Shown in pieces: positions 1 to 64,000 of a DNA stretch of 64,000 nucleotides. The stretch comes from Aureliella helgolandensis. Its GTDB lineage: Bacteria > Planctomycetota > Planctomycetia > Pirellulales > Pirellulaceae. How positions within the stretch are numbered: the stretch's first letter is position 1; each line of letters starts with the position of its first letter. The DNA lies in contig NZ_CP036298.1 of the NCBI RefSeq assembly GCF_007752135.1, positions 3,968,001 through 4,032,000 of the forward strand, in the 5' to 3' direction. The notes below the pieces were generated by a model. That model searched no databases. It saw only the letters and a program-made list of their open reading frames with translations, and was not told the DNA's origin. A program made the translations under genes and the position numbers.

Positions 1-1253
1 CTATTTCCAAGGGTTTTTTCGTATCCCGATACAGGGTGCGAGTCTATTCCTGTCAAAACCGCTGCCTGCTGCTTCGGCTTTTGCTTCGGGTTGGTGGAGG
101 CGGCTGTAGAGACTGCTGCTTCCATGTCTGCATCGGAGACGGTCCAGTAGTGCTCTAAGGCTACTTCCTGGCTATGGCCGCAAATGGCGACCGCTACGTG
201 GCTAGGCAGGCTTCTGGCAAAGTCGGTTGCCCCCGAAGCCCTTAAGTTCTGCCATAGCTTCGGCCATTGCGCGATGCCAGCACGCCTTATTATCTTCTCC
301 AATGTCGTTCGCAAATTGCTTCCGGCGTTGACGTCGGGGAATATCCGGTCCTCACCTTCTGGCGCCTCTAAATGTAGCTTGAGGAGCTCTGCCTCAATCG
401 CAGGAACCAGTGGGACAACTCGCGACCCATGCCCCTCGTGGTGCTCGGTCTTGGGACTGAGAACGGTAAACCTCTTGCGCTCCCATGCAATATCTGACCA
501 ACGGAGTCCAACCACCTCGCTCGGGATTCGCAACGCTCCGACTCGCGCAAGCACCAGTAGGCACTTCCATCTAGCGTTTGGCGCCTGAGCAAGCACTCTA
601 TCGAAGTCATCGAGCGGCACGTAATACTGCCGTTCCCTATTGCTCCTAACAGTAGATGGGATACCCTGAAATGGATTCCGCTCAATCAGGCCGTCCTGTA
701 GTGCTTGCCCAAAGACCTGCTTACAGATGCCAATCCTGCGACGGATCGTGTTGGCCGATAGCGGTTTGATTTTTCCGTCCTGGTCTGGCCGGTCTCTCTT
801 GTTACTTGTCTCCAGCCAGCTGCGAAACTGCTTGGCGTCAAGCGGTCCGATATCCTTCATGCACCGCTCGCCGAAGTACTCTTCGAGTCGCTTGCGCGTG
901 TGCTGATAGAATACCCACGTGCCTTGTTTGACCTCTGCCTGCAGAACGTCGAAGTAGCTCGCCAGATAGCTTTGCAGTGTGAGAATCTGCTGCGAAGGAG
1001 CCTGCTGCCCCACTAGGCCACAGCGTTGATAGCGGTCCCGGATGTCGCCTTCTAAACCTCCGATAAAGCGGGCAACTTCGGGGTCCATCGCTAGCCCACT
1101 CGCGAGATGACTGAGCAAGTGCTCTACGATCGAGCGGTGTTGCTCGGCAGCCTTCATTGGCGTCTTGCCCAGCCGAATCGTCTTGCGTTCTCTACTGTGG
1201 GAAGTGAACTGGATCCACTTGTGCCCGTTGGGGCGTTTGACGACAGAGGCCAT
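1..1253 (-). CDS. Tyrosine recombinase (phage-type integrase), 3' end outside window
   Basis: Site-specific recombinase expected to integrate and excise the element that fills the first 16 kb. The frame is open from the ATG at 1253 to the window edge (about 417 codons seen) and no stop is reached. An N-terminal SAM-like DNA-binding part (residues about 80-170) precedes the catalytic domain. There I see the first arginine in GALRIPSE (R242), the second in QNLRASGATD (R338), then GHS (H360) and EHY with the nucleophile Y369. The usual HxxR box reads QNLR, so its first histidine is replaced. Planctomycete integrases often carry a similar LRAS box. The gene points out of the element, as expected for an integrase beside its attachment site; the matching attR candidate lies at 16100. 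Family assignment is firm; site specificity is inference. Confidence 0.9.
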   Translation of the reverse strand, partial: MASVVKRPNGHKWIQFTSHSRERKTIRLGKTPMKAAEQHRSIVEHLLSHLASGLAMDPEVARFIGGLEGDIRDRYQRCGLVGQQAPSQQILTLQSYLASYFDVLQAEVKQGTWVFYQHTRKRLEEYFGERCMKDIGPLDAKQFRSWLETSNKRDRPDQDGKIKPLSANTIRRRIGICKQVFGQALQDGLIERNPFQGIPSTVRSNRERQYYVPLDDFDRVLAQAPNARWKCLLVLARVGALRIPSEVVGLRWSDIAWERKRFTVLSPKTEHHEGHGSRVVPLVPAIEAELLKLHLEAPEGEDRIFPDVNAGSNLRTTLEKIIRRAGIAQWPKLWQNLRASGATDFARSLPSHVAVAICGHSQEVALEHYWTVSDADMEAAVSTAASTNPKQKPKQQAAVLTGIDSHPVSGYEKTLGN

Positions 1254-1277
1254 GATACAGATTCCAATTGAAAAACC

Positions 1278-1310
1278 CGTGTCCAATAGTTCCAAACTTA
1301 CCGGACACGG
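1278..1310. promoter_or_regulatory. Inverted repeat upstream of the integrase
   Basis: The arms CCGTGTCC (1278-1285) and GGACACGG (1303-1310) are perfectly complementary and sit 25-57 bp upstream of the integrase ATG. It could be an operator or a recombinase/excisionase arm site. A related palindrome, CGGACACCGTGTCCG, lies at 16169-16183 next to the attR candidate, which favours a role in recombination. Function is inferred from position only. Confidence 0.35.
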
Positions 1311-1348
1311 AAAACTCGAAGGCACCCTTCGTGGCTGCCGTCTGTTGG

Positions 1349-1546
1349 CTACTCCTCGCTCGTCTCGCGTTGCCTCACCCAACTGTCCAGTGATGCTACC
1401 GCGAATCGGATAGATCGACCAACTCTCACGAATGGCAATTGCCCCTGATGCCTCAACTTAAACAAGGTCCGCTCGCTTAATCCAAGCATCTCAGCCGCCT
1501 GTCTTGCCGTCACCAGCCTTGGCGACAAACTAACTGTTTGATCCAT
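1349..1546 (-). CDS. Excisionase-like helix-turn-helix protein
   Basis: Small DNA-binding protein of 65 residues of the MerR-like excisionase HTH (HTH_17) type. The diagnostic pattern is a helix-turn-helix around TARQAAEMLGLSERTLFKL followed by the wing GQLPFVRVGRSIRF and DSWV. The frame extends upstream to 1585, but ATG 1546 is preceded by GGAGG about ten bases away, so I take it as the start. It lies directly upstream of the integrase in the same direction and probably acts as its recombination directionality factor, a placement common in integrative elements. It could instead be a plain regulator. Confidence 0.8.
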   Translation of the reverse strand: MDQTVSLSPRLVTARQAAEMLGLSERTLFKLRHQGQLPFVRVGRSIRFAVASLDSWVRQRETSEE

Positions 1547-1671
1547 CGCTATTCCAACCTCCATTGCTTCCCAATTCAGCGGCATACCACACGCCGCTTG
1601 ACCGTGCCGACCAATGATACGACAATATACGATAACCAGTCAAGTACACGAATTTGGATACTCGAAAAATT
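1547..1671. promoter_or_regulatory. Divergent promoter/operator region between xis-like and XRE genes
   Basis: This 125-bp gap separates two divergent regulator genes and must hold both promoters. It contains an inverted repeat AGCGGC-9 nt-GCCGCT (1578-1583 and 1593-1598) and an AT-rich stretch TATACGATAA near 1626. By analogy with temperate phages the XRE protein would bind here. No consensus promoter can be called with confidence. Confidence 0.35.
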
Positions 1672-2145
1672 ATGGCAGCTGAGGAAACATGGATTCGGTT
1701 CCAGGTTGAATGGCTCTGCCGCAGAGCAACGCAAATACGAGAATTGTCGGGGCTAACACAGGCTCAAGTCGGGGAGCGAATGGGGACATCGAAATCCCAT
1801 GTAAGCAACTTCGAGCTGTGCCGGACGGAGCCTCGAATCAGGACGTTCAGCAACTACTGCAATGCTCTAGGCGTTGACTTGGAGACGCTTTTTACGGGGA
1901 TGCCAAACCTCAAGGGGAGGCATAGACTACCTACGACTAATGAGTTTGACAGGCTATGTCGAGATGCGCTCGGGCTCTCCGCAGGGCAAACCCAGGAGGT
2001 GTTAAGTGCGTTTGCCACCACCGACGCAGGCGCTGATCAATTGTACCAACTGCTAAACCTGGCGGATCGACACCCGCAATACAGAGAGGCAGCAAAGGAG
2101 TGGATCATCTCGTGCATGAGGACAGTGTACAGGCGTATATTATAA
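1672..2145 (+). CDS. XRE-family transcriptional regulator
   Basis: Phage-repressor-like regulator of 157 residues. A Cro/C1-type helix-turn-helix occupies roughly residues 20-75: IRELSGLTQAQVGERMGT, then SKSHVSNFE and a final helix ending in LGVDLETLF. The C-terminal half (about residues 90-157) is helical and unrecognised; it lacks the LexA/S24 Ser-Lys peptidase pattern, so repression would not be relieved by RecA-stimulated self-cleavage. The start is ATG 1672; a TTG six codons upstream is also in frame. It stands divergent to the excisionase-integrase pair, the normal place of the maintenance regulator of an integrative element. Confidence 0.8.
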   Translation: MAAEETWIRFQVEWLCRRATQIRELSGLTQAQVGERMGTSKSHVSNFELCRTEPRIRTFSNYCNALGVDLETLFTGMPNLKGRHRLPTTNEFDRLCRDALGLSAGQTQEVLSAFATTDAGADQLYQLLNLADRHPQYREAAKEWIISCMRTVYRRIL

Positions 2146-2267
2146 CGCTGTTTTCACCCCAACTGTAGAGGGGGTAGGCGGATAGGTGACGCGAGACCGG
2201 TAGTTCGCGACATTGAGTCGGGACACTGTATGGAGAAAATTCCTGGTGAATGATTTGCCAGGGGCGC

Positions 2268-2305
2268 AAAAAAAACCCACCAGACCAACGAATGATCTAG
2301 TGGGT
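2268..2305 (-). terminator. Intrinsic terminator reading on the minus strand
   Basis: Arms 2275-2284 and 2296-2305 pair over ten positions (one G:U) around an 11-nt loop. On the minus strand the hairpin is followed by eight T residues, a good Rho-independent signal. No minus-strand gene is evident just upstream of it, so it either ends an unrecognised antisense transcript or is a chance fold. The rest of 2146-2314 holds no gene; a degenerate copy of the element's dispersed 23-bp repeat lies near 2178-2199. Confidence 0.5.
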
Positions 2306-2314
2306 AATTAATCG

Positions 2315-3799
2315 TTGCGTTCGGCCTCTCGGGTGGTACTGACTGGCCAAACGTTCAACACTTCAGGGTGGAGATCCGTCGTGTCGTCTAGTTCATTATT
2401 CTATAACAAATCCAGATTTTCTTCAAGTAAAGGGGTTCGCGGGAGCGCAAATCTGGTTCCGGTCCCGTTTGGGGCAGAGGATGCCATATCGCGAGCAACG
2501 GCTAACGACAAGCTCCAGAGTCGTGCATGCCATATGGTGAGCAAATTCTTTGTTCGCACTCTATGCGACAAGCGTTGTCGAACTCGGGATGACGACGCTC
2601 GCTGGATACCAATGAGCAACGTCCAATGGAAGCGGGAAGTCAACTCCGCCTACGCCGGTGACGTTAAGAGCGTCCTGCTTGATACAGGCTTGATCGAACA
2701 GGATGGCAACCGTTATTGGGCTGGTGGTTGGGTCGGTAAGAAGTACGTCGATCCCTTCCCTATGCAATATAGGCTCACGGCTCGGTACAGGCATGCAGAG
2801 GACTTTGGGCTAGCGAGAGGGAGCCGGAGGTCTGTTAGAAGTATCGATCCCAATGTAGTAGGCGACGTAGGAATGAAGTTAGTGGATCGGCTACCATTGC
2901 TCCGTCTACCTAGTGGTTACGCGCCATCGAATGCGTGGGACGAACTAGCATGCGTCTCAGTCAACCGGAGTGATATATATGCTACGAGATGCGATTTTGG
3001 AGGCCGTCTACACACTACGTATACAGGTATGGCTGGCCAGACACGTCGCCAACTAGTCAGCTCGGATGGCCAGCGGTTAGCATTCATCGACGTTAAGTGC
3101 TCGCAGCCTAGCATCCTCCGTCAGGTAGCATCGCTTGGGGCAGAAACCAGGAGTCAACTGATAGCCCAGGCATTGCGTGAGATCTACCCGGGGAAGGCTG
3201 ACGACAAGCGGATGGTACCAGCACCGGAAGCTCGAAACGCGGAAGCGAGGCAGTTGAAAAACCGAGGTGCTCATATGACGTCCGAATTTGATAGCCACGT
3301 CGGGGGGGGCGACACAGTGGCGGCGGCTGGCCAGCGCTACGTTGACGGCACGTTGTACGACAGCCTAATTCAGCATTTCCCGGTCGCAAGGAGTTGGGGA
3401 GCCGTGCTACCTTACTTGGAGGTTAGAAGGCGAATAAAAAAGGCCTATGCCGTTCTCCTTTTTGCCGAAAACTGGCAGGCTGAGCGATCCAAGCTCTGGA
3501 AGCATCTTAGCAGGACTGATGGAGGATACCTCTCTTGGCTCAGGGAAATGAAGTCCATTCATTCGTACAAGGCAATTGCTCGCATCGGCCAGCGTATAGA
3601 ATCGAGGGTACTCCTTGACGGCGTCGCCTCGGATTTCTGCACCCAGTTTCCGGGCGAGGCAATTGCAACATGCCATGACGAATTAATTGTCCCATCAAAG
3701 CGAGCTGGCTGGATCGTTGACAGCATAGACGAACGGTTTGGACGCCTGGGCCTGAAAGTGAAGACCGAAACGGAAGCTGGCCAGTCCATGAAAGCGTAG
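2315..3799 (+). CDS. Divergent family A DNA polymerase-like protein
   Basis: Protein of up to 494 residues, normally the kind left as hypothetical. A probable winged-helix part (about residues 95-165, ending in a YRLTARYR-like segment) leads into what looks like a PolA palm. Motif A is D259-V-K-C-S-Q-P (compare DYSQIELR). Motif B is R371-R-R-I-K-K-A-Y-A (compare RxxxKxxNFG). Motif C is C-H454-D455-E456-L-I (compare VHDEL). Between B and C runs ARIGQRIESRVLLDGVAS, in the place of the PolA helix QGSAAD. Both catalytic carboxylates (D259, D455) are present. No 3'-5' exonuclease domain is visible and the protein is much shorter than Pol I. The start is unclear: TTG 2315 has no good ribosome site and ATG 2534 is the first in-frame ATG. 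A nuclease gene follows. Polymerase activity is inference. Confidence 0.55.
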   Translation: MRSASRVVLTGQTFNTSGWRSVVSSSSLFYNKSRFSSSKGVRGSANLVPVPFGAEDAISRATANDKLQSRACHMVSKFFVRTLCDKRCRTRDDDARWIPMSNVQWKREVNSAYAGDVKSVLLDTGLIEQDGNRYWAGGWVGKKYVDPFPMQYRLTARYRHAEDFGLARGSRRSVRSIDPNVVGDVGMKLVDRLPLLRLPSGYAPSNAWDELACVSVNRSDIYATRCDFGGRLHTTYTGMAGQTRRQLVSSDGQRLAFIDVKCSQPSILRQVASLGAETRSQLIAQALREIYPGKADDKRMVPAPEARNAEARQLKNRGAHMTSEFDSHVGGGDTVAAAGQRYVDGTLYDSLIQHFPVARSWGAVLPYLEVRRRIKKAYAVLLFAENWQAERSKLWKHLSRTDGGYLSWLREMKSIHSYKAIARIGQRIESRVLLDGVASDFCTQFPGEAIATCHDELIVPSKRAGWIVDSIDERFGRLGLKVKTETEAGQSMKA

Positions 3800-3910
3800 C
3801 TGTCGATCCGGCAGCAACAGTATACTTCCCCCCCCGACCAACCACGTCGCAACGTAAGGAGTCTTTCAACCAAGTACCTGGCGCAAGGAAGCGTCACCAA
3901 GGAGTTAGGG

Positions 3911-4444
3911 ATGACAGTAGCGTTTAAGCAGTGTGCGCCGATAGCCAAGGAAGGGCTCGCGCGAGTCATTGAATATGCCACTCGCGAACGATGTCAGTTG
4001 GTGACTACGAGCCAGCAACTCTTTCTTGAATCCGCTGCTGGAGACTTCCTGCTTAGGGAGCGGGCAGGAGGGAAGTGGAAGTTTGTTGAGCTTAAAACGG
4101 AAGCGAGATTTACAGGTAACTTATTCGTTGAACTTCACCAAGATCGGGCCTCAGGGCTCCCAGGCTGGTTGCACACCCTGAACGAGGGGGTTTGTGACGA
4201 GCTTTGGTATCTTTTCCTCGACAATAGCAGACTGTACCGATTCAACTGGCCCCAGTTGAAAAAATGGATTGAATTGAACCAAGGTAAATTCAAGCAATGT
4301 TTGCAGCGGAAGCGAAAGACTACACATGAGACAGTTGGCCTAATAGTCCCCGTCGAACGCATATGTGCCGCCAGAATCCCATGCAGAATCGTGCAGCTAT
4401 TGCCACCCCCTCCAGTGGAGGCCGATATTAGGCAGGTGTTGTGA
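3911..4444 (+). CDS. PD-(D/E)XK nuclease-like protein
   Basis: Protein of 177 residues. The central part shows the restriction-endonuclease-fold signature: D45 in AAGDFLLRE, then E60-L-K62 in KFVELKTEARF, each at the end of a predicted beta strand, followed by an alpha/beta segment with DELWYLFLDNSRLYRF (about residues 95-115). This layout suits a metal-dependent nuclease, as in VRR-NUC or Holliday-junction-resolvase-like proteins. The start ATG 3911 has AAGGAG eight bases upstream. It follows the polymerase-like gene on the same strand after about 110 bp, which suggests a shared role in element replication or recombination. It could also be a defence nuclease. Fold call from motifs; substrate unknown. 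Confidence 0.55.
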   Translation: MTVAFKQCAPIAKEGLARVIEYATRERCQLVTTSQQLFLESAAGDFLLRERAGGKWKFVELKTEARFTGNLFVELHQDRASGLPGWLHTLNEGVCDELWYLFLDNSRLYRFNWPQLKKWIELNQGKFKQCLQRKRKTTHETVGLIVPVERICAARIPCRIVQLLPPPPVEADIRQVL

Positions 4445-4541
4445 CGAATCCAGTTTTTTTGACGAATAAGGTCGACCGGTACTTGCCTACTTGGTATTGC
4501 ACGTTACTCAGATTAGAATTCACGAAGAAAGGGCGATCCTG

Positions 4542-5216
4542 ATGAAAGTACGAATCAAGCTCAGCCCAAATCAAATTGCACAGCTTCTCCGTTGTGCAGG
4601 AATTGGAGTTGAGAAGTTAACTAAACTAGCAATCGAGCTTGGGGACTTGGTTGATCCGCCGCTTCGGCCAGATCTCCTGCTTGAAGAGTTTACAAAACTA
4701 CTTGGCCCGGAGGATGCAGAGTTTCTGCTCGATCAGCTACTTTCATTGAGCGTGAGTATTCGAGCAAGCGATTCGAAATCAGTTGACGTGACGCAGGCGA
4801 TTCAGAATGCTATCGAGAATGCAGCAGATAGAGAAAAGTGGGATTCGATCGCGCTTTGCATCCAAACCCTGATCGACTCCGCGCCAATTCGCCTTGTCAC
4901 GAAGGCAATGGAGTTGAGTTATGATCATGCAAATCTGCTTAGAAGAGGCCGTATCCTAACCGATTTGCGCCCTATTTTCGATGAGGAAGGTAGTGCCGTA
5001 GAAGCTGGCGTCGTGACTCACACCCTTCGAATTGCCTATGTGAGCGACGATGGAAGACATGAATTAAGTATGGCGCTAGATTTGCAGGACATACTCAAAT
5101 TTAAGGAACAATGTGAGCGTGCTATCCGAAAGGCCTCAACCGTTCGGGATATGTTCACCCTATCAACTAAGAAACCATGCCTAATTTCTGGTGAAGCGGA
5201 GGAAACAGATGTTTAG
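4542..5216 (+). CDS. Unknown protein, first gene of a three-gene cassette
   Basis: I do not recognise this 224-residue protein. Its N-terminal two thirds are helical, with leucine-rich segments (LLRCAGIGVEKLTKLAIEL). The C-terminal third starts with beta-like THTLRIAYVSDDGRHELSMA and ends in an amphipathic helix (DILKFKEQCERAIRKAS). There is no signal peptide or membrane segment, so it should be cytosolic. ATG 4542 with GAAAGGG upstream is preferred to the in-frame TTG at 4491. The downstream gene overlaps its end by 8 bp, so the two are probably translationally coupled. The sequence is visibly AT-richer than the flanking element backbone, in keeping with acquired cargo. Confidence 0.7.
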   Translation: MKVRIKLSPNQIAQLLRCAGIGVEKLTKLAIELGDLVDPPLRPDLLLEEFTKLLGPEDAEFLLDQLLSLSVSIRASDSKSVDVTQAIQNAIENAADREKWDSIALCIQTLIDSAPIRLVTKAMELSYDHANLLRRGRILTDLRPIFDEEGSAVEAGVVTHTLRIAYVSDDGRHELSMALDLQDILKFKEQCERAIRKASTVRDMFTLSTKKPCLISGEAEETDV

Positions 5217-6153
5217 CTCAGCCCCAGCTTATTGCGAAACGATTAGAAATGACATGCATATTGCAGTAATCAGCAGTGATTTTCGTAGCGCTAAGAACTG
5301 GTATACAGCCAAAGCCTCACCCAAGTGCCGAATGCAAACGTCTTATAACTGGGCACAGTGGGTTAACGCACGCGTTGATACTCAATATACAATTGACGCT
5401 GAAGATGCCGCTCGCGATGAAAGCACTACAACCGAAGGGCGAATTCGTGAGGCTTGGAACAAATTAGCTTTCCTACGCCACCGCGCCGAAACAAAAAAGG
5501 CACACCGTTTATCAGCGTCGGACAAAGCCACGTTCGAAGACCTCTGTTCCTGCATTCACGAAATAGCATCGGAATTTGGCCCTGGTGATTGGAATCAGCT
5601 GTTCACTTATACAGATTTTTCCGCAATTCCACTGCCCGTTTCGATCCTAACTTTAGCATTTACGGAAAGAGAAGAAGGGCGAATACCTTCCAGAAAAGTA
5701 TTCGTTGAGCGATGTCGCAAAGCTGTTCGCGCCTTGGGGATGACAAGTTGTTTGTTCGAAACGGAGCTTCCTGAAGAAACATCGAATTCGAAAGAAGAGA
5801 TGTTTCGCACTGCTGCGCACATGCTGGCGTGTTTAGAGGAGCAAACTGCAACTAATGGCTATTTAAAAGCAGCCAGCCAGTTCGAGAAAGCAAAAGAAGC
5901 TCGTTGGGCACTGGCCTGCATATATCGCAACGTGCGCTATCGTATTAGGGACGAGCAATTGGATGAACTCGACAAGGACATTCGTACGTTCGACGCTCAC
6001 AGTGCAGGAGTGGACACCATGCTCGCAATTCTCACGGCAACTGCACCGATTAAATCGAAACTCCCCAGCCGGAAGTCTCTATACAGAAGTGTTCGTCGTG
6101 AATTGAAAAATCGCCCAGGGTCGGAACGTGGCATCCTTGATGGACTGAAGTAG
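5209..6153 (+). CDS. Unknown protein, second gene of the three-gene cassette
   Basis: Protein of 314 residues with no domain I can name. The start is fixed by GGAGG followed by ATG 5209, inside the last codons of the preceding gene. The N-terminal 60 residues are polar with aromatics (NWYTAKASP, YNWAQWVNARVD). A charged linker (DAEDAARDESTTTEGR) leads to a mainly helical body rich in Cys and Lys, and the C-terminus is strongly basic (RKSLYRSVRRELKNRPGS), which could contact nucleic acid. No transmembrane helix is apparent. It is followed after 5 bp by the peptidase-like gene. Together with its neighbours it forms one transcription unit; role unknown. Confidence 0.7.
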   Translation: MFSSAPAYCETIRNDMHIAVISSDFRSAKNWYTAKASPKCRMQTSYNWAQWVNARVDTQYTIDAEDAARDESTTTEGRIREAWNKLAFLRHRAETKKAHRLSASDKATFEDLCSCIHEIASEFGPGDWNQLFTYTDFSAIPLPVSILTLAFTEREEGRIPSRKVFVERCRKAVRALGMTSCLFETELPEETSNSKEEMFRTAAHMLACLEEQTATNGYLKAASQFEKAKEARWALACIYRNVRYRIRDEQLDELDKDIRTFDAHSAGVDTMLAILTATAPIKSKLPSRKSLYRSVRRELKNRPGSERGILDGLK

Positions 6154-6158
6154 ACTCG

Positions 6159-6896
6159 ATGGACAGAATTCATTGCCAGTCAATTAGGGATTCCACAGAG
6201 ATCCAGCACGTTGCGGTTTTTATTCAGGAACCGCTGCCCAACCAGAGGCATACAGGAATTGCTTTCCGCGTAAACCTTAGCGATCCACTTGAATACTTGC
6301 ACTTGGCATGGCATTGCAGGCTTTGCAGGGAAACTCGCCTCGGAACCTCTTATTTTTGGGTTGATCCGAAGATAGCTTCCAGTAGACTCCGGCAAATCGC
6401 AGGCATCTGTGACGACATTGCACACGCTAATAGTAGCGAACAAATTCCCTACTCGTTCGGGACTCCTATAGGAGCATTTGACAGCAAAACAAAGAAGTTC
6501 TTGCTTGGCCCAACTGCAACAGGTTTGACATGCGCCAGCTTTGTTCTGTCCGTTTTTGAAACGGCTCAATTACGATTGGCTAGGTACACCGGTTGGCCTA
6601 AGCCTGATGAGGAAGATAGAAAGTGGCAGGAAAACATACTTAATTTACTTCATAAAAGCAAATACGTATCGCCAGAACACATTAAGGCCGTAGAACGCGA
6701 AGTTGGTACATCAGTTCGATACCGTCCTGAGCAGGTCGCTGCCGCTGCTGCATTGAGAGTCCGCCGTCCTGTTAAATACCGTCATGCCAAGTCCTTGGGC
6801 GACGACCTCGTACGAACTTTGCGTGGAGAACCTGTTGATGGGGCGTTTAGACTCTCGTTGTGGGAACGGCTCCTAGATAGGCTTGGAATGACCTGA
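6159..6896 (+). CDS. Permuted NlpC/P60 (papain-fold) peptidase-like protein
   Basis: Protein of 245 residues. In the N-terminal half RHTGIAFRV (H31) matches the His motif of permuted NlpC/P60-LRAT proteins, and further on TGLTCASFVLSVF (C125) matches the nucleophile helix. The order His before Cys is that of the permuted subgroup (YiiX/YaeF-like, LRAT-like), whose members act as thiol peptidases, amidases or acyltransferases. The C-terminal 100 residues are helical and basic (ALRVRRPVKYRHAKS). No signal peptide is present, unlike cell-wall NlpC/P60 enzymes, so an intracellular target is likely. It begins 5 bp after the preceding stop and closes the cassette. Catalytic activity is predicted, not proven. 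Confidence 0.5.
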   Translation: MDRIHCQSIRDSTEIQHVAVFIQEPLPNQRHTGIAFRVNLSDPLEYLHLAWHCRLCRETRLGTSYFWVDPKIASSRLRQIAGICDDIAHANSSEQIPYSFGTPIGAFDSKTKKFLLGPTATGLTCASFVLSVFETAQLRLARYTGWPKPDEEDRKWQENILNLLHKSKYVSPEHIKAVEREVGTSVRYRPEQVAAAAALRVRRPVKYRHAKSLGDDLVRTLRGEPVDGAFRLSLWERLLDRLGMT

Positions 6897-7227
6897 TACT
6901 GCCACTACGCGAGCTATCCCTATGTTCAATCTAACGAGCAGCCTTTAATACTTCTAGCGACCATCGGGCAGTTTTTTTGGTCCCAGCAAGTGCCGCCGTG
7001 CTGATTCTACGGCTAGTTGCCATTCAGGCAGTAGCTCCCCAGAAACTGAGGCTTGCTTGATAGTCGATAGCGGAGTGTCTCTCGAACGCTTGCCTTGCAA
7101 TTTGGGCAACTGAACTCACGGGGAAGTCTACCTATATACAAAGCCTCGCCAATCTCGATCCCACGTTTCTGGCCGTACTCTGCATCTACAACCCCAGCAA
7201 AATGACTCTCGCGAAGCTTCGGGGGAT
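6897..7227. other. Intergenic stretch left of the IS
   Basis: No convincing gene. In the minus direction, between 7226 and 7013, a frame of about 70 codons contains CPNCKAS, reminiscent of a zinc ribbon. Across the IS it would join a start at MPPKL in the right flank, so a small gene may have been cut by the insertion. The evidence is weak because no ribosome site is visible. Confidence 0.3.
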
Positions 7228-8689
7228 GTCCCTTGCGTTGTTAAAACTGTTGGTGGTCTCGCTGGCTAAAGGGTACTGGAAAAGGTCTTTAGGATCAAAC
7301 AGGTGGTGGAACTAAAGTGATGGGGCCCGTGCCGTCGCCGGAGCCGTAGGCGACGGCACGGGCCCCGACGGCGGCTTTGTTGGTGTAGCCGCGTGTTCTC
7401 TCGCTAGGGCGGCAATCAGCTTAGGTAGTTCCTTGTGGCCGCTGATTCGATGGAACCCCTTTTCGGCCTCAAGCAGTGCGTAGGACAGCCAGCGACTCGC
7501 CTGATCCGTGTCGGCTCGGAATCGTGTTACACGCCCCAAGCGGCGACGCGTGTTCAGGAAGGAGTTCTCAATCGCGTTGGTACTTAGCAGTGAACGATGG
7601 AGCGTGTTTGGCACTTCGAGTCGGTGTAGGGCTAGCAGGTCCTCACCGGCCTCATGAAGGCTCTTAAACGCTTCGGCATTGAGAGGCTCAAGGAATGCCT
7701 CTAGCTCGCCGACGACCTCTTGTGCGGCGGTATAACCCTGCACGCTACGGAGTCGTCTAAACAGCCGAGCGAGTTCACCCGTATGACGCTTCGATAGCTT
7801 GCCACGAATGTTGCGTTCCTTGTGAACTAAGCAGCGTTGGATGACCGAGTCGGGGAAGTGCTCCTTGACCGCTTTGCGAAGCACATCGCTGCCATCCAGG
7901 ACTGCCAGTAATCGCTGCGAGCAAGTAAAGCCGCGACGGGCCAAGCGAGCCAGCAATTCATTGGATACAACGGCATTTTCACTACTGCCCAGCGCAAAGT
8001 CGAGCACATGCTTGCAGCCTTCAGAATCAATACCGAGAGCAACCACTGCCGTCTGGTCTGAGCTTAGCCGGATACCATCGAGCATCAGAATGCACCACGT
8101 ATGCCCCGACAGATCACGGCTGCGTAGCTCGTCGATCAATCGTGTTCCCGCCTCTTGCCATAGACGCGAGACGCTCGAGCGGCTTACGCCTGGCGACTTC
8201 GGCTTCACCACAGACATCTGACGAGTGCTTACCCCAGACATCAACGCTTGAATTACAGCCTTCTCCAGCTGCTCAGGATCGTTGGCGGCAGCGTAGCTGA
8301 TCAGCTCCACTTCGCGGCTTCCCCCCGCCTCCTGACGCTCGCGAACTCGCGGACGCGTCACCGACTCCCGTTCACCTTCGACCAAGATGCGTCCCGCGGC
8401 GCTACCAGCTCGATAGGTCCGACAATCGCTCGGGGCGTGCTTTGGGCCGCACAGTTCAGCCACTTCGGCAGCCATTACCTCACAGGCCATCTTCACGATC
8501 GAGCCCCGTAAGAATTCGCGAAACACTTCGCCAACTTCAGCGTTCGAAACTTGCCCAAGCTCGCGCAACAAACTAGATTCAGTCATGGTGGTCTCCCCGT
8601 CGGCGGTAACCGACGTAAATTGGAAAATGCAGAAGGCAATATATTGCCTTCTGGGAGACCACCTTTCAACTTTTAACAACGATTGGGAC
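7228..8689 (-). mobile_element. IS256-family insertion sequence
   Basis: An element of about 1.46 kb bounded by imperfect terminal inverted repeats. The left end (7228-7260) and the reverse complement of the right end (8655-8689) both start GTCCC, share CGTTGTTAAAA after three variable bases, and end in GGTGGTCTC, with a two-base length difference between the last two blocks. A 12-bp direct repeat, AAGCTTCGGGGG, lies just outside both ends (7214-7225 and 8696-8707). It is longer than the 8-9 bp duplication usual for this family and not perfectly flush, so exact borders are uncertain. The element contains one intact transposase gene and seems recently active. Confidence 0.85.
7312..8586 (-). 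CDS. IS256-family (mutator-type) transposase
   Basis: DDE transposase of 424 residues that moves the surrounding IS by cut-and-paste or copy-out chemistry. The catalytic triad is visible: D in CILMLDGIRL, D in LAVLDGSDVLRKA, and E in STNAIENSFLNTRRRLGR. The motif CLVHKERN lies between the second D and E, as in other family members. The length agrees with the family. The start ATG 8586 follows GGAGACCACC; upstream in-frame codons belong to the IS leader. The C-terminus carries a Pro/Ala-rich tail. The frame is intact. A decayed relative lies at 43371-43758. Confidence 0.93.
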   Translation of the reverse strand: MTESSLLRELGQVSNAEVGEVFREFLRGSIVKMACEVMAAEVAELCGPKHAPSDCRTYRAGSAAGRILVEGERESVTRPRVRERQEAGGSREVELISYAAANDPEQLEKAVIQALMSGVSTRQMSVVKPKSPGVSRSSVSRLWQEAGTRLIDELRSRDLSGHTWCILMLDGIRLSSDQTAVVALGIDSEGCKHVLDFALGSSENAVVSNELLARLARRGFTCSQRLLAVLDGSDVLRKAVKEHFPDSVIQRCLVHKERNIRGKLSKRHTGELARLFRRLRSVQGYTAAQEVVGELEAFLEPLNAEAFKSLHEAGEDLLALHRLEVPNTLHRSLLSTNAIENSFLNTRRRLGRVTRFRADTDQASRWLSYALLEAEKGFHRISGHKELPKLIAALAREHAATPTKPPSGPVPSPTAPATARAPSL

Positions 8690-8707
8690 GCTTCCAAGCT
8701 TCGGGGG

Positions 8708-9207
8708 CATACTGCGAGCGGTAACTTGCCACTACAGACATAATCCCTAGATGCACATGCCTATTCGGTTGTTCAACATGCAAGCAGTAGCGTTCAGCAA
8801 ACCCTTCTGAATACATCCCGGGTTTTACGGCATCAAGAACATTCACAACCTCCACTGGAACAATGTGATGCCACATGAGATCAACTACATGCGCAGTAAG
8901 GATACTAGTACTGAACAGACAGGAATTACAGCGCAACGAATACTCGTTGGGAGCACAGTACCTTCTGACTACCAGATGGAATTTCGTGGAGCAACACGAA
9001 ACGCATGGATCAAAGGATTGGGAGCACACCGCCAATTTCCAGCAACTCTCCCTCACAACTGATTCGACCATATACAAATCCATAGCGGTCTCGCTGACTT
9101 AGGTCGTATTTCATTTGGCTACCCTGATCCCCTGAAATTACTCGCAGCCCAAGCGAACAATACGGTAATAGGTTCAGAGGCAGTATAACATCAAGCGAGG
9201 ACCAGCC
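8708..9207. other. Intergenic stretch right of the IS
   Basis: No gene that I can support. A minus-strand frame (9083-8708) is open but has atypical composition and no ribosome site. GCGAGGA at 9195-9201 is the ribosome-binding site of the next gene, and the promoter of that gene must lie here. Confidence 0.4.
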
Positions 9208-12200
9208 GTGCCAACTCTCCGACAACTCTATGGGCCAACTCTAAGCTCACCGGGAGAAGCAGTTGATCGGATGCAGTTCAGCATCGATTCAATTTTAAGA
9301 CAACCGAATCTCCCCGAAACAAACCATAAACTGAAGGAAGCAACCAACTCCACGGTTGGTGGTGGTCTTGCTGCTGCTGGAAACATTTTGGATCTTCCTG
9401 GTTCAAGTGTGCGGGATGTCCTTGCATTCCAAAATCCACTCGATCAATGGCTAACACCAACAAGCCATGAGAACCGGACTACCGGGCGCGATCTGGCAAG
9501 AAACTTTGGCCTAGCAAATAAGGGCAAGGATACCTACGCCAACTTCTTCGGTGGCCTGGGTGCTGAGGTGCTGCTTGACCCGTTGACTTACACCGGTGTT
9601 GGCCTGCTCACCAAGGGAGGCAAGGCGCTCGATGCTGCTGGATTGGCTGGACGCAACGTAACCAAGACGGCAAACAAGCTGGCAACAGAGACGGCCAAGA
9701 AGTCTGGCAACGTCATGACTAAGGAGCTTGGCAAGGCTGGTGCGCGTATGCGCATGACTCCACGGCAAGTGATTGAATCGGCTGACGACTCGCTCAAGGC
9801 TAAGTCTGCTTGGCTCAAGACTCGTGGACAACTCACCGACAAGATGGTTGCCGATGCTGGGGATGACAGCGCAAGCCTCGTTGAAGGCCTGTGGGACAAC
9901 ATTGCCAACCCTGACAAAGGCGCTGTTGATGAACTGCTGGACAAGCCTCTACAGTCCATCGCTTCATTCCGCATTCCAGGCTTGATGCCCGAAGCAAAGG
10001 AACTCGTACCCAAGGACTCCGGTGAGAGTGCGCTAAGGAAGTTCGTAGACAAGAACTCAGCCAAGGCACCAGACGGTACGCTGCCTCCAATTGGAAGCCA
10101 GCCAGCACCACCACCCCTGCCCGGCACGCCAACTCAGCCAGTAGGCGACACGGTGACGCGTACCCCGTTGGCGGGGCAAGGGCTGGGAGGTAAGGCGAAG
10201 GAATTCCTACAGGGAGGTGGGCAAAAGATCTCTGAATTTGCTAAGTCGATTGGCAAGTTTAGCAAGGATTGGAAGTCTCAGCTGCCTGAAGACCTGGCTG
10301 TCTCGGTGGGCGATGCGATTGACAATGGAACTAGCACGGTCATGGCGGTTCCTGCGGTTGAGAATGTGGTTGCACTGTTCAACCCGTACGTGCGCGGTGG
10401 TGCTACCAAGATGCAACGCGAGGTTGGTAGGGATATCACTGAGTCACTCGACCAAGCTACGGAAGGGTATCGCGAAACGCTGCTGCCTGTGATTCGCAAA
10501 TTCGAAGAGAGCAAGATTCTTGACGAGCCAAGCATGCTGAATGCTGGGCTGAGCAAAGAGCAGGCTGCTTCGAAGATGAACGACTACGATAGGCAGATGC
10601 GAAACTACCTGGAGAACTACGACCCCAAGAACGGTCGCACCGGGACGGTCCTGCCAAGTGAGCTCAAGCCGCTAGAGGGTGAGCTACGCAGTGTTCGCAA
10701 GATGATGGATGACATCATTGACTTCGAGAAGGAGTCGGGCCTAGACACGCGGTTCCTGGACGACGAGTTCGTTTCATACCTAGCGCGGTATCGTCGAGAC
10801 CCGGCCAAGGCATACGGGCACAACCCAACGGTTGGCCCTGTAGTTGAGGCATCCCACCCATCCATGAAGCAACGCGAGTACCGCGACATGCCTGGAGGCG
10901 TGGCTGTGCTTCAAGAGGCGTCAGTCGATCCGGTTATCTCGGGGATTCTGCATCGCAACCCGGTAGTTAAGAATCGTCTGGACACTGGGGACATCGCTGA
11001 TCTTCGCCAGTATGTGGCGCAGAAATACGGCGACCGAATTGACGCTGACTTTGACCCAACGCAACCGATGAAGGATAGTGACACCCGATTCGATGCGTTC
11101 ATTCGCAGTGCTGCCAAGTGGGACAGATCCTACGCAGACAACCAGACCCCTATGTTTGGTCGCAACTTTGTGGCGGATACAATGCGACGGCTGGAAGACG
11201 GCTTGCGTGTTGGCTTCGTAGCAAGGCAGGCACAAACAATTTTGGGCAAGTCTGCTATCCCTACCGACGTGACAACCATTGAGGTTGGCAAGCGGGTGGG
11301 GAATGCTGCGCGAGCTGGAAACATCGCAAGCCCGGCAGATGCTAGGGCCGTTGCTGGTGAGGTTCCTCAGGCGTACACGATCAAGAAGGTTCTCGAAGAC
11401 CTGGAGCTCAATACTCCCAAGGCACGGCTGAACACAATCAACAACATGGACGAGCCTGCGCAAGCCATGTTCGACGACATGGTGCAGAGGCGAAGTGCTG
11501 AAGTCTTTGATGAGCTTGCCGAGAACATCACTGAAGGTGCGGACGAGGTAAAGACTATCCGGCTTATGAGCGGTGGTAAACCTGCCGAGTTCTACCTGAG
11601 CGAAGATGGCGACATTATTCGCAAGTCTAGCAAGACGGTTCGGGATAAGTCAGAAGGCGCCAAGAAGGGGGCTACCCAGCAAGTTGATCAAGTCGACGAG
11701 ATACCGATCGACGAATTTGAGGATGTGATTCGTGAGAATGTTTCACCCGACTTCCTGGATAAGTTCGGTGTCGATGGCGATACGCACCTTGCGTTGACAC
11801 GCCGCATGAAACCGTTCAGCAGTCCCGATGAAGTGGGATACTTTGCCAAGGGAATGCACCGGTTCATGAACGTCTTCCGTTCTGGACTTACCGCACCATG
11901 GCCAGCGTTCCACGCTAGAAACCTTTTGTCTGGGCAAGTTCACAATGCAATGGTTGGCGCCAAGGATCCAACCGGTAAGGGACCGATGGCATACTTCAAA
12001 CCTCTGAAGGAAGCCTACGACCTGCGCAATGGTGAACCGATCAAGGGTATTGCCGAGGACATTCCATCGTTTAAGGGGATGACCGACGAGGAAGCAACTG
12101 CCAAGATAGCAGACCTTGCATTCATCTATGGTCTGGTGGGTGACAAGATGGGGCTGGCCGCTGAGCATATCGGCGATAGTCACCAAGCTATGCGGAGTCA

Positions 12201-13401
12201 GGTCCCAGGGCTCAACCGGGAAGTGAATCCAATCAAGCTGAAGTTCTCTCCAGCGCCGCCAAACACAAGCTTTTTCGACAGGTGGTTGAACCCCTTTGCC
12301 GTCAAGGATGGTGTCTCTGGTGGGGCTGAGGGAGTGGCCAAGGTTAATGATGACCTGTGGATGCCTGCACGGCTCGGTAGAGACCTTTCGTCGTTCGTTG
12401 AGGATCTCAATCGCCTAAGCCCGTTCATCGCTTACATGAAGCAGGGGATGAGCCCAGCCAAGGCGGCTCAGTTGGTCAAGAAGAATCAGGTTGACTACTC
12501 GCGGCTGAGTGCGTTCGAGCGTAACACCGCGCGGAGTGCAATTCCGTTCTACACGTTCTCCTCTCGCATGCTGCCTGTCGTCTTGGAAGAGTTGATCACG
12601 AGTCCTGGTGGACCGATGGCTCAAACGGTTCGGGCTATCAATCGTGCAAGGGCGCCTGAGGACAGCATCCCGGAACACATCGCAAGTACTGCGGCCATTC
12701 CCCTGGGAACCAAGAGCGATGGGAGCAAGAGCTACCTGACTGGTTTCGGATTGGCCTTTGAGGATAGCCTAAACCTCGCCAATGGCTTGCTGCGAATGAA
12801 CCCGGTTGAAACTGCGAAGGAGATAGCAGGACGCTCCAGCCCGTTTATCAAGGGGCCTGCTGAGGCTATCTTCGGTCGATCGTTATTCTTTGATGGTCCG
12901 TTCGGTGGTAGGGAACTTGAGGACATGGATCCAACCATTGGGCGAACAATGTCCAACGTGCGTGACATTGCTACCGGCGCGAACACGCGGGACGTTGATC
13001 CGTTCATCAGCCAAGGATTTGAGCATGCGTTTTCGAATAGCCCGTTGTCTCGCCTTGGAACCACGGCGCGAACACTCACCGACAAGCGCAAGTGGGAACG
13101 TCCCCAAGACTTGGCAATGAATCTCCTTACCGGGATGCGTGTCAGCGACGTGTCTCCCGATGCACAAGACGCTATCTACCGCGAGAGACTAGCCAGAAGC
13201 CTCAAGGATATGGGAGGCAGGACATTCTCCAGGCCTTACATCTCTGACGCCAGAGAAGAGGCAATGAGCCCTGAGGAACTGGCTGCTGCTGAAGAGGTGC
13301 TCAACGAACTGGGTGTGATCGACAAGCGATTCAAGGCACGCCGTGAGGTGCGGGAAGCAGAAGAGGCGGGGCGAAGCATTCAGGCAGCACTTGGTCGTTA
13401 A
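9208..13401 (+). CDS. Giant phage-type protein (internal virion/ejection-like or large polyvalent protein)
   Basis: Protein of 1397 residues starting at GTG 9208 with GCGAGGA seven bases upstream. The N-terminal region has Gly/Ala-rich, weakly hydrophobic stretches (TVGGGLAAAGNILDLPG and ANFFGGLGAEVLLDP). A proline-rich linker (QPAPPPLPGTPTQP) sits near residue 300. The body is long and helical. The C-terminal third has the pattern seen in large phage proteins: WPAFHARNLLSGQ near residue 910, and later AFERNTARSAIPFYTFSSRMLP. Such proteins are ejected with DNA or act as polyvalent proteins during entry. No capsid, terminase or tail genes are present nearby, which is odd for a virion protein. 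A copy of the dispersed 23-bp repeat is embedded in the gene at 10144. The family call is by resemblance only. Confidence 0.5.
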   Translation: MPTLRQLYGPTLSSPGEAVDRMQFSIDSILRQPNLPETNHKLKEATNSTVGGGLAAAGNILDLPGSSVRDVLAFQNPLDQWLTPTSHENRTTGRDLARNFGLANKGKDTYANFFGGLGAEVLLDPLTYTGVGLLTKGGKALDAAGLAGRNVTKTANKLATETAKKSGNVMTKELGKAGARMRMTPRQVIESADDSLKAKSAWLKTRGQLTDKMVADAGDDSASLVEGLWDNIANPDKGAVDELLDKPLQSIASFRIPGLMPEAKELVPKDSGESALRKFVDKNSAKAPDGTLPPIGSQPAPPPLPGTPTQPVGDTVTRTPLAGQGLGGKAKEFLQGGGQKISEFAKSIGKFSKDWKSQLPEDLAVSVGDAIDNGTSTVMAVPAVENVVALFNPYVRGGATKMQREVGRDITESLDQATEGYRETLLPVIRKFEESKILDEPSMLNAGLSKEQAASKMNDYDRQMRNYLENYDPKNGRTGTVLPSELKPLEGELRSVRKMMDDIIDFEKESGLDTRFLDDEFVSYLARYRRDPAKAYGHNPTVGPVVEASHPSMKQREYRDMPGGVAVLQEASVDPVISGILHRNPVVKNRLDTGDIADLRQYVAQKYGDRIDADFDPTQPMKDSDTRFDAFIRSAAKWDRSYADNQTPMFGRNFVADTMRRLEDGLRVGFVARQAQTILGKSAIPTDVTTIEVGKRVGNAARAGNIASPADARAVAGEVPQAYTIKKVLEDLELNTPKARLNTINNMDEPAQAMFDDMVQRRSAEVFDELAENITEGADEVKTIRLMSGGKPAEFYLSEDGDIIRKSSKTVRDKSEGAKKGATQQVDQVDEIPIDEFEDVIRENVSPDFLDKFGVDGDTHLALTRRMKPFSSPDEVGYFAKGMHRFMNVFRSGLTAPWPAFHARNLLSGQVHNAMVGAKDPTGKGPMAYFKPLKEAYDLRNGEPIKGIAEDIPSFKGMTDEEATAKIADLAFIYGLVGDKMGLAAEHIGDSHQAMRSQVPGLNREVNPIKLKFSPAPPNTSFFDRWLNPFAVKDGVSGGAEGVAKVNDDLWMPARLGRDLSSFVEDLNRLSPFIAYMKQGMSPAKAAQLVKKNQVDYSRLSAFERNTARSAIPFYTFSSRMLPVVLEELITSPGGPMAQTVRAINRARAPEDSIPEHIASTAAIPLGTKSDGSKSYLTGFGLAFEDSLNLANGLLRMNPVETAKEIAGRSSPFIKGPAEAIFGRSLFFDGPFGGRELEDMDPTIGRTMSNVRDIATGANTRDVDPFISQGFEHAFSNSPLSRLGTTARTLTDKRKWERPQDLAMNLLTGMRVSDVSPDAQDAIYRERLARSLKDMGGRTFSRPYISDAREEAMSPEELAAAEEVLNELGVIDKRFKARREVREAEEAGRSIQAALGR
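10144..10166 (+). repeat. Dispersed 23-bp repeat, copy inside the giant gene
   Basis: Its reverse complement is identical over all 23 bases to 13558-13580; the core on the minus strand reads ACGCGTCACCGTGTCGCC. It encodes the VGDTVTRTP part of the proline-rich linker, a position that tolerates insertion. Confidence 0.7.
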
Positions 13402-13450
13402 CACATCACCAGTCGCTAATGGGCGTTTTTAGGCTAAAACTACCACTGAT

Positions 13451-13472
13451 GGGGTGCGCGTCACCGTGTCGC
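13451..13472 (-). repeat. Dispersed 23-bp repeat, copy 2
   Basis: Differs from the copy at 13558 at one of 22 positions (GGGGTG in place of GGGGTA). Same orientation as that copy and 107 bp from it. Confidence 0.7.
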
Positions 13473-13557
13473 ATTGGTCGCAAACGCTCGTAGCATGAAA
13501 GGGAAAGGGAAAAGGAATGCGGGTACTCATATGACGTCCGGATTTAGTAGCCATTGC

Positions 13558-13580
13558 GGGGTACGCGTCACCGTGTCGCC
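13558..13580 (-). repeat. Dispersed 23-bp repeat, copy 3
   Basis: Perfect match, inverted, to 10144-10166. It lies 20 bp from the stop of the clamp-like gene. Confidence 0.7.
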
Positions 13581-13599
13581 TGCTGCTACATTGGATTGG

Positions 13600-14655
13600 C
13601 TATTGGCTAGCAGCTTTAATTGATAAGGTTGACGGTCCGCACTTAATAGACTCTTGCTCCAGGAGAATCATGTTAAAAAACGGCTCGCCTAAAGCTAGCA
13701 TCTTCCGAGTTTCGCTGATTGGTAGTCCTGGGATTCGCGGAAGCCTGGCACCTCGCGCCGGAATTGTGGCGGTGGTCTTACCTGCGGTGAGCTTGATCGA
13801 TCTGGCTCGGGTTGTGGTTCCAGACACCACAACCCGAGCAACCTTACCATCTGCTGCGTCAAAGCCAGAGAGTGCTACTGCTAAGTCCTCCGGATCAAGT
13901 ATTACGGCTGACGGGCTGAAGGGCTTCTCAACCGCACGCCGTGAGCCTCCCTGCAGGACTTCAAGCACTGACTTCCCTGTGATAGTTTGGGGCTCCTGAG
14001 TCTGGGCCGTTGCTCCAACGAACTGCAACGCATTGCCATTTGCCTTCAGCTCGCAGTCAGCGCAAGACACAACCGTCCAGCAACCTTTTCCAAGTAGCTT
14101 GATAGCAATACGACACTCCCTTGGCGTCAGCGCCAGCGTCTTGTCTTGCCGTGAATTCCCCAGCGAGCCGACTGTATCGAAATCACCACGACGCACAGAA
14201 AATCCGCTAGATTCAAGACTAATCGAGATATCTCCCTTGCCGCAGGCGAGTGCCATCTCAAGCGCCTTCGAAAGCTTTTCGGCTTCAGTCGTGAGCGTTG
14301 CAGCCTGCCGCTTCCTTCGCTCCGCACCCGCCGAGTGAGGCACTTGCGCAAGTTTCAGAATGCTTGGCACCAGACGTAACGTCGCCTCCTCGCCTACCTC
14401 AGCTCCATTCACGGCGACTCGCAGCAGATCAGGGATTTTAGTTTTGATTCGGGAGAGTAGTAGACCCGCTTGCCAGTCACAGGTAAAGGCTCCCGGAATA
14501 CCGACCTTACTCGGGATCGACTGGACCGCAATGACATTTGAGAGCTTGTGCTTTACGAGCGTTCCGCGTTCATCTGCAGTGACTTCGGCGCGGGCCTGCT
14601 TCCCGCAAACTGCAATGGCTTTCCCAAGTAGCCCCACGTCAACTGTGACTTCCAC
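13600..14655 (-). CDS. Unknown protein, possibly sliding-clamp-like
   Basis: Protein of 351 residues, close to the 360-380 of bacterial DNA polymerase III beta clamps. It starts at GTG 14655 with AAGGAGACGGC just upstream. I see a repeated layout in which a beta strand is followed by a helix: VDVGLLGKAIAVC (residue 5 on), LTTEAEKLSKALEMAL (about 120), LTPRECRIAIKLLGKG (about 180) and LDPEDLAVALSGF (about 255). Each is followed by strands such as CELKANGNALQFVGA. This resembles the repeating half-domains of a processivity clamp. If so, it would pair with the polymerase-like protein of the same element. No sequence signature proves it; treat as unknown with a testable fold idea. Confidence 0.35.
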   Translation of the reverse strand: MEVTVDVGLLGKAIAVCGKQARAEVTADERGTLVKHKLSNVIAVQSIPSKVGIPGAFTCDWQAGLLLSRIKTKIPDLLRVAVNGAEVGEEATLRLVPSILKLAQVPHSAGAERRKRQAATLTTEAEKLSKALEMALACGKGDISISLESSGFSVRRGDFDTVGSLGNSRQDKTLALTPRECRIAIKLLGKGCWTVVSCADCELKANGNALQFVGATAQTQEPQTITGKSVLEVLQGGSRRAVEKPFSPSAVILDPEDLAVALSGFDAADGKVARVVVSGTTTRARSIKLTAGKTTATIPARGARLPRIPGLPISETRKMLALGEPFFNMILLEQESIKCGPSTLSIKAASQ

Positions 14656-14782
14656 CGCCGTCTCCTTGTGTGTGCCTTCCCTCCAAATCCACTAACAGAG
14701 TATTCTCTGCGTGTCGGCACAAATTGTGCCCAGAGGCATCAAAAAGTATAACACGAAAAAATCCGGGCGAGGTAGATATGAT

Positions 14783-14822
14783 ATACGGAGGGGGCGGGCA
14801 GGGGACACCACCCCCTCCGTAT
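14783..14822. other. Strong GC-rich hairpin
   Basis: Perfect 12-bp arms ATACGGAGGGGG (14783-14794) and CCCCCTCCGTAT (14811-14822) enclose a 16-nt loop. Neither side has a T-run, so it is not a standard terminator. It lies between two minus-strand genes and could attenuate read-through, protect an mRNA end or serve as a protein-binding cruciform. Confidence 0.5.
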
Positions 14823-14843
14823 CAACAGCGATATTTTATGCGG

Positions 14844-15140
14844 CTAGGCGATACAGGTTCGCCATATGTTCAGCAGTTGCTCGCCAGTCAAGCTAGACTG
14901 CAGGTCGGCCCGGTTGTCTTCGAGTTCATCCACTCGCACAGCGACTCCAGTAACTCTCTGCAGTTCTACTTCCAGCCTGCAGCAAACTAAATCAATTGCT
15001 GCATCGCAACCACCAAACATTCGATGCGCCCAAAGCCAGAGGTCTCCAGCATCGGCAAAAGGGTTGCAGGCTTCTGCGGCGGAGAAGTGAGAAGCGATTA
15101 GCCTCTCAGGAGTAAGCAATACAGTTTCGTGATCGATCAT
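14844..15140 (-). CDS. Small protein of unknown function
   Basis: Acidic 98-residue protein, start ATG 15140 with AAGGA twelve bases upstream. It looks genuinely coding: balanced composition with ordered hydrophobic segments (WLWAHRMFGGCDAAIDLVCCRLEVELQRVTGVAVRVDELE). No domain recognised. It lies downstream of the two HTH genes on the same strand and upstream of the clamp-like gene, so it may be part of one rightward module of the element. Confidence 0.55.
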   Translation of the reverse strand: MIDHETVLLTPERLIASHFSAAEACNPFADAGDLWLWAHRMFGGCDAAIDLVCCRLEVELQRVTGVAVRVDELEDNRADLQSSLTGEQLLNIWRTCIA

Positions 15141-15185
15141 TCTGTGGGTCCTTATAGAACAAAAATAGTCGCAGCCGAGTGGCTG

Positions 15186-15437
15186 CTATGCACCAAACAT
15201 CTCAAGCATTGGGCATCTGCCGAGTTCTTCGAGTGGCTTTACTAGCCCAGGTGTTGCGTGGTAGTCCAAGTCCGATATGCAGTCCCTGTGTATGCGGAAC
15301 ACTCTTCTCGTTGGCGTGCCCACGTTCCTCGTCCTGGTCAGTGTTCCGTTGGCGCACCTTCGGATCACGGTATTGCACGAGACTCCGATCAGGTCTGCAA
15401 ATTCCTGAACGGTGTACCACTCTTTGTCTGATTCCAT
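15186..15437 (-). CDS. Excisionase-family HTH protein, duplicate A
   Basis: DNA-binding protein of 83 residues. The HTH starts at WYTVQEFADLIGVSCNTVIRRCA and is followed by a wing with NVGTPTRRVFRI. The last 27 residues (from YHATPGLVKPLEELG) form an extra tail not usual for excisionases. Start ATG 15437, ribosome site GAGGAG. It is about 85% identical to the gene immediately upstream (15539-15799), so the pair arose by tandem duplication. Probably a regulator or directionality factor of the element. Confidence 0.8.
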   Translation of the reverse strand: MESDKEWYTVQEFADLIGVSCNTVIRRCANGTLTRTRNVGTPTRRVFRIHRDCISDLDYHATPGLVKPLEELGRCPMLEMFGA

Positions 15438-15496
15438 CGCACATTCTCCTCTTTGATAGTTTGTGAATCACGATAGGTATAACACGCGACTGCACC

Positions 15497-15518
15497 GACG
15501 ACACGATGACGCGACCCC
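15497..15518 (+). repeat. Dispersed 23-bp repeat, diverged copy 4
   Basis: About 20 of 23 positions match the copy at 10144 with one base missing (GACACGATGACGCGACCCCC core). It sits between the duplicated HTH genes, in the promoter region of duplicate A. Confidence 0.55.
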
Positions 15519-15538
15519 CGGTAGTGGGGGTAGTGCTG

Positions 15539-15799
15539 CTATGCACCAAACATCTCAAGCATTGGGCATCTGCCGAGTTCTTCGAGTGGCTTCACTAGCC
15601 CAGGCGTTGCGTGGTAGTCCAAGTCTGCCAAGCAGTCCTTGTGGATGTGGAACCTTCGCTTTGTTGGCGTGCCAACGTTTCTTGTCCTAGTCAGGGTTCC
15701 ATTGGCGCACCTTCGGATCACAGTGTCAGGCGATACGCGTATCAACTCAGCGAACTCCTGGACGGTATACCATTCTTTGTCTGTGTTGTTGCTGCACAT
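15539..15799 (-). CDS. Excisionase-family HTH protein, duplicate B
   Basis: Paralogue (86 residues) of the gene at 15186-15437. The HTH core reads WYTVQEFAELIRVSPDTVIRRCA, and the C-terminal tail from YHATPGL to the end is identical in both. Start ATG 15799 with AAGGAGAGG upstream. The differences are concentrated in the recognition helix (GVSCNT versus RVSPDT), so the two proteins may have distinct DNA targets. Both are intact. Confidence 0.8.
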   Translation of the reverse strand: MCSNNTDKEWYTVQEFAELIRVSPDTVIRRCANGTLTRTRNVGTPTKRRFHIHKDCLADLDYHATPGLVKPLEELGRCPMLEMFGA

Positions 15800-15843
15800 C
15801 CGGCCTCTCCTTGAATCATGGTTTGGGGATTTTCGTTCGCATG

Positions 15844-16098
15844 TTAGGCACGCGGCAGTGACTGGCTATGCATCACGACCGGGATGGATCGACCGGTAGG
15901 GCCATGTCCGGCGCAGAAAGATAGTGCGGCATGCAGCGTGAGGTTATCAGCATCCGTGAGTTGTTCGCAGCAGAGGGTACCATCGGGACTGACTAGGCGA
16001 ACAGACCACACGCGAGCATGCTGATCCGGTATCGTTTTGGCCAAATATGCTTCGGATTTTGCTTCGGGTGGCTCAGCTGTCTCAGTTTCCCTTGGCAT
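15844..16098 (-). CDS. Small protein of unknown function next to the attachment site
   Basis: Possible 84-residue protein starting at ATG 16098 (PRETETAEPPEAKSE), two bases from the tRNA fragment. No Shine-Dalgarno site is visible, since the upstream sequence is the att site itself; an in-frame TTG at 16143 would read through it. Segments such as ARVWSVRLVSPDGTLCCEQLTDADN look protein-like. No domain recognised; moderate doubt that it is expressed. Confidence 0.4.
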   Translation of the reverse strand: MPRETETAEPPEAKSEAYLAKTIPDQHARVWSVRLVSPDGTLCCEQLTDADNLTLHAALSFCAGHGPTGRSIPVVMHSQSLPRA

Positions 16099-16099
16099 A

Positions 16100-16128
16100 T
16101 CGCACAGGTTCGAATCCCGTACCGCCCA
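16100..16128 (+). other. tRNA 3' fragment, putative attR
   Basis: CACAGGTTCGAATCCCGTAC followed by CGCCCA is the T-arm and 3' acceptor strand of a tRNA gene: the invariant TTCGAAT loop, a 5-bp stem ACAGG/CCCGT with one mismatch, then ACCGCCC plus discriminator A. The 5' part (GGGCGGT expected) is absent upstream, so this is not a complete tRNA gene. A partial tRNA 3' end at the far end of an integrase-bearing region is the standard attR of elements that integrate into tRNA genes. The intact tRNA should lie just left of base 1, with the same orientation. Confidence 0.7.
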
Positions 16129-16168
16129 CTGGTAGAAGAACAAGCGATTCGTTGGTCAAAACGAATAC

Positions 16169-16183
16169 CGGACACCGTGTCCG
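16169..16183. promoter_or_regulatory. Palindrome near attR
   Basis: CGGACACCGTGTCCG is a perfect 7+1+7 palindrome 41 bp beyond the tRNA fragment. Its arms match the inverted repeat upstream of the integrase (CCGTGTCC/GGACACGG at 1278-1310). It could be a binding site of a recombinase or regulator of the element family. Confidence 0.35.
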
Positions 16184-16268
16184 AGCGCACTGTTTGCAAG
16201 ACTGAAATCGGGAACTTATCCGGGAACTAACCGGGAGCCCCGATTTCCTAGCAAAAGGCGTCGCTCCC

Positions 16269-16823
16269 ATGCGTGTACCATCTTACCGCCGGCATTCTTC
16301 CGGCAACGCTCGCGTTACTATCAACGGCAAGGATTACTTGCTGGGGAAATACGGTTCAAAGTCCAGCAAGCTGAAATACCAGCGTCTTATTGCCGAGTAC
16401 AGGGCCAGTCGCAAGTCCAGGGCGTTTGGTAAATCGGAACCCCTCCTGCAGGATATCATGCTGGCGTTCATGCGGTACGCCAAGGAATACTATGCAGGAA
16501 CCACCCAGCCATATCGGTTTAAGATAGCGTTGAAACCTGTTGCCGAACTCTATGCTACTGTACCTGCAAACCAATTCGGACCGCGTCAATTCAAGGTCAT
16601 TCGTGACGGTTGGCTCAAAGGGCCGGTGCGAAGCCGGAAGTACATCAACGAGCAGATGTCGCTGGTTGCTAGGATGGTCAAATGGGCCGTGGCTGAGGAA
16701 TTGGTCCTGCCGGAGCAATGGGCGAAAATTCAGGCAGTAGAGCCGTTGGAAAGGGGACGCACTACAGCTCCTGACAATGAACCGGTTGAAGCTGTTGCAG
16801 TCGAGCTAATCGACGCTAACTAG
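16269..16823 (+). pseudogene. Truncated tyrosine recombinase (N-terminal part only)
   Basis: An open frame of 184 residues matching only the start of a planctomycete-type integrase. The N-terminus MRVPSYRRHSSGNARVTIN and DYLLGKYGS are typical of this group, and a core-binding SAM-like domain follows (about residues 60-165, with YINEQMSLVARMVKWAVAEE). The frame stops just where the catalytic domain should begin, so none of the R/H/R/Y residues is present. It starts 140 bp beyond the tRNA fragment and points away from it, as in an element integrated at the same tRNA. It is best read as the relic of an earlier, mostly deleted element. A non-catalytic DNA-binding product is possible. Confidence 0.75.
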
Positions 16824-17522
16824 CTCTCTGCCACCAAACGCTGACTCGTTTCGTGATCGTCGAAGACAAGCTCGATCGATTGTTTCGCGACCACTACGGC
16901 AAGCTGTGGAAGAAAGATACGAGCTTCAAGAAATTTTGGAGACTGCGTGAGAGGATGGGACTCTCTTTCAAGATCAGTATCTAAAGACTGCGGCACGGGG
17001 TTGACGCAACCGAGCTCGCGAATGGAATGCGAATTGTCGAGCTGGCAGAATCACTGGCTACACTGACATTCAGCTGTTGAGTCGAGTCCTCGGCCATCTC
17101 GTCAAGTACAAGGGCCGAGTTGCGAATTCTGCAGGCCGGGCAAGCAATCACTCCGACATGCCAGGGATCGCTCCAAATCAGCGAGGTCTTAAGAATAGCT
17201 CGCGAGTGAAAGCATGTGGGGTGTTTGAAACAGCACGTACTGTCTGGACTACGATCTGGCCGAGGCTGTCAATTGATTCAGGAACAATCTTACAGAGCGA
17301 GCATTTAGGTGCACTAGATTAACACATTGTAATGCCCATGCACTGCATCTACATCGTATAGTGGCCTCTGAAACGGATAGGCCGTGCGGCACTTCGGATG
17401 CCGCTATCCATTGGGTTGTGTGTTGCATCGGGAGAGTCACCTCTACTGAACTTCTTGAAGTGCGAGTGGTTGGTCCGGTGCGTAGTGTTGTTGTTTCTCG
17501 GAAGTGATTGGAATTGAATCGA
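16824..17522. other. Degenerate region after the integrase relic
   Basis: No intact gene. On the plus strand about 16836-16984 reads as a protein-like tail (RLFRDHYGKLWKKDTSF and so on) ending in TAA, with no start, probably the 3' remnant of a gene. The rest shows no coding signal. This suits decay of an older integrated element. Confidence 0.4.
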
Positions 17523-17867
17523 ATGAGTGAAACTGACTCGACTAGTAATGAGGGTTTAGCTCGGCTGCGAACTTTGGCGGGAGTCGCGGACCAGCTTTGG
17601 GCTTATAGGCAGAGTCTAGATGCGGCGACTGATAAACAACTGGAGGACGAATTTGTGACTTATGTCGGCGATCGATGGGCAGGGAAGCCAGTCGCACAAG
17701 CGGATCGTGAATCACTGAAGCGGGCGCTCAATGCAGACTACATGGCAGCGGTCAATCAAATGCTGCTGGGGCCGTTGACTGAGGTGACACTGCCGGTCCG
17801 GAAGCTGGGTGTGCCGCAAGAGAGAATGAAGGTCGATCTTTCCGCATTCCTGGATTCCGGAAAGTAA
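17523..17867 (+). CDS. Small conserved-looking protein of unknown function
   Basis: Predicted 114-residue cytosolic protein. ATG 17523 is chosen over an in-frame TTG at 17508. It is helical and acidic (LARLRTLAGVADQLWAYRQSLDAATDKQLEDEF) with a short C-terminal beta-like part (TEVTLPVRKLGVPQERMKVDLSAFL). No domain recognised. It is separated from neighbours by long non-coding stretches, so it is likely monocistronic. Confidence 0.5.
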   Translation: MSETDSTSNEGLARLRTLAGVADQLWAYRQSLDAATDKQLEDEFVTYVGDRWAGKPVAQADRESLKRALNADYMAAVNQMLLGPLTEVTLPVRKLGVPQERMKVDLSAFLDSGK

Positions 17868-18456
17868 CACCCCTGCCGGATCCAAATCGAATTGTACCGG
17901 AATCGATTCGAGGTGTGGAGTGCGATGTCTACTGTGGCGCACCCAATGGAGTCCGGAGCCAAGCGGTGCAAAATGGTTGCGTTGTGCTGGCCAACCTGTC
18001 TGGTGGCATAGTGTGCAACGCGCTGTATCGGAGAGCGGTATTTGCTGACTCCCTACCGTGATGTGATCTTTTTGCCGTTGCCCGAGTTCATGAACGGATT
18101 GGTCAATCCTGCGTCTTCGCTGACTCACTGCTCGCTAGCGAAAAATTTTGATGGCATTGAGGTCGAAGCAGTGCCAGACACGCAGGCAACCCGGAAACAG
18201 GATGTAGTTACAGCAAGAGAGCACCGGTTTTCGCGGCGCCTGGAGAGTCGCTGCATCAAGAAGCCTGAGCAAAGCCAACTACGGGGCTCTTGACCGGAAT
18301 AATTGGGAGTCCACGTGTGGATAACTGAGACAGGGAGGTTGAGGGAGCGAACGTTGGGCGATCATCTCCAAGCCATTGCAACAGCGGGCCTTTGGCATTC
18401 GCTTCCCGGGCCCATCAAATCCCACAAGATCCGAATGATCTTTGGTGGTGCTGGCC
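17868..18456. other. Long intergenic stretch
   Basis: Nothing coding is supported. No strong hairpin with a T-run was found; the 3' ends of two convergent genes meet here. Confidence 0.4.
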
Positions 18457-20199
18457 TTATCGGTTGGTAATCCACAGCGATTGGTAGGGCGTTACGGTGA
18501 GCACACTGTTCTGATCTTCGAGTTGGCAGCCTGAAATGGCGTCATACCAGGAATCGGTTGAGATCAGATTAAGATCTGACATTCGGAGCTCCTGGGGGAC
18601 ATCGGTCATGTTGTAAACGCAAAAAATACTCTGACTGCGGTCTGTGCTTTGTCGCCAGTAAGCGAAAAAGGGCTCGCTTAGCTGGAGCGTGAATTGCGTC
18701 GAATTGGGGTGGAACGGAGTGTGGCGTCGCCGCAGCTGTAAGCGGCGGGTTAGTTCGCGGAAAACTCGCCCACGCACCGATTCGTCGTCGTTGAGTTGAT
18801 TCTCAAGTACTCGCCAATTCCACTTGTGCCGATTGATGCTGCGATTGTGGTGAGTTGTGGCCACGCCCTGCTGGTCGTTGGGGGTAGCCAGCAGACTGTG
18901 GATATAAAATGCTGGAATGCCCTCCAGCCCCATCATTACTGTCTGCGAACAGAGGAATCGTTCGACCTGCCATGGATCTTTACCTTCCACGGTTCCCTGG
19001 AGGGCATCGAACAAGGCCACATTCAATTCGTACACCCGTTCACCACCATCACCCGTACGGCGTGTGGAAACCCGACCTCCGAAACGACGTACGGTTTCCA
19101 CAAGTTGGAGTTGTTCTTCGTCCGACAACAGGCCTTCGGCGGGCCGCATGCCGATTCCGTCATGGGAGGCGGTGAAGTTCAAGTAGGTGCATCCCGCGGG
19201 AGCCGGTGGCATGCTCATCAACCACCGCTTCAAATATTCGGTTTTGCCGGTCAGTAGAGCATGTACCAACAGTGGTGCGAGGCTGAAGTTGTAAATTACA
19301 TGCGCTTCGTTGCGATTGCCAAAGTAAGTGAGGTTTTCGTGGTTGGGCACGTTTGTCTCGGTAATCAGCAAGGTTCCCGGCGCAAAGGCATCGACGACCG
19401 TGCGGATCAATTTGACAATCTCATGCGTTTGAGGCAGGTGCATGCAACTGGTGCCGGGCTCCTTCCATAGAAAACCGACCGCATCCAACCGAAGGATGCT
19501 TACGCCCTGTTCCAAATACAAACGAATGATTTTTAAGAATTCCAGCAAGACCTGAGGATTGCGGAAGTCGAGATCCACTTGGTCGTGGCTGAAGGTGCAC
19601 CAAACGTGTTTCAGACCACCCGCCGTTTGCGTGGGACGGAGCAGTGGCGAAGCGCGGGGGCGCACGACCGACGACAGGTCGTCCCCCTCCTGAGCTTCGA
19701 TGAAATAGCTCGCGCCTGGTTCTACTCCGTTACAATAGTTCTGAAACCACTGACTCTGCGAGGAGACATGGTTGATGACCAGATCGGCCATCAACCGGTA
19801 ACGGCCCGCGAGGCGGCTAATTTGCGACCAATCGCCCAACTTCGGATCGACGCGCGTGTAGTCAATCACTGCAAATCCATCGTCGGAGCTGAACGGGCAA
19901 AACGGCAACACGTGAATGGCCGATGCGGAGTCCTTGACAAATTGGTCCAAAAATTGGTGGAGTGTTTCTAGCGGCTTGGTGGGTTCATCGAGAATGGAAT
20001 CTCCATAGGTGATCAGCAAACAATCCTCTTGCGACCACAGTTGGTGTTGCGGTAGTGGAGACCGACTTTGAAAACCGTCAAACACAGCCAGAATCTCGTC
20101 TGCCAGTCGCGCCACATCTGCTTCGCAATAGAGGAAGCTCAGATGTTGACAGAGCTGTGCGTGGACGGCGTCACTAAGTTGTTCAGGGGAAGAATCCAT
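18457..20199 (-). CDS. GH13_18 phosphorylase, probable glucosylglycerate phosphorylase (sucrose-phosphorylase family)
   Basis: Cytosolic enzyme of 580 residues in glycoside hydrolase family 13, subfamily 18, which cleaves alpha-glucosides with phosphate to give glucose 1-phosphate. The four conserved regions are present: LVINHVS (about 140), the nucleophile D239 in ILRLDAVGF, the acid/base E281 in LITETNVPNHENL, and SHDGIG with D347. Members include sucrose, sucrose-6-phosphate and glucosylglycerate phosphorylases. The two genes upstream in the same operon encode a glucosyl-3-phosphoglycerate synthase and an HAD phosphatase, so glucosylglycerate is the likeliest substrate (established function in Meiothermus; inference here). 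No signal peptide. It starts about 90 bp after the synthase stop. Confidence 0.8.
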   Translation of the reverse strand: MDSSPEQLSDAVHAQLCQHLSFLYCEADVARLADEILAVFDGFQSRSPLPQHQLWSQEDCLLITYGDSILDEPTKPLETLHQFLDQFVKDSASAIHVLPFCPFSSDDGFAVIDYTRVDPKLGDWSQISRLAGRYRLMADLVINHVSSQSQWFQNYCNGVEPGASYFIEAQEGDDLSSVVRPRASPLLRPTQTAGGLKHVWCTFSHDQVDLDFRNPQVLLEFLKIIRLYLEQGVSILRLDAVGFLWKEPGTSCMHLPQTHEIVKLIRTVVDAFAPGTLLITETNVPNHENLTYFGNRNEAHVIYNFSLAPLLVHALLTGKTEYLKRWLMSMPPAPAGCTYLNFTASHDGIGMRPAEGLLSDEEQLQLVETVRRFGGRVSTRRTGDGGERVYELNVALFDALQGTVEGKDPWQVERFLCSQTVMMGLEGIPAFYIHSLLATPNDQQGVATTHHNRSINRHKWNWRVLENQLNDDESVRGRVFRELTRRLQLRRRHTPFHPNSTQFTLQLSEPFFAYWRQSTDRSQSIFCVYNMTDVPQELRMSDLNLISTDSWYDAISGCQLEDQNSVLTVTPYQSLWITNR

Positions 20200-20289
20200 G
20201 GCTTGCTCTGTTGGCGGAAGTATTGGAAACCAGTTCGCGGGCTATCGCGTACGCAACGTTCTCATCGGCTACAGGTCACAGATGCTGGG

Positions 20290-21501
20290 TCAGGCGTTGT
20301 CCGCTTCCACCGCTCCCAGAAGCTGCTCGTAGATGTCAGGTACGGCACTGGTCACGCGGGACCAGTTATGAATGAATGGGCTTTCGTCGGGACGATTGAG
20401 GAATTCATCGCCTGCTGCCACAATAACTCTACTGAATAGCTCAACGGTGGCTTCTTCCTGGTGACGATCCAGGGTCAGACCACTCATCACCGCATCGTTG
20501 TGGTAATGGTCGACCACATCCAATGCGGTTCGGTAGTAGCAAGCCTTAAGAGAGCGTAGCATGCTGCCGCTAATTACAATTCCTTCTACCGCCAGCTTGC
20601 GAATGAAGGCTTTGCAGATGTCAATCGCCATGCGATGGAGTCCGCCTGTACGGTCGTCTTCCGAGATGATCTGATGCTTATGGTCGTAGGCATCGGCAAT
20701 ATCTACCTGACAGATCCGATTCAGGTTGCAGTTGCGGTACATTTCAGAAAGCGTGCCGATCTCAAGGCCCCAGTCGCTGGGAAACCTAAGCGAGGTTACG
20801 ACTTCGGACCGCATCGAAAACTCACCCGACAATGCGTAGCGAAAGCTGCCCATGTAGTCGAGATACTCAATGCGCCCCAACACTGTTTTTAAGGCGCGGA
20901 TCAGCGGTATGACCAGCAGCCTGAATACCCGACCATTCAGTTTCCCGTTGGCAGCTCGGTAGTAATAGCCCTTGCAGAACTGATAGTGAAACGATGGATG
21001 AGCAAGTGGATACAGAAGGCGGGCGGGGATGGAGCGGTTGTACGTTAGGATGTCGCAATCATGCAGTGCAACAGCTTTGGATTTTCCGGAAGCTAGGAAG
21101 TAGCCCAAGCAATACCACACGTTGCGGCCTTTGCCGGGTTGCATGGGCGCAAGCCCTTCGGATTGCAGGGTAGCGTCCACATGCCGCAGTCGGGTGCCAT
21201 CATTCCACAGCACCACGTAATTCTGCGGTAGTCTATCGAAGAATTTCTTGGCAGCCACGAACTGCTGTTCGTTGGCGCGATCTAGCCCGATGATAATTTC
21301 GCTCAAGTACGGAATTTTGGCCAGCTCTTCAACGATGGGCCCCATCGCCGGTCCTTCTAGTTCCGAAAACAGGCAGGGGAGCAACAAGGACATCGGGGTA
21401 TCGGCTGAAAACTGAACCAACTCGGATTCAAGTTCTTCCGTGGATCGATTCCGAAGATTGTGCAGCGTTCCAATAATTCCGTTTTGCGCGAAGTCTGCCA
21501 T
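20290..21501 (-). CDS. gpgS: Glucosyl-3-phosphoglycerate synthase (GT81 family)
   Basis: Retaining glycosyltransferase of 403 residues that would join glucose from an NDP-sugar to 3-phosphoglycerate, the first step to the compatible solute glucosylglycerate. A GT-A fold is indicated by LSEIIIGLDRANE near residue 90 and the metal-binding motif ALHDCDILTYN (DCD, about residue 150). SGEFSMRSEV and DWGLEIGTLSEMYR (about 230-260) are typical of the GpgS/MpgS-like GT81 family. The start ATG 21501 lies 14 bp after the stop of the phosphatase gene, so the two are cotranscribed. The closely related mannosyl-3-phosphoglycerate synthases cannot be excluded by motif alone. Confidence 0.8.
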   Translation of the reverse strand: MADFAQNGIIGTLHNLRNRSTEELESELVQFSADTPMSLLLPCLFSELEGPAMGPIVEELAKIPYLSEIIIGLDRANEQQFVAAKKFFDRLPQNYVVLWNDGTRLRHVDATLQSEGLAPMQPGKGRNVWYCLGYFLASGKSKAVALHDCDILTYNRSIPARLLYPLAHPSFHYQFCKGYYYRAANGKLNGRVFRLLVIPLIRALKTVLGRIEYLDYMGSFRYALSGEFSMRSEVVTSLRFPSDWGLEIGTLSEMYRNCNLNRICQVDIADAYDHKHQIISEDDRTGGLHRMAIDICKAFIRKLAVEGIVISGSMLRSLKACYYRTALDVVDHYHNDAVMSGLTLDRHQEEATVELFSRVIVAAGDEFLNRPDESPFIHNWSRVTSAVPDIYEQLLGAVEADNA

Positions 21502-21515
21502 GGTTTTCCATTTGG

Positions 21516-22361
21516 TCAGTCAAGGGGGGAATTTCGTTCATCGGCTGCAGCCGTATCGATGCGCAACAGCAATTTTGTGACAGCTGAGGCCCAGCCGGCA
21601 GCACCCAGTTCGGCGGCGACAATCCCACGCTGTGGGTCGACGTTGACTCCCAACCCGGCCGTCGTCGGAATGCCGATTGGTACGTCGGCCACATCCAACA
21701 TGCTCTGGTCGATGGGACTGTCACCGATAGCCGCCAAGATAGTTTTAGCATCTGCATGCGACAAACGCACCGCGACTATCTGCATTGCCATGCCCTTGTT
21801 GGTTTGCCCGGCGACATGCCAAAATCGACCACCTTTGGTCAGTGATAGCTGGTGCCCGTGCAGTGCTTGCGCAAACTCCGACCGATGTTCCTCGGTGTCC
21901 TCCCATAGCAGGGGCTCTGTTCCCTCTCGCGCGAGTGCCAACTGGGCTTTCGCTTCAGATAATTGTGTTTCGTTGACAACGCCGCTCAGCCCCAGGTCGG
22001 CAAACGAACGGAAGCGATACCGTTGCTTGAGATCATGTAGCACTTTAAGAATGCGATCACGAGAGGTTCCGATGACTTCGATTTCACCTGCTTGGCGGCC
22101 GTGTTCCAGGCCTAGAACTTCGTCGCCCCAGTAAATGACCGATCCGTTTTCTGAGATGAAAGTGCTCCCTGAGAGCCCCAGTTCATTGGCCAGCTCGGTC
22201 ATTTCTGGCACCGTCTTACTGGAATTCATGATCACAGGTACGCGCCGCGCGCGCAAGGTCTCAAGTGTCGCGCTCGCTGCCGACCAGTCATAGTCGTGCT
22301 TGTTCAGCAGGCATCCATCCAGGTCGGTGAAGACGATCAGTCGTGTTGCGGTTGGTAACAT
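21516..22361 (-). CDS. HAD phosphatase, glucosyl/mannosyl-3-phosphoglycerate phosphatase family
   Basis: HAD-superfamily (Cof-like, type IIB cap) phosphatase of 281 residues. Motif I is FTDLDGCLLN (nucleophile D and second D near residue 13), motif II VIMNSSKT, and motif IV GDSPIDQSML. FISENGSVIYW is characteristic of the MpgP branch. It would remove phosphate from glucosyl-3-phosphoglycerate, the second synthesis step, which fits the next gene. It is the first gene of a three-gene operon whose last product degrades the same solute, so synthesis and recycling are encoded together. Confidence 0.78.
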   Translation of the reverse strand: MLPTATRLIVFTDLDGCLLNKHDYDWSAASATLETLRARRVPVIMNSSKTVPEMTELANELGLSGSTFISENGSVIYWGDEVLGLEHGRQAGEIEVIGTSRDRILKVLHDLKQRYRFRSFADLGLSGVVNETQLSEAKAQLALAREGTEPLLWEDTEEHRSEFAQALHGHQLSLTKGGRFWHVAGQTNKGMAMQIVAVRLSHADAKTILAAIGDSPIDQSMLDVADVPIGIPTTAGLGVNVDPQRGIVAAELGAAGWASAVTKLLLRIDTAAADERNSPLD

Positions 22362-22921
22362 GCTGCCAAGTCTAAGCCAATGTCGAATCGTTCGCTACAA
22401 GAGGTCGATTCTTTGACGGAGTGGTATCCGAGATAAACTCGACATTTCTCTGGAAAATTCGAACGTGGCAGTTCTTGACAAATTTTGAGGAACGCGGCCG
22501 ACAACAGCAATTTGGCCAATCAACATGATGGTGCGAATCGGCCCCGACGACACTCAATTTGGTGAAGCTCGGAGCCGCGCGTCGCGCTACACAGGCACTG
22601 GGAAAGGGACGCGATTCTGAGTGTGTGATTTGGTGAGCTAGTTACCCGACTGCGGAAGTCTGTTGCTATCTGGGAAGAGCGGTCATCTCGGCAGAAGTTG
22701 GATCTCCGCGATACTCGTACCTGTAGGACTGCGTGAAATCGCGTTTCGACCGATTTGAAGGCACATGCAGGTGGGGGGCTCGCGAAGCTTGGTAGCCAGC
22801 TCGTGGGCTGCTACGGCGTGCGTTCCCCGATGGCTCGAAGCATGAACCATCGTAGGTAATTGGATCAGACTATGTCTCGCAACCTCTGCTTGAGGAAACT
22901 CTGGGTACTAGCGGCCTTTCG
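22362..22921. other. Intergenic stretch
   Basis: No gene supported. It must contain the promoter of the minus-strand glucosylglycerate operon and the 3' flank of the TetR gene. I see no clear hairpin or repeat. Confidence 0.4.
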
Positions 22922-23533
22922 TTATTTCAGAGTGACATTCTTCAGAAGTGTTTCCGCGATGGCTTTGGCGGCGAGTGCGGCTTCCTGCTCGGGGTTCATC
23001 AGATGTTGTGCGATAGCGCCAATGATCAGCAAAGTCCACTGCTTGGAAAATTCCTTGGGACTCGCAATTTTCGCAGCTGCGGCGATCTTTTCGATCTCTT
23101 GCTGAGTAATGAGGTAGTGTCGCGCTCCTGCCTTGTGCGCCGGATGATGCTTTAGTGGGTATTCGGTTACAGCCATCAGGAAGAGGCACCCACGAAACTG
23201 TTCACCCGTAAACCACTCGTGCATGACGTCGAAGATCGCCAACAGTAAAGCCATCGGATCGTAGCCTCCTCTCTCTCGAACCGCTTTTAGGAAGGCTTCG
23301 GTCTCCCATTCGTCTCTCAGCTGGATTGCCTTTTCAACCAGGTCGTCCTTGCTTTCAAAATGGTTGTAGAAAGTCGTCTTTGTCAAATCGGCTTCGGTAA
23401 GGATTTGTTCCAGGCCAACTGCATTGAATCCGTACGTGTAAAACAGGTCCGTGGCGACAAAAAGGATTTTTTCTCGAGTACTTCGGGGGGACTCGATCCC
23501 GGCAAATAGTTCGTGGCCCGACTTCTGATTCAT
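22922..23533 (-). CDS. TetR/AcrR-family transcriptional regulator
   Basis: Repressor-type regulator of 203 residues. The N-terminal TetR HTH (about residues 15-62) reads STREKILFVATDLFYTYGF, then GLEQILTEADLTKTTFYNHF and the ESKDDLV cap. The C-terminal ligand-binding part has FTGEQFRGCLFLMAVTEY and resembles the TetR_C group often found with stress or efflux genes. Divergently it faces the TPR protein at 23683 across a 149-bp gap, so it probably controls itself and that gene. The ligand is unknown. Confidence 0.88.
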   Translation of the reverse strand: MNQKSGHELFAGIESPRSTREKILFVATDLFYTYGFNAVGLEQILTEADLTKTTFYNHFESKDDLVEKAIQLRDEWETEAFLKAVRERGGYDPMALLLAIFDVMHEWFTGEQFRGCLFLMAVTEYPLKHHPAHKAGARHYLITQQEIEKIAAAAKIASPKEFSKQWTLLIIGAIAQHLMNPEQEAALAAKAIAETLLKNVTLK

Positions 23534-23682
23534 TTCTCACCTATAATCCGATAGACAGCAGCTGTTTGAGAAGTTGACTCACGGTCAACCAAAAGGAAAC
23601 TGGAGTAACTTATCTTTCGTGCACTCAGTTGTTACAAATAGTTCCCTCAACTCATTGCACCTGACGACGGAAGGGACACAAA

Positions 23683-25377
23683 ATGATTTTAGCAGCTACT
23701 CATCGCACTTTCCTCTTGCTTTTTGTGGCATGCTCGATCGCTGCTCACCCGGCGCATCGATCGATGCTGTACGCAGAGTCACCGATTTCGGAATATTTTG
23801 ACATAGGGCAGTTTGAACGCCCTGTACAGACCAAGTCGCCTGATGCTCAAATCTGGTTCAATCGTGGACTCGCGATGTGCTATGCCTTTAATCATGAGGA
23901 GGGAACCCGCTGCTTTGAGAAGGCGTTTGCAGCCGACCCCACGTGTTCGTTAGCTCTCTGGGGATTGGCCTACTCGCTGGGGCCAAACTTCAACAATATG
24001 GAGATTGGGGTGGAGCAGTTGTCTCGTGCTCAGATGGCCATTCGATTGGCTCAGTTGAGTGCTGGCAACGGTGATTCTGTAGAATTTGGCTTGATCAATG
24101 CGCTGGCAACGCGTCATGCAGCACTGGCAGATGGAAAGCGGAATGCTCATCGAGAATATGCCGATGCAATGCGAGAAGTCTATCAAGAACATGCGGACGA
24201 CCCCGACGTCTGCACGCTATTTGCAGAATCCCTCATAACGCTGCAGCCTTGGAAACATTGGAGCAACAGTGGAGTGCCCGCTTCCGAAACGGAAGAGATA
24301 GTCCGCGTATTGGAATCCGCTCTCGAGCGATCACCGGAACACCCTGGGCTGTGCCATTTTTATGTCCACGTTCGAGAAATGTCGCCGACTCCCGGGATGG
24401 CAAGCCCGGCTGCGAACGTTCTCCGCGAGACGATGCCCGACGCGGGACATTTGGTTCATATGCCCTCGCACATTGACATTCAACTTGGGGAATACGAACA
24501 AGTAATTTTGGCCAATCAGAAAGCTATTGAAGCAGACAATAAGTTCGTCAAAGCTCAAGGCCGAGATAACTTTTACACCTACTACCGAATTCACAACTAT
24601 CACTTCGCGGTGTACGGAGCGATGTTTGATGGTCAAAGTGAGCTCGCGAGCGAGATGGCACGAGCAATTCCCGATCAAATCCCTCAGGACATGCTCAGAA
24701 CGCAAACCGATTTTTTGGATGCATTCATGCCCACCACGCTCCATGTGATGATTCGCTTCGGGCGGTGGGACGACATCTTGGGAGAGGAACAGCCTGAGGA
24801 ATGGCTTCCTGTGAGTCGTTCGATATGGCATTACGCTCGTGGACTCGCTTACGCCGCCAAAGGCATGGTCTCGGAGGCCGAATTGGAGCAAAGGGCGTTC
24901 ATTGCGAGCCGAAATAGGGTCCCGGAAACCAGCGTGCTGTTCAACAACACCTCACGCGAAATTCTTGGCGTTGCGGAATCAATGCTTGCCGGAGAAATTG
25001 CCTATCGACGTGGCGAACACGACGAAGCATTTGCGAAATTGCGTGAATCTGTCGAACGCGCCGACAGCTTAAACTACGACGAGCCCTGGGGTTGGATGCA
25101 GCCACCTCGACATGCGTTGGGAGCATTATTGCTGGAACAAAACCTGTTGGAGGAGGCGGAGGCCGTGTACTGCGCCGACCTTGAGCGACATCCTAGAAAC
25201 CTTTGGTCCTTGCAAGGGCTTACCGAAATTCTTCGCAAGCAAGGCAATGCGAAGGAGTTGAGGCAGACCGAAGCACAACTTGAATCCGCATCGCGTCGCG
25301 CCGACTTTGTTGTCGATAGGTCGTGTTTCTGCCGGCTGAGCACCGACGAAAGTTGCTGTGCCCCGTCAGAACGATAG
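23683..25377 (+). CDS. Exported tetratricopeptide-repeat protein
   Basis: Protein of 564 residues with an N-terminal hydrophobic signal (FLLLFVACSIAAHPA), so probably exported. Helix-turn-helix TPR-like repeats cover much of the rest: IWFNRGLAMCYAFNHEEGTRCFEKAFAADP (residues about 55-90, given here as a split of two helices), and near the end EEAEAVYCADLERHPRNLW followed by LTEILRKQG. The middle contains H-rich VHMPSHIDIQLGEYEQ, common in uncharacterised bacterial TPR proteins. The C-terminus ends in a cysteine cluster (CFCRL, ESCCAP), a possible metal site. Start ATG 23683, ribosome site GGAAGGGA. Its partner is unknown; divergent TetR regulation is likely. Confidence 0.7.
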   Translation: MILAATHRTFLLLFVACSIAAHPAHRSMLYAESPISEYFDIGQFERPVQTKSPDAQIWFNRGLAMCYAFNHEEGTRCFEKAFAADPTCSLALWGLAYSLGPNFNNMEIGVEQLSRAQMAIRLAQLSAGNGDSVEFGLINALATRHAALADGKRNAHREYADAMREVYQEHADDPDVCTLFAESLITLQPWKHWSNSGVPASETEEIVRVLESALERSPEHPGLCHFYVHVREMSPTPGMASPAANVLRETMPDAGHLVHMPSHIDIQLGEYEQVILANQKAIEADNKFVKAQGRDNFYTYYRIHNYHFAVYGAMFDGQSELASEMARAIPDQIPQDMLRTQTDFLDAFMPTTLHVMIRFGRWDDILGEEQPEEWLPVSRSIWHYARGLAYAAKGMVSEAELEQRAFIASRNRVPETSVLFNNTSREILGVAESMLAGEIAYRRGEHDEAFAKLRESVERADSLNYDEPWGWMQPPRHALGALLLEQNLLEEAEAVYCADLERHPRNLWSLQGLTEILRKQGNAKELRQTEAQLESASRRADFVVDRSCFCRLSTDESCCAPSER

Positions 25378-25469
25378 GAGGCCGCGTGTTGCCACAGCAA
25401 TTTCCGAAGAGCATGTAGGAAAGCGGTGCAGTGGAGTCGATGGCGGTGTGGCAGACTTCCAATAGAAGC

Positions 25470-25970
25470 TCAGGGTGCAAGCTTTGAAATGTGTGGTTTT
25501 CCGAGCAAGGCAAGGAACTCGGCTTTAGTCATCGCCCCCCCGACTTGCTCGAGAACGTTGCCCTGGGCGTCTGCAATGATCGTGGTAGGTGTCTCATAAA
25601 CTTGGTAGCGTTCCAGAGCCACAGAAGAGGGGCCGGGCTCACCGACGTCGATGAGTATCGGAGTAAAGCCGGCATTGACCACCGACTCGACCTGCTCATC
25701 AGCCCAGACCGTACGTTTCATGATTCGACAGGGAACACACCACTTGCCTGTGAAGAAGAGCACCATGGGCTTGCCGGATTGCGCCGCTGACAGCTTTGCA
25801 GCCGGATACTCCTCGGCCCATGCGATGTCGTTTTTCGGGACGTAGAAGCAATACCATGCGTAGCTGAGGGACACGACGAGGGTAACCCGCCAGAACCATC
25901 GCCAGAGCCATAGTGCTATGCCTGGTGACGACTGAGCTTTGCTCTCCGTGGCAGATAGAGTTTCTTGCAT
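25470..25970 (-). CDS. Membrane-anchored thioredoxin-like protein
   Basis: Thiol-disulfide protein of 166 residues. One N-terminal membrane segment (ALWLWRWFWRVTLVVSLSYAWYCFY, residues about 19-43, mostly hydrophobic) anchors a periplasm-facing thioredoxin domain. The active site is GKWCVPCRIMK (CVPC), and the cis-proline region reads YETPTTIIAD. The DsbD-gamma/Thioredoxin_7 type is likely. Start ATG 25970 with GAGGAAAA upstream. It is probably a monocistronic gene; no partner oxidase or reductase lies nearby. Confidence 0.82.
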   Translation of the reverse strand: MQETLSATESKAQSSPGIALWLWRWFWRVTLVVSLSYAWYCFYVPKNDIAWAEEYPAAKLSAAQSGKPMVLFFTGKWCVPCRIMKRTVWADEQVESVVNAGFTPILIDVGEPGPSSVALERYQVYETPTTIIADAQGNVLEQVGGAMTKAEFLALLGKPHISKLAP

Positions 25971-26416
25971 AATTTTCCTCGTTTCACAGTTAGTGGATTA
26001 GGGCTTCCGTAGATTCGATGAAATCTCCGCACCGAGAGGGGGCGGCTGCACCACGCTGGAGAACGCGTGTGCTTCTCTATCTTGGCAACCGCCAAACCGC
26101 AGTGCTGCCCGACACCGATAGGAAAAAAATGCATCCTCCCCTGTTCACCAGCATGGTGGGCAGACCGAACACCGGAACTAAGGGGCATTGACGGCCACAG
26201 CTCGGAATTTACTGCGTCGAGCGGCGACCTCTGCGATTTACCACCACTTCGCGTCGCGCCGGCCGGAAGCAATGATTCGATTATTCTGGGCCGCCAGGGG
26301 CAGCTGACAGCACATGGATGCATTAAGTCCGGAGCATCAATGTGCGGTTTTTCCGGACTCTCCGCTGCATAACCTGCCAGCGTTCTTGATCGATTCTGCC
26401 AGCCGGTTCAGGCTGC
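25971..26416. other. Intergenic stretch
   Basis: No coding region that I can support; open frames here have irregular composition and lack ribosome sites. No terminator with a T-run was recognised downstream of the ABC exporter operon. Confidence 0.4.
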
Positions 26417-27541
26417 TCAACGACTGGCGATGGAACGACGAAAGAGCATTAAGGCAGCGGCAAAAAATGCGAAAGCCATGAGTGCCACTGTCACAAAGGA
26501 CGGCCAGACATTGCCAAATCCTGCACCACGGTACATGATGGCTTGGGCCACACTCACGAAGTGCCGCGATGGGAGAAAGAACGTAATCGCTTGCAACCAC
26601 GGCGGCTGGCTATCGATGGGAGTCATGCCGCCCGATAACATCTGCAGGGCAACAATAATCAGAATGACCAACATTGCGAACTGAGGCATCGTGCGCGTCA
26701 CGGTCCCCAAGAAGACGCCCAGCGCCGTTGCAAAAAACAGGTACACAGCTACGCCGCTGAGGAACAATGGAATCGAGCCAGCTACCGGAACTTGTAGTGC
26801 GCGGACGATCACCACGTACACTGCGAATGTTGCTGCCAACAAAATCACGAGACTGTTGGACCAAATCTTGGCTAAAGCTATGTCCAGGGAAGTCAGTGGC
26901 ATCACCAACAGATGTTCGATCGTGCCGTGTTCGCGTTCACGAATCAATGCGGCACCGGTCAGAATAACGGTCAACATTGTGACTTGATTTACTAACGCCA
27001 TCAGGCTGGCAAACCATACTGGATTGCCATTAGCATTAAATGCGCGGCGTGTCACGAGCTCGATCGCCAGTGGAGTGTTGCGATCGCTGCGGGTCTGAAA
27101 TCGACTAACTTCGCGCTGTACGATGGCCTGGATATAGTTGGCGCCAATGCCTGCCTGTGCCATGGCCGTCGCATCGATGTTGACTTGGATTTCCGTTGGT
27201 CGCCCCTGCACAATATGGCGTTCGAAGTTCGGTGGAATGCCAATCACAAACATAAAGCGACTTGCGTCCATGGCTGCGTCGACTTCGCCAGCTTCTATTA
27301 AAATCGGCTGGTTGAAGTTGGGTTCAAAAAAGGCATTGGCTAGTTGCCCTGAGAGTTGGGAACGATCTTCGTCGACGATTCCAAGCGATGCATTGTGTAC
27401 GTCCGAAGAAGTGCCTCGGGCCTGCACGAAGATGGCTAGAGAAAACGAGTAGACCAGGAACGCCAACAGCACCTTATCACGTTGCAACGAGCGCAATTCC
27501 TTCGTCCCCAGCCAGAAGATCGAGCTTAGTCGCTGCCACAT
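26417..27541 (-). CDS. ABC-2 type permease (YhhJ-like), last gene of exporter operon
   Basis: Membrane subunit of 374 residues. One N-terminal helix (about 23-40) is followed by a large periplasmic domain (residues about 45-180, with GIVDEDRSQLS and FVIGIPPNFERHI). Five C-terminal helices follow, including the ABC-2 signature region REREHGTIEHLLVMPLTS. Start ATG 27541 lies 2 bp after the stop of the fused ABC gene, so translation is coupled; the frame extends further upstream but that part overlaps the previous gene. With the two upstream genes it forms a YhiI-RbbA-YhhJ-type exporter. The substrate is unknown. Confidence 0.85.
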   Translation of the reverse strand: MWQRLSSIFWLGTKELRSLQRDKVLLAFLVYSFSLAIFVQARGTSSDVHNASLGIVDEDRSQLSGQLANAFFEPNFNQPILIEAGEVDAAMDASRFMFVIGIPPNFERHIVQGRPTEIQVNIDATAMAQAGIGANYIQAIVQREVSRFQTRSDRNTPLAIELVTRRAFNANGNPVWFASLMALVNQVTMLTVILTGAALIREREHGTIEHLLVMPLTSLDIALAKIWSNSLVILLAATFAVYVVIVRALQVPVAGSIPLFLSGVAVYLFFATALGVFLGTVTRTMPQFAMLVILIIVALQMLSGGMTPIDSQPPWLQAITFFLPSRHFVSVAQAIMYRGAGFGNVWPSFVTVALMAFAFFAAALMLFRRSIASR

Positions 27542-27543
27542 GG

Positions 27544-30303
27544 CTATTGCTCCTGCTTGCGTAGTGCTACAGCCGCCAGCAGCGTGAGGACGGGGAAGAA
27601 GGCGACCAGAGCCAGGAAGTCTCCCGCCAGCTGCGGTGCTGTCAGGCCTTTGGTGAAGGCGCCGACACTGGCATGCATGTAATAGGTTGTCGGCCAGAAC
27701 ACTCCCATCCAACGAGCCACGCCTTCGAGTGTCGAGACGGGCTGCATTAGCCCTGAAAACTGGATGGAAGGGAGGATTGTCACGATGGTCGTAACGAACA
27801 CAGCCGCCACCTGGCTTGAGGTAAACGATGAGATGACTAGACCGATTCCTGTCACGGCGGTGATGTAGGCCACTGCGCAGGCGAGCAACATCAGGCCACT
27901 CCCCTTGATCGGCACGTCAAACAGAAATACATCCATTAACGTCAAGACTCCGAAACTGATCAGTCCCATGCCGATGTAGGGGAGTTGTTTACCCAGCAAG
28001 AACTCAAGCCGCGAAGTGGGCGTGACGTAGAAGTTCGTGATCGAGCCCAATTCTTTCTCCTTGACGACGCTCACAGCCATCAAGATCGAAGGGATCAACA
28101 CCAAGAGGATCGCAGGCACGCTGGGGACCATGGCGTACACGCTTTCAAAAGTTGGGTTGTAGCGAAAACGCTGTTCGATACTCAGCATGGGACGAGCCAT
28201 AGACTGCCCAGTTTGAAGTGCCAATTCCTGAAGATGTGACGCGTGCACACCCTGCACGTAGCCCTCAATTGTGGACGCTCGCGAAGGATTGGAGCCATCG
28301 ATCCAGGCGGAAATTTGGGGGCTAGTTCCACGCCGCAGTTCGCGACCGAAGTTCGGTGGGATCTCGATGCCCAAGGAAATACGATTCTCCTTGAGCTGAC
28401 GTTCCAAGTCATCTTGGCTCTCAAGTAGCGTCTGTTGCTGAAAATAGTTGGAACCAATCAAAGCACCGATGTAATCACGACTTTCCGGGCTGCGGTCTTG
28501 GTCAAGCACAGCGAAGTCGATCTTATTGACATCCATGGTGATGCCGAATCCGAAGACCAGCATCAAGAGGGCTGAGCCGATGAAGGCAAACCCCAGCCGC
28601 ACTGGATCTCGCAAGATTTCCAAGCTTTCGCGATGGCTGTAGGCCAGGGCTCGCTGCGGACGAAACAGACTGGCGGTTGGCGGCGCACTCGAAGTGCTCG
28701 AGGTCGGTGTGAGGTTTGATGGGGGTAAATCGGTCTCGCTTGTCGCGGCCTCTGGTGCCTCAGCGGCTTGGATGTAGGCGATAAATGCTTGCTCCAAACT
28801 TCCCGTGCCCCGCGCATCGGCCAACTTGTCAGGCGCGTCGCAGGCGAGCACCTTGCCCGCATGCATCAGTGAAATTCGGTCACATCGCTCTGCTTCGTTC
28901 ATGAAGTGCGTTGAAATGAAGATGGTCACGCGTTCTTCACGAGACAGACGCGCTAACAATTCCCAAAACTGGTCTCTAGCGATGGGATCGACACCAGATG
29001 TTGGCTCGTCCAAAATGAGCATCTCAGGGCGGTGAATAATCGCCACTGCCAGAGACAGGCGTTGTCGCACGCCGAGCGGAAGCTGCGCGGCCAACTGGTC
29101 CAACCAGGGCTTCAATCCGAATTGTTCGGTCAATTGCTCGATGCGTGTCCGTCGCAGCTTTCGTGGCAAATGAAACAAGCGCGCGTGAAGCCACAGGTTT
29201 TGGCGGACCGTGAGTTCACTGTAAAGCGAAAATGACTGGGACATATAGCCAACGCGGCGGCGTACCTCCAAACTGCCAGCCTCGACCGCTTTTCCAAATA
29301 GGCTGGCGTGCCCTTCGCTGGCTGGTAGCAAGCCAGTCAGCATTTTCATGGTCGTTGTCTTGCCACAACCGTTGGAACCGAGGAAACCAAAGATCTCACC
29401 TCGCTCGATTTCAAAGCTGACATTATCGACTGCCACAAACGATCCGAAGCGGCGGGTAAGGCCTTCAGCACGAATCGCCAACTCGTTGGCGTCGGTTCGC
29501 CGCGGCGGGATGTGGAGACTGGCTCGTCTCCCGTCCGTGCTTTCAGGCAGTAGGCTGACGAACGCCGCTTCGAGTGAGTCGCTGCGGGTTTGTGTCTTGA
29601 GTTGCGAAGGGGAACCGGTCGCGAGGACTTTTCCGGCGTGCATGGCGATCAGCTGATCAAAACGGTTCGCTTCATCCATGTAGGCTGTCGACACAAGCAC
29701 GCTCATCTGCGGTCGCTGGCTGCGGATATCGTCGATCAGTTTCCAGAACTGCTGTCGCGACAATGGATCTACGCCGGTAGTGGGTTCATCCAGCAGGAGT
29801 AGATCGGGGTCGTGGATCAGAGCGCAGCACAGTCCGAGTTTCTGTTTCATACCGCCGGAGAGTTGCCCCACGAGTCGGTCTGCAAAGGGAGTGAGCCCCG
29901 TGGCTGCTAGCAGACGGTCAATGCGTTGCCGTCGTTCTTGTTTGGATTGTCCGTACAAGCGCCCGAAGAAATCCAAGTTCTCGAACACGCTCAGTTGCAT
30001 GTAGAGATTTTTTCCAAGGCCCTGTGGCATAAAGGCGATGCGGGCGCAGACCGTATCGCGGTGCCTACGCTCGCCAATGTCACCTCCCAGCACGCGAATG
30101 CGTCCAGCTTGAATGATTTTGGCACCAGCCACTAGGCTCATCAACGTTGATTTCCCAACCCCATCAGGGCCGATCAAACCAATCATTTTTCTACTGGGCA
30201 CATCGAGTGAAATGTCTGCTAACGCGACCGTTTTGCCAAAGCGGTGAACGACCGACTCTAGGGTGACCACGGGCGCTCCGGCAATGTTGCCAGATCCGCT
30301 CAT
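27544..30303 (-). CDS. Fused ABC exporter: two ATPase domains plus ABC-2 permease (RbbA/YhiH-like)
   Basis: A 919-residue fusion. ATPase domain 1 (residues about 10-240) has Walker A GPDGVGKST, signature LSGGMKQ and Walker B LLLLDEPTTGVDP. ATPase domain 2 (about 275-500) has Walker A GSNGCGKTT, Walker B LILDEPTSGVDP, but signature LPLGVRQ instead of LSGGxxQ. A low-complexity Ser/Thr/Pro linker (about 515-545) leads to an ABC-2 permease (about 550-919) with a large periplasmic loop. This domain order is that of E. coli RbbA. ATP hydrolysis could be asymmetric because of the altered signature. Its start overlaps the adaptor gene by 4 bp. Confidence 0.88.
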   Translation of the reverse strand: MSGSGNIAGAPVVTLESVVHRFGKTVALADISLDVPSRKMIGLIGPDGVGKSTLMSLVAGAKIIQAGRIRVLGGDIGERRHRDTVCARIAFMPQGLGKNLYMQLSVFENLDFFGRLYGQSKQERRQRIDRLLAATGLTPFADRLVGQLSGGMKQKLGLCCALIHDPDLLLLDEPTTGVDPLSRQQFWKLIDDIRSQRPQMSVLVSTAYMDEANRFDQLIAMHAGKVLATGSPSQLKTQTRSDSLEAAFVSLLPESTDGRRASLHIPPRRTDANELAIRAEGLTRRFGSFVAVDNVSFEIERGEIFGFLGSNGCGKTTTMKMLTGLLPASEGHASLFGKAVEAGSLEVRRRVGYMSQSFSLYSELTVRQNLWLHARLFHLPRKLRRTRIEQLTEQFGLKPWLDQLAAQLPLGVRQRLSLAVAIIHRPEMLILDEPTSGVDPIARDQFWELLARLSREERVTIFISTHFMNEAERCDRISLMHAGKVLACDAPDKLADARGTGSLEQAFIAYIQAAEAPEAATSETDLPPSNLTPTSSTSSAPPTASLFRPQRALAYSHRESLEILRDPVRLGFAFIGSALLMLVFGFGITMDVNKIDFAVLDQDRSPESRDYIGALIGSNYFQQQTLLESQDDLERQLKENRISLGIEIPPNFGRELRRGTSPQISAWIDGSNPSRASTIEGYVQGVHASHLQELALQTGQSMARPMLSIEQRFRYNPTFESVYAMVPSVPAILLVLIPSILMAVSVVKEKELGSITNFYVTPTSRLEFLLGKQLPYIGMGLISFGVLTLMDVFLFDVPIKGSGLMLLACAVAYITAVTGIGLVISSFTSSQVAAVFVTTIVTILPSIQFSGLMQPVSTLEGVARWMGVFWPTTYYMHASVGAFTKGLTAPQLAGDFLALVAFFPVLTLLAAVALRKQEQ

Positions 30304-31328
30304 GGCGATACCGCTGCTGGCGGCTCGAACGCCGGCGGTTGATCAGGAAACGGAGGTCCAATGAAACTGGGCCATTCAGCCAGCGGATCCACTTGGATAT
30401 AAGCTACGCCGCGAATGCCGGTTTTAATGCGTTCCAGATAGGGTTCGACGCGCTCTGGAGGCAGCTGCACTTTGACTCGGAACATCAGTTTATCGCGTTC
30501 GTCGGCCGTCTCGACTTGCTTGGGAGTGAATTGCGCTTCGGGTGCCACAAAGCTCACTTTTGCACGGGCGGCGTACTGCGGAGCCACATCAAAGACCACG
30601 CGAGCTTGGCTGCCGATCGCGGTACGTACTGCCGCATCCGCAGGCAGATAGACCTCCATGTAGATGTCGGTTAAGTCGAGCAGCGTGATGATTTTGCCAC
30701 CGGCTGGAAGCACCTCTCCTTTGGCAGCTAAACGGTACAGCACGCGACCGCGCGTCGGCGCGTACAGCGAGGCGTCGGCAAGTTGCGTCTCGATTTGCTT
30801 GACCTGCGCAGCAGCCGCTTTGACGGCGAACTCTTGGGTTCGAAGTGCCGCCTTGGCAGCTCCCAAATTGGCTTGAGCCACCGCCAAGCCGTTGATTGCG
30901 GTCTCGTATTCTGCTTCGGCGATGGAGTTGCTCGCCTTAAGCTTCTCTGAGCGTTCGGCTTGTTTCTTGGTTAACGTTAGATCGCTTTCGCTCTTGGCGA
31001 TATTGGCCATCGCTTGGTCGACCGATTGTTCGACTTCCGCTAGCTGGGCTTGCGCCTGAGCCAAGGTGGCCTCGAGCTGGAGTGTGTCCATGCGGGCAAT
31101 CAACTCTCCCGGTTCTACCAAGTCGCCTTCCTTGACGAGCAATTCCTCAATACGTCCCGCGAACTTGGTAGCCACGTCGACTTGGACAGCCTCGATGCGT
31201 CCATTGCCCATAGCGATTCCTGCTGGCAGAGGTTCGGGTTGCTGCGCAAGCCACAACCGCCAAGTAGCCAGCACAACCGCCACCAGCACGGTTAGCAGCA
31301 ACAATCGTTTGATGGTGGTTAGCAGCAT
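30300..31328 (-). CDS. HlyD-family periplasmic adaptor (YhiI-like)
   Basis: Membrane fusion protein of 342 residues. The N-terminal anchor is LLLLTVLVAVVLATWRLWLA. A lipoyl/barrel half-motif follows (GRIEELLVKEGDLVEPGELIARMD, residues about 57-80, strand-rich), then a coiled-coil hairpin (about 85-185) and the second lipoyl half APTRGRVLYRLAAKGEVLPAGG, then the beta-barrel. I take ATG 31328 as start; the open frame continues 67 codons upstream but lacks protein-like character. It links the inner-membrane ABC subunits to an outer-membrane channel, as in YhiI systems. It is the first gene of the three-gene operon. Confidence 0.87.
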   Translation of the reverse strand: MLLTTIKRLLLLTVLVAVVLATWRLWLAQQPEPLPAGIAMGNGRIEAVQVDVATKFAGRIEELLVKEGDLVEPGELIARMDTLQLEATLAQAQAQLAEVEQSVDQAMANIAKSESDLTLTKKQAERSEKLKASNSIAEAEYETAINGLAVAQANLGAAKAALRTQEFAVKAAAAQVKQIETQLADASLYAPTRGRVLYRLAAKGEVLPAGGKIITLLDLTDIYMEVYLPADAAVRTAIGSQARVVFDVAPQYAARAKVSFVAPEAQFTPKQVETADERDKLMFRVKVQLPPERVEPYLERIKTGIRGVAYIQVDPLAEWPSFIGPPFPDQPPAFEPPAAVSP

Positions 31329-31612
31329 GGGTGATTCTGCCTTGCGGCGAGCTTCCTGAGCCTTTCGAATCCGCATCCAAGAGCGGCTAAGGCCTGCACT
31401 CCAGCGAACCCAATCAACATACCAGTAATGGTGATTCACTCCTAGCCGCAGATATCTTCCAACCGTCAATCCCAGCAGTGGATCGGGGCCATGCGCTGTT
31501 TGTCTTGAGTCAGTAGAACCTGTGCTCAAATCCTATCAAGTTAACTTCTCGCATCGAATCGCCACCCAGAACTCTGTTTAGCGCTCCGTTTTCAAAACGA
31601 GCTAACCCGGGA

Positions 31613-33304
31613 TTAATGATTGGAAGAGGCAGATCTTTCACAAGCAATTTCTCGGACTTGGCCCAAGTCAACCTTGCCCATACTGGTAAGCGGGATTGTT
31701 TCAACGTGAACGAAATCGTTAGGCCGAGGGAGCCATAGGTTGGGGAGTCCCTGTTTCGAAAGCTGAGCAATCACTTCGCTGGGCGTGTGTTGTCCCAAGG
31801 TTTGGTAGACGACGATCAGCCGCTCCCCCTTTTTTGCGTCTGGGATCGCGGTCACGACAACGGGTGTTTCGGTAATTGGCACTTCGCCGATCGGATGGCT
31901 AGAATCCGCTGAATCGGATCCCGTTGCGGGACTAGCAGTGGCAGTTGACGAGCCTTCCAGAACAACGGTGGCGATTAGCTGTTCGATGCGCTCGTGTGGC
32001 ACCGTTTCGCCACCAATCTTTGAAAAACGGCTTTGTCGCCCGGTAATTGCGATGAATCCTTCGTCGTCGATACGCACGAAGTCTCCCGTGTTATACCAGC
32101 CATCTCGAATGACTTCGGAAGTTTTCTCTGGATTGTCCAGATAGCCTAGCATCACGGTTGGGCCCTTCACCTGCAGCAAACCAATTTGCCCAGATTTTTC
32201 CTCTGTGAGCGTCTCTGGATCGACAACTCTCACTTCTACTCCGGGGACCGGCCGACCGACGGTGCCTGGCCTGCTTCCTTCGACAGTGGGATGAAGCGAC
32301 CGATGAAGCGGAACGTTGACTGCCACCCAGGGGGAAAGCTCCGTTGTGCCATATCCTTCGACGGGAGTTGCTCCGAACTTCTCCGAAAACGCGACGGCGA
32401 GGTCTGCTTCAAGTTTTTCCGCGCCAACAATGGCTAGGTCAAGTGTCTGAAAATCTTCGGCTTTGCAACGCCGGAGATAGAGACGCAAAAATGTTGGCGT
32501 CGCAAACAAAACCGTCACGCGAGATTGCGCCGCAAGTTTGCTGATCGCTTTGGTGCTGAACGGATCGTAGTGATAAACGACCGCCATATCGCTCATCAAA
32601 GGCAACCACAATGTTCCCGAATAACCAAATGCATGGAAGAAGGGGAGAATCCCCAGCGTGACATCGTCTCGATCAATGCGATAGAGTTGACGAATAGCGT
32701 CGACGCTGGCCAATACATTCTTGTTGGAGAGCATCACGCCTTTGGGCGGACCGGTCGTTCCCGAGGTGAACAGCACGGTCATGAGGTCATCGTCTTTGAG
32801 CGAATTCAGTTGAAGAATTCGCTGCAATAGAAACAACGGCATGCAGTAGGCTTGCAGGGCAGCAATCAGCTTGTCGAACCATGTTGCCTGTTTTTCCAGA
32901 TCCTCCATGAAGATCATTTTGACCGCCGGCAGTTCGAGCGGTTTGCGTTTCAAAAATCTTTGGCTGGTGATGACGTGCGTTATGCCACATGTGCGGACAC
33001 AGTGCTCAATTTGCTCCGCAGTCAGGGCATAGCTCAGGTTAACTACGACTTTTCTGTTTAGTCCAATTGCCAGATTTGCCAGTACCGCTCCCGCCGATGG
33101 TGGGAGTAGTACTCCGATCATGGATTGCCGTGCATCGACGACTCCCGCACGCCGTATTAGCCGCGACAGTACCAGCGCAGCCAGCAGCAGCATCCCACCG
33201 GACAAGCGTTTGTCGGTCGAATCGCCAACCTTCGGCCGAAACATTCGCCGGCGACAGCCGCTCAGAAACTCGTGGATGGGTGTTGGAGTACTCATGCGAT
33301 TCAT
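31613..33304 (-). CDS. AMP-dependent acyl-CoA/acyl-ACP synthetase
   Basis: Adenylate-forming enzyme of 563 residues that activates a fatty acid with ATP. The P-loop-like motif is VLFTSGTTGPPKGVMLSN (about residue 180). GYGTTELSP (about 315) and WYNTGDFVRIDDEGF (about 400) are the other family motifs, and the C-terminal Lys lies in LTSMGKVD. The overall pattern resembles the acyl-ACP synthetase half of Aas (2-acylglycerophosphoethanolamine acyltransferase). A hydrophobic N-terminal part (LLLAALVLSRLIRR) may bring it to the membrane. An insert rich in Ser/Thr/Ala (about 450-475) is unusual. Start ATG 33304 with AGGAAT upstream. Chain-length preference is unknown. Confidence 0.82.
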   Translation of the reverse strand: MNRMSTPTPIHEFLSGCRRRMFRPKVGDSTDKRLSGGMLLLAALVLSRLIRRAGVVDARQSMIGVLLPPSAGAVLANLAIGLNRKVVVNLSYALTAEQIEHCVRTCGITHVITSQRFLKRKPLELPAVKMIFMEDLEKQATWFDKLIAALQAYCMPLFLLQRILQLNSLKDDDLMTVLFTSGTTGPPKGVMLSNKNVLASVDAIRQLYRIDRDDVTLGILPFFHAFGYSGTLWLPLMSDMAVVYHYDPFSTKAISKLAAQSRVTVLFATPTFLRLYLRRCKAEDFQTLDLAIVGAEKLEADLAVAFSEKFGATPVEGYGTTELSPWVAVNVPLHRSLHPTVEGSRPGTVGRPVPGVEVRVVDPETLTEEKSGQIGLLQVKGPTVMLGYLDNPEKTSEVIRDGWYNTGDFVRIDDEGFIAITGRQSRFSKIGGETVPHERIEQLIATVVLEGSSTATASPATGSDSADSSHPIGEVPITETPVVVTAIPDAKKGERLIVVYQTLGQHTPSEVIAQLSKQGLPNLWLPRPNDFVHVETIPLTSMGKVDLGQVREIACERSASSNH

Positions 33305-33759
33305 CGATTCCTATTTGGGCTGCAAGTCGACCGTAGTTGTACTCGTCATGAGTTCCATCGAGACCTCTGCAAATTCCGAAGTCCAACGCTCGCTTTGCCA
33401 AATGATTATTGCAAGTTGTGTGCCAGATGCCCCTGAGTGGCTGGGGCTAGCTCAGCCCGAAAACGACGCAGGTGATCTGGACCGTACCGCATGTGTTAGA
33501 ACACGCGGTTTATTCGCTTAAAGGCAAGTGACGGAGTCTGTCGGGCGCGTTTCGGGGTGCACCTCCAGCGTAGCGGTTGCTCATTTTCAGAGTCGCTGGC
33601 GATTGGTTGCGAAATGAATCCAACCACCACGTGAGGCGAGGGGGGCTGATGGAGGTCACCATGCTCTCGCGGATGGGAGCGGGCAAACGACTAAATCCGC
33701 CTGGTCTGTTGGAACGGCTTGGAGGTGCGATGCCGCACACGAAGCAGCCGGATGAGGAC
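33305..33759. other. Intergenic stretch
   Basis: No gene is supported. The open frames on either strand lack ribosome sites and protein-like composition. Confidence 0.4.
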
Positions 33760-36048
33760 TCAACGAATCGGTTCCTTCAGGTGTCTGCTGAAGAACTGTC
33801 CGGCCGTTTCCATCGCTTCGTCGAACCAAATCTGCTTGACGGTAAAGGGATGAGGGGCGTCCTTAAGAACGGTTACGCCGTTTTCGATGCCGAACTCCGT
33901 CATCCTCGCTCGGAACTCGGCTGCACGCGTGCTGGGACTGTCGTTCTCGCCGGTGATCAACCAGCATGGTGGGTCGGCTTGGTCCAAATGCACAAGCGGT
34001 GATGCAAGCCGATACGTTTCGAGTTGGTCCTGCTGTGAGCCGCCGAGGAATTGCCTCCAGATGCCTCCTCGATTTTCATCGGCGGAGATGTCCCGCGTAC
34101 GCTGAGACAGGAAATCGGTTTGCCCGTCCATCGGTACCACAGCCTGAATCGCACTGGTGAATTGAGCGTTGCCCCCTCCGCCTTCCAATTCAGGGACTCC
34201 CGCAGACGTCGCGAGCAGAGCAGCCAGGTGTCCACCGGCGGAATGACCAATTGCACCGATTCGTTCGGAGTCGATGCCGAATCGGTTCGCGTTGGCTCGC
34301 AAGAATCGAACGGCGGCTTTGCAGTCTTGGATCTGTGCTGGGAACTGGGCTTCGCCGCTGAGTCGATAGGAAATCGACACTGCTACAAATCCCTGGGCGG
34401 CCAGCGCTTGAGCAACTTTCCGATGATTAATCTTGCTGCCCTTCTGCCAGCCACCACCATGAATACAAACAATCGCGGGCAGGTCGCCCCAAATGCCTTT
34501 CGGACGATAGAGGTCCATTTCGAGCGTTCGCTCTCCGTAACGTGCATAAGTCACGTCCAACTTCTCATCGAGAGAGTCCAAGCTTGTTTGCGGAATAACC
34601 GTGTTTCCGTCGGCCAAACCTTGCGGAGGAATTTCTCCAGCAGGCCGAGCATCGAATTGCATTTCCTCTTGGAACAGGATCGCCATTCCCCGCAACTTTT
34701 TTAGGATCTCACCATTGCGTACGAGATTCGTTTCACCGGGGTCGCTGGCTAGGTCGTACAGTTGGAGGCTTGGATTCAGGTATAGTTTCCAGTTCTTCCA
34801 GCGAACGGCGGACAGCGTACCCTCACTACCGTGATAGAAAAATGCGTCGTTGTACTCTACGCGACTAATGATTGGTGACCATTCCCCAGCTGGATCCCAT
34901 CTTCGACGTAGAGGGACCAAAGCGTTTAGCGACATCTTCATTTCCGGGGAAGGTACGAATTCCGTTTCGCCCGTTAGCAATGGGCTGATGTCGCGGCCGT
35001 CGATGACGTGTCCTTCGGGAACTTTGATGCCTGCGAAAGTGGCGAGCGTCGGGTACCAATCCATGGCGCGTACTACCGCAGAAGATTCCACTCCCGTCTG
35101 CAATCCGAGCGCCGGTCCCCAGGCGATCGCCGGCACGCGAATGCCGCCCTCGTACGTAGAGAGCTTGCGACCGCGAATTTTCTGTTCCGGCGTTCTTCCT
35201 GGCCCCCGTCCGTTGTCGGATGCGTAGATAACGATCGTGTGGTCGTCGATCTTCTGCTCTTTCAGCGAATCGAAAATGCGACCAACATTCTGGTCGAGCT
35301 CCTGGATTGCATCGCCATATTCACCCCAATTCGAGCTGCCCTTGAACTCGTCGCTGACCCCGAGCGGATTGTGCAGCATCGTGTGCGGCAGGTAGAGAAA
35401 GAACGGGGTGTCCTTGTTCTGCTCGATGAAATTGATCGCTTCGTCCGTGTAGAGCTGGGTGAGCTCGGCGGGGGCGGCCGGGCATTTGACAATCTCTTCA
35501 TTTCGCAACAGAGGAACGCCGCCCTTGTCCTCAAAATAGAGGACTTCTACCGGGTCCAGATTATGCAGTAGTCCAAAGTAGTGATCAAAACCCTGATTGC
35601 GCGGCAGTAGCGGCTCTGCAAAACCTAGATGCCATTTGCCGATGCACGCGGTCGCGTAGCCATTGCTCTTAAAGAGTTCGGCAATCGTTAGCTCGTCAGG
35701 ATGAATACCTGTCCGTGAATCGGCGCGATGCACCCAAACATGGTTGCCAACGCGGCGTGGATAACATCCGGTTAATAGCCCCGCGCGCGACGGGCTACAA
35801 ATAGGAGCGGCAGCGTAGTAGTCCGTCAACCGCGTCCCCTGTTCTGCCATTGCATCAATTCGCGGTGTCTCGACCTCGGTAGCGCCGTAGCACCCGAGAT
35901 CGTAGTAGCCTTGGTCATCAACAAAGATGAAGACGATGTTTGGCGGAGTTGCTCGTTCGGCTCCAGACGCAGGGACGCATCGTCCGAACAGCGAGAGGGC
36001 GAATAACGTCATCCACAGGGTGCGACACAAATTCAGTTGACTCATCAT
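33760..36048 (-). CDS. Secreted sulfatase fused to an alpha/beta-hydrolase esterase
   Basis: Two-enzyme fusion of about 762 residues. A signal peptide (TLWMTLFALSLFGRCVPASGA) precedes a type I sulfatase domain with metal ligands in FIFVDDQGYYDLG and the formylglycine motif CSPSRAGLLTG, whose Cys is modified by an FGly-generating enzyme. GKWHLG and SDNGRG are also present. After about residue 490 an alpha/beta-hydrolase begins: oxyanion motif HGGGWQKGS, nucleophile elbow GHSAGGHLAA, and a terminal Asp/His pair near TGENDSP and APHPF, like BD-FAE/acetylxylan-esterase-type enzymes. The likely target is a sulfated and acylated algal polysaccharide (inference). Start ATG 36048 is preferred over GTG 36081 because it gives a better signal peptide. 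Confidence 0.85.
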   Translation of the reverse strand: MMSQLNLCRTLWMTLFALSLFGRCVPASGAERATPPNIVFIFVDDQGYYDLGCYGATEVETPRIDAMAEQGTRLTDYYAAAPICSPSRAGLLTGCYPRRVGNHVWVHRADSRTGIHPDELTIAELFKSNGYATACIGKWHLGFAEPLLPRNQGFDHYFGLLHNLDPVEVLYFEDKGGVPLLRNEEIVKCPAAPAELTQLYTDEAINFIEQNKDTPFFLYLPHTMLHNPLGVSDEFKGSSNWGEYGDAIQELDQNVGRIFDSLKEQKIDDHTIVIYASDNGRGPGRTPEQKIRGRKLSTYEGGIRVPAIAWGPALGLQTGVESSAVVRAMDWYPTLATFAGIKVPEGHVIDGRDISPLLTGETEFVPSPEMKMSLNALVPLRRRWDPAGEWSPIISRVEYNDAFFYHGSEGTLSAVRWKNWKLYLNPSLQLYDLASDPGETNLVRNGEILKKLRGMAILFQEEMQFDARPAGEIPPQGLADGNTVIPQTSLDSLDEKLDVTYARYGERTLEMDLYRPKGIWGDLPAIVCIHGGGWQKGSKINHRKVAQALAAQGFVAVSISYRLSGEAQFPAQIQDCKAAVRFLRANANRFGIDSERIGAIGHSAGGHLAALLATSAGVPELEGGGGNAQFTSAIQAVVPMDGQTDFLSQRTRDISADENRGGIWRQFLGGSQQDQLETYRLASPLVHLDQADPPCWLITGENDSPSTRAAEFRARMTEFGIENGVTVLKDAPHPFTVKQIWFDEAMETAGQFFSRHLKEPIR

Positions 36049-36090
36049 AAGTCCAAGGGGCTGGAAATTGTAAGGTTTCACCGTCGTCCG

Positions 36091-36662
36091 CTATTGTTGA
36101 GGGGCTAGGAGAGGTTCGCCGCCTCTGCCCGAGATAACATAGCGATCAGCTCCCTCTGCGCGGATCTGATCGAGTGTCGACTGCACGCGGTGGGCAATGG
36201 CGGGATATTGATCAATCCGGCTATTGGTTTCACCTGGCTTTGGTTTGTTACGTCGAGTCATCTCTTCCTCCGAAAAGAGTTTACCTTGGCATGAGGACAA
36301 GTGTTTCATGGTCTTACACTCGCTTTGACCGCGCCAACAGCTACCGAGCTGTTGCCAATCATTGTTGCACGTCTGGAGTGATGCGTAGCGTTGGCAAATA
36401 ACTTGGCAGAAAAGTTGTCGCTGTTGGCGGTGGCAGTGTGCGAATCGAGTAGATCAGGTCCAACGACTAGTTGTAGCTTCGCAATGGCCTTGAGGATATG
36501 GACCCTCTGGCTAAATTCCGTCTTCTGCATGATCGCTTGCGGCCAGCGAACAATGAGCGGCAATCTGACTCCGCCTTCCCCGATCGTATGCTTTTCGCCA
36601 CGAAAGCTACCGCAGTTGTGGTCGGCTGGCGTCGAGCTTGTGATCTTCGATTCCGCCGACAT
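36091..36662 (-). pseudogene. Sulfatase gene relic
   Basis: Two overlapping minus-strand frames keep pieces of one sulfatase. The first piece (36662 downward) reads ADHNCGSFRGEKHTIGEGG followed by VRLPLIVRWP, the segment that normally follows the SDNG motif. The second (36309-36091) reads QYPAIAHRVQSTLDQIRAEG, typical of a sulfatase C-terminus. The N-terminal half with the CxPSR site is missing and the frames are shifted. It lies directly upstream of the intact sulfatase-esterase gene, so a former sulfatase cluster has partly decayed. Confidence 0.65.
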
Positions 36663-36786
36663 CCCCTACCATGTCCTTGGTGAAGATGACGCCGATGTTC
36701 GGACACTTCTGAGCTGAAGTCCGATACGGCAGGCGTGAAGGAAATAAGAAAATCGTTAGCTACCAGTTTCGATTCACCAGTATGGT

Positions 36787-37203
36787 GTGCGTTTGGAGCG
36801 GACCCGGTATGGGTGCGATTTACAATTGGCTTTGAAAGTCCGGTTGTCGCCGCAGTGCTCCCCAAACGTGACTTTGCTAAAGCCCTGCACTGCAGGTGCA
36901 ATCATTGGTCCGCACGGAACTTATATGTTGAAGAGGGGGGCCAGCCCAGCGGCACCAATTTCGGTGGAACAATTTGTGAAGCAGGTTGCCCTAGGACGGA
37001 ACACCCGCTATTCGCCGCCGATTGTTGTTGGGGGCGAGCGCAGTGACAAGAGGATGACGGGAGTCAGTAGTGCTCGTCTTCCTGAACTTGATTCACGGCT
37101 TTACATTGAAGACATGCTGACACCGCCAGTCGCGGTATCGACAACCAGAGTCTTCTCCCTGATAAATGAGACAAAGGCACATCCGCAAGCCCTCCTCACT
37201 TAG
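36787..37203 (+). pseudogene. DUF1552 gene fragment
   Basis: An open plus-strand frame whose residues from APISVEQFVKQVALGRNTRY to about TPP align with the [19 protein letters not shown] region of the intact DUF1552 protein encoded at 37583-38896, including the following glycine-rich strand and the downstream acidic segment. Only about 100 residues of the usual 440 remain and there is no Tat signal. Its opposite orientation to the intact copy suggests an old, independent relic. Confidence 0.45.
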
Positions 37204-37345
37204 AGGCAAAAGAATCTCCGGGAAAGGCCGATCGGAAGCATTTAGCAGTAGCCGAGCTGCGGGTGCTGAAAGTCTCCTTCCCGAAAATCGGGCTTTAGAC
37301 TCTCCTATCTCAAGGATCATGACCAATTACGCATTTGACTCACCG

Positions 37346-37546
37346 GGCTGTTGATTTAATAGCGCCTTGAGTTTTAACGTGTAGGTCGCACCCCTAATCG
37401 CCCTGAAGTGGCGACCACCTATCCTTGCTGACCGGGCTTTTGAAATAGTAACCCGCCGCGTGAGCAAGGGGAGATAACCTCCGCTACAAGCCAATTAAGG
37501 ATGATACCTCCGCATTAAAATTCAAATTGCGATTAAATCAACAGCC
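37346..37546. mobile_element. MITE-like element with terminal inverted repeats
   Basis: A 201-bp stretch bounded by perfect 15-bp inverted repeats, GGCTGTTGATTTAAT (37346-37360) and its complement (37532-37546). It has no open frame. Inside is CCGCCGCGTGAGCAAGGG, which resembles a repeat frequent between genes in planctomycetes. No target duplication is obvious. It is probably a non-autonomous transposon derivative; the remaining bases 37204-37345 hold nothing that I recognise. Confidence 0.6.
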
Positions 37547-37582
37547 GGTCACGCAACGGGATACTCTTTCAACAAGCCGTTC

Positions 37583-38896
37583 TTACACGGGCTCTAAACC
37601 TCGGAAAGTGCCTGTACTGGTTGCAAATCGGTCGGTTTCAATACCTAATTTTTGTAGCATTGAGACAAACAGATTGGGCAGCGGATAATTGTTTTCGGTA
37701 TCAAAGGCTAGATGCTGGCCATGTCGGAAACCTCCACCGGCAAACAAGACCGGTAGATTGGTTGTGACGTGAGTGTTGGCGTTTCCGAGGTTGCTGCCAT
37801 AGACGACCATCGTACGATCGAGCAACGAGTCGGAGTCTTCCTTCGCATCTTTAAGATTCGCGAACAACTCGTCCAGCAGTCGCATATGCCAACTGTCGAT
37901 TGCTTCGAGCTGTTTCTTCTTTTCCTCGTTCTTGCCGTGGTGGGAAAGGTTGTGGTAGCCGTCAGTGATCTGCGTTCCCTCCACGTCGATGGCAGGTGAA
38001 TTGACGCTGTCAAGCATCAGCGTGATTGCGCGTGTCGAGTCGGTTTCGAACGCCAATCGAGCCATGTCATACATCAGTCGCACTTTATCCATGTAGGCTT
38101 TGGGGTCTTCCGGGTTCACTGGAGCTTCGCCTCGTGGTTCCGGCTTGGGCACATACTCCCATGCCTGTGCGGCCTCGAGTCGTTGTTCCAATTCGCGCAC
38201 GCCGGTCAAGTATTGGTCCACGCGATCACGGTCTTTGGGGCCCAGTTTTCGTTGGAGAGATTGCGTTTGGTCGGCGACAGCATCCATGATGCTTTGACCT
38301 AGGCTTAGCCGCTGGACTTGGGAACGCACTTGATCGGGCGTACCCTGTAGAAATAGTTGTTGGTAAACCGAAACCGGATTCTCTTCGCAGGGAATCAGTA
38401 CGCCAGCCCCGGTCCAGGACAAGCTTCGAAGTCCTCGTTGTATATTGACTCCCAGCGTCATCGATGGAAATCGAGTCAGATGGCCAATACGTTCTGCGAT
38501 GTACTGATCCAACGAAATCGTGTTGCGAAAACCGCCACTCCCGGGATGCGGAGCCGCTGTCAGAAAACAAATGTCCGCCGGGTGACCTCCATCGACATCC
38601 GGATGCCACACACCGCTGAAGACCGTGAAATCGTCGCGATGCGGTTGCAGTGTCTGCAAATAGGGCGATGGCACGTAGTCCGCACCTGAATCGGTAGGGA
38701 AGAAGTTTTCGGGAAGCAGGCCTAGATTGTTGCAAATACCCAACATGCGCCGAGGCACGGTTTTCTCCGCTGCCTTTTCTGCTGCGGATAGGAATGCGGG
38801 ACGCATTGCATCCAGCAGAGGCAAGGCAAGGCTAGCACCCAGCCCTCTCAACAGAGTACGACGAGGCAGTGCGATGTTCTTGATTAGCGTTGGCAT
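37583..38896 (-). CDS. DUF1552 protein, Tat-exported
   Basis: Protein of 437 residues, family DUF1552, found mostly in planctomycetes and Verrucomicrobia, function unknown. The N-terminus is a Tat signal ([21 protein letters not shown]), which implies export in folded form, often with a cofactor. Family segments include [27 protein letters not shown] and [19 protein letters not shown]; the latter resembles the end of DUF1501/sulfatase-like folds. It starts 6 bp after the stop of the DUF1592-type gene, forming the pair that occurs together in planctomycete genomes, probably acting together in the periplasm. Confidence 0.9.
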
Positions 38897-38902
38897 AATG
38901 GA

Positions 38903-41479
38903 TTACTTGTTTAAGAATAATCGGCTGGTTGCAATTTCAGTGATGAGTGAGCGGACTGGATATCCATGTGCGGCGTGTCGATCCAAAATCTCTTCGATTT
39001 CCTCGCGGTCGCTGAACCGTGGCGCCGCGCCGGTCGCGTAGGTCAGCAGTTTTTCCACTAGGTTTTTAGCGATCTTCCGCTGGTCGGCCAACAGCAATCG
39101 TTTTAGCTGAGCAACGTCTGCGAAAGGACGACCGTCGGGTAGCTCGCCGGACGCGTCCACTTGCGGTCCATGGGTGAAGGTGAAGGGCTGGCCGTTCTTT
39201 CCATAACCTGGAACGGAATCGCCCTTCTGGAGGCTGCGATAAGTATCGCGAAAGCCACCAGCCACATCAAAACTTTCGAGCGCGAAACCTGCCGGATCCA
39301 TGACCTTGTGGCAAACATTGCAGCTCTCGTCCGCCCGGTGCTTGAACAGCTGCTGTCGAATCGTCGTCGCACCTCGTGTGTCTGGCTCAATGGCCGGAAC
39401 GCTCGGCGGTGGCGGAGGGATATCAATCCCTAGAATTCGCTCGTTGATCCAGGCCCCGCGGACGACTGGCGAAGTGGTTGAGCCATTGGCGGTGACTTTC
39501 AAGATACTCGCTTGAGTCAGTAGGCCCCCGCGGACACTTTGCTCTGGCAACGCCACTCGCTGAAGGCGAGCGCCTTCAAACGGAGGCAAGCCGTAATGAT
39601 CTGCTAGTCGTTCGTTCGCAAAGGTAAAGTCGGAATCGATTAAGTTTTTCGCGGGCAGGTTCTCGCTAACCAACTCGGCAAAAAAAAGTTGCGTTTCTTC
39701 CAACGCCGCATCGACCAACGCATCATCCAAATAGTAATCTGGGTAAAGCACCTCGTCGGGGGAGGTGTCATTGATCTTGCGCAAGTCCAACCAGTACGCC
39801 AAAAACGCGTCCACGAATCGCCGCGATTTTTCATCATTCAGCATCCGCTCAACTTGTTGCTCGAGCACGTTCCTTTCGTTCAATTCACCTGACTCCGCGA
39901 GTTGCCGCAATTCGGAATCCGGCAAACTATTCCACAGGAAGAGGCTTAAGCGATTGGCTACCGCCACGGCATCGAGCCTTCCTGGGTGCTCCTCGAGACA
40001 CAGGAAGCCAGGTGAACATAGCGCGGCAGTATAGCCAGCGAGCATGGCATCGGCGAAGGGCATGTCCTCCCCGAGAGCTTCTTCCACGACGCCGACGAAG
40101 CGTTCGACATCCTCCGACTCGGTTGGTCGCGTGTATGCTTTGCCCAAGAATTTCCGCATCAATCGTCGCGCGTCCTGCATCCGTTGCTGGGACGTGGCGA
40201 CGTTCGTGTTCCCGTCACCACCGGTCTCCAGATCGTCCAACAAAAGTTGGTGCCCGGCCGATGGCCATTGCTCAATGATTGGACCTTCGACTTCCATCCA
40301 ATTGAAAGCGACACCTGGCATACCGTCTTTCTCGGCTAATGGATTGTGCCAGTTGGGCGGTCGCGAGCGAAACAGGCGAACCGCGTCGGGCTGGATTTTT
40401 TCTCCCTTGAGGAGCCACACGTCAAGCTCTTGTACGCTCGGTTCAACCTGAAAATCAAACTCCCCCAATCGCCGCAACTGCCGTGGTTCGGCTCGCGAAT
40501 AGATCACGACTGGTTCCGAACGCCTACCGCGGGCCGTTTTCTCCCGGTCGGGACGCCACCACTTCTTTTCCTCGCCTGCCGCCCAAAATGTATAACCCTT
40601 GAATCGCAATTTGTAGTGACCCGCACGAGGTGCTACGAAGGAACTGAAACTAATTTCAATCGGTTCATAACTGCTGGCGACGACGCCGAATGCTTCCAAC
40701 TCACGTTTTGCAGGATCGCTGTCGCCGACGGTGAATGGTGTTTCAGGATCTCGCAGTACATCCAAATCGGCCTCGTAGCCAAGCAATGGAAACGTCGCCC
40801 GTTCAGGACTACGGTTGAAGATCGTGAAGTGAACTCTTCGATTGAAGCTGGCTTGCTCACGAGCGTAGTAACGCTTGATTTTTAATTCGGGAGGCTCTTG
40901 CGTTTTCTCCATGACTGCCCGCATCGCAAAATCCGCCGCTTGCATATAGCGTGCGAAATTGACATGGGAAACGTCCAACGCTTCGCCGATCTTGTTGAAC
41001 CGATGCAGCTCGCCATCTTCGGGCAACATGGTTGCCAGCTGTAACCACGGAGCATGGAGCAAATCGCGGAGACTGTTCTCATATTCGAAGCGATTGATGC
41101 GCCGCCAAATTGCTCTTCCTTCGCTTTCAATCTGCTCTCGGTCCAGCTCGACCAATCGCTTGCGGAGAGGAGCAACAAAGTTTTGTCTTTCCGAGTCCTC
41201 TAATCCACCCTCAGGCGGCATCTCGCCCGCGTCGACACGGTCGTGAATTTTGATCCAAATTGCCAAGTCTTCTGCGACAATTTTGCCTTGCATCTCCAGT
41301 CGCTCGGCGAGTTGCGTCAGATCCAATCCACCTTCAGCTTCGGCGCCGCTGTGACAATCGAGACAGCTCTCCTGCATTCGTGATACCAGCGGAGCTAGCT
41401 CAATATCTGACGCAGAAGCCGGTACGCAGAGCAAGATGAAGCTGAAAAAGAATGCAAATCGATGGATTGGTCTGCTCAT
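38903..41479 (-). CDS. DUF1592/DUF1588-type protein with planctomycete cytochrome c domain
   Basis: Exported protein of 858 residues. A signal peptide (FAFFFSFILLCVPASA) is followed by a cytochrome-c-like heme site CLDCHSGAEAEGGLD (CxxCH near residue 40), a second CNVCHKVMDPAGFALE near residue 750, and intervening DUF1587, DUF1595, DUF1592, DUF1588 and DUF1585-type regions, recognised from order and motifs such as RRINRFEYENSLRDLL and WINERILGIDIPPPP. Two CxxCH motifs suggest covalent heme binding. It is the first gene of the operon with the DUF1552 gene; a role in electron-linked oxidation of an organic substrate is often suspected but unproven. Confidence 0.9.
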   Translation of the reverse strand: MSRPIHRFAFFFSFILLCVPASASDIELAPLVSRMQESCLDCHSGAEAEGGLDLTQLAERLEMQGKIVAEDLAIWIKIHDRVDAGEMPPEGGLEDSERQNFVAPLRKRLVELDREQIESEGRAIWRRINRFEYENSLRDLLHAPWLQLATMLPEDGELHRFNKIGEALDVSHVNFARYMQAADFAMRAVMEKTQEPPELKIKRYYAREQASFNRRVHFTIFNRSPERATFPLLGYEADLDVLRDPETPFTVGDSDPAKRELEAFGVVASSYEPIEISFSSFVAPRAGHYKLRFKGYTFWAAGEEKKWWRPDREKTARGRRSEPVVIYSRAEPRQLRRLGEFDFQVEPSVQELDVWLLKGEKIQPDAVRLFRSRPPNWHNPLAEKDGMPGVAFNWMEVEGPIIEQWPSAGHQLLLDDLETGGDGNTNVATSQQRMQDARRLMRKFLGKAYTRPTESEDVERFVGVVEEALGEDMPFADAMLAGYTAALCSPGFLCLEEHPGRLDAVAVANRLSLFLWNSLPDSELRQLAESGELNERNVLEQQVERMLNDEKSRRFVDAFLAYWLDLRKINDTSPDEVLYPDYYLDDALVDAALEETQLFFAELVSENLPAKNLIDSDFTFANERLADHYGLPPFEGARLQRVALPEQSVRGGLLTQASILKVTANGSTTSPVVRGAWINERILGIDIPPPPPSVPAIEPDTRGATTIRQQLFKHRADESCNVCHKVMDPAGFALESFDVAGGFRDTYRSLQKGDSVPGYGKNGQPFTFTHGPQVDASGELPDGRPFADVAQLKRLLLADQRKIAKNLVEKLLTYATGAAPRFSDREEIEEILDRHAAHGYPVRSLITEIATSRLFLNK

Positions 41480-42009
41480 GTTGGGAGAGATTCCAGGTGG
41501 TGGGGCGAAAGGCAGGACCTACATTCTAGCAGATAATTTTCACTCGTTGTTGCAAAAAGATCGTCGGCGTGAGAGGAAGAGATCGCTAGAGACCGACGAG
41601 CCTTTTTCGCAACTCAGAGACCGAAAACATTGGCCCAGCGAGATATTGAGCTTGGTGGAGTCGCGTGAAGATGGATTGCAACAGGTGTGTGCTTGACCGA
41701 AGAAGACGTCAATCTCAACGCGGCGCCTACTGATCGATGTCTGGAGCACGGGACGGGGAGAGCACGGGACGGGGACACAGCACTCTGGTGACTGGTTGGG
41801 AGTACGGCGCTTGATTAACTCTTTGAACGTGACCGCATGTGAGCTAAGAAATCGTGCTAGTAGGGAAGAATATCGACGCAAACACGCAACGCTGGCTACG
41901 AAGAGATGGGGTGCGCCCTATCGTGGGTGCTTGGTCGAAGTTCAACCGCTCTGGCTACGACAATGCTAGGGAGAGCCTGCAAGAAATCGTTGAGCGTTGG
42001 GAATGGTTG
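41480..42009. other. Intergenic stretch with REP-type repeats
   Basis: No gene. The promoter of the DUF1592-DUF1552 operon lies at its left end. It also contains the repeat block at 41744-41789. Confidence 0.45.
41744..41789. repeat. REP-like repeat block left of the RAYT gene
   Basis: Two tandem copies of GGAGCACGGGACGGGG-like sequence, the second running into GGGGACACAGCACTC (41772-41786), the exact complement of the repeat core on the other side of the transposase gene. Confidence 0.65.
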
Positions 42010-43056
42010 CTATTCGTGGAGCAATTCGCGGAGGCGGTGTGGGACCGTGAATCGCCTTTTGCGTCCTCGACTACGGGCGGCATCAATGACCCGGGGACGG
42101 CCAGCCACTAAACTGAACAAACGACCAAAGTCTCGGACGAGCTCGCACCATGCCGGAGCGTCCAGTTGCAATCGCTCGAGGACCGCGGGGGCTGGCTCCG
42201 GGGTACTGCCACGCCTGCCGGGAACAATCTGCCGCGCTGTCCAGTCGAGCAGTTGGATATACGACTCGAGCGACATCGCCAGGAATCCCTTGTCGCTCGC
42301 ACGCTCCCCGCACCGGTGGGGATAGGGCCCCAAGGCGTCGCGTCGTTCATCGATGGTCAGCGGAGCTAGAAAACCATCCGATCGCTGCTTGTCAGTGTCA
42401 GCTGCTTTCTCTTGCATGGCGACAATCCGGCGCTGGATCGAAGTGTGGTCGCTGTCCTCAAGCAGTTCAGCTAAAGCTGCGCGAATTGGATTGAGATCGA
42501 CATACGCCGCACAGGCCAGCAAGGCTTGTTCATCAAGAATTCGCACCGCCTTGAAGCGACTCTCCCAAAATTTCCCTGGGATTTTCTCTTCGGCATTGGC
42601 CCTCTGACCGATCTTCTGGCACAGCAGCCGCATCCACCAGGAAATATCGCTGAGTCGCGAGCGGATCATTTTCAGTTTGTCGAGGTCGGTACGAATCGAA
42701 TTCAGCTCTGCTTCGTTCGGTTCCAGGGCCAGGCCATCAGGCCCCTTACGCTGGGGGCAGATCATCAACCAGCGGCGCGCTACTTCAGTATCGTCCCACG
42801 TCGCCACCACATCGGGCCGCGAGCGAAGGATTTGGTGGAAATGGTTGGAGAGTATTGAAAACGCAAGTACATCCACCGCAAAGAATTTTGCTTGGAGTTT
42901 GATCAACTCCTCGATCCAGGCCTTGCGATGGTCATAGTTTTTGCCGGTTACTGGATCATCCCCCAGCAGAAAGCAACGCCGGACGACGCGATTAAAGACG
43001 TGCACAATCGCAATCTCTTCCGGCGCAAAGTGATTTGCGCGCGCCAAGCGAGCCAT
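42010..43056 (-). CDS. REP-associated tyrosine transposase-like protein (RAYT, IS200/Y1 superfamily)
   Basis: Protein of 348 residues. ATG 43056 begins ARLARANHFAPEE; the open frame extends upstream through the repeats but is not protein-like there. The HUH-type motif is seen as SNHFHQILR (H-F-H, about residue 75), preceded by FNRVVRRCFLLG, and FWESRFKAVRILDEQALLACAAYVDLNP is split here as the typical central segment of RAYT proteins (about residues 190-218). Such enzymes nick single-stranded DNA at REP repeats and spread them. Matching repeats flank the gene (41744-41789 and 43224-43329) and occur at 59897-59953, which supports the call. The catalytic tyrosine was not pinned down. Confidence 0.8.
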   Translation of the reverse strand: MARLARANHFAPEEIAIVHVFNRVVRRCFLLGDDPVTGKNYDHRKAWIEELIKLQAKFFAVDVLAFSILSNHFHQILRSRPDVVATWDDTEVARRWLMICPQRKGPDGLALEPNEAELNSIRTDLDKLKMIRSRLSDISWWMRLLCQKIGQRANAEEKIPGKFWESRFKAVRILDEQALLACAAYVDLNPIRAALAELLEDSDHTSIQRRIVAMQEKAADTDKQRSDGFLAPLTIDERRDALGPYPHRCGERASDKGFLAMSLESYIQLLDWTARQIVPGRRGSTPEPAPAVLERLQLDAPAWCELVRDFGRLFSLVAGRPRVIDAARSRGRKRRFTVPHRLRELLHE

Positions 43057-43223
43057 GAAAGTGGCCCCTCTGCTAAGGATTAGGGTGTCCCGCGTGCAAG
43101 CGTTTGCTAGCACGCTACAACAATTGGCAGTCAGGCTTCCAGCACCGACATCTAGCAGACGGAGAAAACCGAAATCCCTTACAAATATTTTCAATCCCTC
43201 CGGGAAAACTTTTTTTGTTACTG

Positions 43224-43329
43224 GAGTGCTGTGTCCCCACAGCGTTTCCGTAATTCGAGTGCTATGTCCCCGCAGTGCTTCGTGCACCACAGAGCCCGCA
43301 GTGCACAGGAGTGCTATGTCCCCACAGCG
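43224..43329. repeat. REP-like repeats upstream of the RAYT gene
   Basis: Three 21-bp copies: 43224-43244, 43257-43277 and 43309-43329, consensus GAGTGCTATGTCCCCRCAGY plus G. Between the second and third copy the variants TGCACCAC and GCAGTGCAC could form a hairpin. They are the probable substrate of the adjacent transposase. Confidence 0.75.
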
Positions 43330-43370
43330 TAATATTCGCGACTTGTAGTACAATCGCTATCGGGGGGCGA

Positions 43371-43758
43371 GTAAGGCTGTTCAAACGAGTGCGTGCAGGG
43401 CAAGGAGATGCTGCGGCACTTGCAGTGCTGCAGGCAATGGAACGCCTATTGATGCCGATCAGTGGATTTGCTTGCAGGAGCCTGTTTGAGGCGGGCTGAG
43501 ACTGGCTAACGCTACATCATCTGAACGTGCTCGACGCGCTCCATCGTTCGTTGCTAAGCACTAATGCAGTAGAGGATTTGGTCCGTGTCACGTGGCGCAG
43601 ACTGGTCCTAGCGAGCCGCTTGAAAGCTGAACAGATAAAGCAGTCGCTGGCTAGCTTACGCTCTGATTGAAGCCGAGAAGGGCGTCCACCGGATCGATGG
43701 CTGCAGCGATCGGCGGACAATGATTGCGGCTCTCGCCGACGCACATCCAACAGCCTGA
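43371..43758 (+). pseudogene. IS256-family transposase relic
   Basis: The C-terminal part of a transposase related to the intact copy at 7312-8586. It begins VRLFKRVRAGQGDAAA, has an in-frame TGA after LFEAG, continues LHRSLLSTNAVEDLV (the catalytic Glu segment, compare STNAIENSF), then shifts frame and ends EAEKGVHRIDG to the terminal TGA. N-terminal two thirds and both TIRs are missing. Non-functional. Confidence 0.8.
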
Positions 43759-44085
43759 CTCTTTCCAGAGACCGGGGGCCTTTGCCGTCGATGTGGGCAA
43801 AGTCTTCGAGCTCCTAACGCTAAGTTTGTTTGCGTACCGAGCACCGTTCCCTTACCCTTTATCCAGCGAGACCGCTTCAAGTATTGGCGAAAGTATGAGA
43901 TAGCCCCCTGGCAAGCCCTTGCATCGTGACGAAGTATGCTGGTCTGTTCGTGACTTTGGCTGGGATGATTTTTTCCTTGCGAATGAATCGCGAAGGCTTC
44001 ATCCATAGAGGTGGTGATGCGTTAAAATTTCTTTCACGGTCCATGCCGCTTCCGTTGAACTCGCCCTAGCAATCCAAGGAACCTG
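43759..44085. other. Intergenic stretch
   Basis: No gene seen. AAGGAACCTG just before 44086 is the ribosome site of the next gene. Confidence 0.4.
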
Positions 44086-45291
44086 ATGATGACTCGCCTT
44101 CATGCAGCAATACTCTCGTCAAATTGGCGACTTGCCCAAGTATTTGGAGTTGTCGCAGTCGGTGTGTTGACGCACTCGGCTTGGGCTCAACTGCCGAAAG
44201 AATCTCGTCTGAAACACATCGAAGATGTCGTTCGAGAGGATCTAAATGCAATCAATCGGATCGCGATCACCGACGATGGAAAGTTTCTGTATGCGGCATC
44301 TTGGGGAGCAGGGACGGTAACCACATTCGCTCGCAACGATGATGGCCGAATAGAACATTTAGGTACAACAAAGTTGCCAGTGATGGATGGAGCTGTCGAC
44401 GTTGTGATTAGCCCCAATCAGCGATTCGTTTCGGTAATCGCTTTTCGCTCCAATTCGCTATTAATATTCAATCGAGATTCGGTAACGGGTAAGCTGAAGG
44501 TCGATGGGCACTCGCGGAGTCAGTTGCAGTTTTCTAATGCCATTGACTTTTCGCCCGATTCGCGGTTTCTGTATGTCTCTAATGCTCAAGATGAGACGCC
44601 ACTGCATGGCTCCATGGTGTGCTATGAAGTGAGCGATACTGCCGCACTTAAGAATGTCCAGAAACTATCTGGTCCAGAGTACTATGGCATGCGCGACATT
44701 CTTGTCAGTAAGAATGGCAAAAAAGCATACGCTGCCTGCGATCAGGCTGGGACGGTACTCGAATTCGATCGGAGTATCGAAACGGGCGAATTGACGTTGG
44801 TAAATACTTTGAAAGATGGCGAGGCTGGCGTCAACAATATTGATGGCGTACTTTCGCTTGCGCTTTCGGCGGATGGTCTTGATTTGTTCTCAGTCGCCGG
44901 TCGGTTCAAAGGGGACAATGCTGTGACTTGGTTCCATAGTGGAGACGACGGCAAGATGCACTTTGTATCGGATATTGCTGAGCTCGGTCGCTTTCAGGGT
45001 GGAAACAGTATTCAGATAGATCCCACTGGAAATACTCTCTATGCAACCGCGACCGTTTCTGGATCAATCGCAGCTATTGCGGTCACTAAGGAGGAACAAA
45101 AACTGGTACACCTAACAACCCTTGTGGACGGGCAAAATGGTTTGCTCACCGGGGCTGCCGGCCTGACGTTTTCACCGGACGGAAAATTTCTCTATGTGGC
45201 CGTCGAGAATGCCGACGGGATAGGTGTTTATGAGTTTATTCCCTCAGATTCATCAGAAGCTGCGGAGCCAAATGCTATTCCTTCGGAGTAG
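44086..45291 (+). CDS. Exported lactonase-type beta-propeller protein
   Basis: Protein of 401 residues with an N-terminal signal (VFGVVAVGVLTHSAWAQ), so exported. At least six repeats of the form FSPDSRFLYVSNAQD / ITDDGKFLYAASWGAG / DPTGNTLYATATVSG / FSPDGKFLYVAVENADG mark the blades of a seven-bladed propeller of the 6-phosphogluconolactonase/YncE-like type. These folds often bind metal or sugar lactones, but many exported relatives have no known enzyme activity. Start ATG 44086 (a second ATG follows immediately). It is likely monocistronic. Confidence 0.82.
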   Translation: MMTRLHAAILSSNWRLAQVFGVVAVGVLTHSAWAQLPKESRLKHIEDVVREDLNAINRIAITDDGKFLYAASWGAGTVTTFARNDDGRIEHLGTTKLPVMDGAVDVVISPNQRFVSVIAFRSNSLLIFNRDSVTGKLKVDGHSRSQLQFSNAIDFSPDSRFLYVSNAQDETPLHGSMVCYEVSDTAALKNVQKLSGPEYYGMRDILVSKNGKKAYAACDQAGTVLEFDRSIETGELTLVNTLKDGEAGVNNIDGVLSLALSADGLDLFSVAGRFKGDNAVTWFHSGDDGKMHFVSDIAELGRFQGGNSIQIDPTGNTLYATATVSGSIAAIAVTKEEQKLVHLTTLVDGQNGLLTGAAGLTFSPDGKFLYVAVENADGIGVYEFIPSDSSEAAEPNAIPSE

Positions 45292-45842
45292 ATAATAAGC
45301 GGTTCATCTGTCAATCCTCTCGGTTGGCATGATGCTTGGTGACGACCGTCACGTAGCAGCATGGTGTGCGACTGCTGGAGCACAAGACGATTGAAATCGC
45401 TTTGTTGCCTGTCTGATCCTTCGCGGGCTGAGAACTGTTCTTGAGAAAAGTGCAGTTAGAACGTAGGCAGACTCAATTCGCAATCCAACGGTTTTCAAGC
45501 CAATTGCCGTTGGACTCGCCGCAAGTGATAACGTCAACGCGGTTCTTCCTGAGGGGGGGACACCATGAGGATGGTTCGCGAGAAGCCATGGCCCCTGCAT
45601 CCGTGTGCGACTTGACTGTCTGGACGTCTTTTTGAGCGTTGCGCCTAGTTCTACTGGGCGTTTTGTTCGCGGTGAATCCGCACGATAGTAATCTTCGGTG
45701 ATAATGCGAAGTTGTCCGCAGTTTGGCATAGCTGCTGAGTGCGATAGTCCCCGCATTTTATGGCAAAATTGCCCTGTGCACTTAACCATGTGCGAGAACG
45801 GAACTCCTTCTAGCTTATCGCATCCGAATTCAGAGTGGCAAA
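45292..45842. other. Intergenic stretch
   Basis: Nothing coding is supported. A G-run (GAGGGGGGGACACC near 45552-45565) stands out but has no matching partner. Confidence 0.4.
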
Positions 45843-46970
45843 ATGAGTCCTTACATCAAACAATGCGCGATCTGCGGTCAAGCTCGCTCTGACGCGCATC
45901 CTAACTCGCGTATTTGCAACTCGCGGCATTGCCAAATCGCTTACGAAGTACATTTGAATTGTGGCCGGGCGTGCTGTGTGAGTTGTGGTCATCTACTCCA
46001 ACGCACGCGGGATTCTCGCACCCCGGCGGTGTGCAATCGCAGCGCATGTCAGCAGCAGCTCGCGAGCATACGCAGTCCGACGGCTGCGTTCTGTTTCGTC
46101 TGTAGAGTCTACCTGGTAAATCACGTTGCATCGGGTACCGTCGAGTTGTGCGGGAACATTGTGTGTAGACGTAGGCATGCTAAAGAGTTGACGGACGCAC
46201 ATGCTTCCGTGAAGTTTGAGCGACGCGAGGCGCGGCGGCAAGTGGTGAACGATATGGTTATTGAGCAAGTCGCCCGAATCGAGCCGGATTTGTTCTCGAC
46301 ATCGTTACCCGAAGTGGTGGTGCTGCCCTACTTAGAACAAAAGCTAAGTTCATTGTCGTCGCAGCGAAGGAATAAGTTTCGAGCGACCGTACTCGTGATG
46401 GCGACGGAGGCAATCGCGATCATCAAGAGGTCGAAACACAATTCAACTCCGGCGCCTGAACCAGACGAAATGGGCGTCAAGAGTAGGGACGCCGTTGACA
46501 CGCCTAACACGGGCGGCAGTTCCGGTGATAAGCAACCGCGATTCTATCGACTGAATGGGCTTGCCTGCGGAACTTGTGGCGGCATGTGTTGTAAGCTGGG
46601 ATGTGATCACGCGTTCTTAAATACGAGCCTTCTTTGTCGTGTGTTGGACGAGCGTCCAGGCCTCTTGGCGGACGCGCTCACTGATGCTTACATGCAGAAA
46701 ATCCCAGAAGAAACCTACGAGAACTCGTGCGTCTATCACGGAATTCATGGCTGTGAGCTGCCACGTGAAATGAGAGCAATCACCTGCAATACCTACCTCT
46801 GTTGCAGTCTTCAGTTGCTTCGTAACTCCGTTGATAAAGGTGAGTCCCATTTTCTATTAGCTGCATCCAATGTGTGTGATGCTGAAGATGCGTCGCCCGA
46901 AGTGTATCGTATCCGAGCCGCGAATGACCAAGAAACCATTCTCCTCAAGTCGTCGCCTTCCGATCGATGA
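45843..46970 (+). CDS. Cysteine-rich protein with C-terminal CxxCxxxCC (YkgJ-like) domain
   Basis: Protein of 375 residues in two parts. Residues 1-115 carry about ten CxxC/CxxxC pairs (CAICGQ, CCVSCGHLL, CFVCRVYL, CGNIVCRRR), suggesting several zinc ribbons. A basic helical linker (about 120-200) and a polar low-complexity stretch follow. The C-terminal part has CGTCGGMCCKLGCDHAF, then SCVYHGIHGCELPREMRAITC and CNTYLC, the pattern of the YkgJ-type zinc/iron-chelating family. The combination is unfamiliar to me. No membrane segment. ATG 45843 is the only sensible start. Metal binding is very likely; the role is unknown. Confidence 0.7.
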   Translation: MSPYIKQCAICGQARSDAHPNSRICNSRHCQIAYEVHLNCGRACCVSCGHLLQRTRDSRTPAVCNRSACQQQLASIRSPTAAFCFVCRVYLVNHVASGTVELCGNIVCRRRHAKELTDAHASVKFERREARRQVVNDMVIEQVARIEPDLFSTSLPEVVVLPYLEQKLSSLSSQRRNKFRATVLVMATEAIAIIKRSKHNSTPAPEPDEMGVKSRDAVDTPNTGGSSGDKQPRFYRLNGLACGTCGGMCCKLGCDHAFLNTSLLCRVLDERPGLLADALTDAYMQKIPEETYENSCVYHGIHGCELPREMRAITCNTYLCCSLQLLRNSVDKGESHFLLAASNVCDAEDASPEVYRIRAANDQETILLKSSPSDR

Positions 46971-47030
46971 GTGGCGGATTGCTGCGTCGTGGGGAAGCGG
47001 GATATTGGAAGGAATTTACGGCCACTCCTA

Positions 47031-47158
47031 TCTGCAAAACGACTCTGCAAAACGACTCTGCAACACGACTCTGCAACACGACTCTGCAACACGACTCTGC
47101 AACACGACTCTGCAACACGACTCTGCAACACGACTCTGCAACACGACTCTGCAACACG
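47031..47158. repeat. 13-bp minisatellite
   Basis: Nine complete head-to-tail units of ACTCTGCAACACG (47042-47158), preceded by an incomplete unit (47031-47041). The first complete unit has AAAACG in place of AACACG; the remaining eight are identical. Such uniformity indicates recent expansion, so copy number probably varies among strains. It begins 60 bp after the stop of the cysteine-rich protein gene. The length of 13 means any reading frame repeats only every 39 bp. Confidence 0.95.
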
Positions 47159-48159
47159 ATGGCCGCGCGAGGGATTTTGGTCCGTTGGCCTGCTCGGCTC
47201 ACAGGCGGTGGTGCTGGCGACTGCGTGCAAAAACGCCATACAGTGAAACTGAGTACCAGTGGGCCCCAGCGGTGCTAAACTGCATCTAGGCGAAGGCCAC
47301 AACGACGAATGCGGTGCTCCACGAATGTGGGATTCGTTTACCTTGCTTGCTCGACTCTAAAATCGCCACATGCCATTATTACGAACGCTAGCCGCTGTCT
47401 CCATCGTTTTCAGGTGTCGCCAGCCCGCTTGGGCCCATGTGAGCTCCCACTGGCAGGAAACCGTTGGTCGCTTGTCATCCACCTTGCTCGCAAACCACCA
47501 TCCGGATATCCAAAGTTCCCTTGGGCCTTGGTTCAGAGGCACCAATGGAGAGCCACTGAAGTAGGACTCCGTTGCTCCATAGTTTCGCAGGATAGAGTGA
47601 AAACGTCGGCTCCCTATAGAGCTCACTGTCAACTATCTGCGACATGCGTGCGCGACCAATGCCCTACTCAACGGTCACTTAAAAACAGAAAAGATGGAAC
47701 TGCTGGACTGCATGGCAATGCGCAACCTGAGCCGTGTCTACGGTTAGCTGGGAAGCACAGGGATTATTGCGACAATGTTGCGAGAGGGGAAGGCAAACGC
47801 TCCGAATCGCTTGTAATGCGACGAATCTTCGAAGCATTGGACCGGGTTCTGAGTCGTAGGTGGGCATGGTATTTGCTGCTATTCGTTAGCAGTTTGTGAG
47901 TCGGCTAACGAGGCAGGGCGGTACTATGGCGAGCGTTGTGTCGGCTGTGCGTTCTTGCAGAATGCAACATTCTAGGACTGAATTGGCATTTTATGGTGGC
48001 GGCAGAGACTGAGAGGGGTTGAGCGACCTCTCCGACGGTCAACCCTGAGTTATTGGGGGCTTTATCGATTGGTTGTGTGAACGGCCATAGGCCGTATAGG
48101 CAACTAATCACGCGAGAGATGGTGTTTTATATTGTGTTTTATAGGGAGGTTAGGCGGTC
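47159..48159. other. Long region without a supported gene
   Basis: About 1 kb in which open frames exist but none has both a ribosome site and protein-like composition. It may contain decayed coding sequence. AGGGAGG near 48142 belongs to the next gene. Confidence 0.4.
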
Positions 48160-48447
48160 GTGGTCACTTATTCGCTATTCCTGCGAGTCAACAATCGAGG
48201 TGATTGGCAGATGAGCAGGAATAAAAATGCTACCGAATTGATTGTGCACCGCAAACTTTTTGGCAATCATCATGTGGTCGAAGCGGATTTACCGAGGGAG
48301 TCGGCGGCGGAGATTGTTGGGCAGTCGCTCGATCGCCTTGCGCATTCGAAGAAGTGGCTGGTTCTAGAAATCCAGAGGATTCAGGCCAACCCGGAAGCGA
48401 TCGAGAGTGTACAGATCGTGTGTTCGCGCGAGATGTACTATTGGTAG
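48160..48447 (+). CDS. Small protein of unknown function
   Basis: Predicted 95-residue protein, GTG start 48160 with AGGGAGG ten bases upstream. Composition is balanced with alternating strands and helices (TYSLFLRVNN, TELIVHRKLFGNHHVVEADLP, EIVGQSLDRLAHSKKWLVLEIQ in part). No domain recognised. It is convergent with PEP carboxylase, whose stop is about 90 bp away. Confidence 0.5.
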   Translation: MVTYSLFLRVNNRGDWQMSRNKNATELIVHRKLFGNHHVVEADLPRESAAEIVGQSLDRLAHSKKWLVLEIQRIQANPEAIESVQIVCSREMYYW

Positions 48448-48540
48448 TTTTCGCTCAAACCGTTCCCGCCACTTCCCATGGGGGTAGACTTCAGGGGGAG
48501 AGTAAACGCGCGACGTTGGGGATTGTCCTCCGGTTTGGAG

Positions 48541-51258
48541 CTAGCCGGTGGTTCTGAGACCGGCTGCGATGCCTTGAATTGAATGGCGTACAAGATCGGT
48601 GAGCTCGTCCGCGTCGTCGGCTTTCTCGGCGGTGCGCAGCCTACTTAGCAGGCTGATCTGCGCTAGATTCAGTGGATCGACACTAGGGTTTCTCGTCAGG
48701 ACAGACGCTCGAAGCCAAGCAATGTCGGCCAGTAGCTCTTGCGTTTTCTTGATCAAAAGGATTGCCCCACGACTTTGATCGAATTCGTCGGAAATCATTT
48801 GCCAGACCTCTTGGCTCTCCGCGTCCCCGACTAGTGCCGCGTACGAACGGGCAATTCTCATGTCGGCCTTTGCTAACGCGAGTTCCGCATTGTCAATTAA
48901 GGCGCGGAACATCGGCCAATCGCGATACATCAGCCTCAACATCGACCAAACGCCGTCGTGGCTGTCGACAAACTTGCGGACGGCGGTGCCCAGGCCGAAC
49001 CATGCGGGGAGGACATGACGTGATTGGGTCCATGCAAATGTCCACGGTATCGCGCGCAAGTCGCTGAGCGACTTGCGCGCGCCTCGTCTGGCGGGGCGCG
49101 AGCCAATTGGTAGACTCTCGATTTCGCTGATGGGGGTTGCGCAATCGAAGTAGTCCAAGAAGCCCGGATGCTCAACCAATTCGCGATACTTGCGGAGTGA
49201 GCCGGCGGACAGTTGGTCCATAGCTGCAGTCCAGGTCGACTCCGGCGTGATGCTGGGGGTAGCGCTCACGAGCAACGTGGCGTGGACAATTTGCTCGATA
49301 TGTCTGTGCGCGATGATCGGGTCATCATAGCGTTCCGAAAGAACCTCGCCTTGTTCGGTGACGCGCAAACGTCCGCCAACGGCTTGCTGTGGCAGAGAGC
49401 GGATCGCTCTGGCTGCTGGTCCGCCGCCTCGCCCGAGTGCGCCCCCACGACCATGGAATACGGTCAACTCGCAGTGATGCTGCGTGGCGACTGCGGCCAG
49501 CCGCTCCTGTGCTTGATGCAATTCCCAGCAGGCGGTCAGGTAGCCTCCATCCTTGGTGCTGTCGGAATAGCCCACCATCACGGTTTGCTGTCGCGGTCCG
49601 TGGCCCGAGAGGTATTTTTGATAGACGGGGGCAGTGAACAATTGGTTGAGGATATCGGCGGCATTGCGAAGATCGTCGATGGTTTCAAACAGGGGCATGA
49701 TCGGTAGGTAGGGAGCCTTGGATGAACCCTCGAACCGTTGTGACCAGGCCGTTCGCCAGAGCCACAGTACCGTCAGTACATCTGCGGCAGAGTGTGTCAT
49801 GCTGATGATGTAGCCGCCGATTGGGGCCTGCCCCCACCTCGCGTATTCCTCCACCAACAGCGTAAAGGTGTCAAAAACTTCCCGTGATGGAGCAGTCAGT
49901 TGGTCGAGGTCGATGCGGCGGGGAGTGGCCTCGCGTTCCAGGAAGTCTTCGATCGCGACTGGCCCAGTAGGTGCATCATCCGTGGCCTGCAAGGCTAGGA
50001 CTTCCTGCAAGCATGTTCGGTGCACTTCCGAATTTTGGCGAATATCGAGTGCAGCGAAGTGGAAGCCGAATGTGTCTACGAGGTCGATCCAGGGCTGCAG
50101 GTATTGTTCTACCACTCTGCGCCCGCGATGCGCAAGGATGCTTTCACGAAGCACGCTGAGCTCGCCACGAAACTCACTCAGTGATTCGTACGCTCCATCC
50201 TCGCGTTCGCACGCTTTCGACGAGGCGATCGTCCGTTCCAAGCGGAACTCAAGCATGCGCGTGAAGCGTCGGTAGGTCTCGGCCTTTGAGACCGAGGTGA
50301 GTCGACGGCTGAGTTCAGGCCAACGCTTCGCGCAGCGTTCGATGCAGTCTCGCAGGGCTTGGTCCGAGTCTACCTGTTGATCGGAGATAACCAGTTGGTT
50401 GTGCAACTTTCGACATTCAGCAACGTGTCCATCCAAGGCGGCACGACGCAAGCGGGAAAACGTTTCCCGCGTGACCTCGCCCGTCACAAAGGGGTGCCCG
50501 TCGCGATCGCCACCAATCCATGTTCCAAACGACAGGAAGCGGGGGATTTCAAAGTGGTGATTCGGATACACTCTTTGCAGAGCCGACCGCATCTCGTGGT
50601 AGGTCTGGGGAACGACGTCCCATAGTGTTGACGCGAAATAGAGTCCACGACTGACTTCGCTCATGACAGGCGGCCGCTCTGGTCGGACGAGATCGCTTTG
50701 CCACAGGACGGTCAAATTGGCTAGAAGTTCCGTTTCAGCGGAATCGGATTCGTTCGTCGCAATTTTCGGCAGCAATTGGCGAATGCGGCGCAGGAGTTGT
50801 CGGGTCGTGCGGCGTTTAGCTTCGGATGGATGCGCCGTAAAAACCGGCTCAATCCTGAGGCGGTCCAGCCAGCGCTGCATCTCCGATGCGGATACCCCTT
50901 GCCGCTGAAGCTCGACGACCGATTCCGCGATGGACTCGCTGCGCGGGATACCGTTGGCACGGGCTGCGTTATCGCGATCTTTCAGTACGTCGATCCGCTG
51001 TCGCTCTTCCGCCACGTTTGCCAGATCAAAGAACAAGCTTAGCCACCGAATAACGGCTCGCATATCGCAGGAGTTGAGTCGTATGAGTTCCTCATTGAGA
51101 CGCGATTCGGCATCTGGTAGGCCGGCACGACGCTCTACAGCCAGCCTACGGATGCGCTGCATGGTATCTGCGAGCGATTCTCCGACTTGTTCACGGACAA
51201 CTAAGTCAAGCAGTTCGACCAGACGGTCGAGCGTTTGGTCATTCTCGATGGATTTCAT
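48541..51258 (-). CDS. ppc: Phosphoenolpyruvate carboxylase
   Basis: Cytosolic anaplerotic enzyme, about 905 residues, which carboxylates PEP to oxaloacetate. The catalytic motifs are VFTAHPSEAKRRT (the His essential for the first half-reaction, about residue 145), GYSDSTKDGGYLTACW (about 560) and FHGRGGALGRGGGP (about 597). The C-terminus ends in GIAAGLRTTG, the typical terminal Gly-rich tail that closes the active site. TAHPSEAKRR departs mildly from the common TAHPTEVRRR. ATG 51258 is my start; GTG 51291 is possible. Length agrees with bacterial PEPC. No neighbour shares its transcript. Confidence 0.95.
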   Translation of the reverse strand: MKSIENDQTLDRLVELLDLVVREQVGESLADTMQRIRRLAVERRAGLPDAESRLNEELIRLNSCDMRAVIRWLSLFFDLANVAEERQRIDVLKDRDNAARANGIPRSESIAESVVELQRQGVSASEMQRWLDRLRIEPVFTAHPSEAKRRTTRQLLRRIRQLLPKIATNESDSAETELLANLTVLWQSDLVRPERPPVMSEVSRGLYFASTLWDVVPQTYHEMRSALQRVYPNHHFEIPRFLSFGTWIGGDRDGHPFVTGEVTRETFSRLRRAALDGHVAECRKLHNQLVISDQQVDSDQALRDCIERCAKRWPELSRRLTSVSKAETYRRFTRMLEFRLERTIASSKACEREDGAYESLSEFRGELSVLRESILAHRGRRVVEQYLQPWIDLVDTFGFHFAALDIRQNSEVHRTCLQEVLALQATDDAPTGPVAIEDFLEREATPRRIDLDQLTAPSREVFDTFTLLVEEYARWGQAPIGGYIISMTHSAADVLTVLWLWRTAWSQRFEGSSKAPYLPIMPLFETIDDLRNAADILNQLFTAPVYQKYLSGHGPRQQTVMVGYSDSTKDGGYLTACWELHQAQERLAAVATQHHCELTVFHGRGGALGRGGGPAARAIRSLPQQAVGGRLRVTEQGEVLSERYDDPIIAHRHIEQIVHATLLVSATPSITPESTWTAAMDQLSAGSLRKYRELVEHPGFLDYFDCATPISEIESLPIGSRPARRGARKSLSDLRAIPWTFAWTQSRHVLPAWFGLGTAVRKFVDSHDGVWSMLRLMYRDWPMFRALIDNAELALAKADMRIARSYAALVGDAESQEVWQMISDEFDQSRGAILLIKKTQELLADIAWLRASVLTRNPSVDPLNLAQISLLSRLRTAEKADDADELTDLVRHSIQGIAAGLRTTG

Positions 51259-51522
51259 TTCGCTATCGCTGTTAGTTAGGGATTCCACCACTCTGCAGTG
51301 CTCTCGTGGTGATCATCTGGGTGGAGTCGCTCGGCGTTGTTCTGAAGTGGCCCCGGTTCAGGTTCTGCCCCGGGGACGGACTATCTCGAATGATTGGGGG
51401 GAGTCGATGACGCGGCAAGGAGCCTCCGCCATTCGTTGAAAGGGAGGGACGCGATCCCATGAGCACTAGTACCTGAAATGCAAATTTAGCCGTTGCACTC
51501 GCGATCAACTGGCCCGCTCCAT

Positions 51523-51867
51523 TCACTCTCCCGTAATCAGCTTCATCAAATCGCCAATCTTGCGATGCGACTCAATCGGATGGCGCAGTGGTTGTCCTTC
51601 CAGGATGCGGTATCGGTTCTTCCGCCCCACACGCTGCCGTTCGATAAAGCCGCCCTCCTCCAAGTCCTGGATAATCCGCTGCACGGCCCGCTCGGTAATG
51701 CCAACAGAGTTGGCGACCTCACGCAGCACCTTTTCTGGGTCGGAATGCAGAACTGCTAGCACGTGTGCGTGATTCGTAAGAAACGTCCAACCGGCAGATG
51801 GCTTACCGACAACACCGCTGGAAGAGTCATTGTGGGGGGGCTGAGGCGTGCTTTGTTGTGTCTTCAT
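51523..51867 (-). CDS. Winged-helix (MarR-like) transcriptional regulator
   Basis: DNA-binding protein of 114 residues. A winged helix covers about residues 28-90: [21 protein letters not shown], then [20 protein letters not shown] and the wing [12 protein letters not shown]. The N-terminal 25 residues are polar and flexible. It is divergent from the exporter operon starting at 52060 with a gap of 192 bp, so it may control that operon. Related small wHTH proteins are common in planctomycetes; no ligand-binding domain is present. Confidence 0.8.
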
Positions 51868-52059
51868 ACCGGCATTTCCTTGGGAAAGTCCTGATATCGC
51901 GAGTGGTGTCGGAATGGATGTTGTCCAAGTCTACTTCATTTTTGTGCTTATGCGAAGTGTGAAACGCGAATAAAGTGTTGCGAATTAGAATTGACGAAAT
52001 GGGAGTCGTGTAATAGAGTTCGTAGGTATGTTGGTTGAGAATTCTTGGGAAAGGTCGCG

Positions 52060-54198
52060 ATGAGAACACTGAGAGCACAGTTTGCCGGAGCAGCGGCGAT
52101 TCTGGAGCACTTTACCGCTGGCGATCCCATTCATGAACGGAACGCCTCGAAGCGGGTTCTCGCGGAAGTCACCAATGCTTGGCCGGGCGAAGCTCGCCAG
52201 CAGTGGTGGAAGTGGTTTGCCGAGGCGTCGAGCAGTCTGGGGTTGCGGACGAAAACGCTGGATTGCACGATTGAGGAAGCCTTTTCCCTGGCCCGCAACC
52301 ACGCTCAATTGGTCTGTTTTCGTGAGGATGCGGCGACCGCTCCGGATGGGGAATGGCTGGCTGTGATGGCGACGTCTAGGCGGCGTTTCCAAGTTCTGTT
52401 GGCCAAAGACCACGATGTCACGGAGCGGATGTCGGCGCGTGCCTTACGCAAGGCGCTGAAACGCTTCTCCATCGACGGTTCGGTTCGCTGTGTAGTGATG
52501 CAACCGCACGCTGCCGTTTCCTCCACGCACCCTGGCAAGGAGGGGCAACGCTTTTCTCCCGTTGAGCGTCTTCGAGAATTTCTAAAACCAGAAGCATCTG
52601 ACATTTGGATTGTCATTGTATTTGCCTTCGTGGTGTCTCTGCTCATGCTGGCAACGCCCATCGCGGTCGAGGCGCTGGTGAACACGGTTGCGTTCGGTCG
52701 TTTGGTGCAGCCGATCCTCATACTAGCTTTGATGCTGCTGACGTTTCTTGGATTCCAGGGAGCCATTCGGGCGTTACAAACCTACGTGGTTGAGGTGATT
52801 CAGCGGCGGTTGTTTGCACGCGTGGCAGGAGATCTTGCGTTTCGTCTACCGCGGACGGAAGCGGAAGCCATGGATGGTGAGTACATGCCGGAGGTCGTCA
52901 ATCGGTTTTTCGATGTGGTGACCGTTCAGAAGGTGACAGCTCAACTATTGCTAGACGGCCTCGGTTTGATCCTGAGTGCGTTCATCGGGATGGCCGTGCT
53001 GGGATTCTATCACCCATGGTTGCTCGGGTTCGATGTGTTTCTGCTCGCCGCGATTGCCATCATTATCTTCGTGCTTGGGCGTGGTGCGGTGTCGAGTGCG
53101 GTGAAGGAATCCAAGCACAAGTACAAAATGGCCGCTTGGCTGGGAGACATCGCGCGGTGTCCGACGGCGTTCCGCAACGACGGCGGAGCCGAATTCGCAC
53201 TAGAGCGCGCCGACCGTATGGTTCACGAATACTTGATCGCCCGTCGTAAACACTTCCGAATCATCATGCGACAAGTTTTGTTCGCTCTTGGACTGCAGGC
53301 GGTAGCCAGCACGGTTCTGCTGGGGCTCGGGGGTTGGCTCGTTGTTTCCGGCGAGCTGACTTTAGGACAACTGGTTGCAGCTGAGCTTATCGTGACGGTG
53401 ATTGTTGGTGCTTTCGCAAAATTTGGAAAGCATATGGAGAGCTTCTACGATGTATTGGCGTCGGTCGATAAGCTCGGTGTGCTGTTCGATATTCCAATGG
53501 AGCGACAGGACGGAATGCTGGCCATCACTCTTACGGAACCGGCCCAACTCGGATTGGAAAAGGTAAGCTACGCCTGGCCTGGCCAACCGAAAGCTGTGGA
53601 CTGCGTCGACGCCCGAGTTGCCAAGGGGGAAAGCGTGGCAGTGCTAGGGGACGCCGGAAGCGGTAAAACGACCTTGCTGGAGATGATCTACGGCCTTCGC
53701 GATCCCACCTCAGGCCACATCGTAGTCGATGGTTTTGATCCTCGCGATTTGAGGCCTGACGTGTTGCGAACGCGGATTTCGATGGCGCACGGTGCCGAAG
53801 TATTCCACGCCACCGTCGAGGAAAATGTGCACTTGCACCGTGAGGGAGTCACGGCAACCAACGTGCGTGACGTACTCAATGGCATTGGGCTGCTCGATCC
53901 CATTCTGCGGCTGACCGATGGCTGCAAGACGATGCTGACGAGTAACGGATCACCGTTGAGCGAGAGCCAGTGTCGGCTGCTGGGGATCGCGCGGGCTGCC
54001 ATTGGCCGTCCTGGGCTGCTACTGGTAGACGGTTCGTTGGACATGTTGGGGGCCCATGACTTAGAACGCTGCCTGAAATTTCTGCTTGCGGAGGATCGGC
54101 CGTGGACGCTGATCGTGGCGACATCGCGGGAGGAGATTGCCCAGCAGTTTGCTCGGACGATTTCACTGAACCAATTTGAAAGTGTGGGTGCCGTATGA
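52060..54198 (+). CDS. Type I secretion-like ABC transporter with altered Walker B
   Basis: Half-transporter of 712 residues. An N-terminal cytosolic domain (1-170) is similar in position to the C39-like domain of HlyB-type exporters but lacks an obvious catalytic Cys motif. A six-helix ABC membrane domain follows (about 180-450, with IVIVFAFVVSLLMLATPIAV and VTIVGAF-like helices). The ATPase domain has Walker A GDAGSGKTT (about 530), signature LSESQCRLLGIARA (about 628) and Walker B LLLVDG with D657-G658, where the catalytic Glu would be expected. This substitution should slow hydrolysis. Start ATG 52060, ribosome site GGAAAGG. It overlaps the next gene by 4 bp. Together with the next two genes it makes a tripartite exporter; substrate unknown. 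Confidence 0.82.
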   Translation: MRTLRAQFAGAAAILEHFTAGDPIHERNASKRVLAEVTNAWPGEARQQWWKWFAEASSSLGLRTKTLDCTIEEAFSLARNHAQLVCFREDAATAPDGEWLAVMATSRRRFQVLLAKDHDVTERMSARALRKALKRFSIDGSVRCVVMQPHAAVSSTHPGKEGQRFSPVERLREFLKPEASDIWIVIVFAFVVSLLMLATPIAVEALVNTVAFGRLVQPILILALMLLTFLGFQGAIRALQTYVVEVIQRRLFARVAGDLAFRLPRTEAEAMDGEYMPEVVNRFFDVVTVQKVTAQLLLDGLGLILSAFIGMAVLGFYHPWLLGFDVFLLAAIAIIIFVLGRGAVSSAVKESKHKYKMAAWLGDIARCPTAFRNDGGAEFALERADRMVHEYLIARRKHFRIIMRQVLFALGLQAVASTVLLGLGGWLVVSGELTLGQLVAAELIVTVIVGAFAKFGKHMESFYDVLASVDKLGVLFDIPMERQDGMLAITLTEPAQLGLEKVSYAWPGQPKAVDCVDARVAKGESVAVLGDAGSGKTTLLEMIYGLRDPTSGHIVVDGFDPRDLRPDVLRTRISMAHGAEVFHATVEENVHLHREGVTATNVRDVLNGIGLLDPILRLTDGCKTMLTSNGSPLSESQCRLLGIARAAIGRPGLLLVDGSLDMLGAHDLERCLKFLLAEDRPWTLIVATSREEIAQQFARTISLNQFESVGAV

Positions 54199-55685
54199 TC
54201 GAGAACCGAATTCCGCCACCCATTGAAGCTCCATTATCCAGCACAGGCAGCACGCTTAGTACGCGCAGAATGCTCGCGCCCGTAGCGTATAGTGAAGCGG
54301 CGCTACCATCCCTGAAACTGGCGCGCTCCTCGCGTTTAGCCCGAACCATTGGCAAGGTGCTATTCGGATTGCTCGTGTTGGGAACAATTCTGGTGACCTT
54401 TGCCCCCTGGCAGCAGTCGGTGAAGGGGACAGGGAATGTGATTGCCTTCGCCCCCATGGAGCGGCAGCAGGCGATTCAGACACCGATCAAGGGGCGAATC
54501 GTGAGCTTGGGGGAAGGGATTTATGAAAACGCTCATGTCCAAAAAGGGGACTTGATTGTCGAGATTGCTGACGTCGATCCTGGGTACCTGACGCGCCTCG
54601 AGTCGCAACTCTCTGCCTCACAACGGCAGTTGGAGGCTGCAGAAGCACTGCTGGCGGCCAATGAGCGGAATTTGGAAGCCGCGAAAACGATTGTTTCATC
54701 CGTCGAGGCTCAAGTCACCGCCTACGGCATTGTCAAAGTCGAGATACTCGCCGCAGCCGACGCCACGATTGCGTCCGCAAAGAATAAAGTGGAGGCCGAA
54801 GAACAACAGCTCTTGGAACACGAAGCTGCGTTTTCTCAAGTGACCGCCGACTATGAACGCCAGAAGACGCTCTTTGAGGAAGAGATCGCATCGCAGCTGA
54901 AGTTCCAAGAAGCGCAACGCAAGCTCAAGGAAGCTCAAGCGAAGGTTGAGAAATCCAAAGCCTACGTGCGGGCTGCGAAGAACGATTTGTTGAGCAAGCA
55001 GAGTGACCGTAAGGCGAAGGAGCAGAAAGCTCAAGTTGACATCGATTATGCCACGGCAACTCTGAAGAAGGCTGGGGGCGATGTAGCCAAGGCAGAGAGC
55101 GATGTCGCCAAAGCGCAGTCGGATTTGACGAAAGGTCAAAAGGAACTTTTGGACTCGGAAACCAAACTGGCTCGGCAACAGAGCCAACGGATCTACGCTC
55201 CGTTCGATGGTTTTGTGACGAGAATCACTCCCAACCAAAGCAGCCAGATTCTTAAAGAAGGGGATCCGATCTGCATCATCGTCCCAGACACGGCGGATCG
55301 TGCGGTGCAAATTTGGCTAGACGGCAACGATTCCTCGCTCGTGCAACCGGGGCGCCACGTTCGCCTGCAGTTCGATGGCTGGCCGGCGGTGCAATTTGCA
55401 GGCTGGCCATCCGTGGCCGTCGGCACCTTTGGAGGCAAAGTGGTCTCCATTGATGCAACGGATGACGGTATGGGAAAATTTCGGATTCTCGTCTTGCCCG
55501 ATGACGTCGAACACGAATGGCCAGACGAGCGATTTCTTCGCCAGGGGGTGCGTGCCAATGGTTGGGTGCTGTTGGACCAAGTACCGTTGTGGTACGAGCT
55601 TTGGCGCAACATGAACGGATTTCCACCAGTGGTTGCGACCGAGGAACCCAAGGGGAAAAAGCCGCCCAAGTTGCCGAAGCCTTAG
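54195..55685 (+). CDS. HlyD-family membrane fusion protein of the exporter
   Basis: Periplasmic adaptor of 496 residues. One membrane helix (LFGLLVLGTILVTFAPW, about 57-73) is followed by a lipoyl half GRIVSLGEGIYENAHVQKGD, a very long coiled coil (about residues 130-325, rich in Ala/Glu/Lys/Gln), and the second lipoyl half YAPFDGFVTRITPNQSS, then a barrel domain. The coiled coil is longer than in RND adaptors and typical of type I secretion. The C-terminus is Pro/Lys-rich (PKGKKPPKLPKP). ATGA overlap with the ABC gene shows coupling. It would bridge the ABC protein to the TolC-like lipoprotein. Confidence 0.87.
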   Translation: MIENRIPPPIEAPLSSTGSTLSTRRMLAPVAYSEAALPSLKLARSSRLARTIGKVLFGLLVLGTILVTFAPWQQSVKGTGNVIAFAPMERQQAIQTPIKGRIVSLGEGIYENAHVQKGDLIVEIADVDPGYLTRLESQLSASQRQLEAAEALLAANERNLEAAKTIVSSVEAQVTAYGIVKVEILAAADATIASAKNKVEAEEQQLLEHEAAFSQVTADYERQKTLFEEEIASQLKFQEAQRKLKEAQAKVEKSKAYVRAAKNDLLSKQSDRKAKEQKAQVDIDYATATLKKAGGDVAKAESDVAKAQSDLTKGQKELLDSETKLARQQSQRIYAPFDGFVTRITPNQSSQILKEGDPICIIVPDTADRAVQIWLDGNDSSLVQPGRHVRLQFDGWPAVQFAGWPSVAVGTFGGKVVSIDATDDGMGKFRILVLPDDVEHEWPDERFLRQGVRANGWVLLDQVPLWYELWRNMNGFPPVVATEEPKGKKPPKLPKP

Positions 55686-55844
55686 ACCCAGCGGCCCGCG
55701 TCGCTGCAACCAGGATAATCGGCAAGGTCGCTGCGATCCGAGGAACCGGTGCGTCTACGGACCGGCTGCAACGCTGGAGCCGAAAGTGCCGATTAAATCG
55801 GTGACTCTGGTTCTAAAGCCACTCCGTTCACCGAGATCTGGTTC

Positions 55845-57536
55845 GTGCATTCAATCCGAACAATACGGCCACACCGATGGTCACCTAGCGTGACATTGGT
55901 GTGGCTGCTGACGATTACCGGATGTGCTGGCTCGAATTCGGCCAAGAACACTCTGGCGCGCCCCACCGGGGCGTCCCCCGATCGCCAGTCACCGGTGGCA
56001 GCGGAACTTCGGCAGAACAGCAGCCCGTTTCGTTTGGCTGGTTATCGCTCCACCCCATCTGAACAGGGCGGAGATGGACCGCCCGAGATGGCGGACGAGA
56101 TTTCGCTGGCACGCCCAGCAACCGCACAAGTACCAGCCGCCGCGCGACAGATCCTCCAGCCGATCGAGATTGTACCTACTCCCCCAGCTGACGTTCCAGC
56201 AGCCTCGGTCTCCATTGATGATGTCGTCGATTCGATTCACTCAACGTTTCCGCTGTTGGAGGCGGCCTATCAAGAGAATCGGATTGCTGCCGGAAATCAA
56301 ATTGCGGCTTGGGGAGCATTCGACGTGAAACTCAAGGCGTCGAGCGAAAGCGGTGCTTTAGGCTTCTATGAGACGTATCGGAACAGTGCTGGGTTCTCGC
56401 AACCGATGTACCAGGGCGGTGAGGTGTTTGGCGGCTACCGAGTCGGTCGAGGCGATTTTCAGCCCTGGTATCAGGAACGTCAGACGAATGATGGCGGCGA
56501 ATTTAAGGCCGGAGTCAGCGTACCGCTGGCGCGCAATCGGAAGATTGACGCGCGGCGTGCCGAGCTGTGGCGCGCGAACTACGATCGGCAGCGCGCCGAT
56601 CCTGAAGTTCGAGCTCAATTGATTCGGTTCGTCCAAGATGGTAGCGCCGCGTATTGGAATTGGATCGCTGCTGGCCAGCAATACGAAGTTGGCAGAAATG
56701 CGCTCCAACTGGCCGAGCAGCGCAACAAACAGCTTGAGAGAAAGGTGGAGGTCGGTGACCTGGATCCACCCATCTTGCAGGATAACCTTCGCGCGATCGC
56801 AATGCGTGAGGCCAAGCTGATCGACCTGGGCAGGAAGCTCAAGCAGTCGGGGGTGAAATTGTCGCTGTTCCTGCGAGACCGGGACGGTGTGCCGATGCTG
56901 CCGGAAGAATCAGACTTGGCAGAATTTCCTCAGCCAGCTCCCATTGAAAGGGCAGTGAGCGATGTCGATATTGCGACAGCACTTCGGGGACGCCCGGAAC
57001 TGGTCGTGCTGAATGCCTTGTCGCGACGCGCCAGCGTGGATCTGGCGGAAGCCCAGAACGATCTATTGCCCCTCATCGACGCGCAGTTTGTCGGATCGCA
57101 AGACGTGGGAGCTCCGTCAAGTTCGAAACGCGACAAGTCGCAGTTTGAACTGGAGGCGGGGGTCTTCGTGGAATTGCCTGTCCAGCGACGAAAAGCGCTC
57201 GGGAAGTCTCAAGCCGCTCACGGCAAGCTTGTGCAGATCGCCGCCAAGCGACAATTTACCGAAGACAAAATAAGAGCGGAAATCCAATCGGCACACGCCG
57301 CACTGCTGGCCGCTTACGGTCGCCTCGACCGAGCGCGTGAGTCGAAACGTCTCGCGGAGTATATGGCAGACGTCGAGCGGCGTAAGTTCGAACTGGGGCA
57401 AAGTGATCTGCTGCCTGTCGTCCTGCGAGAACAATATGCAATTGAGGCCGCCGAGTCCGAAGTCGACGCCTTGCTGGAGTACTTCCTCGCGAAAGCCGAC
57501 TATGACGCAGCCATGGCACGCGATCATCCCCAATAG
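55845..57536 (+). CDS. TolC-family outer-membrane lipoprotein
   Basis: Outer-membrane channel subunit, 563 residues. It begins at GTG 55845; the N-terminus RTIRPHRWSPSVTLVWLLTI leads into lipobox TGC, so it is probably a lipoprotein. A proline-rich segment (about 30-115) is followed by two TolC-like repeats of long helices and strands: AAGNQIAAWGAFDVKLKA, RADPEVRAQLIRFVQDGSAAYW, and DLAEAQNDLLPLIDAQ near residue 400, then AEYMADVERRKFELGQSD, all in the pattern of OEP proteins. The gene is 159 bp after the adaptor gene and should complete the export channel. Confidence 0.85.
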   Translation: MHSIRTIRPHRWSPSVTLVWLLTITGCAGSNSAKNTLARPTGASPDRQSPVAAELRQNSSPFRLAGYRSTPSEQGGDGPPEMADEISLARPATAQVPAAARQILQPIEIVPTPPADVPAASVSIDDVVDSIHSTFPLLEAAYQENRIAAGNQIAAWGAFDVKLKASSESGALGFYETYRNSAGFSQPMYQGGEVFGGYRVGRGDFQPWYQERQTNDGGEFKAGVSVPLARNRKIDARRAELWRANYDRQRADPEVRAQLIRFVQDGSAAYWNWIAAGQQYEVGRNALQLAEQRNKQLERKVEVGDLDPPILQDNLRAIAMREAKLIDLGRKLKQSGVKLSLFLRDRDGVPMLPEESDLAEFPQPAPIERAVSDVDIATALRGRPELVVLNALSRRASVDLAEAQNDLLPLIDAQFVGSQDVGAPSSSKRDKSQFELEAGVFVELPVQRRKALGKSQAAHGKLVQIAAKRQFTEDKIRAEIQSAHAALLAAYGRLDRARESKRLAEYMADVERRKFELGQSDLLPVVLREQYAIEAAESEVDALLEYFLAKADYDAAMARDHPQ

Positions 57537-57788
57537 ATTGGCAAGCGTACCGCTGGTGCCTCGCGATAGTCAGCCAGAGTTCTGGTGTGAACGACGACAG
57601 ACAATTCGGCGACGAAACGAGAGGCCGAGAACTGAATCGCACAGGTGCGCGGCAATGTTCCAACTCTTTGGAAGTCGTCTGTAGCGCACCGGATTCCACC
57701 TTGGCAGCGTTATCCGAAAGCTCCTGCGGACCCTAGTTCAAACATTTCGCGCGAGACGCTTCTGTCGTCCGTTCTATTCACGTTCGCA
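57537..57788. other. Gap between convergent genes
   Basis: No gene and no clear terminator hairpin with a T-run. Confidence 0.4.
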
Positions 57789-58601
57789 TCAAACGGCGTG
57801 TGGGCTGCAGAAGATGTCAAAGTCCTCCACATCGTACATGTCCGAGGGCTTGGCGATCGCGGAGTCATTCTCGGCGTTGGTAAGCCGCTGAAGTTTATAG
57901 TGCCGATCGGTAAGCAGTTGGAAAATACCGTCTCGATAGGATCGTGGTGTGCCGTGCATGATCTCCAGTTGGACGTAGGGGCGGACCGATTCCAAGAGTT
58001 CTGGCATGGACTGTAGAACGAAGTAATCGTATCCCTCGGCATCGATTTTTACGAATCGAATTTTATCTCGCACACCCGGGTAGTGGTCGGCAAGAAATTC
58101 GTCAAGTCTCACGCCTTGCACTGTTTGATGGTAGGGATTTTCCCAGCGAAACCAGCGAGTTTTGTCGACAGAGCCACCGTTCATGAATCCAGCGTCCCCG
58201 TAGGAAAAGGTCAGTTTTCCCTCGCTATGAGTGATGGCATGCGGGTGAGCTTGGATGTTGGTCTTGTCGACATTCAGTTTGGCATTCGCTTCAAGCACTG
58301 GGAAGACGTATGCATTGGGTTCGAGGGCGATCACGAGCCCTTGTTGGCCTACGGTGAGTGCCATGGGGAGCGTTGAATCACCCATGTGCGCACCAATGTC
58401 AATTGCCACATCTCCGGGCTTCAGAAACTTGCGGAGCCGGCTGACTTCGGAGTCCTGGACGCAACAGTCGTAGGCCTTGGGGTGTTGCCATTGGGCGTAT
58501 TCGATGTCAGTTCCCTCGAAGTGCTGCTGGCGTACTTCGAATCCATAAATTTTGGGCTTTTGCTTGATTCCGACTAATTCCCATGCCTGACGTAGCTTCA
58601 T
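57789..58601 (-). CDS. FkbM-family methyltransferase
   Basis: SAM-dependent methyltransferase of 270 residues. Motif I is VAIDIGAHMGDSTLP (about residue 68), the acidic end of strand 2 is in LVIALEPNAYVFPVL, and RFVKIDAEGYDYFVLQ (about 190) is the typical FkbM segment. The family methylates hydroxyl groups on sugars, lipids or polyketides; nearby genes do not reveal a substrate. Start ATG 58601. No signal peptide. Confidence 0.87.
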   Translation of the reverse strand: MKLRQAWELVGIKQKPKIYGFEVRQQHFEGTDIEYAQWQHPKAYDCCVQDSEVSRLRKFLKPGDVAIDIGAHMGDSTLPMALTVGQQGLVIALEPNAYVFPVLEANAKLNVDKTNIQAHPHAITHSEGKLTFSYGDAGFMNGGSVDKTRWFRWENPYHQTVQGVRLDEFLADHYPGVRDKIRFVKIDAEGYDYFVLQSMPELLESVRPYVQLEIMHGTPRSYRDGIFQLLTDRHYKLQRLTNAENDSAIAKPSDMYDVEDFDIFCSPHAV

Positions 58602-58753
58602 CTGTTTGACTTCCTTGTCGTAAAAACGCTGCCGCGCAAGTATCCGAATAAGATGCCGAGACTGCTGCTGAGGGCTGTGTTGGCGCGAGACGGAGCGGAA
58701 CAGTTCAGCTTAAACCAGCCCTATGTGGCGGTTTGAGTTTACTAGATAGGGTG

Positions 58754-58816
58754 GGCGGCTGCCAAGTGGAATAAAGACCGCCAGCGGTAATTATTCGGCA
58801 GCCGCCGACCACTTGG
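58754..58816. other. Nested inverted repeats
   Basis: Two complementary pairs: GGCGGCTGCC (58754-58763) with GGCAGCCGCC (58797-58806), and the overlapping CCAAGTGG (58762-58769) with CCACTTGG (58809-58816). The pairs cannot all form at once, so the RNA could switch between folds, or the site is a decayed repeat. The rest of 58602-58941 contains no gene. Confidence 0.4.
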
Positions 58817-58941
58817 TCCGAGTCGTGAGCCCTACCACAAAGTTACAGTTAAGAGGGATGGAGCATCCTATTTTGTTGCAGTAACGACTCCCGTGCGGGC
58901 CCTACCGATCAGGCGGCCATCATCGGTGGGAGCAAAAGAAA

Positions 58942-58970
58942 AGGCCGCTCAGGGAAGTCCTGAGCGGCCT
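58942..58970 (-). terminator. Intrinsic terminator of the thioredoxin-like gene
   Basis: A perfect 12-bp stem (AGGCCGCTCAGG, loop of 5, CCTGAGCGGCCT) followed on the minus strand by TTTTCTTTTG. It lies about 105 bp downstream of the stop codon at 59076. Confidence 0.9.
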
Positions 58971-59075
58971 CGATGTCTAGAAGACAGTTGCGTGGCGGGA
59001 GGGAAGAGCACTTTAAATCAAGTGGCCTGTAGCTACCCCAAAATGTTGTCCATGGGGTTCCCACCCAGAAGCAAA

Positions 59076-59639
59076 CTAGTTCAGCATCTTCTTCAATTCG
59101 GCGACAACGGCTTTGACATCCAATTCCTTGGCGTCGGCCACGGCAAAATTGCCAACGACCTTGCTGTTGTTAGCAAGAATGATGGTGACTGCAGCCTTGG
59201 GATTGATTCCGTAGTCGGCAGGACCGTTTTCGAATTCGTTGGGTACAACGAAGGGAACGTTAACCGCTTTCGTGTTTTCAGCGAGCTTCTTGACTTCGCT
59301 GGAAGCTCCGTCCTTGCTTTCGCCGAGCATATTCACGAATGCACGCAATTGTGCTTCGTCGTTTTTCTTGATCTGTGCATCGAGTTGCTTAACGAGCGAG
59401 ACGACTTTGTCATCGGTGCTGCGGGTAAATACCATGACTTGGGGCCGGGCACCGTTCTTGCAGCGATAGCAGAGGTTATTTCCGACATCGACGCCATCTT
59501 CTGCAGCGCCAGCACACTTCGTTACGTTGAAGGCGCCGATTCCTTCGCCCTTCTTCAATCCGCTTTCCAAGTCGGCAGCTACTGCAACAGAAGCTCCCAT
59601 GACAGCTACAGCAACAGCTAGACTCAACAATTGTTTCAT
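59076..59639 (-). CDS. Exported thioredoxin-fold protein
   Basis: Secreted protein of 187 residues with a clear signal peptide (LLSLAVAVAVMGASVAVAA). The mature part begins with a segment with three cysteines (VTKCAGAAEDG and NLCYRCKNGARP), then QVMVFTRSTDDKVVSLVKQLD, and ends VVGNFAVADAKELD before a helical tail, fitting a thioredoxin-like fold. CYRC could be a redox or metal site. Related secreted proteins are common in planctomycetes. Start ATG 59639 has an optimal AAGGAG; strong ribosome site plus strong terminator suggest high expression. Confidence 0.75.
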   Translation of the reverse strand: MKQLLSLAVAVAVMGASVAVAADLESGLKKGEGIGAFNVTKCAGAAEDGVDVGNNLCYRCKNGARPQVMVFTRSTDDKVVSLVKQLDAQIKKNDEAQLRAFVNMLGESKDGASSEVKKLAENTKAVNVPFVVPNEFENGPADYGINPKAAVTIILANNSKVVGNFAVADAKELDVKAVVAELKKMLN

Positions 59640-60201
59640 CGAACACTCCTTACGGGAAACCTAATGGAACGCGACAGCTGTCGAGCTCCGCAATAGCGCG
59701 AACGCGACAACCGCTCGCTGACGTGATCTCCATGGTAGAGTCCTGAGGCCCCAAGGAAAGAGTCCCATAGCACTTATCCCGCGGTTTTCCGGACAGTTTT
59801 TGGCGGGACCGTTAGCGTTTGTGAAGTAGCTCACACTGGGGGACTTACGGATTCTTAATGGCCCGCTGGCTCAAAGGCGTCGCAACGCCGGGAACCGCAG
59901 GGGACACAGGGAAGGGGAAGTGCAGGGGACACAGGGAAGTGCAGGGGACACAGCGGCCCGTGAGGTTAGCCACCTCTGCCTGCGGAAAATCCGAGCCAAT
60001 CAACGGTACTGGCACGCAATCGGGGATTGTCGAGATGCCATTTGCGAGGATGCGCTGCCATTCACCCGGTCCGGGTACCGCTGCCGATTGGGTCTGCAGG
60101 AGTAGTCCACGACTGGGATGCGGAATGGACAATTAGGGATTCCGGCCGCCCGGCGTTGCCAGGCGAGCCGGACGACTTGCCGCTAACCAAGTTGTAGCTG
60201 T
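59640..60201. other. Intergenic stretch with RAYT-type repeats
   Basis: No gene is supported. Holds the promoter of the thioredoxin-like gene and the repeat block at 59897-59953. Confidence 0.4.
59897..59953. repeat. REP-like repeats, distant copy
   Basis: Three copies of GCAGGGGACACAG (59897-59909, 59922-59934 and 59941-59953), spaced 25 and 19 bp apart. The core GGGGACACAG equals the repeat core flanking the RAYT gene some 16 kb away. Confidence 0.7.
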
Positions 60202-60591
60202 TCAATTCCCTGGGGGAGATCGGTGAACATGAACGTGCTTCCACTCTCCTGCCTGTTTCTCCCAAACGCGAGTTTCCTCACAGGCGCGGCTTGAAGGAAT
60301 TCCGCTCGCGTTGAGCGACTGGGTGAGGCGGATGTAGCTCACGATGGCTGCGTCCCCCATCAGACGCACGTGCGGGCTGGTGATCGTTGTCTGGACTTTG
60401 ACATCCCCACTGCGTTCCAGATCGAAGTAGTAGCGGTGGAAATCCATGCCCTCGACAAGATTTCCCAACGCCTCGGGCTCGAAGCAAGAGATGGATGGGT
60501 CGCACATCTCCTCGTAAGCTTTCCAATTGCCTTGAACGATGCTCTCCAGTAAGGATTGCGTCAAATTTAAAAGCACATCGCGATCACTCAT
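60202..60591 (-). CDS. CaMKII association-domain-like (SnoaL/NTF2-fold) protein
   Basis: Protein of 129 residues consisting of one NTF2-like domain very similar to the oligomerisation (association) domain of eukaryotic Ca2+/calmodulin-dependent kinase II. The diagnostic segments are GNWKAYEEMCDPSISCFEPEA (split at its centre), GNLVEGMDFHRYYF, VRLMGDAAIVSYIRL and EETRVWEKQAGEWKHVHVHRS. In the eukaryotic kinase this domain builds 12-14-mers; no kinase domain is present here. Start ATG 60591 with AAGGAA upstream, 18 bp after the plsC-like stop, so it is the last gene of the miaA operon. Its ligand is unknown. Confidence 0.82.
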   Translation of the reverse strand: MSDRDVLLNLTQSLLESIVQGNWKAYEEMCDPSISCFEPEALGNLVEGMDFHRYYFDLERSGDVKVQTTITSPHVRLMGDAAIVSYIRLTQSLNASGIPSSRACEETRVWEKQAGEWKHVHVHRSPPGN

Positions 60592-60609
60592 GAAGAATTC
60601 CTTTTGAGC

Positions 60610-61389
60610 TCAGGTTCTGGTAATGGAATCGCGAACGCGTCTGCGTTTCGCGGAGAGTTGCACGGGGAAATCGGGCTGATTCGCTAGTTTCAGGAGTTCT
60701 TGCGCCCAGGCCAGGATCATGGCATCGGAGGCGGCGTACCCCTCGGCGTTGTCCTGGTACTCAGCAGGATAGATGGGGCGGCCGAAAGTAATACCCACAT
60801 GGGCAGCCATGAACAAGGGGCTCCAAACCGTTCTCCGGTAGGGGCTGCCGTCAATGTACAACGGAATGATTGGCACGCCAGAGCGGATGGCAACAGCGGC
60901 GGCACCGCTACGGATGGAAATTAAGGGATTGCTTGTGTGGTTGAGCCGGCCCTCTGGGAACATGCCCACCAAGCGTCCTTCCTTCGTGAGCCGCATGGCC
61001 GCTTTGGTTGAGGCCGTATCCATTCCGTTGCGATTGGTGGGGATGGCTTGGACCGCTTTGAGGATCAATCCAAACAAGAAGTGATCGCAGTACTCTTTGG
61101 CGACCATCCAGTGGACGCGACGGCGGGCAGCCAGTTGCACGAAGAAGGGATCAACGCTGCTGCGGTGGTTGGCGACCAGAATCGCGCCAGAGGATAATGC
61201 TGGCGGTGGGTTGTTGGTGAAATGAACCCGCCATACGAGCCGCCCCATGAGATAGGTGGGGAGATAGAGGCAGCTCTCCCAGTAGCCGTAGTCGCTGCGT
61301 CGAACCAAGTGAATGAAGTAGCCAGTGGTCGCTACGCCAAGAATCCCCAGCCAGGCCACGGCTACCCACCAGCTCGCATCTATATTCAT
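60610..61389 (-). CDS. 1-acyl-sn-glycerol-3-phosphate acyltransferase (PlsC-like)
   Basis: Membrane-bound acyltransferase of 259 residues that would acylate lysophosphatidic acid in phospholipid synthesis. The N-terminal helix is WWVAVAWLGILGVATTGYFIHL (about 6-28). The catalytic box I reads NHRSSVDPF (HX4D replaced by H-R-S-S-V-D, about 74-80), and box III is MFPEGRLNHTSNP (about 138). IPLYIDGSPYR matches box IV. Start ATG 61389 directly abuts the miaA stop (TAGATG), so translation is coupled. Other acyl acceptors are possible. Confidence 0.85.
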   Translation of the reverse strand: MNIDASWWVAVAWLGILGVATTGYFIHLVRRSDYGYWESCLYLPTYLMGRLVWRVHFTNNPPPALSSGAILVANHRSSVDPFFVQLAARRRVHWMVAKEYCDHFLFGLILKAVQAIPTNRNGMDTASTKAAMRLTKEGRLVGMFPEGRLNHTSNPLISIRSGAAAVAIRSGVPIIPLYIDGSPYRRTVWSPLFMAAHVGITFGRPIYPAEYQDNAEGYAASDAMILAWAQELLKLANQPDFPVQLSAKRRRVRDSITRT

Positions 61390-62430
61390 CTATCGATCGC
61401 TCTCTGGCGGAATGAACGCGGCTTGTGAAGTTTGCATGAATTCCTTGCAGATTTGGTCAGCCAGTTGGCTAGTGGTGCTGTCGCGATCCACTGGGATTCC
61501 GATCAATTCCTCGAGCCCTCGAAACCAAATTTCCTGCCGTCGAGCAAACTGCCTTGTATGGGCTCGGATTAATTCTAAGAGCTCCTCCTCCGAAAGGGAG
61601 GCCTCACCGTCGGATGAATGGAGATACTTGAGCACCTCGCGGTAACCGACGGCTTGGGCTGCGGTGCGGCCCAGGGCCCCATGCTGTTCCAGCAAATCCT
61701 TCACCTCGTTGATCAGGCCTCGGGACAACATGGACGAAGCACGCGCATTGATTCGTTCGTGCAGCCAGCTACGCTCCAAACGCAAGACGACGACTGCACA
61801 TTCGAAGCGTGAAGCGGGAATATCGAACTGTTGCTGCCAGTGGCTGAGGGGTTTACCGGTCATTCTGGCAACTTCCAACGCGCGGATCATCCGGCGATGG
61901 TCGTGGGGATGCAACTTGTGCCCCAGCAGTGGATCGACTTGCATCAAGCGTTCGCGAAGGGCATCTTCTCCGAATTCCTCGATATCTCTTTCTACCGCAT
62001 TGCGGAATTCCCAGTCTGCTTCAGGGCCTAGGAACAGACCGCGGACGAGACTCTTGAGATAGAGGGGAGTTCCACCGCAGAACAAGACTCGCTTCCCGCG
62101 ACTCCAGATCTCGCGGGCGACTTGATGGGCAGCCAGCGCGTAACTCGAGACGCTAAAGGACTCCACTGGCGACACGATGTCGATCATATGGTGGCGAACC
62201 TGGGCCTGTTGTTCGTGGTCCGGTTTGGCGGTGCCAATGTCCATACCTTGGTAGATCGCCATCGAATCCAATGAAACAATCTCAGCGTCCAACCGCTGGG
62301 CGACTTCTAAGGCCACGGATGTTTTTCCGCTGCAGGTGGGGCCTGTGAGAAACCAACAATTACGCAGAGGCGGATGGATCCACTCCTCAAACGCATTGGA
62401 TTTCTCGGGAGGATCGCTGGCTTGGCTCAT
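61390..62430 (-). CDS. miaA: tRNA dimethylallyltransferase
   Basis: Transfers a dimethylallyl group to A37 of tRNAs reading UNN codons. 346 residues from ATG 62430; an upstream extension of the frame is not protein-like. The P-loop is LTGPTCSGKTSVALE (about residue 28), followed by VSLDSMAIYQGMDIGTAKP (about 50), which binds the diphosphate and tRNA. GGTPLYLKSLVRG and HPHDHRRMIRALEV (about 125-190) are also family motifs, and TRQFARRQEIWFRG is the usual segment near the C-terminus. First gene of an operon with the plsC-like and CaMKII-AD-like genes. Confidence 0.95.
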   Translation of the reverse strand: MSQASDPPEKSNAFEEWIHPPLRNCWFLTGPTCSGKTSVALEVAQRLDAEIVSLDSMAIYQGMDIGTAKPDHEQQAQVRHHMIDIVSPVESFSVSSYALAAHQVAREIWSRGKRVLFCGGTPLYLKSLVRGLFLGPEADWEFRNAVERDIEEFGEDALRERLMQVDPLLGHKLHPHDHRRMIRALEVARMTGKPLSHWQQQFDIPASRFECAVVVLRLERSWLHERINARASSMLSRGLINEVKDLLEQHGALGRTAAQAVGYREVLKYLHSSDGEASLSEEELLELIRAHTRQFARRQEIWFRGLEELIGIPVDRDSTTSQLADQICKEFMQTSQAAFIPPESDR

Positions 62431-62895
62431 GCGCGAATTTTGCACTTGGGAATTGAATTGTGAATTGCCCACCTCCCGGCAAAGGGGCCGGGACAGCAGC
62501 GGCGTTTTACGCCGGCGGACAAGGCTGAGGCAGGAACCTGCCCAAGCTTCCTGTGGCTGGGCCCGCATCAAAGGGCATGGTGAGCCTCACAGGAGACTGG
62601 TAACTTATGGCGGAGACAGCGGCGCGACCTGAGAACAAGCCACGCGAGCAACCGGGAAATCTACGCCACGCGTGGTAGATTATGAGTAGTTGCCCTGGTT
62701 TGGATACCCCATAAATCCTGTAAGCTTGTAGTGATTTGGCCTCAGAACGGCTAATTTCTATCGCTTTTTTCGATAGGGCATTCCTTGCGGCGAGCACGAC
62801 CGTCGATGTTCCCCAAGCTGGGAACGCATGTCGGCAAGTTGAGGCATAGGTTCGACGTAACAATGAAACTCATGAGTGAAGGTTAGATTGCGACT
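62431..62895. other. Intergenic region between divergent miaA and hisE operons
   Basis: No gene. It holds the promoters of both operons. AAGG about 15 bases before GTG 62896 is the likely ribosome site of hisE. Confidence 0.4.
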
Positions 62896-63258
62896 GTGAA
62901 TTTACCCAATCAGCTATCTCCTGACGACGAAGGGCAAGATGTGCTCGATCGTCTCATGCGCCAGATTCAGACACGGGTGCAAACCCTTCCGCCCAATTCC
63001 TACACCACCAAGCTCGTGCAGGGGGGCGTAGAGAAAATGGGGGCTAAGATTACCGAGGAGGCAGCGGAAGTCGTCGACGCGGCCCGCACCTCCAGTCCTC
63101 CCGACAACCAACACCTGATCTACGAAGCATGTGATGTGCTGTACCACTTATGGGTACTGCTGGGAAGTCGCGGGATTAGTGTTGACGACCTTCGGCAGGA
63201 ACTAAAACGCCGCGAAGGAACATCCGGATTGGAAGAGAAAGCTCAGCGCGGTAGCTGA
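62896..63258 (+). CDS. hisE: Phosphoribosyl-ATP pyrophosphatase
   Basis: Second step of histidine synthesis: hydrolyses phosphoribosyl-ATP to phosphoribosyl-AMP. 120 residues, starting at GTG 62896. The all-alpha MazG-like NTP-pyrophosphatase fold is shown by KMGAKITEEAAEVVDAA (EExxE-type Mg site, about 47-63) and YEACDVLYHLWVLLGSRGIS (ExxD, about 76-95). It stands alone, not fused to HisI. The next gene, 93 bp on, is hisG, so substrate-producing and -consuming enzymes are adjacent. Confidence 0.92.
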   Translation: MNLPNQLSPDDEGQDVLDRLMRQIQTRVQTLPPNSYTTKLVQGGVEKMGAKITEEAAEVVDAARTSSPPDNQHLIYEACDVLYHLWVLLGSRGISVDDLRQELKRREGTSGLEEKAQRGS

Positions 63259-63351
63259 TGCTATTTCGGCTCGAGATGCGTCTTTGATGCGGATCGATGA
63301 CGCGAAACGAACTCCCCCCCTTAAGCAACTTCACCTTTCAAGACCCTAGTA

Positions 63352-64000
63352 ATGACCGAGAACCTTAAAATTGGTATTCCCAGTAAGGGACGCTTGAGCG
63401 AACTGGCCACGGGATTGCTCAACCAAGCGGGGATTGCCTTCCGCCGCCAAGAGCGGACCCTCTTCGCGCGTGTCAAACAACTCCCCATCGAGATCATCTT
63501 CTTGCGCACCGACGATATCCCCGTGCTCTGCGAAGAAGGTGCAATTGACATCGGTATTACCGGCAGCGATCTCATCGAAGAGAGCGGGGCGGACGTAACC
63601 GTGCGAATGCCGCTGGGCGTGGGGCACTGCAAGTTGAGCCTCTGCGTTCCCGAGGACTCCAAGATCGAAACCTGCTCGCAATTGGATGGCCTGCGAATGG
63701 CCAGCAGCTTCCCGCGAGTCACCAACCAGTTTTTGGCCAAGCACAATGCCAAGGTGCACATGGTGGAGTTGTCGGGGTCGGTCGAAATTATGATTGCCTT
63801 GGGCGTCGCGGATGCGATTGTCGATCTCGTTGAAACGGGAAGCACCCTGGCCGCGAATCGCTTGCGAATCCTAACGGATATCGGGCATTACCAAACGGTT
63901 TTGATTCAAAATAAGAAGGGCAGGTTACCGGAGGTCGTGGACCGTGTGGTACGCCGGCTGGAAGGTGTCGTCATCGCCCGCGACTATTCTTTGTTGGAAT
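63352..64000 (+). CDS. hisG: ATP phosphoribosyltransferase, 3' end outside window
   Basis: First, committed step of histidine synthesis: ATP + PRPP to phosphoribosyl-ATP. ATG 63352 opens LKIGIPSKGRLSE, the usual HisG start. DIGITGSDLIEESGADV (about 65-81) and the PRPP-binding loop region ALGVADAIVDLVETGSTLAAN (in part, about 147-165) are conserved. It seems to be the long form with C-terminal regulatory domain, but that part is beyond the window, so HisZ dependence cannot be judged. Confidence 0.93.
   Translation, partial: MTENLKIGIPSKGRLSELATGLLNQAGIAFRRQERTLFARVKQLPIEIIFLRTDDIPVLCEEGAIDIGITGSDLIEESGADVTVRMPLGVGHCKLSLCVPEDSKIETCSQLDGLRMASSFPRVTNQFLAKHNAKVHMVELSGSVEIMIALGVADAIVDLVETGSTLAANRLRILTDIGHYQTVLIQNKKGRLPEVVDRVVRRLEGVVIARDYSLLE

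Follow-up and report, generated by a model that had tools for sequence, protein, structure and literature searches.

The open reading frame at positions 2315–3799 (+ strand) of the window, i.e. the whole 64,000 nucleotide stretch of DNA analyzed here, raises the question of whether a protein without recognizable database relatives is a polymerase and, if so, of what kind. It has 494 codons when counted from the TTG at position 2315, and the in-frame stop upstream is at position 2309. The first ATG is at residue 74, and similarity to homologues already begins near residues 47–49. The GTG at position 2381 (residue 23) has an SD-like sequence upstream, GGTGGAG. Thus the real start is probably GTG 2381, which would give a chain length of about 472 aa. 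Residues 1–46 have a pLDDT below 50 in the structural model built from 44 sequences.

Taken alone, the window protein has no informative match in Pfam, PHROGs or the PDB sequences, and tblastn searches of plasmids and phages and searches of viral and genome contigs likewise gave nothing informative. A PF00476 match is absent at E 1, and there is no exonuclease domain match. Ten relatives show no PF00476 match at E 0.1, nothing above the Pfam cut-off (best E 0.0036) and no PHROG better than E 0.0057. NCBIfam gave no match at E 0.01 for six members, the window protein among them, and PADLOC gave none for five family members. A role in defence was considered and rejected, as the PADLOC check gave no match for any of 10 proteins. 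The region at positions 1380–6900 is single copy in the host genome (one contig, 8.44 Mb), which also encodes an ordinary PolA. A genome of the same order has an extra PF00476 protein (G239:C1:397214-398467, a 485-aa open frame) besides its ordinary PolA.

The family was opened by a search of genomes of the same class. Matches at E ≤0.001 are present in 13 of 397 such genomes, the host's own included, and comprise 15 ORFs with that of the window. A profile of five of these was used to search viral contigs, where 109 of the 123 stretches that fitted the pattern proved to hold relatives; the best 80 were kept. One viral-contig relative matched six phage records of 595–735 kb and one Hymenobacter plasmid, and a second query protein recovered the same six records, two of which look like one genome. 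A profile search of 392 genomes of the phylum gave five positives, one of them (G696) only partial (E 4.4e-4); the class and phylum draws overlap but differ, and therefore these counts give no frequency. The genome-contig scan confirmed one of 49 stretches, and this is identical to a known Gemmataceae member. In the tree the window protein groups with six other planctomycete proteins, and this clade of seven is supported (99/94). Its branch is long (2.72), thus its exact position is uncertain.

The family alignment has 72 rows, i.e. the 15 ORFs of the same class and 57 of the 80 viral loci; the other 23 were excluded by eye as apparent near-copies and were not scored. R231, D259, Y348, K375, E429, H454 and D455 are invariant in all 72 members, and Q264 and P265 are each found in 71. 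The preliminary description of this DNA had proposed three palm motifs of PolA-type polymerases, and the residues it named are all in place: D259-VKC-SQ, R371-RRI-K375, H454-D455-E456, and QRIESRVLLDGVA at residue 426. It had also proposed a check of D259 and D455 among homologues, and both are retained throughout. The motifs themselves stand as regards D259, K375, H454 and D455, however R371 varies (R in 38 members, K in 30) and E456 is rare, being found in the window protein and one other member only. The residue that follows the HD of motif C is S in 60 members, A in seven, C in three and E in two. Judged by the conservation across the 72 members, the motif residues are not due to chance.

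Motif A (D259-VKC-SQP) is at positions 3089–3109 (+) and has the predicted catalytic Asp. Motif B is in the fingers at positions 3425–3466 (+) and reads R371-xxx-K375-xxx-A379-xxx-F383. Column 379 is Y in 47 and F in 14 of the 72 members but Ala in the window protein, column 383 is F in 63 and Y in eight, and column 384, which is G in 57 members, is also Ala in the window protein. Motif C (T452-C-H454-D455-E-L-I) is at positions 3668–3688 (+), at the turn of a β-hairpin with strands at residues 451–453 and 456–460.

Position +5 after the Asp of motif A was compared with the motifs set Asp on Asp. All 18 PolA proteins from relatives have Glu here (DYSQ[IV]E), and all nine phage RNA polymerases have Gly, whereas 71 of the 72 family members have Gln. 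The corresponding Glu of E. coli Pol I, E710, helps to exclude ribonucleotides (PMC7581432). Alignment with PolA by hhalign sets SQ on SQ and displaces the motif A Asp by two, whereas the alignment with divPolA2, a polymerase-like protein of barbaviruses and related phages, and the spacing of the RNA polymerases place Asp on Asp. The Glu gate is absent from the family in either register (columns 264, 266 and 267).

Two AlphaFold models of the window protein were built, model 1 from 15 sequences (mean pLDDT 70.2, pTM 0.60) and model 2 from 44 sequences (mean pLDDT 77.4, pTM 0.71). In model 2 the 10-residue blocks have pLDDT values of 91–98 over residues 351–490 and of 42–55 over residues 291–340; thus an insert in the fingers at about this latter position is modeled poorly. 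Foldseek searches of the PDB agree with the palm fold that had been proposed from the motifs. The best 50 of 794 matches with model 1 and the best 50 of 809 with model 2 are without exception DNA polymerases of family A, the best E being 2.4e-4 with model 1 and 7.9e-5 (probability 1.00) with model 2. The query TM-scores are low (0.18–0.32) and the rmsd is high in most rows, therefore either the domains are arranged differently or the alignments are not tight. Among the best 50 of 503 matches in BFVD, the top 15 are viral proteins of 400–450 aa. The query TM-scores of the first two are 0.55 and 0.52 and those of the remaining 13 are 0.27–0.33; the name DNA polymerase is given to two of these 15 proteins, including one from a Barba phage. 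Genes of Barba phages are listed in PMC6715854.

In model 2, D259 lies within a strand at residues 254–261, the HD of motif C is at the turn of the hairpin at 451–460, and K375 is on the fingers helix at 367–383. The N-terminal domain (residues 65–154, positions 2507–2776, +) has helices at 65–89, 102–109 and 114–123 followed by strands at 127–154. This predicted order fits the probable winged helix that the preliminary description placed at the N-terminus, however the Pfam HTH match is below threshold (E 0.089), and the domain is best termed winged-helix-like. Two helices at residues 179–195 and 207–217 (positions 2849–2965, +) are likely to form a short thumb. These are followed by a β-hairpin at residues 223–234 (positions 2981–3016, +), with strands at 223–225 and 232–234, that has the invariant R231.

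Comparison of profiles with hhalign, which filtered the 72 family rows to 64, gives a score of 34.5 when the family is set against 19 polymerases of family A (E 1e-3, probability 22%). Addition of three compact PolA proteins of huge phages to this set raises the score to 48.2 (E 1.2e-5, probability 81%); these three alone score 23.0. The score against divPolA2 is 28.2 over 188 columns, and against nine phage RNA polymerases it is 32.1, over only 33 columns around motif C. As a yardstick, PolA and phage RNA polymerase, which are known relatives, score 32.0 against each other. The maxima from shuffled columns are 22.8 for PolA (60 shuffles), 22.8 for PolA with the compact phage proteins (100), 19.7 for the compact proteins (100), 26.6 for divPolA2 (100) and 21.4 for the RNA polymerases (60). 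Thus the tie to family A is well clear of chance and the tie to divPolA2 only just. Sequence homology to family A polymerases, as first proposed from the motifs, is therefore upheld by the profile scores. The scores of 32.1 and 34.5 do not decide between RNA polymerase and PolA. HDS and D-x-x-[NC]-S raised the option that the family is nearer to T7-like RNA polymerases. This was not adopted, as the PDB matches are to DNA polymerases and only a short alignment to the RNA polymerases was obtained.

Among described proteins, the closest likeness is to the TV-Pols. These were defined in 2008 by Iyer, Abhiman and Aravind, who predicted from D5-helicase context that they are prim-pols, and who described chains of 400–600 aa with a two-helix thumb, a hairpin Arg, two palm Asp and RxxxK in the fingers; planctomycetes are among their hosts (PMC2579912). 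The window protein is likewise a small exonuclease-less family A-type polymerase of the kind found in mobile elements and viruses, with integrase neighbours. It has the absolutely conserved hairpin Arg (R231) and the two palm Asp, its two predicted helices before the hairpin correspond to the bi-helical thumb, and R371-xxx-K375 matches the RxxxK of the fingers. Its location in a mobile element, with no nuclease recognized among the 10 of 16 element ORFs searched, is also similar. Unlike the TV-Pol case, no D5 helicase is recognized among the element ORFs searched, and the N-terminus is winged-helix-like whereas a subset of TV-Pols has an all-helical N-domain (PMC2579912). TV-Pols also have a conserved Asp in the fingers; the window protein has D349 as a candidate, in a column that is Q in 37, E in 14 and D in 11 of 72 members. 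Ma-LMM01, a phage with a TV-Pol, gave no match with the 44-sequence or the five-ORF profile, in a comparison where its TV-Pol was not located. The testable features fit the published description, and the window protein is accordingly taken to be a putative divergent member of the TV-Pol kind.

The phage protein divPolA2 resembles the family in being a compact palm protein without an exonuclease, carried besides a regular polymerase, and Yutin et al. 2024 proposed for it either a repair DNA polymerase or an RNA polymerase (PMC11348598). The two share an aligned GR...R..L.IDG....D block, at the score given above, the 26.6 maximum being reached by one of the 100 shuffles. However, divPolA2 differs in that its motif A, DFKAFE, keeps the Glu, and its motif C is FDEV. 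An example protein matches phrog_4756 at E 2.3e-91. The window protein has no match to this PHROG at E 1; three of 11 members matched it, the best at E 0.0057. The divPolA2 genome gave no match with the 44-sequence family profile. divPolA2 is a distant relative of the family.

CCPol, which is placed among the TV-Pols, primes with a partner, MP (PMC7581432, PMC10061031), and it keeps both ribonucleotide-excluding residues (PMC7581432). Like CCPol-MP and the PolA-SSB primases, the window protein is a family A polymerase encoded on an integrative element that also has genes for recombination enzymes. However, CCPol needs the OB-fold protein MP, and no such partner is recognized in the element of the window; the CCPol-MP systems are described in Bacillota. 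The likeness to bacterial DNA polymerase I (PF00476) is in the fold and the motif order. The differences are the lack of a PF00476 or exonuclease match, the Gln at +5, and HDS in 60 of 72 members.

The polymerase gene sits in an element of about 16.2 kb that is integrated in tRNA-Val, and this agrees with the integrative element of the preliminary description. An exact direct repeat of 28 bp is found at window position –56 and at positions 16103–16130 (+). On the left the repeat forms the 3′ end of tRNA-Val(gac), and the right copy is attR-like. This is the only exact repeat of at least 14 bases between the two flanks searched, –9000 to 1650 and 6900 to 18000. A tyrosine integrase is at positions 3–1379 (–), with the ORF extending to about window position –57 (PF00589 E 8.1e-10, phrog_1 E 7.1e-38). 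Between the integrase and the polymerase is an HTH regulator at positions 1654–2145 (+; PF13560 E 3.2e-11).

Four ORFs of 177, 241, 320 and 245 aa follow the polymerase gene on the same strand (positions 3911–6896, +). COMMD proteins are known mainly from eukaryotes. The 241-aa ORF (4491–5216, +) matches the solved bacterial COMMD-like protein 9q6a over residues 84–220 (E 1e-12) and not a clamp, thus the clamp-like partner that had been suggested is not supported. An adjacent nuclease had also been suggested, however none is recognized; for the 177-aa ORF (3911–4444) the searches of Pfam, PHROGs, NCBIfam, PADLOC and PDB were all negative. The 177-, 320- and 245-aa ORFs have no significant PDB match; the 245-aa ORF matches phrog_11836, to which PHROGs assigns no function. 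A 351-aa ORF at positions 13600–14655 has nothing significant in Pfam, PHROGs, PADLOC or PDB. Sixteen ORFs of at least 60 aa were picked in the element and 10 were searched, the other six (78–136 aa) being left out. Among these 10, no helicase, SSB, MP-like partner, repair gene or nuclease is recognized. A comparison with 593 ORFs from 32 polymerase loci found no relative of the 351-aa ORF or of any of the four ORFs downstream, therefore none of these five is a conserved partner of the polymerase. The element also has a Mutator-family transposase at positions 7312–8697 (–), probably a later insertion, and a 1397-aa ORF at positions 9208–13401 (+) for which neither Pfam nor PHROGs gives a match at E 0.01.

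The loci of relatives show several recurrent arrangements. In two planctomycete loci, L148 and L157, the family gene overlaps by four bases the gene for a protein of 905–916 aa (L148:10704-13421, L157:4457-7207), a fusion of a GHKL ATPase with a Spo11/TopVIA Toprim that resembles topoisomerase VI in a single chain. No description of such a fusion overlapping a gene of this kind was found in the literature covered. ParB-like proteins adjoin the polymerase gene at L065:7464-9101, L145:10978-12621 and L147:3215-4111. The ParB_N-like protein overlaps the polymerase gene in the first two, with a match above the Pfam cut-off in L065 and below it in L145. These neighbours suggest plasmid-like maintenance of the elements. 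Five phage loci (L041, L047, L051, L093 and L098) have a conserved unnamed protein of about 440 aa directly upstream, and four of these have another unnamed protein downstream; the one upstream protein searched (L051:8009-9337) has no Pfam or PHROG match. Clusters c3 and c5 are present in seven of the 15 chromosomal loci (L144–L158), and the three members tested are tyrosine integrases.

The large phage records with a family gene carry other polymerases as well, a PolC-type enzyme in two of the four tested and PolB-type pieces in the other two. Thus the family protein is likely not the main replicase. A DnaG zinc ribbon is not found above the cut-off in any of four such records, and one is found below it. 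This absence is not used as evidence, as the search covered no other type of primase and the IMG/VR records may be fragments.

From these data the window protein is very probably a polymerase, and it is about as likely to prime as not. The best explanation, held with slightly better than even confidence, is that it is a minimal exonuclease-less primase-polymerase of the TV-Pol kind encoded by the element. D259 and D455 would bind two metals, K375 the incoming triphosphate and R231 the template or primer, and the N-terminal winged helix may bind the element DNA. A strand might be started, possibly with ribonucleotides, owing to the short thumb and to Gln264 in place of the Glu gate. The protein would then prime, and perhaps extend, synthesis when the element is excised and replicating. 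The lack of a recognized helicase, SSB or MP-like partner among the 10 element ORFs searched counts against this explanation, and CCPol, which retains the Glu gate, is no guide to priming by the window protein. In addition, the long branch and the Ala residues at 379 and 384 indicate that the window protein may be less active than its relatives.

An accessory repair or gap-filling DNA polymerase, capable of primer extension only, has about one chance in four. The family A fold, the coexistence with PolC- or PolB-type enzymes in all four large phage records, and the repair option offered by Yutin et al. for the distant relative divPolA2 (PMC11348598) are consistent with such a role; however the Glu that contributes to ribonucleotide exclusion in Pol I is Gln in nearly all members, and the 10 element ORFs searched include no recognized repair gene. 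A single-subunit RNA polymerase, for transcription or for RNA-only priming, is less probable still. In its favour, D-x-x-[NC]-S in motif A of the family resembles D[GA][ST]C[SN]G of all nine phage RNA polymerases, HDS in motif C is also present in seven of these nine, the hhalign score is near that of PolA, and the idea has been raised for divPolA2 as well (PMC11348598). This reading is opposed by the PDB matches, all 50 listed for each model being DNA polymerases, by the 33-column length of the alignment, by the HDE of the window protein, and by the lack of any identified promoter-recognition domain.

Two further explanations deny that the window protein is active as a polymerase. A decayed or repurposed palm protein, inactive in this element, would account for the very long branch, the unusual residues 379 and 384, the absence of an ATG start and the Mutator-type transposase inside the element, but the reading frame is open and all seven family-invariant residues are kept, which makes decay improbable. 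That the motifs are a chance match in a protein that is no polymerase could be argued from a single sequence without library matches. This is contradicted by the family conservation, the fold and the profile results, and is scarcely credible.

The primase-polymerase reading can be extended to the paired genes of huge phages. In three such loci (L027, L029 and L139) the family gene shares four bases with the gene for another compact polymerase of family A, 428–429 aa long (L027:11173-12462, L029:9928-11217, L139:7161-8447; PF00476 E 1.5e-21 for the one tested). The one partner sequence inspected keeps the Glu (DYHFHE), and the overlapping pair is possibly a two-polymerase operon. A tentative and rather doubtful proposal is that the family is a gate-less branch of family A, shared by integrative elements of planctomycetes and very large phages, which uses ribonucleotides to start strands and in one huge-phage clade is translationally coupled to a compact, gated family A polymerase. 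If true, the coupled pair would be a primase-polymerase unit of two genes that differs from DnaG, AEP and CCPol-MP. Neither the Gln gate nor the paired genes were found described in a literature scope that excluded figures, supplements and most subscription papers, and the family is not mentioned in the consulted parts of a survey of jumbo-phage polymerases (PMC7824862).

In 2008 it was proposed that TV-Pols are primase-polymerases and that they stand close to the root from which the DNA and RNA polymerases of family A arose (PMC2579912), and in 2020, to the knowledge of the CCPol authors, no other TV-Pol had been biochemically characterized (PMC7581432). The family described here offers compact, conserved candidates for such tests, including the two-polymerase gene pair, with the prediction that enzymes lacking the Glu gate should be less strict in their choice of sugar. 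One of these huge-phage loci also has an aspartate/ornithine carbamoyltransferase gene (L027:8421-9308) near its polymerase genes.
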